Assembly: GCA_019096065.1 (NCBI GenBank)
Contig: JAGUCH010000009.1
Location: 4,350,001-4,414,000, forward strand
Reading direction: 5' to 3'
Source: Paracyclopina nana
Taxonomy: Eukaryota > Arthropoda > Copepoda > Cyclopoida > Cyclopettidae
DNA: 64,000 bases
Of this stretch, positions 1-64,000 are shown one piece after another. Under the pieces are notes generated by a model, which did no database searches, had not been told where the DNA came from, and saw only the letters and a program-made list of their open reading frames with translations. How positions within the stretch are numbered: the first letter of the stretch is position 1; every line of letters begins with the position of its first letter. The position numbers and the translations under genes are program-made.

Positions 1-2
1 AA

Positions 3-2360
3 TCGCGATCGATTCCTGAAAAAGAATTGCTTGGAGCTGTAGTAGGAGCAAGAATGGCAGTACACCTTAAGGCCACTTATGAAAAAATTGATGATATCTA
101 CCTCTGGACAGACTCATCAGTAGTGCTTGACTGGATGATGAAGCCTGCAAGAAATTGGAAGACTTTTGTGAGTCGCAGGGTCTCAGAAATCTTTGAACTA
201 ACAAACATGTATCACTGGCGACATGTCAAAGGCTCAACGAACCCGAGTGACAAGCCCACGCGTGGAATCAAGGCCAAAGATCTCGCCAATGACACCTTAT
301 GGAAACATGGTCCACCTTTCCTGCTTGAACCAGTGGCCAACTACCCGAATGAAGAGCTTAAGCTAACCAATGATGACATTGCTGCAGTCGCTGTCGCTCA
401 AAAGAAATCATTGATAAATTTTATCAAGGCGGGAGAAAATGTAGTCCCAAGTTACCTGGTACCATCGCATCAAGTCTATCAAGATTGGAAGAAATCCAGA
501 ATGCTTAAGCTACCCATCCCAATTGAAAAATTGAAATTTGGAATGTCCATCCGTTGTCTCGCAAGAATTGGGAGATTTTCCAGAAACGCTATGGCTAAAG
601 CAGACGTCACAAAGCAGAGGCCTCAACGGTATGACATTATAAGTGAAGAGCAACTAAGTCCGGATGAAAAGTCCAAAGCAGAAAATGTACTTCTTATGAT
701 CCTCCAGCAACAAGAGTTTGGCGAAGAACTTGACTTTCTTTATAGAAATAAGAAGTGGCCAAAAATATCAAGGCTTGCATCACTGAACATACTCTTAGGA
801 GATCATGGAGAGCTTAGAATGCGTGGTAGAACCTATAAAGGTGAACCAACCTGGATTGGAAGAAGACGATTAATCGTACCATCCTGCCTGTCAGTCCAAG
901 TCTGCGAAGAGATCCATCAAATCATGGGACATGGCTATGGCACTGTGACAATGACGTCTTATCTTCAAGAAAAGTACTATGTTAGAGGAGCTGCTGCAAT
1001 ATTCCAGAATCTAACCAAAAAGTGTTGGCTGTGCACCATCGCTCAAGCAAAAGTGATGAGGCAGCTCATGGCACCACTCCCTAGCAACTTTATGCTCTCG
1101 GCTGAAGAAATGTTTCCATTCCAACGCATTTCAATTGACTATGCTGGACCTTTTCCTGTCAAGCTGCTCAGATCCAACACAAAAGTCTGGATTTTGATAG
1201 CTATGTGTCATGACACGAAAGCTATTCATGTTGAGGTGGTTCCAAAGATGAACACTGAAGCTCTCAAGAATGCTCTCGACAGAATGGTGGTCAGAACCGG
1301 GGTGCCTAAGCAAATCAGAAGTGACAATGGAGCGAGTCTAAAGAAGCTTAAGCAAGAGATCTTCTGTAATCCAAGACATCAAGAACTTATGACAAGTCTT
1401 GAGCAAGTTGATTGGAAAACAGTGAGACAAGATGTGCAGCGAGTTGGAGTGAAGGATTGGAAGTTCTCACCTCCTTATGGACCCAACTGCAATGGGAACG
1501 CGGAAACTGCGGTCAAGAGCTGGAAGCGTGCCATGTACAAGATCTCTGGTGAAGCTGCGCTCTCTTACGAGGATTTCTCCACCTTTGCAAAGCGAGCTGA
1601 AGGCATTGTAAACAGTAGACCAATCGGAGTTGTTGACGGCCATGTCTTGACTCCAAACCACTTCTTGACGAGGGGGCCAGGAGGAGAGCTTATGCCAACC
1701 ATCGATCCTAAGGACATGGAGACTCTTCCAAAACACTACAAGATGATGGAATCAAAGCTCCAAGAATTGTGGCACTTTTGGTCAAGAGCATGGCTACTCA
1801 GAGTCCAGAAAATGCCAAAGTGGCGCGACTTCATTCGCTCGCTTAAGCAAGGTGATCCAGTCATCATGGTAGATCCCAGGATCTATGCGAAGAAGAATTC
1901 TTGGCAGCTAGGTGTTGTCGACAAGACCTTCGTAAATGCTGATGGATTAATCCGAAGAGTCATCGTCAAATACCCCTCAACAAAATACCTCAAAGAAGAT
2001 GGCCAAAAGAAGTCAGTGCTTGAGTTCAAGTACAAAGAAAGACCGATTCAACACCTCATCCCACTGCCTAGTCCGGAAGATGAAAATGAAGCCCAGTGGG
2101 TAAATCGAGAAACAGTGCCACATGAAAAAAGAGTGCTTAAGCAAGAAGATCTTGATGACTCAGCTGCGGCTCTCGACTTCATTGATGAGGTTTACTCTGA
2201 TCCGGATGACCAAGAAGATCCACTTGACCGCAAAAAACTTGTGCCTGATCTCTTTCTTAAAGATAAGGAGGATGGCTCAGAAGATGATTTTGTGCATGGA
2301 CCAATTGCGACAAGAACTCGATTTCAAAGAAGAAATGCACCACGCCCGCAACTAATGTGA
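3..2360 (+). CDS. BEL/Pao Pol C-terminal part: RNase H end, integrase, C-terminal DUF5641-like domain (partial)
   Basis: The frame is open to the left edge, so this is the tail of a longer polyprotein and the first ATG seen is not its start. The RNase H region shows IPEKELLGAVVGAR at the edge, WTDSS and HVKGSTNPSD, all typical of BEL/Pao. The integrase has an HHCC zinc-binding module (about nt 914-1045: GHGYG and CWLC) and a DDE core with Asp in SIDYAG (1137), Asp in RSDNGAS (1322) and Glu in GNAETAV (about 1503). The D-D and D-E spacings of about 60 residues match those of element 2. The end carries the basic strand-rich domain usual after BEL integrases (GDPVIMVDPR... through HLIPLP), then an acidic tail. 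Its role is to process and integrate the element's cDNA. No frameshift or stop is seen. Confidence 0.92.
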   Translation, partial: SRSIPEKELLGAVVGARMAVHLKATYEKIDDIYLWTDSSVVLDWMMKPARNWKTFVSRRVSEIFELTNMYHWRHVKGSTNPSDKPTRGIKAKDLANDTLWKHGPPFLLEPVANYPNEELKLTNDDIAAVAVAQKKSLINFIKAGENVVPSYLVPSHQVYQDWKKSRMLKLPIPIEKLKFGMSIRCLARIGRFSRNAMAKADVTKQRPQRYDIISEEQLSPDEKSKAENVLLMILQQQEFGEELDFLYRNKKWPKISRLASLNILLGDHGELRMRGRTYKGEPTWIGRRRLIVPSCLSVQVCEEIHQIMGHGYGTVTMTSYLQEKYYVRGAAAIFQNLTKKCWLCTIAQAKVMRQLMAPLPSNFMLSAEEMFPFQRISIDYAGPFPVKLLRSNTKVWILIAMCHDTKAIHVEVVPKMNTEALKNALDRMVVRTGVPKQIRSDNGASLKKLKQEIFCNPRHQELMTSLEQVDWKTVRQDVQRVGVKDWKFSPPYGPNCNGNAETAVKSWKRAMYKISGEAALSYEDFSTFAKRAEGIVNSRPIGVVDGHVLTPNHFLTRGPGGELMPTIDPKDMETLPKHYKMMESKLQELWHFWSRAWLLRVQKMPKWRDFIRSLKQGDPVIMVDPRIYAKKNSWQLGVVDKTFVNADGLIRRVIVKYPSTKYLKEDGQKKSVLEFKYKERPIQHLIPLPSPEDENEAQWVNRETVPHEKRVLKQEDLDDSAAALDFIDEVYSDPDDQEDPLDRKKLVPDLFLKDKEDGSEDDFVHGPIATRTRFQRRNAPRPQLM

Positions 2361-3061
2361 ACTTTAAAGTGCAGTGGAGTGACAATTGCTTAAGCTGGAG
2401 GACCAAAAGGCCGATCTCACATGAACATAGTGTTAGTGACATTGCCCTCAGGACCTCGGCACATAAGTGAAAACTCAAGCCTAGTGCAAAAGTCAACAGT
2501 TGTGCAGTGCATAGACTTTCTCATGTTTTTATTCCCACATTTAGCTTACCAAGTTGCAAACCTTCGCGTAGTTGAGAGCCCGCCCTAACATTTGAATTTT
2601 ACCGCCAATTTTTAGCTTGCTCACTTAAGTGCTGAAACTCTCAGTTTTTATTGTAGTGCTCTCAACGAATCCGGAAAATAAACATTCCTTGAAAAACACT
2701 CGAACTAGTAACATCTCGTTGCGAAAAATTTAGTGTTCCACTCCACCTTGGTTGACGCTTGGCCATCGTGAGATCACCGGTTGCCTCGATTCGGGTCGAG
2801 CCGATCGCACAAGCTGTGCCCCTGCCTGGAAACTTGGTCCGGGTGCTTAAGCCAATCCATGAGCAGAGCTCAATCTCGCAAGATTTCGTCGACGTTGACC
2901 TCGCTAGGACTGGGCTTAAGCCATCAATTCTCTCGTCTATTAAAACCTGTCAAATCAGAAGAGAGAAAAAATCTCGTCAAATCATCGTAGTCTTCCGGTC
3001 CAGAAAATTCCGATTGCGAATCTGAAATCATCGTAAGAAAATTCTTTAGTACGGCCGCAAG
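2361..3061 (+). other. Spacer between pol and second ORF of element 1
   Basis: About 700 bp without a convincing coding region. It contains an AATAAA at 2677-2682 and four of the element's CTTAAG motifs. Since ORF2 begins only at 3062, far from the pol stop, the spacer should hold whatever allows ORF2 expression: an internal promoter, or a splice acceptor for a subgenomic RNA as used for env genes. An alternative is a relic LTR (2428-2712 runs from TGTTA to TAACA), but I see no matching second copy and no clear primer site after it. Confidence 0.5.
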
Positions 3062-6000
3062 ATGAGCGAAAAACAGGACAAAAATGAGCCAGAGCCGCGT
3101 CCAGGACCCTCAGGTAAAAAGTTGATCAATTACAAATTAGGGGGAATCCAAATCACATCCGTGATTGATCTGACCGCCGATGATCCGACAACCCGACGCC
3201 AAAGACGCTCAACAATCACCCCATCCACTCCAGAGAAAAAGCCTAAGCTTGCTCCCCCACCGGCCACGGCTCTTTCAGTGGCCACTCCTCTTCAAGCCCC
3301 CAAGCTCGAGACGGGCCTCATCTATGCCACACCCTCCACCTCTTATGAGCCCAGGGTCGTCTTCAGGACTCCCATGCCACCCTCAACTGAAGCTGCAAGT
3401 CAACCTGAAAATGAGTCTTTCCTTGACTACAGCAAAAGGCATCAGCTCCCCGACGATTCCATGGGAATAGTAATTGACTCTTGGTCGGCGTCGTCTTCTT
3501 CGGACAGTTCGGCTGAAATTGTACCTTTGCCAACAACTCCCAAGCAAACTGCTCCTTTAACCTCTGACCAAATTCTGATTGGACGCAGAATCCCCAACCC
3601 GCTGCTAGAAAAATTGTTAAAGGACAACTATGTACTTGACAAAGCTTCGAAACTAATCTCTCTCAAACAACTATTTCCAGCCATCAACTTCGATGCCAGG
3701 GAAGAGCTGCAGCCAGAGGATGACACCAATCTTCAAGCCCTCGAGCGAAACACGATGACCCAAAGTCTGAATGCCACGGCCACGTATTTCTACAACGAAA
3801 TCCTTACGGTCCCGGCAGAGGAAGCTGCAATGGCCTTTAGAAGCCCCACCATTTTGATTGCTGCCCCATCATCGGATTATGGAGTGATGAAAGTCGGGGA
3901 TCATCGGACTGTTCAAGAAACGCTTAAGCGACCGATGCAAGCCATCTATCGGGACGTGTTTCGCCTCACGTGCTTGACTTCTGGAGTTCCGCCGCTCTCA
4001 GTGATGATGGAGTCTCATCCTGAGCTATTTTTTGTAGTCACGGCCGATGCTCAGCTACAGGTGTCTCGACTTAAGTCTCCCAAGTACATCCAACCCTGGG
4101 ACGACGATACGATCAAGGCAGCTGAGCCACTCCTCAATGGGCTTATCAAGCTCTGTTCAGCCTTCAACAGGGTCCTTCTGCAATCCACCAGGCTTAAGCA
4201 CATGACTGATGCGGCCAAGGAGGCGATGTCGCACTTGGGCTTAAGCAAGCAGCCTGACGAGGGAGCACCACTGCTGCTGCAAAAATTCATCCAGTTTGCA
4301 GAGCAAAATCCGAGTGGAGCCAAGGAGCTTATGCAAGAAGCTGCCTTCCCAAATCCCAAGGTCATCCAGGAGATCATAGAAGGAGTGATTCCGATCACGC
4401 AATTGCCTAGGGCGATTTACTCCATGAACTCCTTGGCATCTGACATCACTGAAATCACTTGTAAGAGGGCCTTGCACCTTAAGGACATCAAGAAGGCTGC
4501 GGCCTCCCAACTGGTCTGGCGAATGGAAAAGGATGAAGACTGTGATGCAAGACCCTGCAAGATCAAGTTCGATGACAAGTTCATCACCACGGACTGCCAC
4601 AACCTGGACTACCAAGAGCACATCTTTGCCCATTATTCGCTTAAGCAGGCCAGGCTGGACCGGACATTGCGCGAGGGCAACTTGGAATGCAATCCAACTC
4701 CGGCAGAGCAGATTGCCATTGTCACCAGACAAACTTGTCCAACTGCATGGAAGAGCATCATGATTGACACGGATATCGTGGAGGAAATCAAAAGACAAGC
4801 CGTCTGCAACCTCTACATGTCGCCCTGGAAGCCTGAGGAGCTCTACAAGAGGTGCCCTCAATCTGATGCCCCTGCAAATGGGTTCACGACCTTGTCGCTG
4901 AGCACCCTTACGGGCAAGATCGTGCTTGTCCAAGTCAATTCACCAGGAGACGGCCAGCCGGTTGAATGCCCGATCCCATGGGAGCTCCAAGAGATCATCA
5001 ACTCTCCCCAGGTGGTCAAGGTGGCTTTCGGAATGGTGGGAGAAAGCCGCTTGAGAAGCATCGGGCTTAAGCCAACAAATGTGGTTGACTTATCAAACCT
5101 TGTGGTTCTGGCATTTCCTCCCCAGAAAGAAGTTGCAGCCCATCAAATCCAGAATTCTCTCCATTATTACCTGGAAATGAGCGGATCTCCCACTGTGACA
5201 TTCCAATTCCGCACGCCCCTGCCAGGCAAACCTGAGCAAAAAGCACCTTTAAAGGCCACTGTCAAAATCCACCCCAATCAAAAGGATTTCTCCAAGCCGT
5301 ATGAATTGTGGGACAAGGATATGAAAGTCCACCTTAAGGTCACTCACCATGCATCCCTTGCCATTTTGTCAGCACTTGCAGCCAAAGACATGATTGCAGC
5401 CGCCCTCCCGGATGATGCCAACGCCCTGCCTTTCATCCACTACATCTTGTGCTTGGTGGAGGGAAAGCCACGATTTGGATCCATCCCTAAGCCTCCCTAT
5501 CAAAATTGGAGACCTTATGGCTTTGGGTCGGTCAGAAATCCGCTTAAGCAAGACCAAATGCTGACAACCTTCACCACTGCGGCAAAGGCAGCCTTTGTGC
5601 ACTCTGGAGGAGCTGTGGTGCGCATGCTCAATGATTATGAGAACAAGTTTGCTCTGGATCAACATGTCATTGACCCTACCTTCGCCTTAAGGCTCACAGA
5701 TCTGCTGGGGCCCCTGGATAACATCAACTATGAAGACATCCTTAAGGTACTGTACAAAAAGTCCAATTGTATGCTGCATCCTTGCCCCCATTGTGGTGCC
5801 ACCGACCACTCGGTGCCCACTCCAACCTGTCTGGAGATTGTGCAAGTCTGCATTTATCCCCAATGCTTGGAAGAGGGCCATAACATCGCTAATTGCCCTA
5901 TGCTAGAAAAAAGATGCCCGCAGTGCAACAAATTGGGTCACTTGCCAAGCCATCACTCAAAACCGTTTCCCCAGCTTATGCAGGAATTTTATTTTGCATG

Positions 6001-6187
6001 CCTCATTCACGCCACAAGCTACAGGCTTGTCTACAGACTTGTGGTCTCGGTTGATGAGGATGGCAAGACTCCCGACGGCAAAGTTAAGTATGTCTTCAAA
6101 TATCGCCACCACGACAACAAAGATCTCTCGAAGATGCCTTGCAAGCCCCAATTGGATGACCCCAAGATCAAGAACAGATTCTCTTAA
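3062..6187 (+). CDS. Element 1 second ORF: zinc-knuckle protein with RNase D-like fold lacking catalytic residues
   Basis: A 1041-aa ORF from ATG 3062 following pol. The N-terminus (about 1-170) is Pro/Ser/Thr-rich and looks disordered. A helical middle region (about 240-500) shares a TILIA...GVPP pattern with the element 2 protein. Residues about 600-780 align with the exonuclease region of element 2: KVAFGMVGESRL matches KVQFGIDMDLRKF, and HHASLAILSAL sits where element 2 has Y-x3-D. The DTE, Asp and Tyr/Asp residues are not present, so the fold may be kept but catalysis should be lost. Near the C-terminus (about 908-965) lie zinc-knuckle motifs (CPHCGATDH, CLEEGHNIANC, CPQCNKLGH). No signal peptide or transmembrane segment is visible, so it is not an envelope protein. 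Nucleic-acid binding is likely; the precise role is unknown. Confidence 0.8.
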   Translation: MSEKQDKNEPEPRPGPSGKKLINYKLGGIQITSVIDLTADDPTTRRQRRSTITPSTPEKKPKLAPPPATALSVATPLQAPKLETGLIYATPSTSYEPRVVFRTPMPPSTEAASQPENESFLDYSKRHQLPDDSMGIVIDSWSASSSSDSSAEIVPLPTTPKQTAPLTSDQILIGRRIPNPLLEKLLKDNYVLDKASKLISLKQLFPAINFDAREELQPEDDTNLQALERNTMTQSLNATATYFYNEILTVPAEEAAMAFRSPTILIAAPSSDYGVMKVGDHRTVQETLKRPMQAIYRDVFRLTCLTSGVPPLSVMMESHPELFFVVTADAQLQVSRLKSPKYIQPWDDDTIKAAEPLLNGLIKLCSAFNRVLLQSTRLKHMTDAAKEAMSHLGLSKQPDEGAPLLLQKFIQFAEQNPSGAKELMQEAAFPNPKVIQEIIEGVIPITQLPRAIYSMNSLASDITEITCKRALHLKDIKKAAASQLVWRMEKDEDCDARPCKIKFDDKFITTDCHNLDYQEHIFAHYSLKQARLDRTLREGNLECNPTPAEQIAIVTRQTCPTAWKSIMIDTDIVEEIKRQAVCNLYMSPWKPEELYKRCPQSDAPANGFTTLSLSTLTGKIVLVQVNSPGDGQPVECPIPWELQEIINSPQVVKVAFGMVGESRLRSIGLKPTNVVDLSNLVVLAFPPQKEVAAHQIQNSLHYYLEMSGSPTVTFQFRTPLPGKPEQKAPLKATVKIHPNQKDFSKPYELWDKDMKVHLKVTHHASLAILSALAAKDMIAAALPDDANALPFIHYILCLVEGKPRFGSIPKPPYQNWRPYGFGSVRNPLKQDQMLTTFTTAAKAAFVHSGGAVVRMLNDYENKFALDQHVIDPTFALRLTDLLGPLDNINYEDILKVLYKKSNCMLHPCPHCGATDHSVPTPTCLEIVQVCIYPQCLEEGHNIANCPMLEKRCPQCNKLGHLPSHHSKPFPQLMQEFYFACLIHATSYRLVYRLVVSVDEDGKTPDGKVKYVFKYRHHDNKDLSKMPCKPQLDDPKIKNRFS

Positions 6188-6211
6188 GAGCTCCAATCCC
6201 TGGCATTGATT

Positions 6212-6222
6212 GGAGGAGGGGG
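6212..6222 (+). promoter_or_regulatory. Candidate polypurine tract of element 1
   Basis: The run GGAGGAGGGGG follows the ORF2 stop by 25 bp, the right place for a plus-strand priming tract. The 3' LTR should start just after it (about 6223) and contain the AATAAA at 6387-6392. The exact LTR ends are not resolved because only one copy is present. Confidence 0.5.
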
Positions 6223-6592
6223 CTAATTGGTGCGGAGCCTTACGGACGACCCTCCCACTGAAGACCTCGACGGCCTCTACTTCAACCCACAGAGCTCTAC
6301 TATTGTGTATTATATGTCTCTATGTTTACCTTTTTATAGTATTCCCGCTTAAGCGTCAGCTGCGCTGCGCCTTTTAATCAATCGAGAATAAACAACCAAA
6401 CAAGAAGGAAGTCTTTGAAGTCTTTGACTTTATTGATCACAGTGTTACCGCCACTACCACCCTTTGCTACTGGAGCTGACATCTGTGCCAAGAACTGCTA
6501 GCCAGAGTTCTTGGATTGCTTCCATTATCGGGCTCGAGTCCGCCATTCCAGTGCCGGCCTCGCATTCCTTCCTTTCCGAGTTGGTCCTTCAG
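6223..6592 (+). repeat. Probable 3' LTR of element 1 and junction with host DNA
   Basis: This stretch has no coding potential that I trust. It carries one CTTAAG motif (6348) and an AATAAA (6387-6392), as expected for U3-R of an LTR, and then passes into DNA just before the Cys-rich gene. The LTR end could be near 6443 or later. No target duplication can be tested because the left junction is outside the window. Confidence 0.4.
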
Positions 6593-8523
6593 CTGCAAGA
6601 AGTACCTATTCACCAAATGCAAGAATAAATTCTACAAAAGCAAAATTACAGGGAAAACCTGCGCAAAGAAATGCCCTTTGTATTGTAATGATGCAGGTAC
6701 TAAGAAATGCAAAGGTCCCTACAACAAGAGGGTACGTCATAATTATTGTGTACTATATGCTAAAATGCAAATTTATCCAAACACTTTTATTTAAAAAGGG
6801 ATGTTATACTGGCGATATATGTATCCCAAGGCAACCAGGCTGCAAAAAATCATTTTGCCCCCTGTATTGCCCTTATGGAGAGCAAGAGTGCCCCTCGGGG
6901 TATTTTGACGATGGATGCCCCAAATCACCCAAATGTGTACCGAAGTTTGAGCAAAATGGCTGCCCAGTACATTGCCCAATTCTCTGTGGACCTGGCTTCA
7001 TAGAATGCCCTGGACTACTTGGCCCAGATGGATGTCCACTTGGCCCTACATGTAAACCAGAATTGGACCCAGTCACCAATACCACCAACACTTGTGACAA
7101 CTGTCCCAAGTCCACATTGTTGGCCAATGGGAGTTGTCCTTATATGGAGAGACCTTGTGCAAATTCTGTACCACCTGGATGCCCTCAGACTTACTCTTGC
7201 TTTCCTTTATTTGATTCAAACAACTGTAGGCAAGGGTGTCCGGAAACCTGTCCAGATGACACAATTTCTTGTCTGTTTCCTGCATATCCTGGTCTACCTT
7301 GCCTCTCATATGCAAATTGCTTGCCAAAATTGGATGCTTTTGGATGCCCACAAAAGTGCCTTTTTTCTTGTAATCGAAATGAGAAACGTTGCGCTCGACC
7401 AATGGCAGAAAATCCTACTTGCTGGGAAAATTTCTGCTATCCTGCCACAGATGAAAATGGCTGCCAACAGAGTTGTCCTTTTGGCTGCAAGCCCGATGAG
7501 AAAGAATGTCCATATTCACCCCAAGGATCATGTCCAAGTTTCAGTCAATGCTGGCATAAGTATGACTCTGATGGCTGCGAGTCGGAATGCAGCACAAGTT
7601 GCTACAACGGCGATAATATATGCAGAAGGTTCAAAAACGATACTTCCATTTGCACTGAAAGTTATTGCCACCCATCGACTGTAGTAGAGGGATGTCCAGA
7701 ACCTTGCCCAGATTTGCCCTGCAAACCTGATCAGCAGATATGTGCTAAAAAGAACTACATCGAAGGATGCCCTGACATTCAAATATGCGCTTACAAAGGC
7801 ACTGATGATTGTCCACAGCCTTGCCCACTGAATTGTGAAGTTGGGCAACAAATTTGCCACAAGCAAACTGACGAGAATCCCAATTGCTTTCAGCCATTTT
7901 GTGCCCCTTCAATGGACGAAAATGGATGTCCAGTCGCATGTCCAAACTTAACTTGCAGCCCTCTTCAGCAAAAATGCCCTGTCAAATCCACTTTTGAAGG
8001 GTGTCCCGCCATTGAGGCTTGTTATTCAAAGGGGACTGATACTTGTCCACTACTTTGTCCCCTGCAATGTGACCAAGATCAGCAGATTTGCTATGAAAAG
8101 AAAAACGAAGATTTCAGCTGCTCTCAGCCGTTTTGTGCCCCTTCAATGGACGAAAATGGATGTCCAGTCGCATGTCCAAACTTAACTTGCAGCCCTCTTC
8201 AGCAAAAATGCCCTGTCAAATCCACTGTTGAAGGGTGTCCCGCCATTGAGGCTTGTTATTCAAAGGGGACTGATACTTGTCCACTACTTTGTCCCCTGCA
8301 ATGTGACCAAGATCAGCAGATTTGCTATGAAAAGAAAAACGAAGATTTCAGCTGCTCTCAGCCGTTTTGCTTCCCAAAGGTCAACGAGAATGGCTGCCAG
8401 CTGAGCTGTCCAAACGTGACCTGCTTGACTACATTTGAGATAGCATGCACAGTCCCTGAACAAAATGGCTGCCCTGCCTTTGAATACTGCGCTAACAAAC
8501 TTGGAAACGGATGCTATTTATAA
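6593..8523 (+). CDS. Cys-rich 'GCP' repeat protein, secreted-type, 5' end missing
   Basis: Coding exons run about 6593-6731 and 6799-8523, with a 67-bp GT-AG intron (6732-6798, phase 0); joining them gives continuous Cys spacing. An upstream exon with ATG and signal peptide must exist, because the first exon opens at an acceptor (CCTTCAG) and no ATG precedes it. The protein is a chain of short repeats of about 40 residues built on CP..C......C and ENGCP / DGCP motifs, with almost no hydrophobic segment, typical of disulfide-rich extracellular or protease-inhibitor-like proteins. I cannot name the family. The C-terminal half contains a nearly perfect 78-residue internal duplication. An AATAAA lies at 8588-8593, 65 bp after the stop. 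The missing 5' exon lies either beyond element 1 or in an unrecognised short exon, so element 1 may sit in this gene's first intron. Confidence 0.8.
7900..8367 (+). repeat. Direct in-frame 234-bp duplication inside the Cys-rich gene
   Basis: Units 7900-8133 and 8134-8367 are the same sequence apart from one substitution that I can find (Phe to Val, STFEG versus STVEG). The length of 234 bp is exactly 78 codons, so the reading frame and the Cys pattern are kept. This is a very recent tandem duplication, or a region kept uniform by gene conversion. Confidence 0.95.
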
Positions 8524-8872
8524 ATAGCCACAAAAGTAAGGATTTACACAGCTTGATGTTTCTTAGATGAAAAAATGGACTAGATGTAATAAACCAATTC
8601 GGCAAAAAATGTATTCTTTCTTGCAATTGCGGTTATGACCTAGCTGCTTACATCTTTTCTCCTTTTTCGCAATTTGGTTGATGAATCCAATATAGGAAAT
8701 TATTTTTTCTTCAATTGAATTTAAAAAAGATGTATCCAAAGTCATAAGCCCTCGGTAAAAATTAACTTTGTATTGTGCATAATGTGCATCATTTTTTAAA
8801 CACTCACTAGAGTTACATCGTGAAATACGAAGCCTTTTGAAAATGTGGCATTTTCTTGCAAAAGCTAGGTAA
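8524..8872. other. Intergenic region between two convergent genes
   Basis: This holds the 3' end of the Cys-rich gene (AATAAA at 8588-8593) and the downstream flank of the ionotropic receptor gene on the opposite strand. It is AT-rich. I see no further gene. Confidence 0.6.
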
Positions 8873-10727
8873 TCAGTACACTTTTTTCAATTCTAAGAAG
8901 AATGAAATGATGGCAAGCAGAAACAGGAATCCAAGAACCATCAGAATGGAGTAAAAGTGCTTGATTGAGAGAACTATCAATGCCACAGGATTTCGTTTAG
9001 CATTGGCGGCGAAGTCAGCTAAAAAAAAGGCTTGAGCATGATTAACGCAATTAGGAGGTAGGTTAGCAGCACCTCTCGATAAGGAATAGGAGGTCCAAAA
9101 TTTGATGTCCAATCCTGCTGCATGCATTCTGTCCAAAACAGTGCCGAATTGCTTGGAAAGTGGCGAATTTTTGGCAAGAACATATCCTCTTTGCTCCACT
9201 TTGATGGTTTCTTTCAGGGGCTGGTACATGACTTTCTTATTTGCTTTGATGCTCAGAGCCAAGTCATATTTGTAATATTCCACCACATTTAAGCTTCCTG
9301 CCAATCCAAGCTTGATTTGCTGGTCAAAAATTCCGTTAGCTGACGAGTAATCAAAGAACCAGCCTTCATGCAAGGCTTTTCGAAATATGTTTCGTATCAA
9401 GGGATTGGCGCTGTATTCTGTATCGTACGAGGTGGGATCCTCAAAATGGAAAACTGGCAAGTTGGACTCGAACAGCTCTGAAAAAAAAACATTTGGGAAT
9501 TTTCATTATTAAAATATAAATGGTAATTTTGCCTTTAATTGTTGTAATTGGCTTTTCATATTGGGCAGCACTCAAGTGTGCCAACAAAATAGATTTGTAA
9601 ATGGTGGTTAGGAAAAATCCCGCAATAGTCAGGGCCAATAATACAATTCCAGCGCTGAGCATTCGCCTCACTTGTTTCACCCAGAGGACATCATTCAAAA
9701 TTGGCTCCAAAATCAAACCCAGCGGAAACAGAGCAAAATCAAGCCAAAAGTTATCATCTGGAGGCAAAATTAATACATTTTGCTCCAACTTCCCGGGATT
9801 TTTCATACCTATTGCTTGACTGAAGAAAAGGCATTTTTGGTGCATCTTTGTAATTAAATAGAGCAAAAAGCTGACTACAATCGAGGCTCCAATTGTGCAG
9901 TACCAGACTCGTGGTTCCAGTGGCTGAATCAACTGGTAAAAACTATTAGCTAATTTGGGAGCTGGTACAGCATAAGCAAATGTGAGTGCGTTGTGAATTC
10001 CAGCATAATCCAAGCTTTGGTACAAGCCATGGCTCAATATCGTCTTTATGCCCATATCTGCCTCACCAATGATGACATCTTGGGTCATATTTGTAAAGGT
10101 GAGGTAGCCAAGCTTGAATACAGGCCTGAAACCTACATACTCTCCCAGAGTTTGGATCATGGACACTTCCACGCCTTCTTTTATCGTATTGTTTGCATAA
10201 AAATAGATATCAGGAGGAAATCCCAAAGTTGCCACTTTCAGCTCAAGACCTTGATGACTTTTGCGACAGTCCATTTTTCCCCCCAGTAATTTTGGCTTCG
10301 AGTCATAAGGACAATACAACTTGATAGCCCGCCCATGTACCTCAATTTTTGGCCATCTTAAGGTTGCAATTTCTGATGACTGGCTCATCTGACCGAAAAA
10401 CACCCAAACATGCTTTGGTACATTTTTGTCAACCTCGTGGAAAAACTGATTGGTTTCAGGATTCAATTCTGGTTTCATTAGAATTATTGTGCACTCGGAT
10501 TTAACATGACCAAAAATGGCTTCGAAGGATTTGCTCTTTAAATGATTCTTGCTGAGATGAATAAACTGATTTGGGCCCTGTCTTAGCTCAAAGGTGTCAA
10601 TTTCCACAGATACAATCAAGCAATTAGTTGAAAAAGCATTTTCAATAGAATTGACGATTTCGGTCAAATTCTGGCCAAGACAGAGCCCCAAGAAGCAGAA
10701 AAGGATAATAATGCCTGGTATTTTCAT
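8873..10727 (-). CDS. Divergent ionotropic receptor (IR), ligand-gated channel
   Basis: Two exons, 10727-9533 and 9477-8873, joined over a 55-bp intron that starts with GC and ends with CAG (phase 1), give 599 aa. The join restores the conserved IR sequence PITTIKELFESNLPV at the start of lobe S2, which supports the GC donor. Residues 1-18 form a signal peptide. Lobe S1 begins around 160 (VATLGFPPDIYF). M1 is near 268-293, the pore loop near 326-343 (NFWLDFALFPLGLI), M3 near 354-382 and M4 near 567-598, followed by a very short tail. The N-terminal domain is short, as in divergent IRs rather than glutamate receptors. Such proteins act as chemosensory receptor subunits in arthropod neurons; the ligand cannot be told. 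The ATG is directly followed by the signal peptide and preceded by an A-rich leader. Confidence 0.9.
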
Positions 10728-10999
10728 TTCAGCTATAATTTAGCCAACAGCAAGACGAAAACTGAGGCTCCAAACAGGCTTTTGCCAATTATTTGAAAAG
10801 GCCAGTATGAACAACTATTGGGAACAACTATCTATCTAATAAAATATGTAATGCACTGATCTTTCATCACGCCATCATCCAGTTTGAAAAAATTAGCACC
10901 TGTTTTCAGCACACAAGTGTTTCGCCAAATAATTAATAAACTAGACTCGTTTCCCTTTAATAGTAGTGGTATATCATAAATGGCTGCTCTTTATAAAAG
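10728..10999. other. Intergenic gap between the IR gene and the MARVEL gene
   Basis: AT-rich, 272 bp, between two genes on the same (minus) strand. It should carry the IR promoter and the 3' UTR of the MARVEL-type gene. No specific element is recognised. Confidence 0.5.
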
Positions 11000-11587
11000 T
11001 TAGTATTTTTCATTCGATGTGGTAGTCATCCAAGCTGTGGTGGGATTGGAGCCGTTTTCGAGTTTTGGCCTTTCTTCATCACTCGATGCAGCCAATATGG
11101 CCTTTCTTTTGAAAAACAGCACAACAAGGTCAGCAATGTAGACGAAGGTCACGGTGAAGCCAAAAAAGGCCGCAAATGAGCAGCCACAACACCCGTAGCT
11201 GTTCCCCCATTGAGTCATTAGCGAGGCTCCAATTATGTATAAAACAGTCCATAACAGGTTAAACACAATTTCCACGTAAACCCAAGCAGGGATTTGCTCG
11301 TCCAGGTGGAATAAGCGGAGCAGAAGGTTCGTGAAGCTGAACACAAATCCGGTGATACCGAGGAATTTGAGGAAATCAATATCACTATGTGATGCACTAG
11401 CAAAGGCTGCAATGGCCCCAGCAACATTTAAAACCTGCAAAAATGCATTTGAGTGATGTATCACTTTTAAATACTTTTCAAGCCTTACAATCTCCAGAAT
11501 TCGTATGAGTCCAAGTGAAGAGGACAAAATGCTTGAGTCAAAGCCCAATGAGTGATTGGCTCGTTTCTCAGCACTGATCGAGGCCAT
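11000..11587 (-). CDS. MARVEL-domain four-TM membrane protein
   Basis: Exons 11587-11489 and 11434-11000, separated by a 54-bp GT-AG intron in phase 0, give 177 aa. The intron is a multiple of three and open, so an unspliced reading would wrongly add 18 residues inside the first membrane segment. After splicing, TM1 reads GLIRILEIVLNVAGAI, a typical MARVEL (CMTM/plasmolipin-like) start. Three more hydrophobic segments follow, with a CCGC motif before TM4 and a hydrophilic tail rich in Ser, Thr and Glu. Proteins of this type act in vesicle trafficking and membrane apposition. The start chosen is the ATG at 11587 (MASISAEKRANHS); the frame upstream has only a non-ATG codon. Confidence 0.8.
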   Translation of the reverse strand: MASISAEKRANHSLGFDSSILSSSLGLIRILEIVRLEKYLKVIHHSNAFLQVLNVAGAIAAFASASHSDIDFLKFLGITGFVFSFTNLLLRLFHLDEQIPAWVYVEIVFNLLWTVLYIIGASLMTQWGNSYGCCGCSFAAFFGFTVTFVYIADLVVLFFKRKAILAASSDEERPKLENGSNPTTAWMTTTSNEKY

Positions 11588-14122
11588 GACGTGTTTCGTA
11601 CACAATAAAATTGCTTAATTCCAGTTCAACTCATGTATATGAAGTATAGCATGTGTGGAACGTGGAAAGCTACTACCGCGAGTATGCGTAATTTGTTGTG
11701 ACTTTAGAAAGGCCCCGAGCTGCTGCTGCTGCATGCTACAAAAGCTTGGAAATAAGGCGTTTACTGTTATAGTACAGAATATCACACATTACAATGTCGC
11801 AAAGTTGCGCCATATTGTAAATTATGCTCTTTAACGCGCGCGTGCGGGATTTACGAGATATATATGAGCAACGTTTGTTTTTAATGGCCATGCGATTAAA
11901 GATAATTTGTGAGAAGCGAAAAGAATAGATTCACTGCAATTGCTGCTTTCTCTTTTTCGCCAAACTGTGATTTCCAGATTTATAAATCATGAGGAGGCAA
12001 TCAAATGGTACGTAGTGAAAAATAGGCCATCAAGATTGTAAAAGGAGGGAAAATGGGTCAGTGTAATTGCATATAGCAATACCATTATTTTTTCCCACAT
12101 TGCTTGAGGTATTTCTCCTGCTTTAAAAAAAAGGATATGAATTTGTACGGCAAAAGTTTAATGGAGCTTCAAAGATAAACTTTTAGGCTTGTCCAGGAAT
12201 GCAGCAGAATCACACATAAGACTAGAAGAATGTTGACAGGCTTTTCAACGTCATATACTTATGGCTTTTTTAGGCAAGAAAAGCTGTCCAAGTTTCATTC
12301 ACTTAGTTCCTCATTAGTGGGAAGTCATCGACTTTTAAATGAGGAAAACACTCACTTTTAAGATAAAAATGGAGCGGCCAGAAATCCCAATCATTTGCAT
12401 TTCTTCGCTGTTTATGAGAAAACATTTAGCAGAGCTGACGATTTCCTACACACAAAAAAATGGCTTCAATGCATTACTTCTTTTTAATGGACAACAAAAA
12501 GGGAAAGCATTCATGAAGCGGGCACTTTTTCGTCGAAATTCTCATCCATAAATATAAAAGTTAATTTCCCGTGAAATGGATGTCACAATCAAGAGCTTTT
12601 CCGGTCCTAGGCAGCCTGCTGATAAAATCGTGGGTTTAAAATCAGATAATTTCTAGTGTCAGCCTTGTTTAATGCTCCATTGGGAGGGGCAAAAAAGTGT
12701 CTGGATTACAATCTTGCCTCACTAAATGTGTCCTGATTTATTGCCAGGCAACAAAGATGACATCAGGATCTAACTTTGTGTTATTGTCATAATGACTGCT
12801 CAAGCCTGGAATGTTTTTGGAGCATAATTACAATTTTTTCAGAAGGGCTTTCTAATTATTTCACTAGTTTCAGACAAAGAAGGAAAAAGCTGAAAACTCT
12901 CAGGAATTTCTGGATGTGTGAAGAAGTTGTTATCACAAAAAACAGAGATAAAAAACTTGAATCTTGCTAGGCATTATGGACTTACAAATATCATTGTTTG
13001 CATAGCTATAATTAAGGCATGGTTCACCTACTTATAATATCTGATATTTTGTCAAAATATCGGAGCGAAATACTGAGAAACTGAGAATTTAGATACTGCT
13101 GTAGGATGGCTTTTGGTACCAAAAGACCGAATCCGAAGAAAAAATTTAAAAAATAATTTTGGAAGTACCAGATATTTGCAAATATCAGCATAATATCGCT
13201 CGATATTTTGATCATAATATCGCAGGTGAACCAGGCCTAAGTAGACCAGGACAAAATCAATTATTGCTCATGTGAACTGAAAAACACATGTTTTTCTATG
13301 CAGCTACAAACAATTACATTTGAAGGGCCATTGCAAGCAGTAACGCCTTTTTGTTGCATAGTTAGAATTTCTATTGAATGAATGGCTGATTTGAAGTGTT
13401 GCAGCTTTCACATTTTTCTACACTTACAAGATTGGCATTTTTCCACAACGTCATTTCAATTTTACTATGACTACACAGGATATTGTAGTAAGAAAGAAAG
13501 CCGCGTTTTTTGAAAAACACGCCTACATCCTGATCTGCTTCATTGAGCAATAATACTATACACAAGGCGAGAACAAAGGAAATGAATCATTTCTGCTTTC
13601 GAGGGGCAAAAAAATCCCCCATGCTTTCTCAGGCCTATCTGTGAAAAAAAGATACTACGGTTCTTGCGTTCAACTCTGCAGTATTTGACGTGTCATAGCA
13701 CAGCATCGCTGCACTGCCCATTTGCACACTTGCGGAGAAACGCAGATATGTCGGCAAAAATTTGCCAAGAAAAGCAATACTTGCGACTTGAGCATCACTC
13801 ATGTGAAGATGACTTGCCGAGCTTTCACGAGTTCAAATTCCCCCTTGTGAACGAGGAATTCTGCTGCATGCTCCAGGTTGGCAGGGCATAAGCAACAAAA
13901 TACTTCCGTTTTGCACACTGGGAAAAGCTGCCCCCAAAACGCATCATCTCAAAGCCTGAAATAATGACAAAATATGCCATAAAGGCTAGGTTTTCAAAGT
14001 TGACTCGGAGCGTTATGAAGGTGAGCTTTCACTCCAAGTGTGCATCGTGGTAAAAATGCATTCATCCTCAAAAAATTCCCACAGTAGGCCCCACATCCTC
14101 AAGCTCTCAAGAAGTCAGCATC
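11588..14122. other. Gene-poor 2.5-kb region
   Basis: Low-complexity AT-rich DNA with many short ORFs that lack protein-like composition or splice partners. The one structured feature is the foldback repeat at 13020-13233. The last hundred bases should contain the promoter and 5' UTR of the + strand gene that starts at 14123. Confidence 0.6.
13020..13233. repeat. Foldback (MITE-like) element with central palindrome
   Basis: The ends are inverted: TGGTTCACCT at the left and AGGTGAACCA at the right, with further AATATCG/CGATATT complementarity inside each arm. In the middle lies the perfect palindrome CTTTTGGTACCAAAAG (about 13112-13127), close to the midpoint of the element. No transposase is encoded. 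This fits a non-autonomous foldback DNA element of about 214 bp; a target duplication was not resolved. Confidence 0.65.
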
Positions 14123-14695
14123 ATGGCGTCAAATTTGCCCCCTGAATTGCTGGAAAGAATAAATCGACCTCAAAGGAGTCGATTTTCTGTTGGGAAATAT
14201 GAGACCAGCTCAGGTGGATTTGTGCCCTACACTTCAATGGCCAAGAGGAGCCAAAGTTTGGGCGCGAGCTCTTTCACAGTCAACACTACAGTTTCCCATG
14301 TGGCGGATACATCTCATTGGCTCTCAAGGCATCAGGTAATTATCCCAAATAAATCAAACAGCAGCGTTAAGTAATTAGCTGGAATATGATTGGCAGCCGA
14401 GCCAGCGAGTGCTGCAATTTCATTAGGGTTATATGTTGAGCTTTTGCAGCCTGGTGTGTAAGTCAAGCCAAGGAATTTGGGGCACATAGCATACAACTAT
14501 TTTGCTTACTAGGTTGGAGACCCATTCAGAACTGCGTACATGATTGATGACAAGGGCAACAAGGTCTGGTTCAAGTTTGAGCACACCCCAAGCTTGTTCC
14601 CCGTGACTGAGACTCGCTTCTACAAGCCCAAATTGCACAAAACTGACTTTTTGGGCGAGAAGAAAAAGGATCAGGATTCTGAGAGGATGATCTGA
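14123..14695 (+). CDS. Small unrecognised 131-aa protein
   Basis: Two exons, 14123-14335 and 14513-14695, with a 177-bp GT-AG intron in phase 0. The ATG has a good context (CATCATGGCG). The protein is hydrophilic, without signal peptide or TM segment, rich in Ser/Thr and aromatic residues, with a C-terminal half reading GDPFRTAYMIDDKGNK, then VWFKFEHTPSLFP, and a basic tail. The style resembles small ciliary or microtubule-associated proteins, but I recognise no family and make no functional claim. It is convergent with CCDC115, only 138 bp away. Confidence 0.7.
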
Positions 14696-14833
14696 AAAAG
14701 ATCAACCACCCAATTACCAACAAATTAATTTATTTTTTTGTGCACAACTATGACTAAATGTCATGAAAGAATTGAAATAAGCAACACAGTAAACATGATA
14801 CAAAATAGTATGTATTGCTTTTTAGGTTGACAG

Positions 14834-15388
14834 CTAAAAGTCAGCTTTCTTCAAACGACGAGTTAAATATTTTTGCCGAGCAACAATGCCGCGAATTTCA
14901 TTGTGCAAATTTGCAGCTTCCACAGCTAATTCTGCGGATTTTGCAAACTGCTTTTGACTTTGCCGTAAGGAATTCGGCACCAAAATTCCGAACCATTTCA
15001 AGGGATCTTTGGCAGTTTTGACATTGTCACTTTCCTCTCCTTTTTTGTAAGCCTTTCGATTGGTCAAGCCAGAATCCAAATTTTCAATACTAATACCCTT
15101 ATTCTCCATTGACAAATAGTTGAATTTGACATTGATTTCTGAGCGGACACATTCACTTTTGTTGACTTTGATTTGAGCTTCAAATGGCTCCCAATCTTCA
15201 GAAGGCAACTGAAGACTCGAAACTGAGGTTGGTCCTCCAGACATGCTCTTTCTCGACCGAGCAAGTCCCATGAAGCCTTCCTTCATGGTTTGCTCCAGCA
15301 TCAGCTTGACATGGACCAAGTTCTGGCTCAAAAGCAACAGTTGCAGGGCTAGTTCATCCAATTCTTCATGAATGTCTTCCTTTGACAT
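14834..15388 (-). CDS. Ccdc115: CCDC115 / Vma22-type V-ATPase assembly factor
   Basis: An intronless 184-aa ORF. The C-terminal half carries the family hallmark DPLKWFGILVPNSLRQSQ, close to the vertebrate CCDC115 DPLNWFGILVP sequence, and the N-terminus is a helical LDELALQLLLLSQNL coiled-coil segment, also as in the family. Length agrees with vertebrate CCDC115 (about 180 aa). The protein is expected in the ER/ERGIC, where the Vma22-type factor helps assemble the Vo sector of the vacuolar proton pump. A minus-strand AATAAA at 14734-14729 lies about 100 bp past the stop. The gene starts 427 bp downstream of the 7TM receptor gene on the same strand. Confidence 0.92.
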   Translation of the reverse strand: MSKEDIHEELDELALQLLLLSQNLVHVKLMLEQTMKEGFMGLARSRKSMSGGPTSVSSLQLPSEDWEPFEAQIKVNKSECVRSEINVKFNYLSMENKGISIENLDSGLTNRKAYKKGEESDNVKTAKDPLKWFGILVPNSLRQSQKQFAKSAELAVEAANLHNEIRGIVARQKYLTRRLKKADF

Positions 15389-15814
15389 TTTCTTTTTTTG
15401 TAAATCACTTTCATTAGCATAAAAGTATAATTTACGGGAGTTCAGAAATACTTTCTTTACCTGCCAATTTACTTGAGAGACGAGTACGAGGAGTCTTTTC
15501 AGGTTTTATCTGCTTTCGAGAATTTTGTTGTCATTTCTTTTATTTACAAATGTCGAATAAGGAATAACAATCGGGAATTTCGCGGAACTTTTGTTTACAA
15601 TCACGCAACCCCCAAAGCAAAGCATTGAATATTTTGAGGGAGACAGGTTGTGTGCTTTCATTCAACTGTAGGTGCCTTTATTTTTGGGCAATTTTTTATG
15701 CTGGCAAAAGAGAGCAGTAGGCAAAAGGCATGTAGTTTCGCTCCTGTTTGGATTTTTTTTTATTTCGAAAATAAGGTTTAGATCATGCAACATTGATAGG
15801 AAAAGTGGCCTAGT
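15389..15814. other. Intergenic region between receptor gene and CCDC115
   Basis: This 426-bp stretch separates the receptor stop from the CCDC115 start, both on the minus strand. It is AT-rich and should hold the receptor 3' UTR and the CCDC115 promoter. No specific motif is recognised. Confidence 0.5.
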
Positions 15815-16356
15815 CTAATTGAAGTAAAACCTTCTAAGTTCAGGGGAGGCTAGTGTAATCATCAAAATTGCTACAATTGCAGTAGCTATCATGTACAAGC
15901 ACGTATGAGATCCAGGCGGGAAAAAGGAACGTGAAAACAGCAAGAGCTGCATGAATATTAGCAAAATCAGCTCAACAATGAATATGGCTCCTTGCCCATA
16001 TAAGGTGAGGATATTACGAGTGTTGCGTTGCTGTACGTCGTTTCTAGCAATTTCAGGCCTTTGGTTGTGTTCTTTTAAATGCCTGTAAATTTGGATGTAG
16101 CAAAATATTCTTGCGATTACTACGACTTGACCCCATAGAAAAACTCCTTTTTGCACCAGCGATGCGAAATTGGCAGCCTCTTCAGACAGCCCCTCATAAA
16201 CCTGGAGAGAAATGATTTACTTGATACATGATTCTGTCTTAACTGATGTGTTCGCAGCGTGATTACCTTAATGATTGTGGTCATACGTGCTGTGTAGCCA
16301 TAGCAAATTTCCAAGTTGAGAGCTATTCCTGATATTTCTATTCCCCACCTCCAGAA
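15815..16356 (-). pseudogene. 7TM receptor gene, 3' part (after the retrotransposon insertion)
   Basis: This is the downstream half of a receptor gene interrupted by element 2. It holds the rest of the TM4 exon (16356-16267, FWRWGIEISGIALN then a second extracellular segment), a 65-bp GT-AG intron, and the last exon (16201-15815) with TM5 (FLWGQVVVIARIFCYIQIY), a basic third intracellular loop, TM6 (GAIFIVELILLIFMQLLLF) and TM7 ending in LASPELRRFYF, then the stop. When the insertion is mentally removed, phases and lengths fit a 325-aa protein. As it stands, this half has no start and is cut off from its N-terminus by 10.8 kb of retrotransposon. Confidence 0.85.
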
Positions 16357-16361
16357 GATGA
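16357..16361. repeat. Target-site duplication GATGA, left copy
   Basis: GATGA directly precedes the left LTR start TGTTCGAG. The same five bases follow the right LTR at 27129-27133. A 5-bp duplication is usual for BEL/Pao integration. Confidence 0.93.
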
Positions 16362-16681
16362 TGTTCGAGTAATCACGAGAAGAATCAAACAATCGATCAA
16401 TGCAAGGCTCTGGTGAGCGAATCCGGACTGGCTGATCCCAAGATCGAGTGGAATGCTAACAGAATGTCTGTAAATGCTAATGTAGCTCGATTGGAATCAC
16501 ACTGAATAAACGTAGTCAAAATCTAGAGATCGAAAATAAGATGACTTTTATTGTCGATCGTACGAAATCTAGAATGCAACTGAAATAAAAAGCGGGAAAA
16601 GATGACAGTTTGACAGCTATTTTCCGCTTGGCTCAGCTTGTTGTTGTCGGTGCGTCGCATCTTGAGTACCATGTCTTCACA
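16362..16681 (-). repeat. 3' LTR of element 2
   Basis: 320 bp, read on minus from TGTGAAGACATGG to TACTCGAACA, with TG...CA ends. It contains AATAAA-type signals and is identical by eye to the other LTR. Transcripts starting in the 5' LTR should be cleaved here. Confidence 0.95.
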
Positions 16682-16692
16682 GTCCCCCTTGC
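16682..16692 (-). promoter_or_regulatory. Polypurine tract of element 2
   Basis: On the minus strand the purine-rich run CAAGGGGGA lies directly before the 3' LTR. It is short, but this is the position required for priming of plus-strand cDNA. Confidence 0.65.
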
Positions 16693-16805
16693 GACCTTCG
16701 CAACTTAGCTAGCTGAGCTTAATGATCATAATGAATTTAAAGAAACATGTATGTACAATGAATTTTCTAAAGAGGAGTATCTCCCTCTGCCTTTGTTTTT
16801 CTTCT

Positions 16806-19800
16806 TTACTGTTTTCGGTGCTTGTCAATCCTTCTTAGCGACATGCCATCTCTTTCTTTCAGCACCTTGAATTTCGCGTTCCTGTCCAGCGTGACGACCC
16901 CAACCGCATGTCTGTAGGCCACAATTCTTTTCTTGACGTGCAATTGTACCAGATCCCTCGACATGTGCATCTGATGGCCGTGGCCAAAGTCACCGCAGAG
17001 TGTGCACCTGATTGTGTAAAACGTGCATGCATCCGTTTTGTGTGCATTACTGAAGCAGTTCATGCAGTGAAGTTTGTCGTCACAGTCTTTCTCCTTGTGG
17101 TCATTTCGTCCACACTTGCGACAAGGGTGAGGCGTTTCAAGCCTCATCCCTTGTTCCATCGCTTCTGGTGCTGTCATTGCTCTCTCGATTGCGTCGTGCA
17201 CCACTCCTGGGTTGTGCCAGTTTTCTACGTAACTGACCATGTCTGTCTCAATTTCTGATACGTCTTTTCGTTCTTCACTTTTCAGGTACCACTTTTGTAA
17301 TTGAAATTCCTTGTCAAAGTCCCTGAAGTTTTCCACGATCGTTTTCTCCGTATTGTACTTGAGATTCGTGTATTTTAGTCCTTGCAGTCCATCGTCCACT
17401 TTTGTCTCCCGAGGGCGTCCGTGGCCCTCTAGGAGTGCTTCGTAGACTCTTATTGGTTGACCTCCAAACTTGAATGGTCGATCCCTCAACTGAGCGAGCC
17501 AGAACATCATGTAACCCCTGCAATCTGACTTTTCGTCTCCGCCCACTCGCAATACTGAGCTTGCTGCAACGAGTTCCAGACAGGCTAGGGGTGTGAATAG
17601 ATCCTGCCTGTCATAGTAGAGAATCTTCTCTTCGTACTTGTCCACATCGATCGCTCTGTGCTCTACTCTGTAGTCAACTTTTTGTATTTTGTTTTCGACA
17701 CCCATGATCATCAGAGCTCCATCTTTTCCTGACTTTGGATTGATCGAATTCATTTGTGGGTCTAGTAGCATCACTAGGTGTTGAGCATCCACCCAGTTAG
17801 TGACCTTGGCTCCGACCCTGGCGAACTTTCTTAGATCCATGTCTATGCCGAACTGGACTTTGCACACCCTCTTGTCGCTCAGTAGTCCTTTGATTCTCTG
17901 CGGTATCTCTTTGCCCATGATCTTATAGCCGACGAACATCACTCGCACCCCAAGTGCGATTCCATTCATTGCTCCGAAGTGTGCGTAAGCAAAGATGTCC
18001 CTGTGCTCGCCTACCGTGATTTCTTGACCTTCAATGTAAGCATTTTTGTATTTCTCAGACATTCCTTCGGTGTCAATTGTCATGATTCGAGTGTCCATTA
18101 TTTCTTTGAAGAATCCTTTTTCCTCCAGCTTTGCCTCGATCTCGTCCCAGTGCTCCGAGCAATACTCGTTCTTGGTGTCGTTTGTGCGTCCCAATATATA
18201 TGTGACTCGTTTCTTTTGATCGAAGAGGTCATACTTGGTCCCTTTTGCCATTGTGGCGTTTCTCAAGGCATCTTTTACTGTCAGTGGCGGGAATATATCT
18301 TCTTGTCTGTTGACGCATTCTTCTTTTAAAAATGGGTTTGTCGATTGGCATAGATGTATCTTGCACTTCTTTTTTGCGTATTCAACTGACCCTCCTGCTG
18401 CAATGATCATTCCAAATTCAACATCTGGGCAGTGTTTTGACGTTAGTTTGGGCTTCTTTTCATCCTCCATTGGGGGCTTGAAGTCCATTTTTCCTCCCGA
18501 GCTCGACCTTGACCTTCTTTTTGGGACGTAGATCATGTCTTCGCCTGGTACTTTTTCGTAGTATTCGTCCTCTGCTCCAGCTGGAATGTAGTTGACTAAT
18601 CCTGTTGATGTTGAGGATGTGCGTCTTGCAGGTTGGCCTTTTTCCTCCACCTCCATAGGTTCTGGGCTCAAACGACCGGGGTTCGATGCCCTTTGAACCT
18701 CAACAATTTTTTCAATTGTTTGGATTACGACTTTTTCTCTAATTGGCATCATGTCTTCTGGTGTTTGCTCAGCCTTGTCCTCGATGTGTATCATCTTGAC
18801 GTTTTTGCCTTGCAACTTGCATGCCTCCTTCAACCAGTCAAGTGCCTCCTGCAAACTTTCTCTCGTCCATATCCTGTATCCCTTCTTAAATGCTGCCAAC
18901 TGCTTTACTTCTTCATTCGTCAGTACATTGGCGGTTCTTCTGAGGTAGAGCGTGTTTGCATTTCTGCCATCATTCAGTACTTTTGCGATCTCAGGCATTG
19001 GCGCCATTCCTTTCCCGCTCTCGATGGCCTTGAACAGTTCTCTTACTTCCATGCCTGAGTCCATTGATCCCATTGCTTCCTGTTCCAAAATTTGCCTCGC
19101 GGCTAGGAATTGAAGCCTCTCTTCGTCTTCCAATACATTTTGAGGTGGGTATTTGCCGTATTTATCTACTGTCCTGACATACTGTGGCCCGTGAGAGATT
19201 AGCATCGCCTCGTTTGGTGGTACGCCATGATAGAGTTGAATCGCTCTTATCAAAGCTTTCAGGAGATCGATTTTTTGGCCCTTCTTACGGCTGCTGTTTG
19301 GCATGTGCAGCTTTTCATCCCGTGGTCCAAAGTTAAGCGTGCTACCTAGAATGATCGTGCCTGGGTCATGATAGTACCTTTCGAAGATCTCCCTCGTCTC
19401 CTCCGTGTTGTAGTCGTCATAGATGACAACTCTGGCGCCTGTTCGCTCTTCCCACCTCCTTATCACCTCCTCGAGTGGAGGATCAGGTGGTTGATGCTCC
19501 GATCTTGGGCTAGTCTCATCCTGGCTACTGTCTGACGTTATCCTTGGTCCAAGCCTTGCCTTAAGTTTGGGCGTCAAGCGTCCGGGGCTTGATCGCTCAA
19601 CTTTAGGCGTTCTTGCTTCATGCGATGTCGATGCGCTCTTCTCCCGGCTTCTTTGATTGGCGTTCTCGGCCAATTTTCGTTCCTTTTCCCTGCGCTCGGC
19701 TTCTCGTCTTCTTTCCTCCTCCCTCTGGATGTCTCCAGATCTCGATCGATCCAGTCTTCTCCTCGCATCCCTTTCTCTCGAGGTACTGCGACTTCGTCCT

Positions 19801-20165
19801 CGGCGATCTCGTCCCGATGGCATTTCGTTGACTATTAGAACTTCGCCGATCGCTCTTGTTATATTGTCTAGGTTTTTGTTCAATAGTGAGATAAATTTTA
19901 CTGCGATCGACTTAAATCTACTCACAATCGTAGTAATTAACTCTCCTCGGCGATGGATTGCGTTTAAAAATGACCTCGGCGAGGTCGAACTCGTTTTTCC
20001 CAATTTTGGCGGTTGAATTTCGACGTGTTGTGATTTGGCGAATTTTTTGTTTTCTTTTCTTATTTCCGGTTTAATTTTGTAGGTTGCGTGTTTGTTTTTG
20101 TTTACTTGGTTTTGACTTTCAGTTTTTGTGCGATGTGAGGTTTTTTCATTAGGCTTGGTCTTCAT
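16806..20165 (-). CDS. Element 2 second ORF: RNase D-like DEDDy 3'-5' exonuclease with zinc knuckles
   Basis: About 1119 aa from the ATG at 20165 (the frame continues 6 bp upstream to a TTG). The N-terminal 220 residues are very basic and Arg/Ser/Glu-rich, probably disordered and RNA-binding. A helical region with a GVPP motif (about 290-490) is shared with element 1. Residues about 690-865 have the DEDDy exonuclease signature: ExoI IDTEG (Asp about 698, Glu 700), ExoII FGIDMDLRKF (Asp about 777) and ExoIII YDRQDLFTPLACLEL (Tyr about 850, Asp about 854, spacing Y-x3-D). Motif spacing matches RNase D/WRN-type domains. Residues about 1013-1073 hold three zinc knuckles (two C-x2-C-x4-H-x4-C, one ending in His). 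No signal peptide or TM is seen, so it is not an Env. Activity is inferred from motifs only; proofreading, RNA trimming or host-defence evasion are open possibilities. Confidence 0.85.
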   Translation of the reverse strand: MKTKPNEKTSHRTKTESQNQVNKNKHATYKIKPEIRKENKKFAKSQHVEIQPPKLGKTSSTSPRSFLNAIHRRGELITTIVSRFKSIAVKFISLLNKNLDNITRAIGEVLIVNEMPSGRDRRGRSRSTSRERDARRRLDRSRSGDIQREEERRREAERREKERKLAENANQRSREKSASTSHEARTPKVERSSPGRLTPKLKARLGPRITSDSSQDETSPRSEHQPPDPPLEEVIRRWEERTGARVVIYDDYNTEETREIFERYYHDPGTIILGSTLNFGPRDEKLHMPNSSRKKGQKIDLLKALIRAIQLYHGVPPNEAMLISHGPQYVRTVDKYGKYPPQNVLEDEERLQFLAARQILEQEAMGSMDSGMEVRELFKAIESGKGMAPMPEIAKVLNDGRNANTLYLRRTANVLTNEEVKQLAAFKKGYRIWTRESLQEALDWLKEACKLQGKNVKMIHIEDKAEQTPEDMMPIREKVVIQTIEKIVEVQRASNPGRLSPEPMEVEEKGQPARRTSSTSTGLVNYIPAGAEDEYYEKVPGEDMIYVPKRRSRSSSGGKMDFKPPMEDEKKPKLTSKHCPDVEFGMIIAAGGSVEYAKKKCKIHLCQSTNPFLKEECVNRQEDIFPPLTVKDALRNATMAKGTKYDLFDQKKRVTYILGRTNDTKNEYCSEHWDEIEAKLEEKGFFKEIMDTRIMTIDTEGMSEKYKNAYIEGQEITVGEHRDIFAYAHFGAMNGIALGVRVMFVGYKIMGKEIPQRIKGLLSDKRVCKVQFGIDMDLRKFARVGAKVTNWVDAQHLVMLLDPQMNSINPKSGKDGALMIMGVENKIQKVDYRVEHRAIDVDKYEEKILYYDRQDLFTPLACLELVAASSVLRVGGDEKSDCRGYMMFWLAQLRDRPFKFGGQPIRVYEALLEGHGRPRETKVDDGLQGLKYTNLKYNTEKTIVENFRDFDKEFQLQKWYLKSEERKDVSEIETDMVSYVENWHNPGVVHDAIERAMTAPEAMEQGMRLETPHPCRKCGRNDHKEKDCDDKLHCMNCFSNAHKTDACTFYTIRCTLCGDFGHGHQMHMSRDLVQLHVKKRIVAYRHAVGVVTLDRNAKFKVLKERDGMSLRRIDKHRKQ
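20147..20165 (-). promoter_or_regulatory. Overlap of gag-pol stop and second-ORF start
   Basis: The second ORF's ATG (20165-20163) lies inside the last codons of gag-pol, whose TAA stop is at 20151-20149: a 17-nt overlap in a different frame. A further out-of-frame ATG overlaps the stop as TAATG. This layout suggests termination-reinitiation or another coupled-translation mechanism rather than splicing. Confidence 0.6.
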
Positions 20166-23100
20166 CTTCAATGAGTGGTAGATTTTGGCACAAGGCTAGT
20201 TGCCTTATGCCCCTTTCCAGTAATCCATGCTTGACTGTTCTCACCATCGCAGTTCTAACTTTTCCGTCTTCACCAAGTAAAATTCGCTCAACTGTTGCAA
20301 CCTCCCATCTGGGTCGATGTTTTTTCAAGTCTTCTGTGGCGACCACCACCCTGTCGCCCACATGTAAGTTTTCTTTTTCATTTTGCCATTTGGCCCTAAC
20401 ATGCATTGTCTGCAGGTAGAAGTCCATCCATGTCTTGTTCATCTTGCTCATGTGGTCTGCCAAGGCTTTCAGCTTGTCTGAGAATTGGGCTGACACCTCC
20501 ATGAACGTTGATTCGCCCGCTCTTCCACTTATCAGGTGGTTAGGCGTGATGATCTCATAGCCATCTTTTCCTTTCAGAACTGCCAGTGGCTTGTTATTCA
20601 GTCTTTCTTCCGCCATTGTTACCATCGTCCTGAACACCTCGTAATCGTGGGTCCCATGTTCGCAGGCTTCCAAGGCCCGCTTAACAAGTTTGACGTGGCT
20701 TTCCACTAACCCATTCGCCTCATGATCTCTAGGCGGGTTAAAGTACCATTCTCTTACTTTGTCGCTCACGGTGAGTTGAACTTTTTTCCAGTCGACAACT
20801 TCTACCTTTTCTTTCTTTTTCTTTTCAGGTATTCGATTGACTTTGACGCCCAGTTTTTCAAATGAGCCTTCATTGTCGCTGTAGATGACACTGACTGGTC
20901 CTCTTCTAGCTGTGATTCTTTGGAGTGCCATCACCAGTGCTTCTGTGCTTCGTCCAAGTGTTGCTTCCAACGTCACAACTTTTGTTTGCAGGCAGACGGT
21001 CACTAACACATATGCTTTCTGCTTTTCTTTTTTCAGCTCGACATGATAGAAGCCTGTGAAGTCCACCGCGATTTTGCTGCACGGTTTGATGTTTTCTAAT
21101 TCCAGGTCTGGCGCTGGGCCCATGATTTGTGTTAGCATTTTTGACCTCCACCTAGTGCACTGGGGACATTGCGCGCTGACTTTCTTAGCCATTTTCCTCA
21201 CATGTGGGCCTCCAAAAGTCTCCGTCAGTCGCAGCCACAACTGGTCAGCAGCCAGATGTCCACTCGTGACATGAATGCGCCACACAATTAATGTGAAGAC
21301 CCATGATTTTTCCATCCAAATGGGGTAAATCCTGCTTTGTGGTAGGTCTTTTTGTTTCGCGTTTCTCGTTAGTAATCTTAAAACGCCGTCCTCATCGAAC
21401 ACTGGGCTGTGTTTTCTTATTTCCTTTGTTTGCCACAGTCCTGTTTTTTCATAGTTCGTTATTTCTGATTCCAGAGTTCTCCACTGCCCCAAGATGACCA
21501 GCTCTGTCACTGTCTCTGCGATCAGGTCTAGTGGCATTGAGTCCTCCTTCTCTGGTAAGTTCTTGACCCTTGTGATTCCTCTCACCAAAATTGGCCACCT
21601 ATACGCATTCTCTTTCAATTTGAGCTTTTGCATTCTTCTGTACACTTGCCTTGCTCTTGCTACTCCAACTTCCTTATTGAGCACGACTTTGTGATCCAGA
21701 ATATTTCCTTTTTGGTCGCTCTTGATATTTACAGGGCGTCCGAGGCCCGTTAAAAAGATTTTGTCGATGCTTCCAGCCAATTCGTCTTCTGTAACCTCCA
21801 GCTCGTATTTTGGCCACTCTGACTTCTCCTTTTTCCAATACTCTGGGCCATTCCAATATTTTTCGTCCTTTAGCAGTTCCGAGACCGTGCAGCCTCTTGA
21901 CGCGAGGTCACTTGGATTGTCAAGTGTGTTGATGTAATTCCACTGCTCGAGCACTGTCGTGTCGCTAATTTCGATTGTTCTGTTTCTGATGAAAACTTCT
22001 CTTTCCACTCCAGGTTTCCTGATCCAGCATATGACTGGTTTGTTGTCTACCCAGTAGTGCATGTGTTCTCGTTTGATGTGGAACATCTCCCTGAGGCGGT
22101 TTGATAGCCTTGCTGACATCAACGCTCCTGCAAGCTCTACCTTGGGAATTGTGTGCTTCTTTGGTTTTTGTAGCTTCGCTTTCGTGGTGAGTATGTTGAT
22201 GTTGCCACTGCCATCGTCCACACTCACCGTACAGCCAAATCCAATGTCTGATCCATCACTGGCAAAGTGCAGTTCGCACCCATCGGCCTTTGTGGCTACC
22301 TTCCGAGGGTAGCTCACGTTGGAGGCCTCTTCCAATTGACCGACCCACTTTTCGAATCTTTTCAGTGCCTTTTTTACCAGGTCATTTTCTATTTTTGTGA
22401 GGTCCGTGTCCCATTTAATTTTCACCTCTTTTTCTGCCATACAGATCCACTGGAAGCTTTCTCTCCCGAAGATCATGAAGGGCGCCAGGATTCCCAGCGG
22501 GTCGAAGACTTTGTGGAGTTCTGCTAATATTGTCCTTTTCGTTATTTTTTGCAGGTCTGGTTTGACAAATTTATAACCAAGTCGATCTTTCTCAGTGTCC
22601 CAACTGATGCCTAGTGTGGAGTGCAGCACTTGTCCTCCCTCACTTCCTTCCAACGTCAAGGACTTTTCCTGGAACTCTTCAGGTATGCTTTTCATGACTG
22701 CCTTTGAGTTTGATACGAATTTCCTTAATTTCATTCCGCATTTTTCCAGGAGTGTTGTAGCTTCCTTGGTGACCCTGATCGCGGTCTCTTCATCCGGGAA
22801 GGCCACCAACATGTCGTCCATGTATATCTGGATGTGCTCTCTGAGCTCTTGGCTGCCAAACTTGTGCAAGTGATGCTTTACCACGAAGTTGGCTACGCTC
22901 GGTGCTGCTCTGAGACCGAATGGCCACCTCTTGAATTGGTAGGCCTCTCCTAGCACCCATATACGCAGATATTTTCTATCTTTTGGTGGGACTCCAATCA
23001 TGAGATACATCTTTTCAATGTCTGCTGCTACTGCAACCTCGCCAAACCTGAATTTTATGAGCACGTCAAATATATCTTCCAGGAAGTTCGGTCCTGTGTA

Positions 23101-26100
23101 CTGGCAGTCATTTATGCTCACCCCGTCGAATTTTTGTGCCGCGTTATAAACGAATCTAAATTTTGTTGTTAAGCTCGACCTTTTTGCAACACAAAAGAAC
23201 GTCAGCCAAAAACCGTGCCTCTGCTCATTTATTGGGACTTTTTCAATAATGTCCATCTCCAGATACTCCGCCATCGTCTTCTGCACTGCTTCGTGCACTT
23301 CTTTATCCGCTTTGTGCGTCATATCAATTCCAGCCTGGATTCTCTTCGCCTTTTCCCAATTCTCTGGAAGATTCGGTGGGTCTTCGATCCAAACGATATC
23401 TACCACGTAGTGTCCTTTTTCGTCCTGATGGATTGATTCTTGCATCTTCTTCAGAGCGATCTCATCCGCCAGTGTTAATCTTTTTGATCTCGACTCGTCC
23501 CTGTCAATTCCCAGGGCCTCAATTCCATTGCTTCTGTCCACAATGAACTGCAATTCGCTGTCCTTGAGAGCCATGCCTGCATTAAATTGGCCCCAGTCAC
23601 TGACCATCATGGACACTTCGTGTCCCCCCGTCTTGGGATGGTAAAGCATTGTCCATCCGAGTGGGGTTTTTCTGACTAATGGGCCATTGTGGACGTATAT
23701 ATCCTGGATGCTTCTCATCAAATGCAAGTTATCGAACCCCAGAAGCATCCTCACTGGTCCTTCGACTGGTCTTGGAAAGTTGATCTTGCTAATCTCTTTG
23801 TAGCTGACTTTTATGTCATTTGGATCTACAGGTTCGATCGCTGCTGGGAGTCCAAAAGTCTTTGCTTTCAGTTTGAACCACCGTCTTCCTCCTTTCGCTC
23901 TCACAAAGACCTCCGTTTGGTATGACTTTCTTTTTATGACATCTCCATCCCCCACAACGTGGACCTTCAGCATTTCTTCCTTTCCTTGAAGCTCCAGATC
24001 TTCTTTAAGTTTCGGGTCTATGATTGTCAAGCTTGATCCTTCATCCAGCACCATGTTTATTGGTAGATATGTGGCAAAGTCGCTGGTTGCCGCTATTTCT
24101 ATTGGCAAGGTTCTCCAGGATTTAGTGTCACTTGCAGTTAAGGCAATGACATCTGGTTTTTCTGTTTGGATCTGACTTCCGTGGTCAGATTCCTGACTAT
24201 TTGCTTCCTTGCTGGGTTGACGTCCGAGGTCCCCTCCAGTGAAGCCTATTGCCTCTTTTGACAACTGATCCAACTTTTTCTCGAGTGCAGGTAACCGTGC
24301 CAATCTCTGTTCAATGCTTGCTAGCAGTGCTGCTGTCACGTCTCCTTCGGAGGCTCTTCTTGTGTTGTTCACATGCAGCTTGCTATGATGATCACCTGCA
24401 CCGCACTTGATGCAGTTCTCCCTGGCCTTGCAGTTCTCCACTGTATGCTTTCCTCGAATGCATTTGAAGCAGATTCCCGCTCCAACCAGCTTTTTCTTGA
24501 TATCTTGTATGCTGTAGTTGTCCCAGCTCTCGCATTTTAGAGCTTTGTGATCATGTACACCACATATCACGCACGGGTCTTTCTGTTTGTGCGCACCCAG
24601 GAACACTGCGTCGTCATCTTCGTCATCACTGTCCTCGTCCGAGCTCGCTGAGTACAACTCGTCGACTGCCATGACTACTTCTCTTCCTTTTTTGTTGTAG
24701 AACTTGACGTATCTTTGATTTGTTCTCTTTCCATATTCAGTCTGGCCTCCATAGCTTCCCACATGGCTCTCCGATGGCAACTTGCTTTTCAAGGCTTCTC
24801 TTGTATTTCTGGCTTTCATCTCGCTCATTCCCTCCTGAGTTCTTTCTCTAGCCCACGTGAAGAACAACCTCAACGAGTTCTTTGATTGGAATTTTGCGAT
24901 TCTGAATGCATTGTAGTCTTGTTTTGTATCCGGTGTCATCTTGATCATTCCCAACAGGTGATCCTCGCCATCCTTTGGATTCTTTCCGGATCTGATGTTG
25001 AGGTCGACCATTTCTTCCAAGATATTCACCATATCACCGATTGTGTTTGGTGCTTTCACATCCACTGGTGGCATTCTAGCCAAGTGCAGCATCTGTTTCG
25101 ACAGTTGTTCCGCTGCTTCCCCGTGGTTGCTACCATATTGTGCATCCAACGCCTTGAGTGCTTTCACCAATCCCAATCTGCTGCAGTCATACCTGCCAAT
25201 TTTTCTGTAGGCCTGTCCGCCAGTCCATGCTTTCAGTGTTGCCATCTTGTCGAACCAATCCAAATTTTTCTTTTTGATGATTTTCGCGTGAACAAGTTCC
25301 TTGAAGGCCCTGTATTTGGCTGGATCTTCTCCATCAAAGTAGCCCTTCATGTTGTCCCTCACGGTGTCTGCCGCAGCAGTGACATCGTAGTATTGCGTCA
25401 AGTTTTTGCCATTGTAGAGGTCTGTCCAGTCGACTTCATTTGACACGTAGTCTTCCCAGTCATCCAGGACAGTGTCTTTTGCCAGATATGTCTCCTCCAG
25501 GGTCAGCTTGTCCTTGTAGTCGGCTCTTGTGATATTTGCTGACTGCTGCCATGTTGGTGTTCCCGGAATTTGACTATAATTTCCGAACTTTGGCGTTTCC
25601 GCTGCAGCCCCAGATGGTGTTGAAAAGTTGGGGTCACCAGGGTATTTGAACATCTTGCCCCTGGCTCCTCCTCTACCTCTTCCAGCAGTTCCTTTCTTGG
25701 GGTTATTGATGAATTCCATGCTGCTTGCCGCCTGTCTTTTTTCCGTGACCATTGCTTGCAAATCCACATCTTCTCCCCGCGATCTAGCCTCCCTCAATTG
25801 CTTTTCTGCTTCTGCCCTTTTTGCTTCCGCATCTTGAGCCTTGGCTACCAAGGCCTCGTGCTCAACTTTTGATGCGCTGCGAGCTGCCATGGCTAGGTCG
25901 TTGATTCTCTCTGACATCTCATAATGCTCCGTGACCCAATCGATGAGGTAGTTCTCCTCGTCATCATCATCATCGCCACCCGTTGTTTGATTGGCATCTT
26001 GCATGGTGACGTCTCTATTTTCTTCCTTTTCTTCCTCTCGGAGCATCTCCTCGAATTCTTTTTGCTCCTTCTTTTTGTGATTCTTTTCCGCGAGGTACTC

Positions 26101-26679
26101 CACAGCATTGGCCTCTTTCATGAGAGGTTCCACGCTTTCCGCCTTGAACTTTGCGACTACTTGCGCGTCTTCTCCCTTGATGCCCTCCAACAGCCTTGCT
26201 GCCTCGGTGGCAATCTCCATTTTTAACGAGTTTGCCCGCCTCGCGATCATCTTAAGCTTTCTCGCTGGTTTGTCCGTGCTAATTTCTTTTTTGATTGCCT
26301 CCAGGTTTGAGTAGTACTCTGACGCGTCGACTTTCCATCTCTCCACCATTGTGGCCGGCGAAACCTTGACTAGTTCTTTAATGGTTGCCTCCATTTCCAC
26401 GCTGGTGTTTGCTGCCATGTCCTCCAGAATTCTAATGCTTCCGGAGGACTCCGCTGAGTCTTCCCTGAATCTATTGAGGTCCTCTCTAATTTCGACCCTG
26501 GAGCTGTTGATTGTGGTATCGTTAAATCCCCACCTTTTGTCTGGTCTTTTCGGGGATTTCTGCTTGTACGTTACTCCACGTCCCAACGTTCTCTTCCCTC
26601 CAACTGAGTAACCCTGTAACCAGCCTGGGGGTTTCTTGATTCTTTTTGGTCTTTCTTCCTTCTTTTCCTTGTCAGACAT
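20149..26679 (-). CDS. BEL/Pao Gag-Pol polyprotein (element 2)
   Basis: 2176 aa from the ATG at 26679, 118 bp after the primer site. The Gag part includes a coiled, charged N-terminus and a DUF1759-type region (about 420-580). Three zinc knuckles follow at about 702-770 (CVICGVHDHKALKC, CFKCIRGKHTVENC, CIKCGAGDHHSKLH). The aspartic protease has VLDEGSS near 877, i.e. D-E-G in place of the usual D-S/T-G. Reverse transcriptase spans about 1130-1400 with YMDD near 1286. RNase H follows (SDGSD near 1476, KVELAGAL). Integrase has an HHCC module (about 1803-1846) and the DDE triad in VDFTG (about 1873), SDNEG (about 1935) and VESH (about 1993). A basic C-terminal domain follows. Gag and Pol are in one frame with no internal stop, so Gag and Pol must be made as a fusion and then cleaved. 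Replicates the element by cytoplasmic reverse transcription. Confidence 0.96.
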   Translation of the reverse strand: MSDKEKKEERPKRIKKPPGWLQGYSVGGKRTLGRGVTYKQKSPKRPDKRWGFNDTTINSSRVEIREDLNRFREDSAESSGSIRILEDMAANTSVEMEATIKELVKVSPATMVERWKVDASEYYSNLEAIKKEISTDKPARKLKMIARRANSLKMEIATEAARLLEGIKGEDAQVVAKFKAESVEPLMKEANAVEYLAEKNHKKKEQKEFEEMLREEEKEENRDVTMQDANQTTGGDDDDDEENYLIDWVTEHYEMSERINDLAMAARSASKVEHEALVAKAQDAEAKRAEAEKQLREARSRGEDVDLQAMVTEKRQAASSMEFINNPKKGTAGRGRGGARGKMFKYPGDPNFSTPSGAAAETPKFGNYSQIPGTPTWQQSANITRADYKDKLTLEETYLAKDTVLDDWEDYVSNEVDWTDLYNGKNLTQYYDVTAAADTVRDNMKGYFDGEDPAKYRAFKELVHAKIIKKKNLDWFDKMATLKAWTGGQAYRKIGRYDCSRLGLVKALKALDAQYGSNHGEAAEQLSKQMLHLARMPPVDVKAPNTIGDMVNILEEMVDLNIRSGKNPKDGEDHLLGMIKMTPDTKQDYNAFRIAKFQSKNSLRLFFTWARERTQEGMSEMKARNTREALKSKLPSESHVGSYGGQTEYGKRTNQRYVKFYNKKGREVVMAVDELYSASSDEDSDDEDDDAVFLGAHKQKDPCVICGVHDHKALKCESWDNYSIQDIKKKLVGAGICFKCIRGKHTVENCKARENCIKCGAGDHHSKLHVNNTRRASEGDVTAALLASIEQRLARLPALEKKLDQLSKEAIGFTGGDLGRQPSKEANSQESDHGSQIQTEKPDVIALTASDTKSWRTLPIEIAATSDFATYLPINMVLDEGSSLTIIDPKLKEDLELQGKEEMLKVHVVGDGDVIKRKSYQTEVFVRAKGGRRWFKLKAKTFGLPAAIEPVDPNDIKVSYKEISKINFPRPVEGPVRMLLGFDNLHLMRSIQDIYVHNGPLVRKTPLGWTMLYHPKTGGHEVSMMVSDWGQFNAGMALKDSELQFIVDRSNGIEALGIDRDESRSKRLTLADEIALKKMQESIHQDEKGHYVVDIVWIEDPPNLPENWEKAKRIQAGIDMTHKADKEVHEAVQKTMAEYLEMDIIEKVPINEQRHGFWLTFFCVAKRSSLTTKFRFVYNAAQKFDGVSINDCQYTGPNFLEDIFDVLIKFRFGEVAVAADIEKMYLMIGVPPKDRKYLRIWVLGEAYQFKRWPFGLRAAPSVANFVVKHHLHKFGSQELREHIQIYMDDMLVAFPDEETAIRVTKEATTLLEKCGMKLRKFVSNSKAVMKSIPEEFQEKSLTLEGSEGGQVLHSTLGISWDTEKDRLGYKFVKPDLQKITKRTILAELHKVFDPLGILAPFMIFGRESFQWICMAEKEVKIKWDTDLTKIENDLVKKALKRFEKWVGQLEEASNVSYPRKVATKADGCELHFASDGSDIGFGCTVSVDDGSGNINILTTKAKLQKPKKHTIPKVELAGALMSARLSNRLREMFHIKREHMHYWVDNKPVICWIRKPGVEREVFIRNRTIEISDTTVLEQWNYINTLDNPSDLASRGCTVSELLKDEKYWNGPEYWKKEKSEWPKYELEVTEDELAGSIDKIFLTGLGRPVNIKSDQKGNILDHKVVLNKEVGVARARQVYRRMQKLKLKENAYRWPILVRGITRVKNLPEKEDSMPLDLIAETVTELVILGQWRTLESEITNYEKTGLWQTKEIRKHSPVFDEDGVLRLLTRNAKQKDLPQSRIYPIWMEKSWVFTLIVWRIHVTSGHLAADQLWLRLTETFGGPHVRKMAKKVSAQCPQCTRWRSKMLTQIMGPAPDLELENIKPCSKIAVDFTGFYHVELKKEKQKAYVLVTVCLQTKVVTLEATLGRSTEALVMALQRITARRGPVSVIYSDNEGSFEKLGVKVNRIPEKKKKEKVEVVDWKKVQLTVSDKVREWYFNPPRDHEANGLVESHVKLVKRALEACEHGTHDYEVFRTMVTMAEERLNNKPLAVLKGKDGYEIITPNHLISGRAGESTFMEVSAQFSDKLKALADHMSKMNKTWMDFYLQTMHVRAKWQNEKENLHVGDRVVVATEDLKKHRPRWEVATVERILLGEDGKVRTAMVRTVKHGLLERGIRQLALCQNLPLIEDEDQA

Positions 26680-26796
26680 TCGTCTCCGGCGTCCGTGGCC
26701 TTCTGACTACTTTGTCTTGGTCTTGTCAAGTCCCTTTGACTGGGCAAGTCCCCCCGACTTGACAGTCTTCTTCTGTTCTCCTTGTGTGAGTTTACC

Positions 26797-26808
26797 CGTT
26801 GGGCGCCA
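26797..26808 (-). promoter_or_regulatory. Primer-binding site, tRNA-Lys type
   Basis: Directly after the 5' LTR the minus strand reads TGGCGCCCAACG, which is complementary to the 3' end (with CCA) of arthropod/animal tRNA-Lys(CUU) as I know it. The match seems to stop after 12 nt. Confidence 0.8.
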
Positions 26809-27128
26809 TGTTCGAGTAATCACGAGAAGAATCAAACAATCGATCAATGCAAGGCTCTGGTGAGCGAATCCGGACTGGCTGATCCCAAGATCGAGTGGAA
26901 TGCTAACAGAATGTCTGTAAATGCTAATGTAGCTCGATTGGAATCACACTGAATAAACGTAGTCAAAATCTAGAGATCGAAAATAAGATGACTTTTATTG
27001 TCGATCGTACGAAATCTAGAATGCAACTGAAATAAAAAGCGGGAAAAGATGACAGTTTGACAGCTATTTTCCGCTTGGCTCAGCTTGTTGTTGTCGGTGC
27101 GTCGCATCTTGAGTACCATGTCTTCACA
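26809..27128 (-). repeat. 5' LTR of element 2
   Basis: 320 bp, identical by eye to the LTR at 16362-16681. It should carry the element's promoter. Reading the host receptor frame into this LTR adds about 53 foreign codons and then a TAG at 26970-26972. Confidence 0.95.
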
Positions 27129-27133
27129 GATGA
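27129..27133. repeat. Target-site duplication GATGA, right copy
   Basis: GATGA follows the right LTR end TCTTCACA and matches the five bases before the left LTR. In the host gene it lies in the codons for Phe-Ile-Phe at the end of TM4. Confidence 0.93.
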
Positions 27134-28363
27134 AACAGGCAGTCAAATTAAGCAGCATGGATAGTGAAGCCAATTTGATAACTGGGTTCGCCATTTTCTT
27201 CTCTTTTTTCTTTACAGCCATAAGCCTAAAATTGCTTATGATTTTAACCAAACTTCATCGGCTTGCCATACGAAAAAAACTCACCTATAAATGGCTATGG
27301 AGAGTTCTCCGTAAATGTGATTGTGACTGTAGATTCCATGGGCAAGCCAGCGCAGGTTGCAGCCTATGGGACCAAAGTATTCAACCAATGGAGTTCCCAT
27401 TGCCAGAGATCCAATTTCAGGTAAGATTTGAACCAAAATGCATACACCTTGAATCATCTAAAAAATTCCACTTAAGGATAAAGCTTTCAAGCATTTCTGC
27501 TTTTTTAGCTGTGGAAATTAGCTCGCTTTGCAGATGGTTGAACATAAAATACAGTGTTTTCATTAAGCCAAAGTGGTATTGTGGTACCGAATCCTTGGTA
27601 GTCATGAAATGGTGGCTCACATAAAGTGATGAGTGATGTTGCAAGCTTTTTAATGGTCACTAACGTCAATGTAGGTTTTCTATTCGCTGCGATTCTGTCG
27701 AAGGAGCATCCAATATGCATATTTTGCGCGATACCTTTTGACAGTAGGCAAGCATTCGGTAGCATGTTTCATATAAAAATTGCTCTTTTCATAGCCCTCT
27801 TTTATGCGCTTTACTCAATTAGAACACAATTTTCGAATTGGTCAACATGGTAGGAGAAGCCACTTGTATATTTTATTTTAATTTCTGAGCCTAAAAAGCA
27901 GCAACTTTGCAACAAAAATACCCGGTTTCAACAACAAAATAAGAATAGTATAAGTACGATTAACCAGTGCAGCTATTGGAACCGGGCTTCAGTTTGCACG
28001 ATTTTTATGTGCCCCATCTCTCTCCCTTTTGCAGTCATTTGCATATCTCAGAACCTAGCATAGCTTGCATCAATTGACTTTGATAAGATGAAACTGTGGG
28101 GCTGATCGTTACAACACCAAATTCATGGTTACCTGATCAATGAGCATGAGTGCGTTTATGGGCCTCTTTTTCGGAGCGAATCTGGTCACGAAGTTGATGA
28201 TCATGGATTTGCTCACCATGGTTATGATTAAGCAAATAGAAAGGGTCGCCATCAAAATGATTGACTTCAGTGGCTCCCATTTGAGCAAAGTTAGCGATTC
28301 GTCATGAAGCGAAATGAGTCTGATTCCGTCCATGTTTGGATCGCTAATGGTTACACTCATCAT
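27129..28363 (-). pseudogene. 7TM receptor gene, 5' part (before the retrotransposon insertion)
   Basis: Three exons are visible: 28363-28133 (extracellular N-terminus, TM1 SIILMATLSICLIITMV, first intracellular loop APKKRP, start of TM2 INALMLIDQ), 27457-27285 (rest of TM2, extracellular loop with Cys, TM3 ending GELSIAIYR, the position of the DRY motif) and 27225-27129 (basic second loop, then TM4 LASLSMLLNLTACFI), where the insertion cuts. Introns are 675 bp (GTAACC, phase 0) and 59 bp (GTGAGT, phase 2). The protein is a rhodopsin-like receptor of an arthropod-type orphan group; the ligand is unknown. The N-terminus was taken at the ATG 28363, but an upstream exon is possible. The 5' half can encode only TM1-TM4 followed by LTR-derived residues. 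Confidence 0.82.
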
Positions 28364-28985
28364 TTCTCCGCCGAATGGATGAAGACCAAGAGAGCAACTA
28401 GGAGCTTTCAAGTGGACTTGCCTCACGTATTTTAGTATGCACCGGTTTACAATTCTTAATGAGTCGAATCTTTACTTTTGAGTGCTAAAAATAATAAGAA
28501 ACATGAAGCAAAAGTTTTGCGAATGAGAATTGCGTTTATTTGACTTCTTTTACATTTACAGAGTAGTAGTCACAGCCTTTGCAAAAACCTAGTCAAATCA
28601 GAGTGCGGGACGTCCCTCAACTTTACAATAATACAGAGTAGTACGTTTAGTCCGCAACATAAAAAAGGAGATGATAATTTCAAAGCTGGTCAATACAATC
28701 AGCCAGCTTTCTTCACAGCCTCTCAATTTACAAACAAATTACAAAGAGCAGGAGGAGATTCTTAAAGAGTAGTAGTAGTAGTTTTTACACACACTATATA
28801 TCATCGTTAATGTAGTCAGGAGGAAAATTAATTACTACAAATAAGTAATTATTGTAATAAGTATGTATCACAGCCCACTAATAATTTTTTAGCATAACTA
28901 CTACAAAAGGGAGTTGTCTTTCGTTTGGGCTTTAGAAAAAAATTCAACATCATCGATCAACAGATTATTATTATTGCCAGTTGCT
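28364..28985 (-). other. Teneurin 3' UTR and receptor upstream region
   Basis: The minus-strand AATAAA at 28540-28535 lies about 450 bp past the teneurin stop and probably ends its mRNA. The remaining 150 bp should include the promoter or 5' exon of the receptor gene, which lies on the same strand. A short AGT-rich run sits near 28769-28782. No other gene is seen. Confidence 0.6.
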
Positions 28986-31900
28986 TTAGTGTTTTCTTCT
29001 CCTCAGAGCCGAATGCCAGCCTCGGGCCTCGGCCTCGGGCACGAAACGAATGTTTGAACTTTGCCCCAACAATTGAGGATATTTGTGAACATTGTTCACC
29101 TCAACACCTTGGTAGCCCCGAACTTCACCGAGGCTGCTCAGCTCCGCTCGCTGGCTGGGAGTCCACTCATAATTGAGCCCAGCGAGGCCCTTTTTCACGG
29201 CCTCCGCCTCTTTTCGCCAGGCTGAGGCCACAGCCTCCTTGAAGGCCTTTTTGAACGCCCATCGGTTGGCCACTCGCTTTTCAATGTTGTACAGAATGCA
29301 AATGGTGGAGGCCCGATTATGGGCACACAACACCTTGGCCTCGGCGTTGTTCCGGATTCCAGCCTCGGTGCTGATGTTGTAGGAGCCTGACAACCGCTGC
29401 AGTTCATTGAGGTCGGAATTGAAGCCGAAATCCTTGAGGAAGTAGAACTCCTCTTGGCCACCATGACTGGCCTCCAGAATGGTCGAAGCATTGAGGATGG
29501 ATGCGAATACGGATTGCACAACGTCACCTCTGGATCCATCAAGGATAGTGACAAGTGCTTTGCCATCCAGGTCTGACAACAGCATGCCTTGGCCAAAGCT
29601 GGACGATCTCACAGCCAACCTTGAGTTGAGGACAGGCTCAAGCTTTTCTGGTGACAAGCTGGGACTTTTCAGCAGGTTTGGGTTGCGCAAGTTGTCCTCG
29701 CTTTCTTGATGTTGGCTCATCAGGCCAACTGAGGTGGCAAACTGGGTCGAGGCCATTGAGGCTCCTTGGTGAGGCACGTGGTGAGACTTTGAAGTGTAGG
29801 TGGACCCCATGAAGCTGTTCATGTTCAGGCCAAACATGTTCAACCAATCACTCATTTCTGAAAATGAGAACATAATTATAAAAGTGTCCTTATACAAGAT
29901 TTAAAATAAGGTTTTTCAAGTACCTGTCATTGATTCCGATGCCTTGTTCAAGTTGATGGGATCGTTGTTGAAGAAGCGATAGCTGAACACTTGGAAAGGA
30001 CTCTTGAGCGATCCTGGCCTGGCCACATTTGTCCAATCTGGAGTCATCCATTGCCCAAGGACTGGATCATACACACGATCGCCAATGTGTACCAGATGCG
30101 TGTACTGGTCAATGAGTCCTCCGGCAAAGTCAATGTTGAGATCCATGGCAGGATTGGTATCACGGATCACTTGCCCGTAAGGCGATCGCAGCATCTCTTT
30201 GACCAGCCTTCCTTTGGGATCAAATACTGCGATCGGCGATCCCAAGTGATCAGTGCCAATGTAGTAACGCGCGTCCGGAGTATCCATAGCAATCACATGT
30301 CCAGTTTGATCATCATAGATCATATGGTAAGTGCGAGCAGCTTTTGGATAATGAATGTGAGTCACAGACTGGTTCAGGTAGGGATTGGCGTAGATGAACT
30401 GGACCACGTTTCCTCGATGATCCCTCTTGGCAATGATTCTGCCAACATCATCATAGAAGAAGTTGAGGCTGAACCGGCCAGCCTCGGTGGCCGAGGTCAT
30501 TTGACCCATAGCGTTGTACTTGTAATTGGTCTCTCCACGTTTGATGACATAACCACGCTCATCGTAACTCACGTAGTCCTGTGAGTTGACCATGGCAATT
30601 CTATCACCGCCATCCATGACAAAGCTCGTCAACTTTTCACCTCGCCTCACCCCAACAACATTGTTATTGATGTCGTGCTCGTAAACCCAATCCTGGCTAG
30701 CTTCGGATTTCACCGACTTCAAGCTCAAGTCTTTGGTGTACTCGTAAATCTCCGAAATTGGACTGCCCTTGGCCAACGTGATGCTCTTGCTCCGGATCAA
30801 ATCCAGATCCTTGGAGTATTCCAACTTGAGCTTGAATTGCTCGTAGCCATTGATCCGGATGACAACCTCCTCCAGTCTGCCATAGCTGTCCAAATCCCGA
30901 GTGAGGCTGAAGCTCTTGGCAATGTCCTGGATCACAGTTTTCCTCAGTGACTCGAACCTGATCCTCAAGTCCTTGATGCCTTCCAATTTTCCCATCCTTG
31001 AGTTGTACTTGTACATGACCACCTCCGGCTCTTGCTTGCCTATCTGAGCAGTCAACCCACCCAGCCTAGCTGATCCATCGTAGGTGTACTTGATGTTGAT
31101 GTCATCAAGGACCAGATCTTTGTTGGTTTTGTAATTGGTGGTCACTTCTTTCAAGAGGCCAAAATGGTAGATCATGTTGGTGTTGAATCCGAAATGGGAG
31201 TCTTCCTCGGACACCTCAATATTTTTGATCAAGTTGCTGTTGGGGTAGTAGTCATAGTCAATGGATCTGGAGTCACCAAGGACAGAGTCCAGCTTCATCT
31301 TGTCGTAGACGAAAACCACCTTTCCGGACTGCTCCGGCAATGTGAGTGCCAAAAGCCTTCCACCAAAGTCATAATGGAGCTCATAGGGCTGTCTGGACCA
31401 AGGAGGCAAGTAGGTGAACTTCTGCACTCCCAAAGACATTTGACTGTTGAGCCCATGAATGTGGCCCCTTGGGGTCATAATGTATTCAAGGCCACCAAGG
31501 TCGTTCTTGCTGAACACAAAAGTTCCTCCCGAAGGAATGGTGACTTTTTCTGTTTCTGTCGATGATCCTAATTCGAGAAAAAATTAGCCCTTTATTTCAA
31601 TGTCATGAGGAGGAAAATGTATATAGTACCTTTATAGGTGAAGCTCATTTTTGATGATCGACCATGATTGATGGACTGGATTCGGTTTTCCCTGTCGTAC
31701 TCATACGAGCACTCCAAATCTCCCCACTTCCACGTTTGAGGAAGGCCAAGGCCATTTTTCTCCAGAAACACAGATGAGAAAAGGCCCGAGGGCATCATAC
31801 TGATTCTGGAGCCAGACACATTGAGCATGGCCTGGGTGGACTCCAGCATGAGTATCTGCGAATCCGTGACCTGGTTCAGCTCCACCGTCATCACAATTTC

Positions 31901-34900
31901 TCCGTTGATTTTCAGCCTTTTCCCTGACCTTTGCTTCGTCTTGAAATACTGCCACTCGAGAGCTGACACAGTGTCCTTTCCAATATCCGTCCTCTCTGAG
32001 GTTGGCACTGGGAACGATTCAGCAAGGCCATTAAGGCCTTCACTGCCATCGGAGTCCTTCAAAAGCTCGTACGGCCTGGTCTTCAACGTGTATGAATGGC
32101 CATAATCAGTGGCCTTGACAAATCCGCGATCGGATCCCACGTCAATTTCCACTCCGTTGATGAGATCCTTGACTCTGCCTGGCCTCATTCTAATCGACAT
32201 GATGTCAGTGAGGCCATTGAGGCTGACATTGACGAGTGACCCCCTGATATCAAGATCACTGGTCAATCTCAAAAGGTCTCCTGTGGGCAAGACGACCGAC
32301 TCGAGTCTTCCATTGGTGTCATAGTCGTACACAAAGTTGGCCTTGTCCGAGGTCATCTTTGAGCTGATCAACTCTGAGGATCTGGTGTAGCCAAAGGTCA
32401 CTGTGGAGTTGTCTGCCATGGATAAAAATTCAGTCAGCATCTTCTTCCTGTCGAGTTTGATGTCAAACTTTTGCCTCAGTGAGTTTTCAATGGCTGAAGC
32501 CTGGCCAGCATAGTCACGCATGATCTTGAGCTTGTTGCCGTTGGCATCGCTGATGGCCACCAATTTCCCATTCGAAGTGGACACCGAGTAGGAGAATCGG
32601 AAAATCGACCTTCCCGACGGAATATTGCGAGTCTCAGTGTGCAGGCCGAACCTATTGAACAAGTAGAGCTCTTGGGTCTCCGGATTGTACACCTCGTACT
32701 CCTGTGACTTTTTGTTCAGCTCCGGAATGGAGGATTTGATGACACGAATTCTCCGATTGGCCTGATCCGCAACAATGATTGATCCATCCGGATTGACAGC
32801 CAAGCTGGAGATGGATCCAAAAACCGATTCCAAGGCCAGCAAGACCTTCTCGTCGAAGCAAGGGCATTCCGGATCTTGACAGTTGCATTTGGAGTCTCTG
32901 CCAGCGTAGAAACTGATTCGTCCGTCCGTGGTCACCTTGGAGATCCGGTTGATTCTGCGGCCATCACTCTCGGCCAAGTACATATCTCCGTTGCCCTTGA
33001 AATCCAAGGATTGCGGTGAGACGAGGGCTGTCCTCGCAGCGAACGAGGCCAGGTCTCTGTCCTCGGTAGCCGACCGGTGACAATGCAAGGGCCGACCGGC
33101 CACAATTTCCACTTGATCATCTGAGGTAACCTTGAGGACGACGTTGTCATCGATGAAGTGCAACGAGTTGTCAAGAGGATTGATGGCCAAATCAGAAGGC
33201 CATCGAAGGCTCACATCCTCTAGCCTTGTGGTGCCTTGGCAGCTCGTTGGTTTCCATGCTGTACGTATAAATAGCAAAACATATAATATAATATGAACAA
33301 ATTTGTCGGTAATTCTGCTGACCTTGGCCTTTGCTGGTTTGTCCTCCAATAATTGTGTCAATGATGCCGTCTTCATTAACCATTCTGATGTTGGTGCCGT
33401 CGGCCAGATAAATCTTGTTGTCGGCAGAAATGGCAATTCCCTTGGGATAAGAGAGTCGAGCTTGCGTGGCATGGCCCTTGTCGCCACACTGGTCCGGATC
33501 TCCAGGCAGGCACCTGATTCCCGATCCTATGACAGCCTCAAAGTTGGCCTCGATGTCTGGTGGGTTGAGGGTGTCGATCAGGCGGATGACTTGATGGGCC
33601 TCGGGGTCACTGATGTACAGAATGTCCTCGTGGGCATTGAGGGCCATGTGGTACCTGTACGCCACTCCGGAGGACTTCAGCTTGAGCAGGGTCCTGATGG
33701 TGCCATCGGGCATGATTCTCCGGATGAGGTTAAAGTCTCCCACATAGATGGATCCATCAGCCCCAGACACAACACTGACAGGTGACAGAAGCCTCTGAGA
33801 AGTGGCCTCTCCGGAGTGACACGAGCTGTCCTGACAGTCCAGTGGCCTTTGAAGGCCATCGCCCATGAGGTTGTAGATTAATCGTGGCCTTTCACTTAGG
33901 AACACATTCGAGCCATCTCCCTTGTACAGGATGCCTTCTTGCGGATTGTATCTATAAAAAATAAGGTTTATTAATGTTATTTTTTGCATTGCAGAAATAA
34001 TGATGATGTTTTGTACCTGTGATGGATGTCAATATCCCAGCCTCCAATGTCACTGACAGTTAGGTCCTGGCCAGTGATTTTGGTCGTTTGCACATCCCAA
34101 ATGATGCTGGTGCAGTCGTCGTATTTGTAGCCAACCATCACCACAGCTGTGGTCGTGCCATAGACGCGCTGACGATAAATGTTCAGCCTCGACCACGAGT
34201 AGGTGTATTTGAGGTTGGGATCGGCCTCGAACGTTTTCTCAAATAGGACACCTTCAATGGTGATTCTCAAGTGGATTTCCTTGAGAGCCTTGGGAATCAC
34301 TCCTGGGGTCAGCCTCAGTTCAATCGTTGACAAATAGCCACGTGCTCTGCCTGAATGGTAGACCAACTTGACATTCGAATTGGGAATGGGAATGACCTCC
34401 AAGAGGACCCTCGTTTCAGTCACAATGCCGGAGGTCAGTGACCTCGAGGCCGATTGGGAGCCCAGCCTCCACGAGGCCACCATGATGGGTTTCATGGTCT
34501 CGTAGTCGTGGCTGTCACACGTCGTCAATGACATCGTGGCATTGGGATTTTTCACCACCAAGGGAGCCATGGACATGACCACCGGATCAATCACGAGTAC
34601 CTCGTTCCAGGGGACAAACAAGGTCCTCATTTGGGGTGGGAAGGGAGCCTTGCCAAAGGTCAAGGTCACGGCTCCTCCGCCATTGACCATAAAGTCGAAC
34701 CAGCCGTCCTCTTGGGTCATTGTGTAGCCCTCGGTGTGGATGTCAGCATGGGTGACCCTAACCCCGACCAGGCCTCGACCGGAGGTCGTCACCACGCGGC
34801 CTCGAAGCACAGCTGCTCGGCTATTGAAGAAATGAATCATGGAGTCAAAAACTGTTTTTAATGGTGGCAAAATTGACGAAATTATGTGAAGCATGCGAAC

Positions 34901-37900
34901 AAGAAGAAAAGGGTCGTCTTTTATGGGGTGACTCACCTTTGGTTAAAATGGTTCCAAAAGATACTACAGAGAAGGAGCAGCGTGAAATAGAACAACGGTA
35001 ACAACGAATTTGTCAAACATCAATACACATTTACACGAGTTTTTCTCTTCTTTTTTGGGGGGCCAGTAGTAAAAAGCCTAGATGCTCTTTACGGTATGTT
35101 TCTAAAATCTCTATACACTTGGGATTTTTTGCCATGTACAAAAAGTGGAATCGGACAAAGCCTAATGATGTGTGCAAAAAGGTTGATCTAGAACATTGAA
35201 AAACGTGGAGAACCACCCGGTATATTTGTGAGTGCAATTACACATCAAAGGCCGCAATGGCTTTCCCTAGAATGTATATGTACCTTTCCTACTAAAGTAG
35301 TTGTGCAATAGTTACATAGATGACATCAAACTTGGGTCAATCAGCTAAGTTGTACATAGAAAGTATATCCAGCAGATGTATTTGAAGGTGGTTTGTAGCA
35401 CTATATTATATTGTGGGTGGTATGACGTGGTATAAAACAGCTTTCTTTTCTGCTAGCAGCAGAAAAATTACAAGGACACTGCTTGGCTTATGCAAAAGAT
35501 GTGGCCAATTTTTCTCAGCTTGCTGATCACTAAGTAGTACACATAATGTAGCAGTAGTATCTAGATATGTATTGGGATACACCAGTAGTGAGGAGAATGC
35601 ACTCACCTTTCGTTGAAGGCTGTATTTTTGGCATATCTCTGCAACGAGCCCTCCTCTATGATGAACCTCATTTTCTGGAAAAATGAGGCCGTGGAGGCCG
35701 GAGGCTGTCTTTGTAGTAAAATGTCGATTGGCCTCGCCACTGTGGCGCATAATTGGCTAGATTTACATTGGGCGGCCTCGCAGCATTCAGGGTCTTGGCA
35801 GTCGATTAATCCATCTAAGCACCATAAAAAATACATGAATATCATAGTTATGAAAGTTATATGCTTGCTTAAATCAAATATAAAAGCCAATTACCCTGAT
35901 CATCGTCATATCCATCGTCGCATCTGGTTTCAAGCCTCACGGAGCAATCATGGCCTTCCCAGCCTTCGTGGCAATGACAGCCCCATTCCCCACGAAAATC
36001 GGCCTTGCAGCCTCCGTGGCCGGAGCAGCCTCGAGGGCAGCCTTCAAGCGTGCAATGGAGGCCGTTCCATCCAGCGACACAAAGACAAGTGCCATTTTTG
36101 CATTGGCCATGAAGGCTGCATCGAAGGTCGCAATCTTTCTCCTCGCATCTCTGGCCTCGCCAGCCGGCCTCGCAAACACACAAAGTGTCCTCGCATCTGG
36201 AAAATTCGAATTTCAATTTAGTTCTATATGAAAAATGTCCTTTCCTCTCAATTGCGCCAAAAGAGGCCTCATATCCCTTTTAATGCTCTACTAACCTTCC
36301 ATGGGGTCCGCAATCGAGGCTGCACAGCCTCGAGGAGCAATCATCGCCGACCCATCCTTCATGACAATTGCACTGTTGAGCCTCGAGGTCGAACACGCCA
36401 TTTCCAGAGCAATCTGGTAGACATTGCCTGGCCTCCTCGTCTAAAGTGCCACAATCATGGCCTTTCCAGCCTTTTTTGCAAATGCACGCTCCATCAACGC
36501 AGAATCCGTGCTCGGAGCAAGTTGGATCCGCGCAGTCAACTGTAAACAAAAAACGAGCTCAATAGAGTCGCAAGTTTGCCCCATGTTCACACACTCACGC
36601 AACCTTGACAAATATTTGGATGTAACCCTGCGGGAAATTGCGTTTCAAGTCTGTTACGCTTGAAACTATCCCTTATTTGTTCATAACTTTTTCTTGGCCT
36701 TTCTTAATATAAAGGCCAAGGCCCAAACTGGCCTTGAGCACTTCCATTTTTATAGATACCATTATGCAGTCGAGTTTTTTTGATCGACCCCATAATCTTA
36801 TCTAAGCCTTAACCATGGCCTTTGTATTACCCAAAAAAGCCCTTTTGGCCTTTTATGGTGAAACACAGCAAGGAGCTTTTTATCAGAAAATAGCCCATCA
36901 TACTCCACATAATTATGTATATAGAAGAGTATGATTTTTTTGCTGGCAAAGCCTTTCCCATCCAAATAATCCTGCATGGTAAGCTTGGTATAAGTGATCG
37001 ATTATCTCACCTTTGTCGCAGAAATCCCCGGTAAAGCCTTTCATACATTGGCACTGGCCTTCGACACATCGGCCTCGGCCAGAGCAATCAGCGACCTCAC
37101 ACTCATCATGCCTTAAGCTGCACTCTTTGCCTTTCCATCCAGGATGACATTCACACTCGCCATTTTTGTAGTCTCCGTGGCCTCCGCAGAGGAGAGGACA
37201 AGCTCCTATAATAGTAAAATAACCATAAGAATTACCAAAACTCTAATAAAGAATTAGGTTAAATTTTTTGAAGGTGCAAAATCCTTTAGCCTTAATTTTA
37301 ATGCGAAAAAAATACCTTGACTGCAGTCTTCTCCGCCATACCCAGATTGACACTGACATCGTCCCAAAACGCATTCGCCATGGCCATTGCAACCATTGGG
37401 ACAGCCTTCGGTCATTTCCAAGGCCAAGGCCGCGACAAGGTCGACCACTTGAGCATCGCCAAAGTCGTTGTACAACGAGACGAACCAGTGGCCTTCGCGC
37501 ATGAATAACGACAGCCTTTTTTCCACAGTTCTCTTGATGGAAGAAAAAAAAACATGTACACACGTATATATAACCCATTGTGAAAGGCCATTAGTTTTTG
37601 AATGATGCATTATTGGCAGCCGATGAATAAATGTGTGTCTTTACAAATAGCCCGACGTACAGGCACAGCAGGGTTTTTAGGCCGCACACAATGGCCTTTT
37701 TTCATGGCGTACACAGAAGTCTAGACACATTTACCAAAGGCTTTTCCATATCATCAAGAAAGCTGCTTTCCTGAAGAAAAAGTTGCTCAGTCACCCTTTT
37801 TGCATTTGAAACCAGCCTTTTGAAGGCCACTACTGTGAGCAACAAAAAGAAAAGGGCCTTGGCCTTTGCTCACACCAATGAAAACGCCATTGAGTGCACT

Positions 37901-39539
37901 TGGGGAGCATCTCGTAGTAATGGTCTTTGTTTCAGTACCTGAATGCTTCTCGCCGTCCTCGACGAGGTCGTCGTTTCGCTGTTGGAGCCTTTTATGACCT
38001 CGGTGAGATCGTAGTTGGTGTGGGTCGGAAGTGCATTGCGGCGTGCATAAAAGCCTAACGAAGCTCCTCTCGGCAGCCAGAGGTCAAAATGGACGTAGGC
38101 GGCCTCCATTTGGTAGAACTGCACGTTCCAGTAGCCGTAGGCCGGAATCGTCTGGCTCAGCCTCTGCTTCGGCCCCAGCGAGATCTGGCTGAAGGTCGTG
38201 CCATCAGGGGGCAAATTGCGAGGCCGCGACCCATTCGAGGCTTCTAAGGGCGGGGCCGAGGCCACGACGGCCTCCGAGGCTGATGACAAAATGCGGTCGG
38301 CCGGGGCGGCCTCGGAGTCGTCCACGACGACCGCACAGGCTTTGGCACTTTCATATGTGACAGGCAGGAAGCTTGAGGCTGAAAAATGAACGAATGATCA
38401 GTTTGGCCTTTTTACAGCCTCGGAATTCTTACCAGTGATGTAGGCAAGTGCTGCAGAAAGGATGACAGCCAACACTACAAAGAAAATGGCGATGCACCTC
38501 CAAGAGCACTTCCTGGCGAAATTTTTCTCTGCAAAATGCCTTGATGACGAGATGTGCCTCGTTTTGCTGCTCGCAGAATTGTTGCCCATCACCAAGTTGT
38601 TCCTCATGGGCAAAAACGGGGTGTCTGACGTGGTATACTGAAGGGTACTCCTGCAGGAAAAACATGAAAAATGGTCACCAATTTGGAGGGTAGTCGCGCG
38701 TTTGCTGAATTCTCACAAAAGGGAAAATTGGATTTCTTATCTATACACTTGCTGAATCAGACCAAAACTTGCACACTGGGCCTCTGGAGAGGAGTAGAAG
38801 AAAAAAATGGCAGCTAGGAACTCTTTGACTGCGGTTAAAGTTGCTGGAGTCCCTGAAGCTGGCTGCTCTAATGGACTAGATTTAATTTTGTGGACCAGTG
38901 TGCACACAGTGCGGTAGGTTGGCCATAAAAATCAAAGTGCAACAGATTTATCAGGTCGAAACATTCCCTTCAGATTGAGCTGTCAGACTAGATTTTCTCC
39001 TCTCTTTTTACCTGCCCTCCTCCCCCATAAACGATATGAAAATAGCTATTTTTACCTTTCCGAGTTTTTTAAGCTCTCTTTGGTCGGACTGTGACTTGGT
39101 GACGAGGAAGAGTGGCCAAAACGATACTCTTGTCTTGAGTCCATTGTTGGATTCTTTGGCATATCTGGAAACAAAGATGCCATCACATCTAAAGTGAGTC
39201 TATTTACATTTAATAAAGATGTGAAGAATGCGCCGCGGCTTGCTTCAAAACATGCCATTTGTCAGTAAGCCAATTTTGACTATTTTAAATAATACTTACT
39301 TGGTGGAATGTAGATGCTTCCAGAGGAGGTCTTCATCAAGCAAGAAGTGACTTGCTGATCAGCGTCCTCTTCAGAGTAGCCAGAATCGAGGTAATTGATT
39401 TTCTGGCCGGTGAGCGTGCCGGTCAACAAGCCCTCGCGCAGCTGCGTCACTTCAGCCATATTTGACCGGCTTCCGGTTGTGTGCATAAGGCTCGCATGCC
39501 GGCCGCTCGTGTAGCTGTTGCCGCTGTCGAGAACGCTGC
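28986..39539 (-). CDS. Ten: Teneurin (type II transmembrane adhesion receptor), first exon(s) missing
   Basis: Fourteen exons fit in phase: 39539-39300, 39164-39056, 38650-38433, 38378-37876, 37532-37316, 37205-37011, 36539-36296, 36196-35895, 35814-35607, 34820-34017, 33951-33323, 33258-31630, 31567-29924 and 29857-28986, giving 2603 aa. Order: cytoplasmic region, TM in the third exon ([20 protein letters not shown]), linker, eight EGF repeats, [12 protein letters not shown] Cys-rich segment, the beta-sandwich/FN-plug region, NHL propeller, long YD-repeat shell, Rhs-like core end ([30 protein letters not shown]) and a C-terminal Tox-GHH-like/ABD domain. EGF2 (GHGDY) and EGF5 (GNGVF) lack one Cys each, leaving the free Cys used for dimers. 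Teneurins bind each other and latrophilins in synapse and axon guidance. The first exon shown starts mid-codon, so a further 5' exon lies upstream. Whether it is Ten-a or Ten-m is not decided. Confidence 0.96.
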
Positions 39540-42500
39540 CTGAAAAACGAAAAAAATTAAATTAGCTCATTTTTTGAGAAAAAAAATGAGAACTGGTTAA
39601 GCAACTTTTTGCTTGAAGCTCTCCAGCTCAGGGAAAGTTCTTCTTGCTAAGTTAACTTTTGGCGAAAGAAAAAGTTTTCCTAGCTGGATTTTTGTTCCCC
39701 AAAAAGATAGCTACATTTTCATGCGAAATATTTGAGCATCTGTTTGCTTGTTGGTGACAAACATACAGCTACGACACATGTTTTTGGTCCAAATGGAATT
39801 GGACTGACCAATAAACAGTAATCCAGGAACAATGAGCGAAAATCTGCTTATTTTTATTATTGCAATTGGATAATCCACTTTTGCTGCTACTGCTGTAGAA
39901 GTTGTATACTTGGCAGTAAATGTAATCTACCAAAAAGCATGTGCCCCGAGTCTCAAATAATGCCACTGTTCTGCTCTGAGCAGGGGGAAATTCGGACCAT
40001 TCTCTTTAATGGACTACACTACCACAGTTTTTAATTAATCTCACTCTATAATCTGCAATGGTACTTGGTTCCTTAAATTACACGTTCTCCTTTTTGCAAG
40101 CAAAAGTAGCAACACATTATAAATAATTACAAGATTACCATCTAGACAACAAAGTTTATATTGTCTGTTATTTCAGCCTCAATTCCATCATCTAGCCTCC
40201 CTTTTTTTGTAGTGCCAGAACTAATTAGTTCCTCTGGGGCTTTTTCAAAAAAAGAGACCATTTTGAATTTATTTGGTTTAGCCACACACACCAAATATCC
40301 AACCTAATTGTAATGGCCCAACAAAAAAGGGGTATTGAAATGGAAGAAGGGAGGTCATTTCCTGATTAGAACTGTTTTGTGAATACACCTCAAAAAAAGT
40401 GGCTGGAATCATGCGTGACAAATTCGGTAACAGCTCGTGGAATAATGAGTGCCATTTCTCATGTAGTGGAGGAGATAAACAAAAGCACCAGGGGGCAGCA
40501 CTTTCCTGCTTTAGCAGACTATAAGCAGAAAGCAACTATGTGTACAATGTTGTGAAAAAATGAACTGATGACAGTTACAAATCTAAGGACATTGTTCCCA
40601 GGCTAAAAAATGATATTGGAGCAAAGAGTTATGGACCTGTTCAGAAATCACTACAGGGGGCTTCCTCCACACAGAATAAACATGATGGGGGAGTGGAAGA
40701 GGTGTGGAGCATAATAGACCTAATTCGAGCCCCCAAAAGGGCCAATTTTCACAACAAAATTTATCATGACGTAGTAGTCTTTTCTTCACAAAATAGTAAT
40801 GAAAAGAACCACCTAAGAAGGGTAGACAATCGACTGCGTAGAACCGCAGGAAAAGCCAGCACGTGATTTCAGTGCTACAAACATATGAATAATTAAAGCT
40901 ACTACATACTGTTAGTGCAGTAACAAAACCAATTAATATAGCTATACATCCATCAAAGTCATAAAGCACAAAAGTTTCACTTGCCACTTCTTATTCAAGT
41001 TATGCCATGCAAATGATGATTTTGGGCTGCAGAGGCAAATCGATTACAGCTTGTCAGTCATGTGGGAATTCAGGTTTCAGCTTACTAGGCATCTTGGCGT
41101 CTACTAGTTAGTAAAAGGTACGCACCTGGTATCCGAAACAAGGATGATGCACATCATCCCAAAGGCTAATCAATATCCCCTCCACCCTTTCTAATTGACA
41201 GGCCACTAGCCTTATGATATCATCAAACATGGGGCAGATGAATAGCCCCCCATCAAAGATCTCTAGAGGCAAATATTTCATTTCAACCACCACATTGTTG
41301 TAGTACATCACACAGGAAAACAGTCATCAATTACTTTTTTCCCTGACCAGGAGGACAAACCTCAGAAACTCAGCCTAATTAGAGCCCTCATAGAAAACTG
41401 ACCACAGAGTGATAAAAATAGTTCAAAAATGAGGGAAATCCTCACAATTTGCAATGTGTATGTGCAAAAACCTTCAAGGGGAAAACTAATGATGAAGTTG
41501 TTTAGAGTCACTTTTATTGCATTGCAATTGTGTTGTCAAAGGCCATAAATGCTGGAATTTAGTTGGCAAAAGCAAGATTGATCAATTATTTTCGACAAAA
41601 GAGCCAAGGGGGAAGAATGTGCGAGTGTATGTCTCCGAATCATCAGAGTTCATTTGGACACTCACAATAGAGGATTAATTGGCATGTTGAGTTTTATGTT
41701 ACAGTCACCAGCAAATAGTACTACCATATTCTAAAAAGCAACATCAGCATGGGGCTTTTCGATCCCACCCACTGCTCTATTGTTGATACTTCCCAGCTAC
41801 TTTTTTTGACATACAATCGACCTAGGCTATATTCATGTTTTTATAGCCAAATTTAGGCAATTCATCATCCAAGGCTTCTCTTCTACTTTTGATGCTATCA
41901 GAAGAATACTTTTCAAATCACAATGTAAGTCAGCCAAATTCTGCATGAAAATGAAAAAAGGTCCTTCAGCATGAGCAAATATTGAATTAAAGGTGTGTGC
42001 TTGGCCAATGTGAACAATGGCTATTTAGAAAGCAAAAAAGCTTGATATTGGTAAAATGCTCAGAGTGGAAAGCAAATATTCTAAATAAATTACAGAGCAG
42101 CCTTTTCAAAAACAGGAACGCCTTTCAAATTGCCAGCAAAAAGGTTTTCCTCATTAATTAAGCTCAGTTTTAGTTAGAAGCACGTGGGCCATTAGAGCAA
42201 CTTCAAAGGCCATTTTTGTCGTAGTAGAAGGGAAGGCCGCTTTTTACGGGCCTTCATCAAGGATAATAAGTCATAAAGGCCATAAAAAGCGTATGATGCC
42301 ATTATAGTCCTCAAAGTAAAAAAGTTTGGATGGCCTTTTCTACTCGTGAAGTCTTCCGTGAAATGAAAAAGTGGAAAAGTCCTAAACTGAAAAGAATGCT
42401 GGTCCTATTTTTGACAACTTTTTCGCCATCCTTCAAAAAGTGACCATTTGTCATTTTCTACCAGCAGCGATTCGAGTCTGTTTGCTCTCCTTTCCATTAG

Positions 42501-42780
42501 AAAAAGGCCAAAAAAACTAAAATCCCTTTTTCTTGCTCTTTCTGTTCCTTCCCAAGATGGGAGATCAACTAGGGCTTACATGTATCAATCCTTGTCTATT
42601 TAGTAGCAAAAAAAAACACCGTAGCCTACCATTGCCTCTCCGATCTTCGGGGCTAATTGGTGTGCTCCAATAGGGCGATGGGCACTGCATGTTTGGCCTC
42701 AAAAATCCTGGCTCACTTCACTTCAATTTCGGGGTCATTTTTGACAAAAATTGTTGGGCACTTGTGTACTAGCTCAGAGT
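39540..42780. other. Non-coding, probable teneurin 5' intron
   Basis: AT-rich DNA without convincing exons. Short ORFs here lack ATG starts or protein-like composition. Two unrelated observations: the stretch 42160-42320 is rich in AAAGGCC-type words, like the teneurin introns, and scattered A/T tracts occur throughout. The missing 5' teneurin exon was not found here. Confidence 0.5.
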
Positions 42781-42819
42781 GTCAACTCAACTAAATGTGC
42801 ATTAAAGCCGCTCAATGTT

Positions 42820-42960
42820 CGCTGACGGTGCGGAGCGCTGCGCTGAGCGGCGGCGCGCGCGCGCGTAATTCTCGGCTCTGCGCGCAACTTTGGAAAATCT
42901 CGGATATTTTTTCGTCCCCTTCTTTTGCAAAGGCTCTACGCGGGCTGATAAATGAATTGA
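42820..42960 (-). promoter_or_regulatory. CpG-rich island with (GC)n tract, candidate promoter
   Basis: The local base composition jumps to very high GC with many CpGs, including an alternating GC run at about 42853-42865 able to form Z-DNA. The surrounding DNA is AT-rich. Its position upstream of teneurin makes it a candidate alternative promoter, but no TSS motif or matching exon is proven; strand is assumed from teneurin. Confidence 0.3.
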
Positions 42961-43260
42961 GATTAATTTGTCTACACCTCCGATTGGAAATAAAACTATT
43001 TGTCAAATGACCCATTGTCACAGGAAATTAAAGCGGTTTCCCCTATTGTAATTGCCTTTTTTCCATGCCAGCCTTTGTTTTGGGCAAAGCTGAAATTATT
43101 GCACCGCTACTGAGAAACGTGCCACCAGTTTTTGATAATTCACAGAACGGCCTGCTATTACTGCTACTAATAAAGCATGAGAACCATTTTTTAAGCATTT
43201 TCGATTTTTCCGAAATTGCCACCGCGGCCGCGATTTCATGCACGCGTGGGTAAAACTGGG

Positions 43261-46020
43261 AGAAAAATGCCACTTTTCAATACACTTTTGCATCGACAGG
43301 AGCATTTCTCACACTGGAAAAAGGGAATGTGGTCTTTTTTGGTCCGAATGGCTCAGCGTAAGTACAGGAAATTGCTTACTCCTTGTGGGTTCCGATCTGT
43401 TGAATTTCACGGAATCTTAACTGAACCTAATAATAAACATTGAGGAGGGTCTCTCATTTCTCCTTTTGGCGGTCCAAATATAATAATGGCGGGGATTTGC
43501 AATAAATAGCCAATGCACTGTGGGGCATCAGCCATGCAAAAAAATCCCTTTCACTTTGAATGACCGCTATTAATTGGCAGATATATAAAGAATATGCATT
43601 TTTCACTAGAGGGTGAATTTAGCAGGAATTTTTCTAGCCATATACTCTCGCGGTGAACTAAAGTACATAGACGTCGAAACATGATGAAGTACACATCATA
43701 GACCGCTAATCCCTTTAAAAGGTTTGCCAACATAGCAGCCAATTTCGGCGCTAATGCATATTTCTCGACAAAAGAAAAGATGGGAAAAATCCAGCTGAAA
43801 AACTAGAGTGGAAAATACAAGAGGAGGAAGTACATAGAAAAGTGATGACTTTGCTGATTCTTGCAGAATATCTCGACGTTGGCTTTGCTAACGACTGCAT
43901 TAGTTTGCTCATTATACTCTTTTACGTTCACTTCTCTGGCTTTCAGAAACTGAGTAGCCCAGTGTGATGGATTAGGTTTTCTGCAGAGCAGGATGAGATG
44001 TGCAAAAAGCAGGATAGCACACAACGTGGTCAACTCAGTCTTCAGCAAGGGAAAAACAAGAATTTTGGTAAAATGCTGTGAGAGTTTTGGCACACTTGAC
44101 AACAAATCTCAACAAGATAATTGTCACCTTTTTTTCTCATGGCTTTTGATGTTGAACACAATTCCTTAGAAAAGCATATAAATGATGGATACATCAACAT
44201 TTTTCTCTCAGCATTCATATCTCAGTGAGAAAAATTAATCGAATTTCGCCTATCATTTATAAGGAATTAGACTGAGTCACCTCTTTCAGCTGCAAATGCT
44301 GCGAACGAACGGTTTTGAGAGAGTCAAAACAAATACATTAAAACAGCAGCAGTTGCTGCATAGAAGAAGATGTGCATAAACTCTAATCCTTACGGCCATA
44401 TTGCAACTATTCTCCACAGTGGTGCAAGTTTGGAATGCAGAAATTCCTCCCACCTCCCACTGTGGCATCTTTGTTTTTCACGCCAAAATGATCTATTGGC
44501 CATTGATGAATTTCAAATCTGCTAAAATCCACACCAGCCTTTTTTCCAATTTTTTCTTCCAAATTCCTGTTGTGGAAGAGTGGATAATGACAGGACTGAA
44601 TTGTCCAATTGTGCAGCAGCATCATTTATGATGGTGAATGAGGAAACAAATGATGAGCTCGATGACTTTCCACATGATATTGTCAAAGTGTCCCTTTTTG
44701 CTCTCAAAAGAAGAGCCATTCATTTATCAAGGCCATCATCGATGATCCTATCAATTGCACCGAGGGCCATGAAAGCTGGCGAAAAGATGCATCGGCTCAT
44801 CAGCAGGAAATGCAGTGAAATTCAGCAAAAAACTCAGGAGGGAACTCAAAATGCTTGGCAAGCTGAGACTAAAAGTCCACTGTGCAAGCGAGGACTTTTC
44901 AGTGGGGGAAATTTGGCCAGATCATGGTGTGGCAATTTTTCATGCGAGTAGCAGGATATGCGAATTTTGCTGGGGTTATTCAAAATATATCCATTTATCA
45001 CTGTGCTAATGATTCCCGTAAAGGATTGAAACTGAGTAGGAAGAAGAAAAAAATATGATAATCCATCCTGAGGTCCCAGGGTGAGAAAAATCACCTTCTT
45101 ACCTCACTATAGTATACTATGTGAAATTCACATTTATGTGGCACATTTCACTGCATATTCAATTTGCCAGAATCAAAAACCGTTCGAAAGAGCTTTCCAA
45201 AAAACTTTCCATTTGCTGGCTTGGCTTTGCCAACAGCCATTCATTCCTTTTTACCCTTACAATGGCAATATAACTCCTTGCCAACATCTCCATTTTGAAT
45301 CCAATTTAGGGGCACCAAGTCTGTTATTTATATTTAAAAAATATTCAAATATAACACTCCAAGACCTTGGAAAAACATCACAAGCTTTCAGGTTTTAAAA
45401 GTTTTTCCAGTTGTACTCTGTCCAATTAGAGGCTCTAGAGTTCCAAAAGTTGAATGCGAGGCACGAATTTTGGCATTAGCTACCTTGTCACTCTTTAGTG
45501 ATGCACGAACTGTCAAGGAATTCATTAGCGTAAAACGAGCACCTCAGCTGAATCGTACTATTATGCTGCTATCTTCCATCAGAAATGATGTGAAATGGCC
45601 GAAATGCAAAATGATTATGGGCCAGAAATGAGTATTATGGCCATGAGAATATTTCCTCCAGAGGAAAAATTGACTTGATCATCATTAATCTGAGCCCGAA
45701 CAATGACTTCTGCTCTTGCAGCGCGGCGCAGCAAAATCAAAGCTGATAATGATGCCATATGATCGCAGAAACTACCCAACAACACATGATATCCAATCTT
45801 GCACTTTGACGTTCATTAACCCGAATGCTCCTGGAGCCTCCTCGTTTTTTCAGTCGATATCTTCAATGAGAAAAAGGAAATGACGCGAGACGTTGCTCGA
45901 AAAGTCATCAGAAGCACTCTAGATAAGCCAGTTTTTATCTGAAGAATGAGCAAAGTGCATTAAAAAAGCTGAGATATCCAAAAGAAGCTAGCTGATGAAC
46001 ACCAAACGAGAAGAAAATAA
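43261..46020. other. Non-coding, no gene recognised
   Basis: I see only short ORFs without splice partners or start codons of good quality. It contains two CACACTGG/CCAGTGTG motifs (43310, 43959) and otherwise unstructured AT-rich sequence. Confidence 0.5.
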
Positions 46021-46021
46021 T

Positions 46022-46220
46022 CAGCTGACTGAAGTAAACAGGCAGCTGAATTTTGGTACACAAACAGCTGACCAAAGTAAACAAACAGCTGACTGAAGTA
46101 AACAAACAGCTGAATTTTAATAAACAAACAGCTGGCTGAAGTAAACAACCAGCAGAATTTTGGTGCACAAACAGCTGACTGAAGTAAACAAACAGCTGAA
46201 TTTTGGTTCAAAAACAGCTG
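46022..46220. repeat. 43-bp minisatellite of alternating 21- and 22-bp half units with CAGCTG
   Basis: About 4.5 copies of a 43-bp unit made of two half units: CAGCTGACTGAAGTAAACAAA (A, 21 bp) and a B half of 22 bp starting CAGCTGAATTTTGGT. CAGCTG occurs at 46022, 46043, 46065, 46086, 46107, 46129, 46172, 46193 and 46215; at 46150 it is CAGCAG. Spacing alternates 21/22 bp without exception. Not a CRISPR array: units are contiguous and unequal halves are related to each other. Confidence 0.92.
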
Positions 46221-46239
46221 ACTGGAAAGACTCGGCTGA

Positions 46240-47224
46240 ACTAAAAATATTGGCACTCTGATGGCTAAGAAATAGTTGAAGGTTATTGCAAAATCAGTAG
46301 TCTACCAGTTAATGAGGTTGAGGAATAGGAAGTTTGCCGACTCCTAATTTGGCAGTCCATTGTTTGCAATAGAGATTATAGGACGGAAAGTCAGCCGTAG
46401 AGCCAAAGAAGGAAAGTTTTAATCGGGACGAAAATCTGCTGCATTCCTCACATATAATACAACTTCACTTTATAGACTACTGCGTATACAACATGGCTGC
46501 TGCAGCCATGATTACTAACTTTATGGTGCTATAAATTCCCCCTGAAGATGCGCATTTTGATCAGCAGTGTGCTGCTTGGGTCACAATCAAAAGTTTGTGC
46601 AATGACCCAAATCTTGAGAATCTCTGGGGAATTTTCAATCACCTTGACAGTAGAAGATCAGGAGGAGAAAAAGGGAGAGGGGCCATTTTGGCTCTCTTCT
46701 TTGTATTGACATAAAGGACTAACTTCTGATTAATCTCTCAGCAGTTAATTTCATAGTCTAGAAAGCAGAGAAAATTGGCCTTTTCCTTTTCATAAAAAAG
46801 CAAGAAGAAAACACTTTCTTCTGGCAATTGTGTAATTCATGGATTTTTTATGAGCAGCATGGCAATTTTCATCAGGAATTGCTTTTTGCAAGGATTTATT
46901 GCTCTGGCAAACGAGCAATTCTGCAATCAAGCTGAAAAGGCCATTTTGCTGATGTCAAAAATTAAGCAACTTGTGGTTTTTCATTTGAATTTGAAGGGGA
47001 AGTGGCAAGATGTCTTCGTAGGGGGTCTGAGAAGTGAGTGTGCTCATGACTGCTCATACTAAGTCAAGTCGTGTGCTCAGACTAATATAAATTATGTGCG
47101 AGAGTGTAGGCATTAGGACATTTATGAAGCCACTAATGCGAGAAACAAGTGCACATGACCATAATTTCTAGGAATGCTCACAATGAGGAGTTTTATTGCT
47201 AAAAATGCCCATTCATCAAGTTCG
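46240..47224. other. Non-coding, no gene recognised
   Basis: AT-rich DNA following the minisatellite, with no exon candidate that I can support. Confidence 0.5.
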
Positions 47225-47239
47225 TCAATTAGATCTGCA

Positions 47240-47290
47240 AAAGCAATCGAGCGCGCATGCGCGTGACCGGTGCGCGCATAGAATGTAAAC
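47240..47290. promoter_or_regulatory. GC-rich patch with NRF-1-type palindrome
   Basis: The palindrome GCGCATGCGC at 47253-47262 equals the core of the NRF-1 / Ewg consensus, and a second TGCGCGCAT lies 15 bp on. The patch is an isolated CpG cluster in AT-rich DNA, which fits a TATA-less promoter or enhancer. No transcript can be linked to it from sequence alone. Confidence 0.35.
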
Positions 47291-49835
47291 AAACAAAGAG
47301 CACGCTACTTTGTTTTGGTCAATTGAGGATCGGAAATATGTTGCTCGCAAGAAACTGAGTATTTTCACTCTCCCCAAAGTTGGTACCTCATATGAATTCA
47401 CTGTGAGACCACCGAAATCCCAGCAGACGAGGAGAAAAACACGGTCTGGTGATCTCATTGTCTCAATGCCACAATATTGCTGCTGAGAAATCCTTGCGGA
47501 TCCACAATTGATCTCCAAACTCGACTCTTTCACTAGAAGAAGAATGCCACTAATGCTCTATTGGAGTCTCAATTTAAAGAGAAGTTGGGGGCAATGATCA
47601 GCTACATAATTTGGCAAAATATAGCAATGAAACAGTTACTTAAAACAGCTTATATTTGCTGGTGTTATCATGCTGTTATTGCCCCAATATAATCACATAG
47701 ATGAACGGGGCCCTTATTTAACCACAACTGCGAGACGTGTTTTTGCACCATCTAGCTGACACAGCCATGTGTGACAGCTTGGTTAGCCACAGATTCAAAT
47801 TGAATTAAAAATGCCACATATTTTTTACGACCTAACCATTAAAATATATACAAACATGTATAGTAGTAGACTCTATACTGCCTTAATGGTCATTAAGATC
47901 TCCCTCCTCCTTCGAGTTTTTATGATGCTTTCATCCAATTTATTTTGGGAAAAAAGCGGTAAAAAGTAGTAAAAATGTTTTCTTTTTACGTTTCTGAGGA
48001 TGAGCTGTTAATGGTGGACGTTGCTGTGTTTTCTTCGATAACAAAAACATTGCTCATTTTAGCTTTGTAATCAACAGCTGCCATCTTTTTGGTCCGCTTA
48101 CTCTATTTAGGTTCCGATGATATTTGATGGGGGATTTTCGCCGCGCTGAAATCCTGCCAGCGAACACTGTAAATATTGACACGATTGAAATAGAAAAATC
48201 TTGACCTGAGCTCAAGTTGACAGACAAGGGAAATCAATAATAACCCATCGGAGCACTTAATCGATTACTTTGGTCGTGAAAGCTCTTATGCGATGCAATG
48301 CAATTTAGCTGATCTGGATAAGCCGGAAAATGGGATAAAACGCCTTCTTAGTCATCCACCATCCGAATAAAACGCATGGCAAGTTCAAATTGTTGTTATT
48401 AGAAAAGAAAGCAGCCATATTGGGACATTTTTCTCCTCGCGGAAATAATGTCAACAGCAGCTAGCAGGAAAATCTGCAATCGCGCGAGCTGAATGCAAGA
48501 TCAGAAAATAGAAACAATTTCGATGCTGTTGTCGTCACCCTCTTTCCCATCAGCGGCGTGCCATCGATGACAATGAATGGGAATCGATCTCATTACACTA
48601 GAATGAGCATACACCACACTGGGCTTGTCACTTTTGCCAAAATTCAGTCCGAATTAGGCGCGTGGCGAACAGCTGTGAACTTCCCATAATTTTCATAATT
48701 TATGCAGTGATGATAATGCACTTGAGTAATTTAAGACTGAGCAAACTTGAGCCCTGGTGCGTTTGGAGCCTCGCGGAAAATGGCCCCAGTGTGCATAAGC
48801 AATCTAAATCACGCCCAAAGTAGACTATCAAGACATCAATGCTTTCGGATGCGTGAAAATAATCGCACGCGTCGATGACTGCTAAAATCTCAGCAGCTCA
48901 GCTGCTGCTGCTGCTACTGAAAAAGGACCTAATTTCATGCTGTTATGACCTTTTATGTAGTAAATGGGGAATTTATTCAGTGGTGGAAAATTAAGATTCT
49001 TCACAGCTGGAAGCTTCCCCAAATTGGCTTTCTTTTCCCCTGAATGTTAACGCGCGGTGCTTTCGAATTTAGAGGCTCCAAATGGTATTGCTTTTAATTT
49101 CCTGTCAATACGTGGTTCACACCAGGCAAATTGCCTTTTTTTTAATTTACTAGAGTTAGTAGAAGAGAAAATTCAACATTTTTTCAAGAGTGTATTTTTC
49201 TCAGCTTGAAATACGAATGATTATGTAGAAGCCTATTTTCCCTTGCTGCCATATTTTGAGACTGAGCTCATCTGAAAGGATTCTCACTTGGTTGAACATG
49301 ATTTGAATTTGAAATTGTTTTTGCCAATTCTGCATCTGCTTAACACTCACACACACACACAGTGGGAATATCAAAGATTATCCCTTAATCCTGCTAACTA
49401 ATGGGAGCCATTTTAAACTTGAGAATCTTCTTCAGGCTACTACTCTGTGTGACAGGAAGAGTTTAGCAAAAACATTTCCTACTGCAAGCACAGTGGACTG
49501 TGAAATTATTGAATTTACTGTTTCATGCCAGATTAACGGAGCATTTTTCCCTCCTTCACTGACGAAAAATGGCAAGTAATTCTTCACCCACTTTGAAAAA
49601 AAAACCACTTAAAGTTAATTAGGTCATTTTAGGTTTTGCCTAATCGATTTTCTCTGCTGCAAAGGATGAATAATGAACAGTTGAGAAACCTTCGTCTAAA
49701 CTCGATTTAGCATACGCGTTAATTTATACAGATGAAAAATATGCCCCATTACTCAGCATTTGAATTTGCCTCATGCCTTTTTCAGCACACTGGACCAAAA
49801 GTCAAACTCACCTGAAAGAGGAGAAATAGTTATTT
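47291..49835. other. Non-coding, no gene recognised; short CA repeat
   Basis: No supportable exon. A CA microsatellite lies at about 49349-49361, and a CAG/CTG-rich run (CAGCTGCTGCTGCTGCT) near 48898-48915. Two CCAGTGTG/CACACTGG motifs (48615, 48786) and one at 49786 occur here. Confidence 0.5.
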
Positions 49836-50021
49836 ATTTCGAGCTGGGGCACGTAAAGTAGGGTCATTAAATAGCTGAGCGAGGATTTTAAAATGGGAAA
49901 ACTCGAGTACAGCTTTACTAGCCCGAGCCTGCGAGGGCTGTAATTGTACGATTGTTTTTCCATTTTAAAATCCGAGGTCAGCTATTTAATGACCCTACTT
50001 TACGTGCCCCAGCTCAAAATA
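49836..50021. repeat. Long inverted repeat (foldback), arms about 66 bp
   Basis: Arms at about 49836-49902 and 49954-50021 are reverse complements with only a few mismatches; core GAGCTGGGGCACGTAAAG versus CTTTACGTGCCCCAGCTC. The 50-bp loop contains a further palindromic AGCCCGAGCCTGCGAGGGCT and GTACAGC/GCTGTAATTGTAC pairing. The transcript or single strand would form a very stable hairpin. Origin: probably a foldback transposable element. Confidence 0.9.
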
Positions 50022-50196
50022 TACAATTTTATATACTGTAATACGATTTTTGAGTGTTTTAATGAAGTTACCGGGCTGGCCCGTGCCCTTGAAAATGCTG
50101 CTCGGTTTTTAGTTGCTTCACTGGCTCTCATGCGCTAGCATCCTGTGGTTTGGGAGCAATAAAATAGACTTTTAAGATGAATTTTTGCAGTTGTGC

Positions 50197-50267
50197 TCCT
50201 ATGGAACAATGGTTAGAGTGCTGGGCTCTTAACTCAGTAGTCTAGGGTTCAAACCCCAGTCATACCT
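50197..50267 (+). pseudogene. Degenerate tRNA-like sequence, anticodon CTT (Lys)
   Basis: It has a D-arm like GGAACAATGGTTAGAGTGC, an anticodon stem CTGGG/CTCAG around the loop CTCTTAA (anticodon CTT) and a T-loop GGTTCAAACCC (B box). The acceptor stem pairs in only about four positions and the T stem has a mismatch, so it is more likely a pseudogene or SINE head than a working tRNA. Confidence 0.55.
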
Positions 50268-50339
50268 TAACTTTTTTTATTTCTTTATCTGGCATAAGTC
50301 ATGGTAAAGTCCTGTTCATAGCATGCAATTTTCATGATG

Positions 50340-50410
50340 TTTCCCTAGCTCAGTGGTTAGAGTATTGGAATGTTGATCCAACTTTCTGAGGTTCGAATAT
50401 TGGATGATCC
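50340..50410 (+). pseudogene. Degenerate tRNA-like sequence, anticodon GTT (Asn)
   Basis: TAGCTCAGTGGTTAGAGTA is a clear A box and D-arm. The anticodon stem TTGGA/TCCAA is perfect around loop ATGTTGA, with anticodon GTT, and GGTTCGAAT is B-box-like. The acceptor and T stems do not pair well. It lies 143 bp from the Lys-like copy in the same orientation. Confidence 0.5.
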
Positions 50411-50617
50411 TCTCTTTTTCCAACTTCTTTGGAATTTGGATTAGTTCCATGGAATATGAGGGGCATTAAATTACTTAAAATCCCTCAAATTTGATTCCAG
50501 GGCTGTTAAGTATTTAATATCCCCCAAATTGCTTAGAAAAAACTGTGATATAAAAGAGCTGAGTCGGATCGGTAAACTGAATTATAACACGAGGAAATCG
50601 TATTACAGTATATAAAA

Positions 50618-53600
50618 ACCTTTCAATATGTAAATAATTCAGGCTATTTTCCTGGACTGGTTCAGAGGAAATGGCCGAGAAAAACTAAAATTCCTGGTAG
50701 TATACTAGTTCCTAAAGTGTACACCACTGAACCCTTTCAGGCGAGATGAAGTCGTAAATGGCCAATTTGCGTCGAAAATAGCCCAGTGTGTTTCAAGTCT
50801 TTTCGGTGATTTACTCAGCCCAATAAATGAGAGGTCGGTTTTCGCCCACACTTTAGTGGTTTGCTGGGAAATTAGTTTCAAGGTTCACCTTTTTTGCGCG
50901 CGCAAAGTAAATCGCACGAATTCTGCCTTTGCGCTACAATTTCACGGGGCGTGGCTAAAAAAATTAGCCCGAACCAACAACATAGAGCACTGCATAATTA
51001 CATCCAGGGTCATAAATCCAGAGGCAAGGATTTTTTTCTGCATACTCAAGAGAAATTCAGCTGTCCATTTTATAAGTTAAAAAGTGTCGGTCTTAATTTG
51101 CAAATTACCTCTACTGGCCGAGCTGACATTTCGGCCTTAAATTTATCGGTACGCATAACATTCTGAACAGGTGCTCTGAATGAGCTAAGCATTACTAATT
51201 TTAACTTGTGCCCTACTTTTCAACATTCCTGCGTAGTATATCATAGTACGCAAGCGGAATTGCTCATTTTGGAGGCAACTTTAACGAATTTTCATCGTAT
51301 TTTCTCCAGCTGCTCCTCTACTATGGAATCTTTGAAAAAGCCGTGTGTTTTGAAATTGGGTGTCCAATTTGAGCCCCAAATTAAGACACATTTGGAAGAA
51401 GGCTGGAGCCGTAGGAATAGTTTTACCAAGGGTTCCAAGGTGATTGATCATCAAGAATTTTGTATTCAATGTCGAAAAGAAGATGTCACGCCTCGGATTC
51501 GATCTTGATTGACTAGCCATAAGAGATTTTTGGGACCTGTCAAAATGGCGGCTAGCGATCGATCAAAAAATCTAGCTACGAAAAACTCTGATGCATCGAT
51601 CTTCCCTTTGCACACTTTGGATCCAAAACGTGGAAATAGAGGTTTTTCAAAAAAAAAAAATCCTAAAAATATCAAGAAAAATATTTAGTTTTAAATTGAT
51701 GAAAAGAGAGGGGGTTAGAAGGCAAATTGTCCCACAGTGCAGAGGAGTTTTGACCCTGACACATCTGGTCGGGATTAGTCTTTGTCCCCGCCATGGAATC
51801 GGAAACCAAACAAAACTACTTTTCATTCTATGCCAAATTGGTTGATGGAACGCCATGTTTTTGCCCAATTTCTGCTGACACCAGCGCGCACTCTGCAATT
51901 GACATTTTTTCCCGCACTTTTTGGCCATTCAGAAAAATATAGTATTTCCCTTCTTCGTTATACCCAAGCTGTGATTGGGTATTTTGTTCAGAGTCTAATC
52001 TAAAAATTGCACAGCTCAGATTTCACTCGGCTGTGCAAGTGTCAATCAAGTTTTCTCCCCTTTTTTAGGGCAAGAAGCAAACTTTAGATTGAGCAGATAA
52101 AATCTAAAACGCCTTTCACATCTTCTACGTTAATAGGATTTTAAAAGGGGAAATTGAAACTGGATACTCAAGAGCAGGAGAATTCTTCAAAGGAAAAATG
52201 ATGGATTTGACCGGAATCGCAGAGATTATTAGCGTACTATGTGAGGAAATTCATCAAGTGAAACTTCTCTGTGATAATGAGCATCGTATCCAAGTAGGTG
52301 ACCATTTTTATCTTTTCCACATCTAACATTTTGACCTTGTTGACCACATGATTCCAAATTGGAAAATGTGCGTAATTTCACAACGACCAAGCTTCTGTGT
52401 GTGTGAAATAGTTGGTCCCATTTTCTGAAAGTTTTCAAAATTCTACAAGGAAAAATGGGCTGGAGGTGGCCAACTCTTGATATGATGATGATGCCACATG
52501 GGTTCTTCCAATAATATCACTCGTTGGAGAAATTCCTCCACCAAGAGAGAAAAACCATCTTTTGTGGGTCTAAACTGTCAGCAGGCCACTCATGTCAACA
52601 AAGCATGTATGTCCATTTTTCTTGGAAGACACTTCCAAAAAAGATGATGATGATGATGATGGGATGGCCTTTTTAGGATTCCTGCTTAAATTGCTGGTAT
52701 ACACAGATGTTCAGAATATTCATGGATTGGCTTCAAAAAGCTCACTTCTAGATACGACATCAGATAAAAATCGGTTTTGGCTCTTCGTATGGGGCTAATG
52801 TGAAAAGTTGCCCACTTTTTCACCATTCGTTTCGCTCTTTCAGCACACACGATGAAAACACCGTAGAAAAAGGCTGATTTTTGACGTGTTTTGGCAATAT
52901 TTCCATGGTCACATACGAGCAGCTAATGATTGTGTCATCAGTTAGGTTTGAGGTCAAAATTGGTGAAAGCTCGCGAGAAAACGCCCAAATTTGAGCCAAA
53001 CCACGAAAACGTGCGTGTGTACAGCATGCACTGGCATTTTAACGCACAAAACACCCATTTATTTCACTGAACGTTTATTGAGAGAGAGAGGAATGAATTG
53101 CACAATTTTGCACTACTGAGAACACTATAACCATGCTGATTTATTTTACAGCAGCTGACAAATTTAAAACTTGCAATTGCCAGATCACGATTTAGGGGAA
53201 AACCACACTGTCATTTTACAAGGAACTGCTCGTAAATTTGTTTCTCGTCAATGAATGCACATTTTAGTGCTTCTAGCTGCAGCACAGAAACAGAAAATGA
53301 GCTAAAAAACAGTGGCAAACAAATGGGTTTTCTCTGCATTTACCACCCACTTTCAAAGCAAAAATGAAAGGCTCCTTTGTTCTCCGAATTAGGCATATTT
53401 ACACCTACTAAAATTCTGCTTTTAAGAAAGCCTAGTAAATGCTGAGGAAACCAGAGCTGACATTTCCTGTGCCAATATGTAGTACAGCAATAATAATGAG
53501 AACAAAAGCTTGACAAATAATTGATCAAAACGAGACTCATGTGTTATTGTTTGTACTTTTGCCAGGGAAGTAGAGTCTCCATTTTTCTGGAAAACAGTAA

Positions 53601-56600
53601 AGGACAAGCCTTAAAGGTAAATAGGCTTCTCACACAAACGGTGTTATTGGTAAACAAGCTCAAAATATACTACTTTGAAATCACAAATGGCCTTGGCATT
53701 TCCTGAACACATCAGAAAAACGTGCACAAAAATGGGAGAAAACAACAATTGATGATGTTACTGTAATGCTCTTCAAAATAAAGCATTATTAGACTGACAC
53801 CAAAAACCACACATCCTTGGTTAACCTGGCGTTCATTTATTGTTGGAAACTGGCTCAATGTACTAGGTTAGTAGGTGAAAAATTGACCATCATTGTGGTT
53901 TCGGAAATCCGCATTGATGATTATAATTTTTTCTCGTAGTGGATAGAATTATCCTTGGGCGAATTCTAAGCGTAAAGAAAGCACACTGGACACTTTCACC
54001 CTAAAATCACATCAGTTTTGATAGTGTAACGGTAGAGAGCAGAAGTTCTTCAGCTCGTTCAAAACATTATTAGAAAGAAATGGATTTTTTAGGTAGCATT
54101 TGCCAGACAGTGGACATTCTTAATGGATCTCTCACATTACCATCATTACTCATAAAGGGCTCGATATTATTATATTGGGCCCAGTGTGCACTGCTTTTTT
54201 GAGGCTGGACAAAAAGCAGCAGCTATAGTATCTGCACCAAAGAGAGTGATTACATGTCATAATTACTGCTGCTGAGTGCTTCAAATGCCCACAAGGCTCG
54301 ATATTTACACTGCATCACGTTTACCTTGACTTGTGGTCGCGAACGCAATTAAAAGATTAATAATTCTTAAAAATGGAAGGGTACGCGTGGCATATGATCC
54401 AAAATTGACGGTGTAATTTCCAACAGAGCAGTGAAACTGTGACGTTTGATTGACAGAGCAGATTGGCGGCTACTGGACACAGTGGGAATTTTCAGCCCGC
54501 GACTGCAACTGCAAATTAGCCATTATTTGTGACAATCGAGCTTTCTTCCCGCTCTGTGCAATCCAAAAACAAGAGGGCGTTGCTCCACCAATTGATTTAA
54601 AAACCAGCAGAACTAATGGTTCTCTATCATTATGTTTCACTTACCTGGAAAAAAGGGGATGAAAATGATTTATGATGTCATGTTTTGGTCAAAAACTAAC
54701 AACGGAATAGCAGCAGCTGAGTGTGAAGGAGGGAAAAACAACAAAAACCTCGTCGTAAATTGCACTGAAGGTAATTAAAGCTGACAAAACTCCCACTGTG
54801 TTGCAATAATTGCAACTACTATGTACCGCGCGCGTGGAAAATTGGGCAGAATGCAGCCAAACCAGCGAATATTCCCAACAAAAACTCCAGGGGGCGCTGC
54901 TATTTGTTGACTTAGCTGGTCCCTCAAAATGTAAACAAAGAAATAGTTTATGGCAATAAAAACGAGCAAATAACAAGAAATTATTGCCAGTGCATGCAGT
55001 AAGTGTTTCAAACGGTCAAAGGAATTTGGCCAATTTTCCTCAGTTGTGCTATAGGAAAAAGGCTAAAATTCAAACTCAGTCAAGCAGGCGATTAGTTGGA
55101 AATCTGATCTGTTTTCCATGCTGACAAGAAGAAAATGAACAAGTTTAAGCGGATTTTTTCACCAAGCAAAGCATTTTACCCCCTTGCTTGCACCAAGCGC
55201 AGTGCTTGAAATGTGAAACTTTTGTTGATAGACTTTTAGACAGACTTGGCTCTCAAGTAGTTTTAGGCCTTTGCTGGTCTGCTCGTGATTTATAGAGAGC
55301 AAAAGGCCATAAATTAACTGCATATTTGGCCAACTCGAAAAAATACACTACTGCTAGTATGCTTAGCCCTGCTGAGTGCCAAAAATTCAGGAGGAACCAG
55401 AGCGTGGTACATTTGCCCATAAATACATTTTCGGATCAATCATGACGAATCGGGATGAAGAAAAAAACATCATTGATTGTTGTGAACATTATGGATGCGG
55501 TTGGGTTCAATAATAGCAGAAACACAGCGAGGAAATTCGCCCTGAAAAAAGCACTCAACTGAAATTGATGTTTCTAAATTCATATTTGAATTACATGTGA
55601 TGCAATCGGTTTTTTCATTGCTTTTTGGTTATTCCCCAGGGTGAGGGGGTGTTTTTGATCTTGCTAAGATCTGAGCAAAGATCGTTCCATCATTTCCTGA
55701 ATTCAGTATGAACGATGATTTCCTTTTCCCATAGCTACAATAGCACAGAAAGTGCTAATTACCATGATAACAGAACATTTCCGCAACTTTTTTGTGCCTT
55801 GCCAAAGGGGTATGCAGCTAAAATATCATAATATGAATATCATATAGTCAAGTAGGCAAAAGAGGCTCTTGAGGAAATTGGATGTATTTTGTTTACTAGT
55901 ATGTATTGTGGGAGTAGTCTCAAGAGGTTCTATGATTGCTGAGACATTTTGTACGAGTCCACAAGCCGAAATTGGGGATGACTTGCATATTTTTTTCGCG
56001 CATCTCAGAATGACACAACAGTCATGGTCTGCTAATGCTATCAGACTCCAGGATCATTACTTTGCAATTTGACGAGATTTACTGCCTTCGAAAAATACTG
56101 AGAGCCAAGTTCGGATGCAGGAGCTTGTTACACTTCTTTTGTGGTGCTCAATCCTAATTGAGCTCATCATTGCAGATGACACGGCCCAATTGAGGCGAAA
56201 TGTCATGAACAGCTCAGTTTTCTTTTTTCCCCTGGCTTTGAAGCTCAAGTGGGAGTTGAGAGCACATGGAGCCAGGGGGTGACAAAAAGTTACTTTTTGA
56301 AATATTAGTACTATACATTTTATGCAGTGTATACTATACAGGTTGTTGCACTATGGCTCAATTTCTTCCTTTAGAAGAGTTCCCTTTTTTACACCTTTAC
56401 AACTTTGGCACTCAGGTGTTCAAATGGCTGAAAAAAGGAACTTTGTCTGCTGAAGATGCAAAGATGCCATCTCTCTCATTCTTTCATTCAGGGTGAATTA
56501 CATTGAAGAAAAAAATGACTGTTTATTGCCCTCTTGAGCTTTAAAAATGGGCTTGAGCAAAATACAAGTACATCTCCATTCAAAGAGTCCAGAAAAGGTC

Positions 56601-56741
56601 AGCTGGCATTTTTTTTAAGAACTCAGTTTGTCAGCTAGTTATTTTCAAGTCAATAATGTCATTGATTCAAAATGCACTAGTAAAAATGAACCATTGATTT
56701 CAGGGGTCAGTGCTATTTTGTAGCTTGGACTTTCCAGGAAT
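50618..56741. other. Non-coding 6 kb, no gene recognised
   Basis: No supportable exon on either strand. Simple repeats are a GAT run at about 52643-52661 and a GA run at about 53080-53091. CACACTGG/CCAGTGTG motifs occur at 50783, 53982 and 54181. Short ORFs here mostly begin with non-ATG codons. Confidence 0.5.
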
Positions 56742-57213
56742 ATGCAGAGATTTTGGGCAGCCGTTTTTCCTCTGCTGTTGATTGGTTCAATTTCAGCCAT
56801 AGAAAAACCATATGATAAATATGTGATGTCAGTTGAAGAGCTCCACGAAGTTGTCAAGGACCTTGGTAATTTAACCCAGCTTCTTTATGATCAAAAATCA
56901 AAGTTAGAAGGGCAAAGTGAATTTTGAGCCATTTTCAGATGATATTGTGGAAAAGTACAAAGATCTGCACAAAAATGGACTGCTCAAAAACAGCGCTGTC
57001 GACTTGGCAAATGTTGGTAAAAACCTTAGCAGCAAAAGTAAAAGCTTGTAATTTTTTATTAAGCGATTTGCAGAAACGGGATATGACCGATTATTGGAAG
57101 ATCGAGCCATGGCCAAAGAATATGGAGAAACTGACGAAGTGAGGAAAAAGAGAGAGATCAAAGAAATAAGATTCAGGCGTCGTCTTCTCAGAGAAATTGG
57201 CATCGATGAGTAA
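56742..57213 (+). CDS. Small secreted 113-aa protein, three exons
   Basis: Exons 56742-56865, 56939-57016 and 57074-57213 with GT-AG introns of 73 and 57 bp, both phase 1, give exactly 114 codons with the stop. The start MQRFWAAVFPLLLIGSISA is a classic signal peptide with cleavage probably after SISA. The mature part is acidic and helical (VEELHEVVKDLDDIVEKY), then a mixed-charge region, then a strongly basic end (REIKEIRFRRRLLREIGIDE). Only two Lys/Arg-Lys/Arg sites suggest possible prohormone cleavage, but no amidation signal is seen. I recognise no family. If teneurin's first exon lies further right, this gene is nested in a teneurin intron on the opposite strand. Confidence 0.72.
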
Positions 57214-57599
57214 AGAGATTTTCCACAATAAAGAAGCCAAAAGATTCTCTTTGGAATCAGCAGCAACTTTTTCAAGGTTTCTAGACCCGAAATCTAGTTA
57301 GCGCAAAGCAATCAAACCATTGATTCGGAGTTCTTCTGATCAGTTTTGCGAGCCAATTCCAATCCTCTTGGCTGCTCTTCCTCTTCTACAAGGAGCTGAG
57401 AAAAAGTTTCAGCTCACATAGAACTAGCTAGCTTAACGAAATGTGGGACTTTGTTGTTTTTGCTCAGTCTTGCAAGCCAATCCAATAGCCAAAGAGAAAA
57501 CCATGTGGAAGCACAGTGAGAAAACAATCAAATTCTCGGCCAGGAATTCCATTTCCTTTTTTAAGTCAGATTATTTCGGATTGAGCCCCTGAGTAACAA

Positions 57600-57960
57600 A
57601 AGGGCGTTCCTGTATTGGCCTGTTAGTCAAGTTAAGTTAGGTAGAAAGTTAAGTTTAGTTCAGTTCCGTTCCCGGATATTTATGTAGGTAGAGCTTAACT
57701 TAGCTTGTTTTTATGTAGTACTAGCTTGCTGTATAGCTAAGTTCAGTTGCCAAACTGAACTTAGCTACAAAAAGTGTTCTCATATGCGAAGTAACTGAAG
57801 CTCGCTTAATTGAGAAAAGCTAACTTTGCTCATCAGCTGCTGATGTACAACGCGTTGGCGTGTCAGCTCAGCGGTGAACTGAACATTGCTAAAACGAACC
57901 GAACTTGGCTAGAACAAGCTGAACTTAACTGATCAAGTAAGGTTGCTGTTTTAGCAACGT
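57600..57960. repeat. Degenerate AAGTT/AACTT repeat tract with perfect hairpin
   Basis: The tract is built from variants of AGTTAAGTT and its complement (GAACTTAGCT). A perfect 15-bp inverted repeat with a 4-nt loop lies at 57734-57767 (TAGCTAAGTTCAGTT, then its reverse complement). No coding frame runs through it. Confidence 0.7.
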
Positions 57961-60900
57961 AACTTGACTAAAAATTCGAATGTGGGATCGCCCTAAAGGA
58001 ATTTTTTTCCCTATCTTACTAGATTGCTGCGAATCTAGCTGAATCGAGAAAATGACCATAGGAAAAAACACGAGTTTTCTTCTTTGGCTTCTCTTATTGT
58101 CATCAGGAGCAGAGTAGAAATGAGTTGGCAAAGGGGTTACTAAATGAGTACACACCCATGAAATTGCCCTCACTTTATATTGCAGCAAGGCAAAAAATGG
58201 CCTGCTCCAATTTAAAAGTGGGGGCCATTTTACAACATCTTTTTACGTGATATCAATTAGTCCATTTCAGGCTTGGTTTTATCGATGAAATGTAGCAAAA
58301 AGAGCACTTTTGGCTAAATGATACATGCTGAAACTGGCAGCATATGTGCTAGCAGTATTAAATTAGCAATTAGCCATGCAAGCTTTAAATCTCAGGCTTT
58401 TTGGCTTTAAACTCACTAACGCTTTTGGCAATCTCGCCTTAAAGAATCCCACTCACAAACTTGTAGGAGATGCAAATTGGCGAGCAAAAAAAGACCTTAA
58501 GGATACAAGAATTCTTGACTGATCACAATGATGCAAAACACTTTGAATTTGGGAGGAAAATCCACGAGCTTTTACCCCTCAGTGAATTATAAATGCAAAT
58601 CCACTTAATTGGATTATGCTTAGCCTCGAAAAAGCAATTTTGGCCCCAAATCACATCCATTTCCTCATTTTTGAAGTGGAATAAAAACTCCTTTTCAGGT
58701 CTCAATTTGGGTTCTCGAAAATCAAGAAAGTGCATTGTGCTGCTGATTTTATACGTTCTTCTGGGCATTAATGCCATCCTGCATTTGCCCTATCCGCTAT
58801 ATACATGCCACGTAGATATTCGAAGAAAGACATTTTCCTCTACTTTATTGCTGGCCTTTGTGACTCTGAAATGTCCTGTAAAAGAAGGTCTTATCTCAAG
58901 AACCACTTTTAGCTCTTATCACACCAAAAACACAAAGGGAAAACATTTCCAAACAACCAAGATAAAAAGGAGAGTAAAAATCGTTTTTCCCAGTGTGCAA
59001 ATAAAAGAAACTCGACGAGGGGCGAAAAATCGCCCAATTACTGAATTTTATGTGTACGAAATCATTTGATTACATACAGTCAAAGGATCCGACTTTCAAA
59101 CAAAAATTCTGCGTTCTCCTGCTGATTGATCGATCGACACTGCACAACTTTTTAGGTGCGTTGCCTACAGTGAATTACTGATGACTGATCGAAAACTGGT
59201 CAGTCTGTTGAGCAATCCGGAAATTTTACAGCCAACAGCATTGGTTTTATTATCCATCCGTGACAGTTTCGGAATTGGAAAAGTTGCGCTCCTCTCAATT
59301 TTCAGCCCAAGCAAAACAGAAAGTTGGCAATTTTTTGTGTATACGTGCACAGTGGGAAGCGTCGATTTTCAGCTCGCACACGGAGAAAGGGGGGATTTTG
59401 GGAGGTCCAGCTCTGGATCCTCAGTGTGTTCCAAGCATCCATAGGGATTTACTGGTATAAAGCAACTTTATGGGCCCAAAAGTCACAAAGATTTGTTTGT
59501 TGGCCTCTTCTCTTTTTAGAAAGATCTGAGTACTTACACAGAGGGAATCATTTGGGAAATCGCAAGTAGCCAATGAGAAATGAGGGCTTTTTACGCGCCA
59601 TTTTCTCCCCACAGTGTTTCGGCTCATTACTTTTATAGTATATATGCCTTAGCTCTCTATTCAGAAAAGTTGGTTCATATCAAAAATGGAAGAAAAACGA
59701 GCGAGTAGTAGCATTTTTATGGACCTCAGAAAAGCGGCCATTTTTAAATGGCCAGCCAACCAACTCTTGATTTTTCAAGGGACACGAGCTCAAAAGAAAT
59801 TCTCGTGAGACAGCAGAAATCCTCCCAAGTGAGATCATTATCAAAAATTGAATCATGGCACATGTTCTCTAATAAAGGGGAGAACCGCTGACATTGAAAA
59901 GAAGAAATTGAAAAAAAATGTCTCTAGCTCCTTTTTTATTTGGCTGCCCCTTTTTTTCGAGCCCATAAAGGTCGCATGATTTTACGTGCTCTGATTCTTA
60001 GCAGCTTGTTGACAATTTCCTTTTCCCCTCTTTTTTCTACAGAAGTAGAGTTGAATCTAGAGGGAGATTGAGAAAACGTGCTCAAAAGTTGAAAAAGGGT
60101 TCGAAAAAACCTCTCATGGGTTTTTCATTCCAATAGAATTCAGCTTTTTTGCCTCTCTTTGGCCCCACGTGCACAAGAAATGGTATCAATAGTAGCCAGT
60201 TTACCGTATGCTAAAGTGGTCGTTTAAATTCCCTTTACTCTTCTTGTGTTTGACAGGATTCAAGTTGACATCTGCTTGTCATTTCCTTATCAGATTTCAA
60301 TCACAGTTTTTACTTTTACGTAGCTTAAAAGAGTGTTGTGTGCACTGATACACAATTTTTAAGGCCACCCAAACAAATCCGGACCGGATGGTAAATGGCA
60401 AAAGTTCTACTGCTAAGATTTCCTCCTATTTAAGAAAGCGGAAAAGTTCGATGCCATTTCTACTGCCAAACCACACTGGTTAGATTGTGTGTGTCGCGAA
60501 TGTTGACAAACAAATCGATCACTGGCCCACATCTCAAGTTTCTCTAATTTAAGCCAGTTCCAAGGGCCGAAAAAAGGTGTTCAAGTTCCCCTAAAAAAGG
60601 CTTCAGTTTCGTGTAGTACTAGTTAAATTGTGTCCAACTGGGCTCGAAATAAATGTCTCTCGTGACTGGGTAAAAAAGTCATTTGTCCCCTCTTTTGACC
60701 ACTTTGCCACTTATTTTCATTGAGTAGCTGAAGAAAAGCACATATTCATTCAAGAGTGAAAAAAAAGAAATCTTAGGCAAGCATACAGCATATTGCAATG
60801 AATGGAAGAGTACATTTCACCTCTTTCCTATTGAGGCTTTTTTTAATTCCTCCGTCAGTGATAGAATCGATTTTAAGGGTGTAGTAGTAAATGAGACCAG

Positions 60901-63900
60901 AGTCGAATTAATGAAGGTAGATGAACGCGGCCCGCAGGCTTGTTCGCGACACTCGGAATGACGATTTGTCACGTCGACGTTAATTATGCTACTGCTTGGT
61001 TGTTTAGCTTTTTTCACCCGCCAGCCCGGGTCAAATGGCTGGAGGAGCTACAAATGACTTTTCTAACACGAATCGAGAGCCAAAGCCTCGGTTCCTTAAA
61101 TGAACCCTAATGCTTATCAGTTTCCTTATCGAGCAAAACTTTTCTAACCAAATGATCACTCTGGGGTAGTGTGGTTTCATAAGATTTATTTTCAGAATAA
61201 TTACAAATGAATTCGATTCAGGAAAGTTATAGTGGATTCTACAGAGAGGAGAACTTTCTGCTAGGAGGTTTTTTAGTGGATACTTTTGCCAATAGTTGTT
61301 GGAGAACCAATCCAAAGGGAGGCCTCCTTTTACAAGATAAAAGGCGCCATTAAATCGTGGCTTTAACTAGATAGAAGCCATCTAATGAGATTCATTCATT
61401 CTCAAGAACCTGGCTTTCAAAAAATTGGAGAATTCATTTCTTATTTGAAAATCTCTCGCCAGATGGCAGATGAGGTAAACACGCCTTTTTCACTTGGCAG
61501 CTGCTCGTAAAAGATGCAAGGAATGTAAAATGTATGAGAAGAACCTTATCATCCAGTTGATGCTATTTTTTCTGCAATCTCATCACTTCTCCGCTCCTTT
61601 TAATGCATCCAGCTCAAAATTAAAAGTCTCTGGACTGAGATATTCTTGGGCTAATCTTTTAGCTTGACTGTCAACCCCTAAAATAGGATCATCACTTCTT
61701 TGCTTAGCTTTGCAAGATAAATGAGCCTAATTTCAAGAAGAAAAGGAATCGTCACACAAAAGAACTTTTTAATTTGAAGTACACACTCAAAACCGTCGAG
61801 GGTGTTGAAATGATCAGAAAATTGGAATACTTTGAGTGGTTCAGCCAAGATTAGAAGTTTGAATGAAAAGTCCCTTTTTCCACCAGATTTATGAAGCTCA
61901 ACTTTTGGCACAATTTTGCTGCTCTTACAGCTAACAACAGCCAACTAAGGACCATAAATAGCAGTGCTTGAGCAATTGTTATGGCGAAAAAACCCAAGCC
62001 ATAAAGGCTAACGAGGTTTCGGAGCTGCATGCAGAAAATTGATTTTTTCGCTTAATACTCTATAATTTCCAGAAAGTTGAAGGGCCATAATAGGCCTTTG
62101 GTTTCGTGGGTAGTTGGTAGCTAGTTCCTGAGAATTCCTCGTCATGTAATGGCCAATTTGGGGCAAAACCAAATGAGCTGTGTCAGCTGCTTTATGATTT
62201 CCAGAGATGATTTGCTTTGGGCAATTATCAAGCTATTGGTAAAATGCAATACACATTCGACAGATGCTTGACCGCATCAAATGCTTTCATATAGACACTG
62301 CCATTTTTATGTGGGCAGCAATATGGTGTAAAATGAGGTCTTTCGATTTCATGAGTCGACGACACGATGTGAGTGTGAGATAAATGCACGCAAAACAACC
62401 ATTGGGTATCAGGAGCACGAATTCGATTTTACGACTGCCATAAGTGAAACTTTCCTACACAAAATCCATTTTAAGGCTAATGAAGAGTCATCACAGGAGT
62501 CCATAAAAGGGAAACTTTTATCACTCCACTTTCTTATGTCATGTGACAAAAGCCAAAAAAGGGACAAATTGATGCCATGATTAACCCAAAATCTAATTAA
62601 TTTTTTTCCCAAGATTATGCTCATCTAGTTAAGCTAATTATGCTCAAATCAGTGAAGCCTCAGAAAACAATCTCCTTTTTTGCTTGCATAGTAATTGGAA
62701 AACTTTCACCTGAAAAAATTGTCTTTGGACAGAGATTTTGCCAGTGCAATTGATGGGACACTCCATAAAAAGAGATATACCTACAGGGTGGTCAACATGC
62801 ATCAGGAGCCTCAGTGGTTTGATGACAACCTGTGATTTGATTACATCAGCAGCAGTGTGAATGTCAGCGGAAAAAAACTCAAACTACTACAAATCACGAA
62901 ATTCCCATTGAATTTTCATGAATGCTCAAATTCTCAGTTGAATGCAACACAGAAACCAAAAGATAAATTATGAAAGGGAGAACAGAAGTCAATTATCACT
63001 TTAGTCACGCAGCTCAATAACTAACGAGTATAGTAGGTCATTTACGAGTCTTCTTCATTAGGGCGAAATAATCAGATCTTCGTTTCACTCCTATTGTGAT
63101 ATTTCAAAAGTAAGTCGGCAAAAAATGCCCTCCTAACTAACCTAGGCCAGGCCAAATAATCAAGTTTTGACTCACGCATCTGACCATATAAATAGTATAT
63201 ACCAGATGTCATTAGACATCTCCTGACTTTTTATTTTCGTGAGGCTCCCAAATCTCGTGGTTTTTTTTTGTCGTGGTATAAAGCCATCAAAGTCAGTAAA
63301 AAGGTTCCCCCATACCCCCTGAAATTCCGTTGGAATCTTCAAATCTCCAGAAAATTAAAGCTACAAATCACCGGTTCTGACTTCCAAATTCTGGTAAGAA
63401 TTTACTGAATATCTGGTAAGCGCAGGGAGGGGGCAAAATCAGCAAGAAAAATAGAGCTTTACATGATTGGAGGCTCTGGAGTTCCCACAGTGCCAAAATT
63501 GATCTTCTAACTTCATTATGAAAACAAATGGGTTGTATATATCCAGACCACCATACTTGCACTCCTTGGATCACAATGGGAAACCAGCTTTGAAAGTATG
63601 AAAAAAATACTCTTTACAATCAAGCTGAAATCGAGCCTTTTCTCTAATGAACTTTTCTTCCCTTTGCAGCCAACAATTGATGAGGTTTGATCCAATTTGC
63701 AATTGGAAACTAAATAGAACTTTTTTCCAAAGGGGAAAAACTCAATTTCCTCATTCCTGCTCCTACTGTTGAAGAAGGATTGGAATTGGATGATGCACTT
63801 TTGTGGAAGAATTCAATTGTGAGGAAATCTGCATGAGAGCCAAGAGTGGATCAAGGTTGATGGCGGTGAGAGGGGAAAATTGTGCAAAAATTGGTCCTCG
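57961..63900. other. Non-coding 6 kb, no gene recognised
   Basis: AT-rich DNA with short ORFs only; the longest (about 158 codons near 58593) has no protein-like features. CCAGTGTG occurs at 58989 and CACACTGG at 60472. Confidence 0.5.
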
Positions 63901-63906
63901 AGTGTG

Positions 63907-63945
63907 TATATAAGAAAGTTTTTGCTCAGCAAAGAAGATCCTCTT
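63907..63945 (+). promoter_or_regulatory. Candidate TATA promoter at the right edge
   Basis: TATATAAG at 63907-63914 followed by a TCAGC-like initiator about 21-30 bp downstream and AT-poor leader sequence. The transcript would run to the right, out of the window. The gene is not visible. Confidence 0.3.
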
Positions 63946-64000
63946 TAGAGCTCACGAAATATTGGACTTATTCATTTGAAAAGGCTCAGTACTCGCCTCT

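Follow-up and report, generated by a model that had tools for sequence, protein, structure and literature searches.

A BEL/Pao retrotransposon of Paracyclopina nana with a second gene for a predicted DEDDy exonuclease

The window analysed here, 64,000 nucleotides of contig JAGUCH010000009.1 of the copepod Paracyclopina nana (GCA_019096065.1, positions 4,350,001 to 4,414,000), contains a BEL/Pao retrotransposon with a second open reading frame, ORF2, in which a domain is supported by its sequence and its modelled structure as a member of the DEDDy superfamily (PF01612) and a predicted exonuclease. The explanation we favour, and consider moderately probable taken as a whole, is that a BEL/Pao clade has long carried ORF2 as a second gene, whose product would act as an RNA-trimming exonuclease in trans, with zinc knuckles and a basic N-terminus holding the RNA. 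Its computed basis is the gene itself, its conservation, the fold, the intact active site, the selection acting on it, its co-inheritance with the integrase and the knuckles.

The element is an LTR element of the BEL/Pao type, with paired LTRs, a target site duplication and a primer-binding site, and with the Pao peptidase, reverse transcriptase, integrase and DUF5641 all within one Gag-Pol reading frame, ORF1 (Table 1). In a Pfam search of ORF1, run as two pieces, Peptidase_A17, RVT_1 and DUF5641 all scored above their cut-offs, whereas rve (28.0 against 32.6) and Integrase_H2C2 (24.0 against 25.5) fell below theirs, yet with E values of 2.8e-6 and 4.2e-5. ORF2 lies where the original prediction had placed it, on the minus strand from an ATG at 20165 to a TAA at 16806-16808 without an internal stop, and its start overlaps the end of ORF1 by 17 nt in a different frame. 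Pairing LTRs by eye gave six pairs with one ORF2 inside each, those of the window element and of five related elements.

Table 1. Features of the two BEL/Pao elements in the window
Feature	Coordinates	Strand	Remarks
3' part of pol, second BEL/Pao element	3..2357	+	DUF5641 E 1.8e-11; at the open end A17 and H2C2 score under their cut-offs
ORF2 homologue of second element, 1041 aa	3062..6187	+	exonuclease-like region about 4739-5491; three knuckles about 5777-5971
3' LTR	16362..16681	-	identical to 5' LTR; purine tract GCAAGGGGGAC just upstream; TSD TCATC at 16357-16361
ORF2, 1119 aa	16806..20165	-	
ORF2 zinc knuckles, three (CCHC, CCHC, CCHH)	16965..17123	-	12 aligned Cys/His, 29/29 copies
ORF2 predicted DEDDy exonuclease domain, about residues 690-900	17466..18098	-	
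ExoIII: Y851 (17613-17615) and D855 (17601-17603)	17601..17615	-	29/29 copies
ExoII: D777	17835..17837	-	29/29 copies
ExoI: D698 (18072-18074) and E700 (18066-18068)	18066..18074	-	29/29 copies
ORF2 residues 225-365, conserved N-terminal alpha/beta domain	19071..19493	-	block pLDDT 70-90
ORF2 residues 1-224, basic, arginine/serine-rich, poorly conserved	19494..20165	-	this copy: K+R 25%, 13 RS/SR
ORF1 Gag-Pol polyprotein, BEL/Pao type, 2176 aa	20149..26679	-	A17 peptidase, RT, H2C2, rve, DUF5641
Integrase core (rve)	20860..21084	-	
Gag zinc knuckles within ORF1, three (CCHC, CCHC, CCHH)	24373..24573	-	
Primer-binding site TGGCGCCCAACGGG	26790..26808	-	assigned by position, directly 3' of 5' LTR
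5' LTR	26809..27128	-	320 bp, TG...CA; identical to 3' LTR; TSD TCATC at 27129-27133

The five DEDDy residues occur in the predicted order, with D698 and E700 in IDTEG and Y851 and D855 in YDRQDLF, and the spacings agree with those given before (77 residues from E700 to D777 and 74 from D777 to Y851). The motif FGIDMD was also correctly recognised, though the catalytic aspartate is the second of the two, D777, present in 29/29 copies, while D775 is replaced in 17 of them. All five catalytic residues are kept in every one of the 29 intact copies of the family to which this ORF2 belongs (group A), an alignment that left out 10 of the 39 group A loci as having broken or partial frames. Across 27 sequences the motifs align, with 33 of 293 columns invariant, the catalytic positions among them, and 19 of the 27 members match PF01612 singly at E<=0.1 (best 1.4e-5). 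For this copy the domain alone, at 24.6 bits, passes the cut-off of 23.6, while the whole ORF, at 21.5, stays below it. The predicted model has a DnaQ/RNase H-like exonuclease fold, and among the structures it matches are proofreading domains of DNA polymerases and chains of WRN, Nibbler, EXD1 and Egalitarian.

The original prediction had spoken of an RNase D/WRN-type enzyme; the superfamily stands, by the residues, their conservation in 29/29 copies, Pfam and the fold, but RNase D proper does not, as Pfam found no HRDC domain after the exonuclease in ORF2 (E<=1) or in the 26 A2 members, this copy included (E<=0.1). By sequence profile the top matches among solved chains in the PDB were WRN (E 0.019) and EXD2 (E 0.035), a link too weak to prove a source. 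No match was returned by a PDB search with the single ORF2 sequence, by NCBIfam, or by a comparison of residues 600-1110 with 7996 scored candidate proteins, and no relative was confirmed among the pattern stretches in viral contigs (2) or genome contigs (44).

ORF2 also has a C-terminal triple zinc knuckle, which resembles the nucleocapsid of the element's own Gag. By a strict CX2C pattern all three knuckles are found in 5/29 copies and two in 24/29, the middle one being longer there. This tail was absent from the original prediction. A longer ORF2 model had a pLDDT of 65.8 and was poor outside the domains. A hydropathy scan of the 29 ORF2s showed no consistent membrane segment; six reach 1.6 over 19 residues, and the peak of this copy is the ExoIII helix.

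Computed tests indicate that the group A ORF2 is under purifying selection and has been co-inherited with the integrase in an old association. The clade marker was the piece around rve (20800-21402), the integrase comparison covered 59 of 150 rows, the trees were built from 21 of the 29 copies, and near copies were left out of the A1 set (L017 and L031) and the A2 set (L017, L030 and L031). A DNA pattern for YDRxDxF within 400 bases was found at 39/39 group A loci, broken ones included, and at 0/44 loci of a second group (group B). One branch preserves the active site without exception and a related one has apparently lost it, so ORF2 probably serves the element and is no stray passenger. That it is a recently captured passenger, or that the motifs match by chance, we consider barely credible: the whole-ORF Pfam score below the cut-off would fit, but conservation, fold, selection and old co-inheritance all contradict it, and a chance match is untenable given the invariant catalytic columns and the PF01612 matches of family members.

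Group B is represented in the window by a second BEL/Pao element, whose A17 match across the window edge scores 121.9 bits. It carries a homologous ORF at 3062-6187 with a lost active site, an observation absent from the original prediction. The catalytic residues of the exonuclease-like region are gone from this ORF, and the active site is lost in all three group B copies read. With the knuckles masked, the ORF scores 27.0 bits against the ORF2 profile (best of 200 shuffles 3.5); for the three exonuclease regions of group B the scores are 17.6, 38.9 and 20.9, in each case above all 200 shuffles, and an hhalign comparison with the knuckles left out gives 99.3% (E 2.3e-19) over 248 columns. Counting against homology, the exonuclease profile gives only 13.9 bits for the whole ORF (best shuffle 7.2). 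Pfam returned no family for it at E<=10, one piece giving Not1 at 0.15, and a PDB search found only a virus capsid match at chance level (E 0.021). Among the 150 A17 places listed, an ORF2 lies within 8 kb downstream in 37 cases for group B, in two for group A, counted on a list of 33 of its 39 loci, and in 111 for neither; 7 of the 44 group B loci are reached from no A17 place listed. Confinement to one BEL clade, which we had first assumed for ORF2 in general, applies only to the form whose active site is intact, as the second element in the window has a homologue. Since the three group B copies read encode a protein of the same kind whose active site is lost, we infer that RNA binding is the older, shared job and that cutting has been kept in the group A clade. 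The DEDD-fold RNA binders Egalitarian, EXD1 and Maelstrom offer a cellular parallel to group B at the level of fold, which is kept while the metal ligands are lost; Maelstrom and EXD1 are given as inactive in the sections cited here of PMC5408684.

The host DEDDy genes include homologues of RRP6 (PMC2NT, HRDC), Egalitarian, EXD2, MUT-7/Nibbler and EXD1; HRDC and PMC2NT are both present at locus L041. Together with teneurin, these homologues identify the DNA as that of an animal; the nematode SL1 exon pattern does not occur at up to 1 mismatch, and Rfam SL1 and SmY had no hits, nor did their controls. The ORF2 profile comes nearest, of six host loci, to L042, which is EXD2-like (best PDB match EXD2, 1.2e-19) and shows no zinc knuckle in Pfam, and it does not match L043, the MUT-7/Nibbler homologue read exon by exon, or L045, the EXD1 homologue. 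Capture from a host gene was considered, but even for L042 the similarity is too weak to claim a source.

If the favoured explanation is right, ORF2 would be a two-metal DEDDy 3'-5' exonuclease, translated separately, starting at an ATG that coincides with the Gag-Pol stop or closely follows it. A frameshift fusion of ORF1 and ORF2 was rejected as a general mechanism, as eight copies (L011-L018) have a stop in the upstream frame ahead of the first ATG of ORF2, and in two of them, L012 and L013, this stop is in the same frame as ORF2. The knuckles and basic N-terminus would grip RNA, presumably the substrate, and the enzyme would trim RNA 3' ends in trans; the target is a guess, with small or messenger RNA of the host, or RNA of the element itself, as candidates.

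A special case of this explanation, possible but rather less probable, is that ORF2 is a silencing suppressor that acts on small RNAs of the host or on their precursors, trimming or destroying them. In its favour, animal DEDDy proteins either function in small-RNA pathways or stem from them: the chains matched by the model include Nibbler and EXD1, the sections cited of PMC5408684 treat MUT-7 and Maelstrom, and the T. brucei RNase D trims guide RNAs according to those cited of PMC7797062; the profile, however, favours the EXD2-like host locus over the Nibbler and EXD1 homologues, and gives no sequence link to a small-RNA pathway. Proofreading or end-trimming of cDNA seems unlikely. The exonuclease would be packaged through its Gag-like knuckles, which could carry it into particles, and would edit reverse-transcribed DNA or strip non-templated ends before integration, in line with the proofreading domains and WRN among the model's matches. 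A proofreader would be expected beside the reverse transcriptase, and the position of ORF2 outside Pol, downstream of the ORF1 stop or overlapping in another frame, therefore tells against it, as does the same kind of protein without an active site in the group B copies read. We also doubt that the main role of ORF2 is structural, binding RNA for purposes such as its export, packaging or localisation in the manner of Egalitarian or Cer1 CERV, with catalysis secondary, given the five catalytic residues in all intact group A copies and the ExoIII pattern even at the broken loci.

Extra reading frames beside gag and pol with an RNase D-like DEDDy exonuclease are described for the bdelloid rotifer LTR elements Juno and Vesta and for Athena elements, whose ORF3 was proposed to process 3' ends (Rodriguez et al. 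2017, PMC5408684). In the sections cited, a Cys-His-Cys motif is noted in the Vesta2 and Vesta5 ORFs, and the LTR clades named are Juno, Vesta, TelKA and Mag, with no BEL/Pao element among them. By description, the ORF2 family differs from the Juno and Vesta ORF3 in its strict DEDD (29/29), triple Gag-like knuckle, deep co-inheritance and second group with a lost active site. In having CCHC fingers C-terminal to the exonuclease ORF2 also resembles TbRND (the T. brucei RNase D; PDB 7c42-7c4c), which trims guide RNAs in the cell and, in the part of PMC7797062 cited, has four fingers and a linker of 28 residues; in ORF2 the knuckles number three and lie some 115 residues beyond the domain, and the N-terminal part is long. 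The sequences match in the knuckles only and the fold is tied with many others, and the common layout is likely convergent. Few BEL/Pao elements carry env, and their usual length is 4.2-10 kb, in the sections cited of PMC3118150; such elements likewise have an extra reading frame beside gag-pol, from which ORF2 differs in encoding a nuclease-fold protein.

Nuclease capture is thus suggested for BEL/Pao too, beside the rotifer LTR and Athena elements. A nuclease gene under strong selection with its pol, together with a group lacking the active site in the same genome, makes a paired system and a direct way to ask what exonuclease activity is worth to a retroelement. We know of few LTR elements with enzymes outside Gag-Pol. 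As a tentative and broader picture, which we think possible though improbable, many BEL/Pao lineages of this animal may share an ORF2 of one descent, with the N-terminal domain, DEDD fold and Gag-like triple knuckle, one clade having an active exonuclease that breaks down the silencing RNAs of the host and the others inactive RNA binders. If so, it would to our knowledge be the first BEL/Pao accessory gene of such a kind, and its active and inactive forms would be a natural pair in which to study the effect of nuclease capture on a retroelement.

The BEL/Pao element that carries the DEDDy exonuclease frame (ORF2) downstream of its Gag-Pol frame (ORF1) is bounded by two identical LTRs of 320 bp each with TG...CA ends, which are flanked by a 5-bp duplication, TCATC. 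TGGCGCCCAACGGG lies directly after the 5′ LTR and a purine tract just ahead of the 3′ LTR. The Pao peptidase, the reverse transcriptase and DUF5641 scored above the Pfam cut-off in ORF1, with the integrase core and the integrase zinc-binding domain slightly under it.

Features of the window with their positions
Feature	Position	Strand	Basis
End of the pol of a second BEL element	3-2357	plus	Pfam domains
Group B ORF2 homologue, 1041 aa	3062-6187	plus	Follows BEL pol; profile homology
Cys-rich, repetitive ORF, 670 aa	6511-8520	plus	Pfam search, no match
234-bp tandem repeat	7762-8229
Gene matching Vma22/CCDC115, near 3′ LTR	14837-15505	minus	E 1.4e-17
BEL/Pao element, 10,767 bp	16362-27128	minus	Paired LTRs, ORF1 and ORF2
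ORF2, 1119 aa, intact	20165-16806	minus	ORF reading
ORF2 residues 1-224	19494-20165	minus
ORF1, 2176 aa	26679-20149	minus	Pfam search in two pieces
Teneurin gene, near BEL/Pao element	28986-38397	minus	NHL and YD-shell domains; EGF-like repeats by eye
Imperfect short repeat array, units around AAACAGCTGA, spacing 21-43	46015-46242

To follow the linkage of ORF2 to its element we considered the 150 integrase matches listed, among which 38 rows at ≥46% identity form a block; under it identity is ≤36%, bar one short fragment at 45%. An ORF2 with intact active site (group A) lies downstream on the same strand for 36 of the 38 rows and for none of the next 21, the count taking in 59 of the 150 rows. 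The last two rows of the block have, by eye, the ExoIII pattern YDRxDxF 3.1 and 1.7 kb downstream, so that ORF2, whole or in part, appears to be present in all 38 elements. A search with the LTR gave 12 matches; matched up by eye, they make six pairs, with some 10.4 kb between partners and an ORF2 inside each pair. For 21 elements the integrase tree and the exonuclease tree have 12 of 18 splits in common, deep splits among them, and the pairwise identities are correlated (Spearman 0.875; Mantel 0/999); three well-supported shallow integrase splits are missing from the exonuclease tree. By simple Nei-Gojobori counting, exonuclease dN was 0.004-0.28 in 22 pairs (0.03-0.13 in 19 of them) and dS was above 1.7 or saturated in 21, while a recent pair, L029/L030, gave a dN/dS of 0.04. 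Taken together, linkage, co-inheritance and selection show that ORF2 is a real gene of the element, which is old, retained and under selection.

The ORF downstream of the second BEL element matched no family in a Pfam search. It scored 79.2 bits against the ORF2 profile and 27.0 bits once the knuckles were masked, where the best of 200 shuffles reached 3.5, and hhalign aligned it colinearly across exonuclease and knuckles (99.0%, E 4.7e-18), so that by sequence comparison it is a homologue of ORF2. In this one genome its relatives (group B) number 44 loci from 50 matching rows, with frames of 1000-1443 aa in 36; at least 37 have a BEL A17 domain no more than 8 kb upstream, among the A17 matches listed. 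The exonuclease region was read in three of the 44. These copies scored 17.6, 38.9 and 20.9 bits against the group A domain profile, equalled by none of 200 shuffles in each case, and an alignment of the three, knuckles excluded, matched that profile across 248 columns (99.3%, E 2.3e-19). Their residues are Y/Y/H at Asp698, S/T/Q at Glu700, E/D/E at Asp777, H/Y/Y at Tyr851 and T/V/Q at Asp855, although single columns may be off in so distant an alignment; neither D-x-E nor Y-x3-D was seen at the motif sites of the three. An ExoIII DNA pattern, with 57 matches genome-wide against 24 for a reversed control, occurs no further than 400 bases from the matched stretch in 39/39 group A and 0/44 group B loci. 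A lost active site in group B would be the simpler history, compared with one gained in group A. The presence of homologues in a second BEL group indicates that ORF2 is older than the group A clade.

Six host DEDDy loci, their genes compared exon by exon, were scored against the ORF2 profile. The EXD2-like locus L042 (1.2e-19) was best at 20.7 bits, which suggests a weak link to ORF2; the others, among them a locus with the RRP6 domains PMC2NT and HRDC (L041), a MUT-7/Nibbler homologue (L043), and Egalitarian-like (L044) and EXD1-like (L045) loci, scored about 1 or below.

Outside the exonuclease, residues 1-224 are basic and variable in the alignment of 29 intact copies, with 12-17 RS/SR pairs in the window copy and its four closest relatives, and residues 225-365 form a conserved domain. 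Three zinc knuckles follow at residues 1015-1067 in the order CCHC, CCHC, CCHH, which is also that of the Gag knuckles in ORF1. All twelve Cys/His align in 29/29 copies; a strict CX2C pattern finds three knuckles in five copies and only two in 24, because there the middle knuckle is longer. An hhalign comparison of the ORF2 knuckles with the three of Gag in the same element gave 73.5% (E 2.9e-5), and a shared ancestry is plausible, not proven. Among solved structures LIN-28 was the top match (E 0.0022), with T. brucei RNase D at 0.0064 and Gag at 0.036. Across the window copy and its relatives, dS in residues 1-230 is mostly near 1 and, L029/L030 and L015/L017 excepted, spans 0.7-2.4 wherever it could be computed. 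It is lower there than over the remainder of ORF2, where most pairs have reached saturation; in this R/S/K/E-rich stretch either codon bias or a further constraint acting on the RNA may be responsible. Elsewhere, on genome contig C6 (3460835-3461779, minus), lies an orphan group A ORF2 piece of 43% identity with one stop and without a clade integrase upstream.

The junction of the two frames was compared in 16 copies. In five close copies the last 17-23 nt of ORF1 overlap ORF2 as read from its first ATG, the two being in different frames. In eight (L011-L018) the upstream frame, which in L012 and L013 is that of ORF2 itself, stops 23-48 nt short of this ATG; L020 has an overlap of 68 nt, and L024 and L026 have gaps of 89 and 11 nt. 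Translation does not have to begin at this first ATG. These arrangements argue for a separate ORF2 protein, probably made via reinitiation or from a spliced RNA.

It would seem that ORF2 acts in trans as an RNA 3′-5′ exonuclease, our preferred reading. An RNA substrate would fit the Gag-like knuckles, the position of the exonuclease in a separate ORF, and a knuckle layout resembling that of T. brucei RNase D, where the fingers increase RNA binding and cutting (PMC7797062); DNA exonucleases, however, tie in the structural comparison. The enzyme's location outside Pol, and group B copies that manage without its activity, make proofreading the less likely role. Candidate targets of such an RNA exonuclease, which we do not rank, would be the small RNA or mRNA of the host and the element's own RNA.

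DEDDy ORFs were described in LTR elements of bdelloid rotifers in 2017 (PMC5408684), and Terminons carry them too (PMC6431247). A later paper (PMC6338049) counts the DnaQ-like exonuclease among the well-known accessory domains of LTR elements; the word 'exonuclease' is absent from PMC5348765, which it cites, and from the main text of a BEL/Pao survey (PMC3118150). Among the open-licence PMC papers listed in full-text searches, no title or abstract opening named a BEL/Pao exonuclease, which is not proof of absence. A DEDDy ORF in LTR elements is already known, and the ORF2 of BEL/Pao would be a variant of it.
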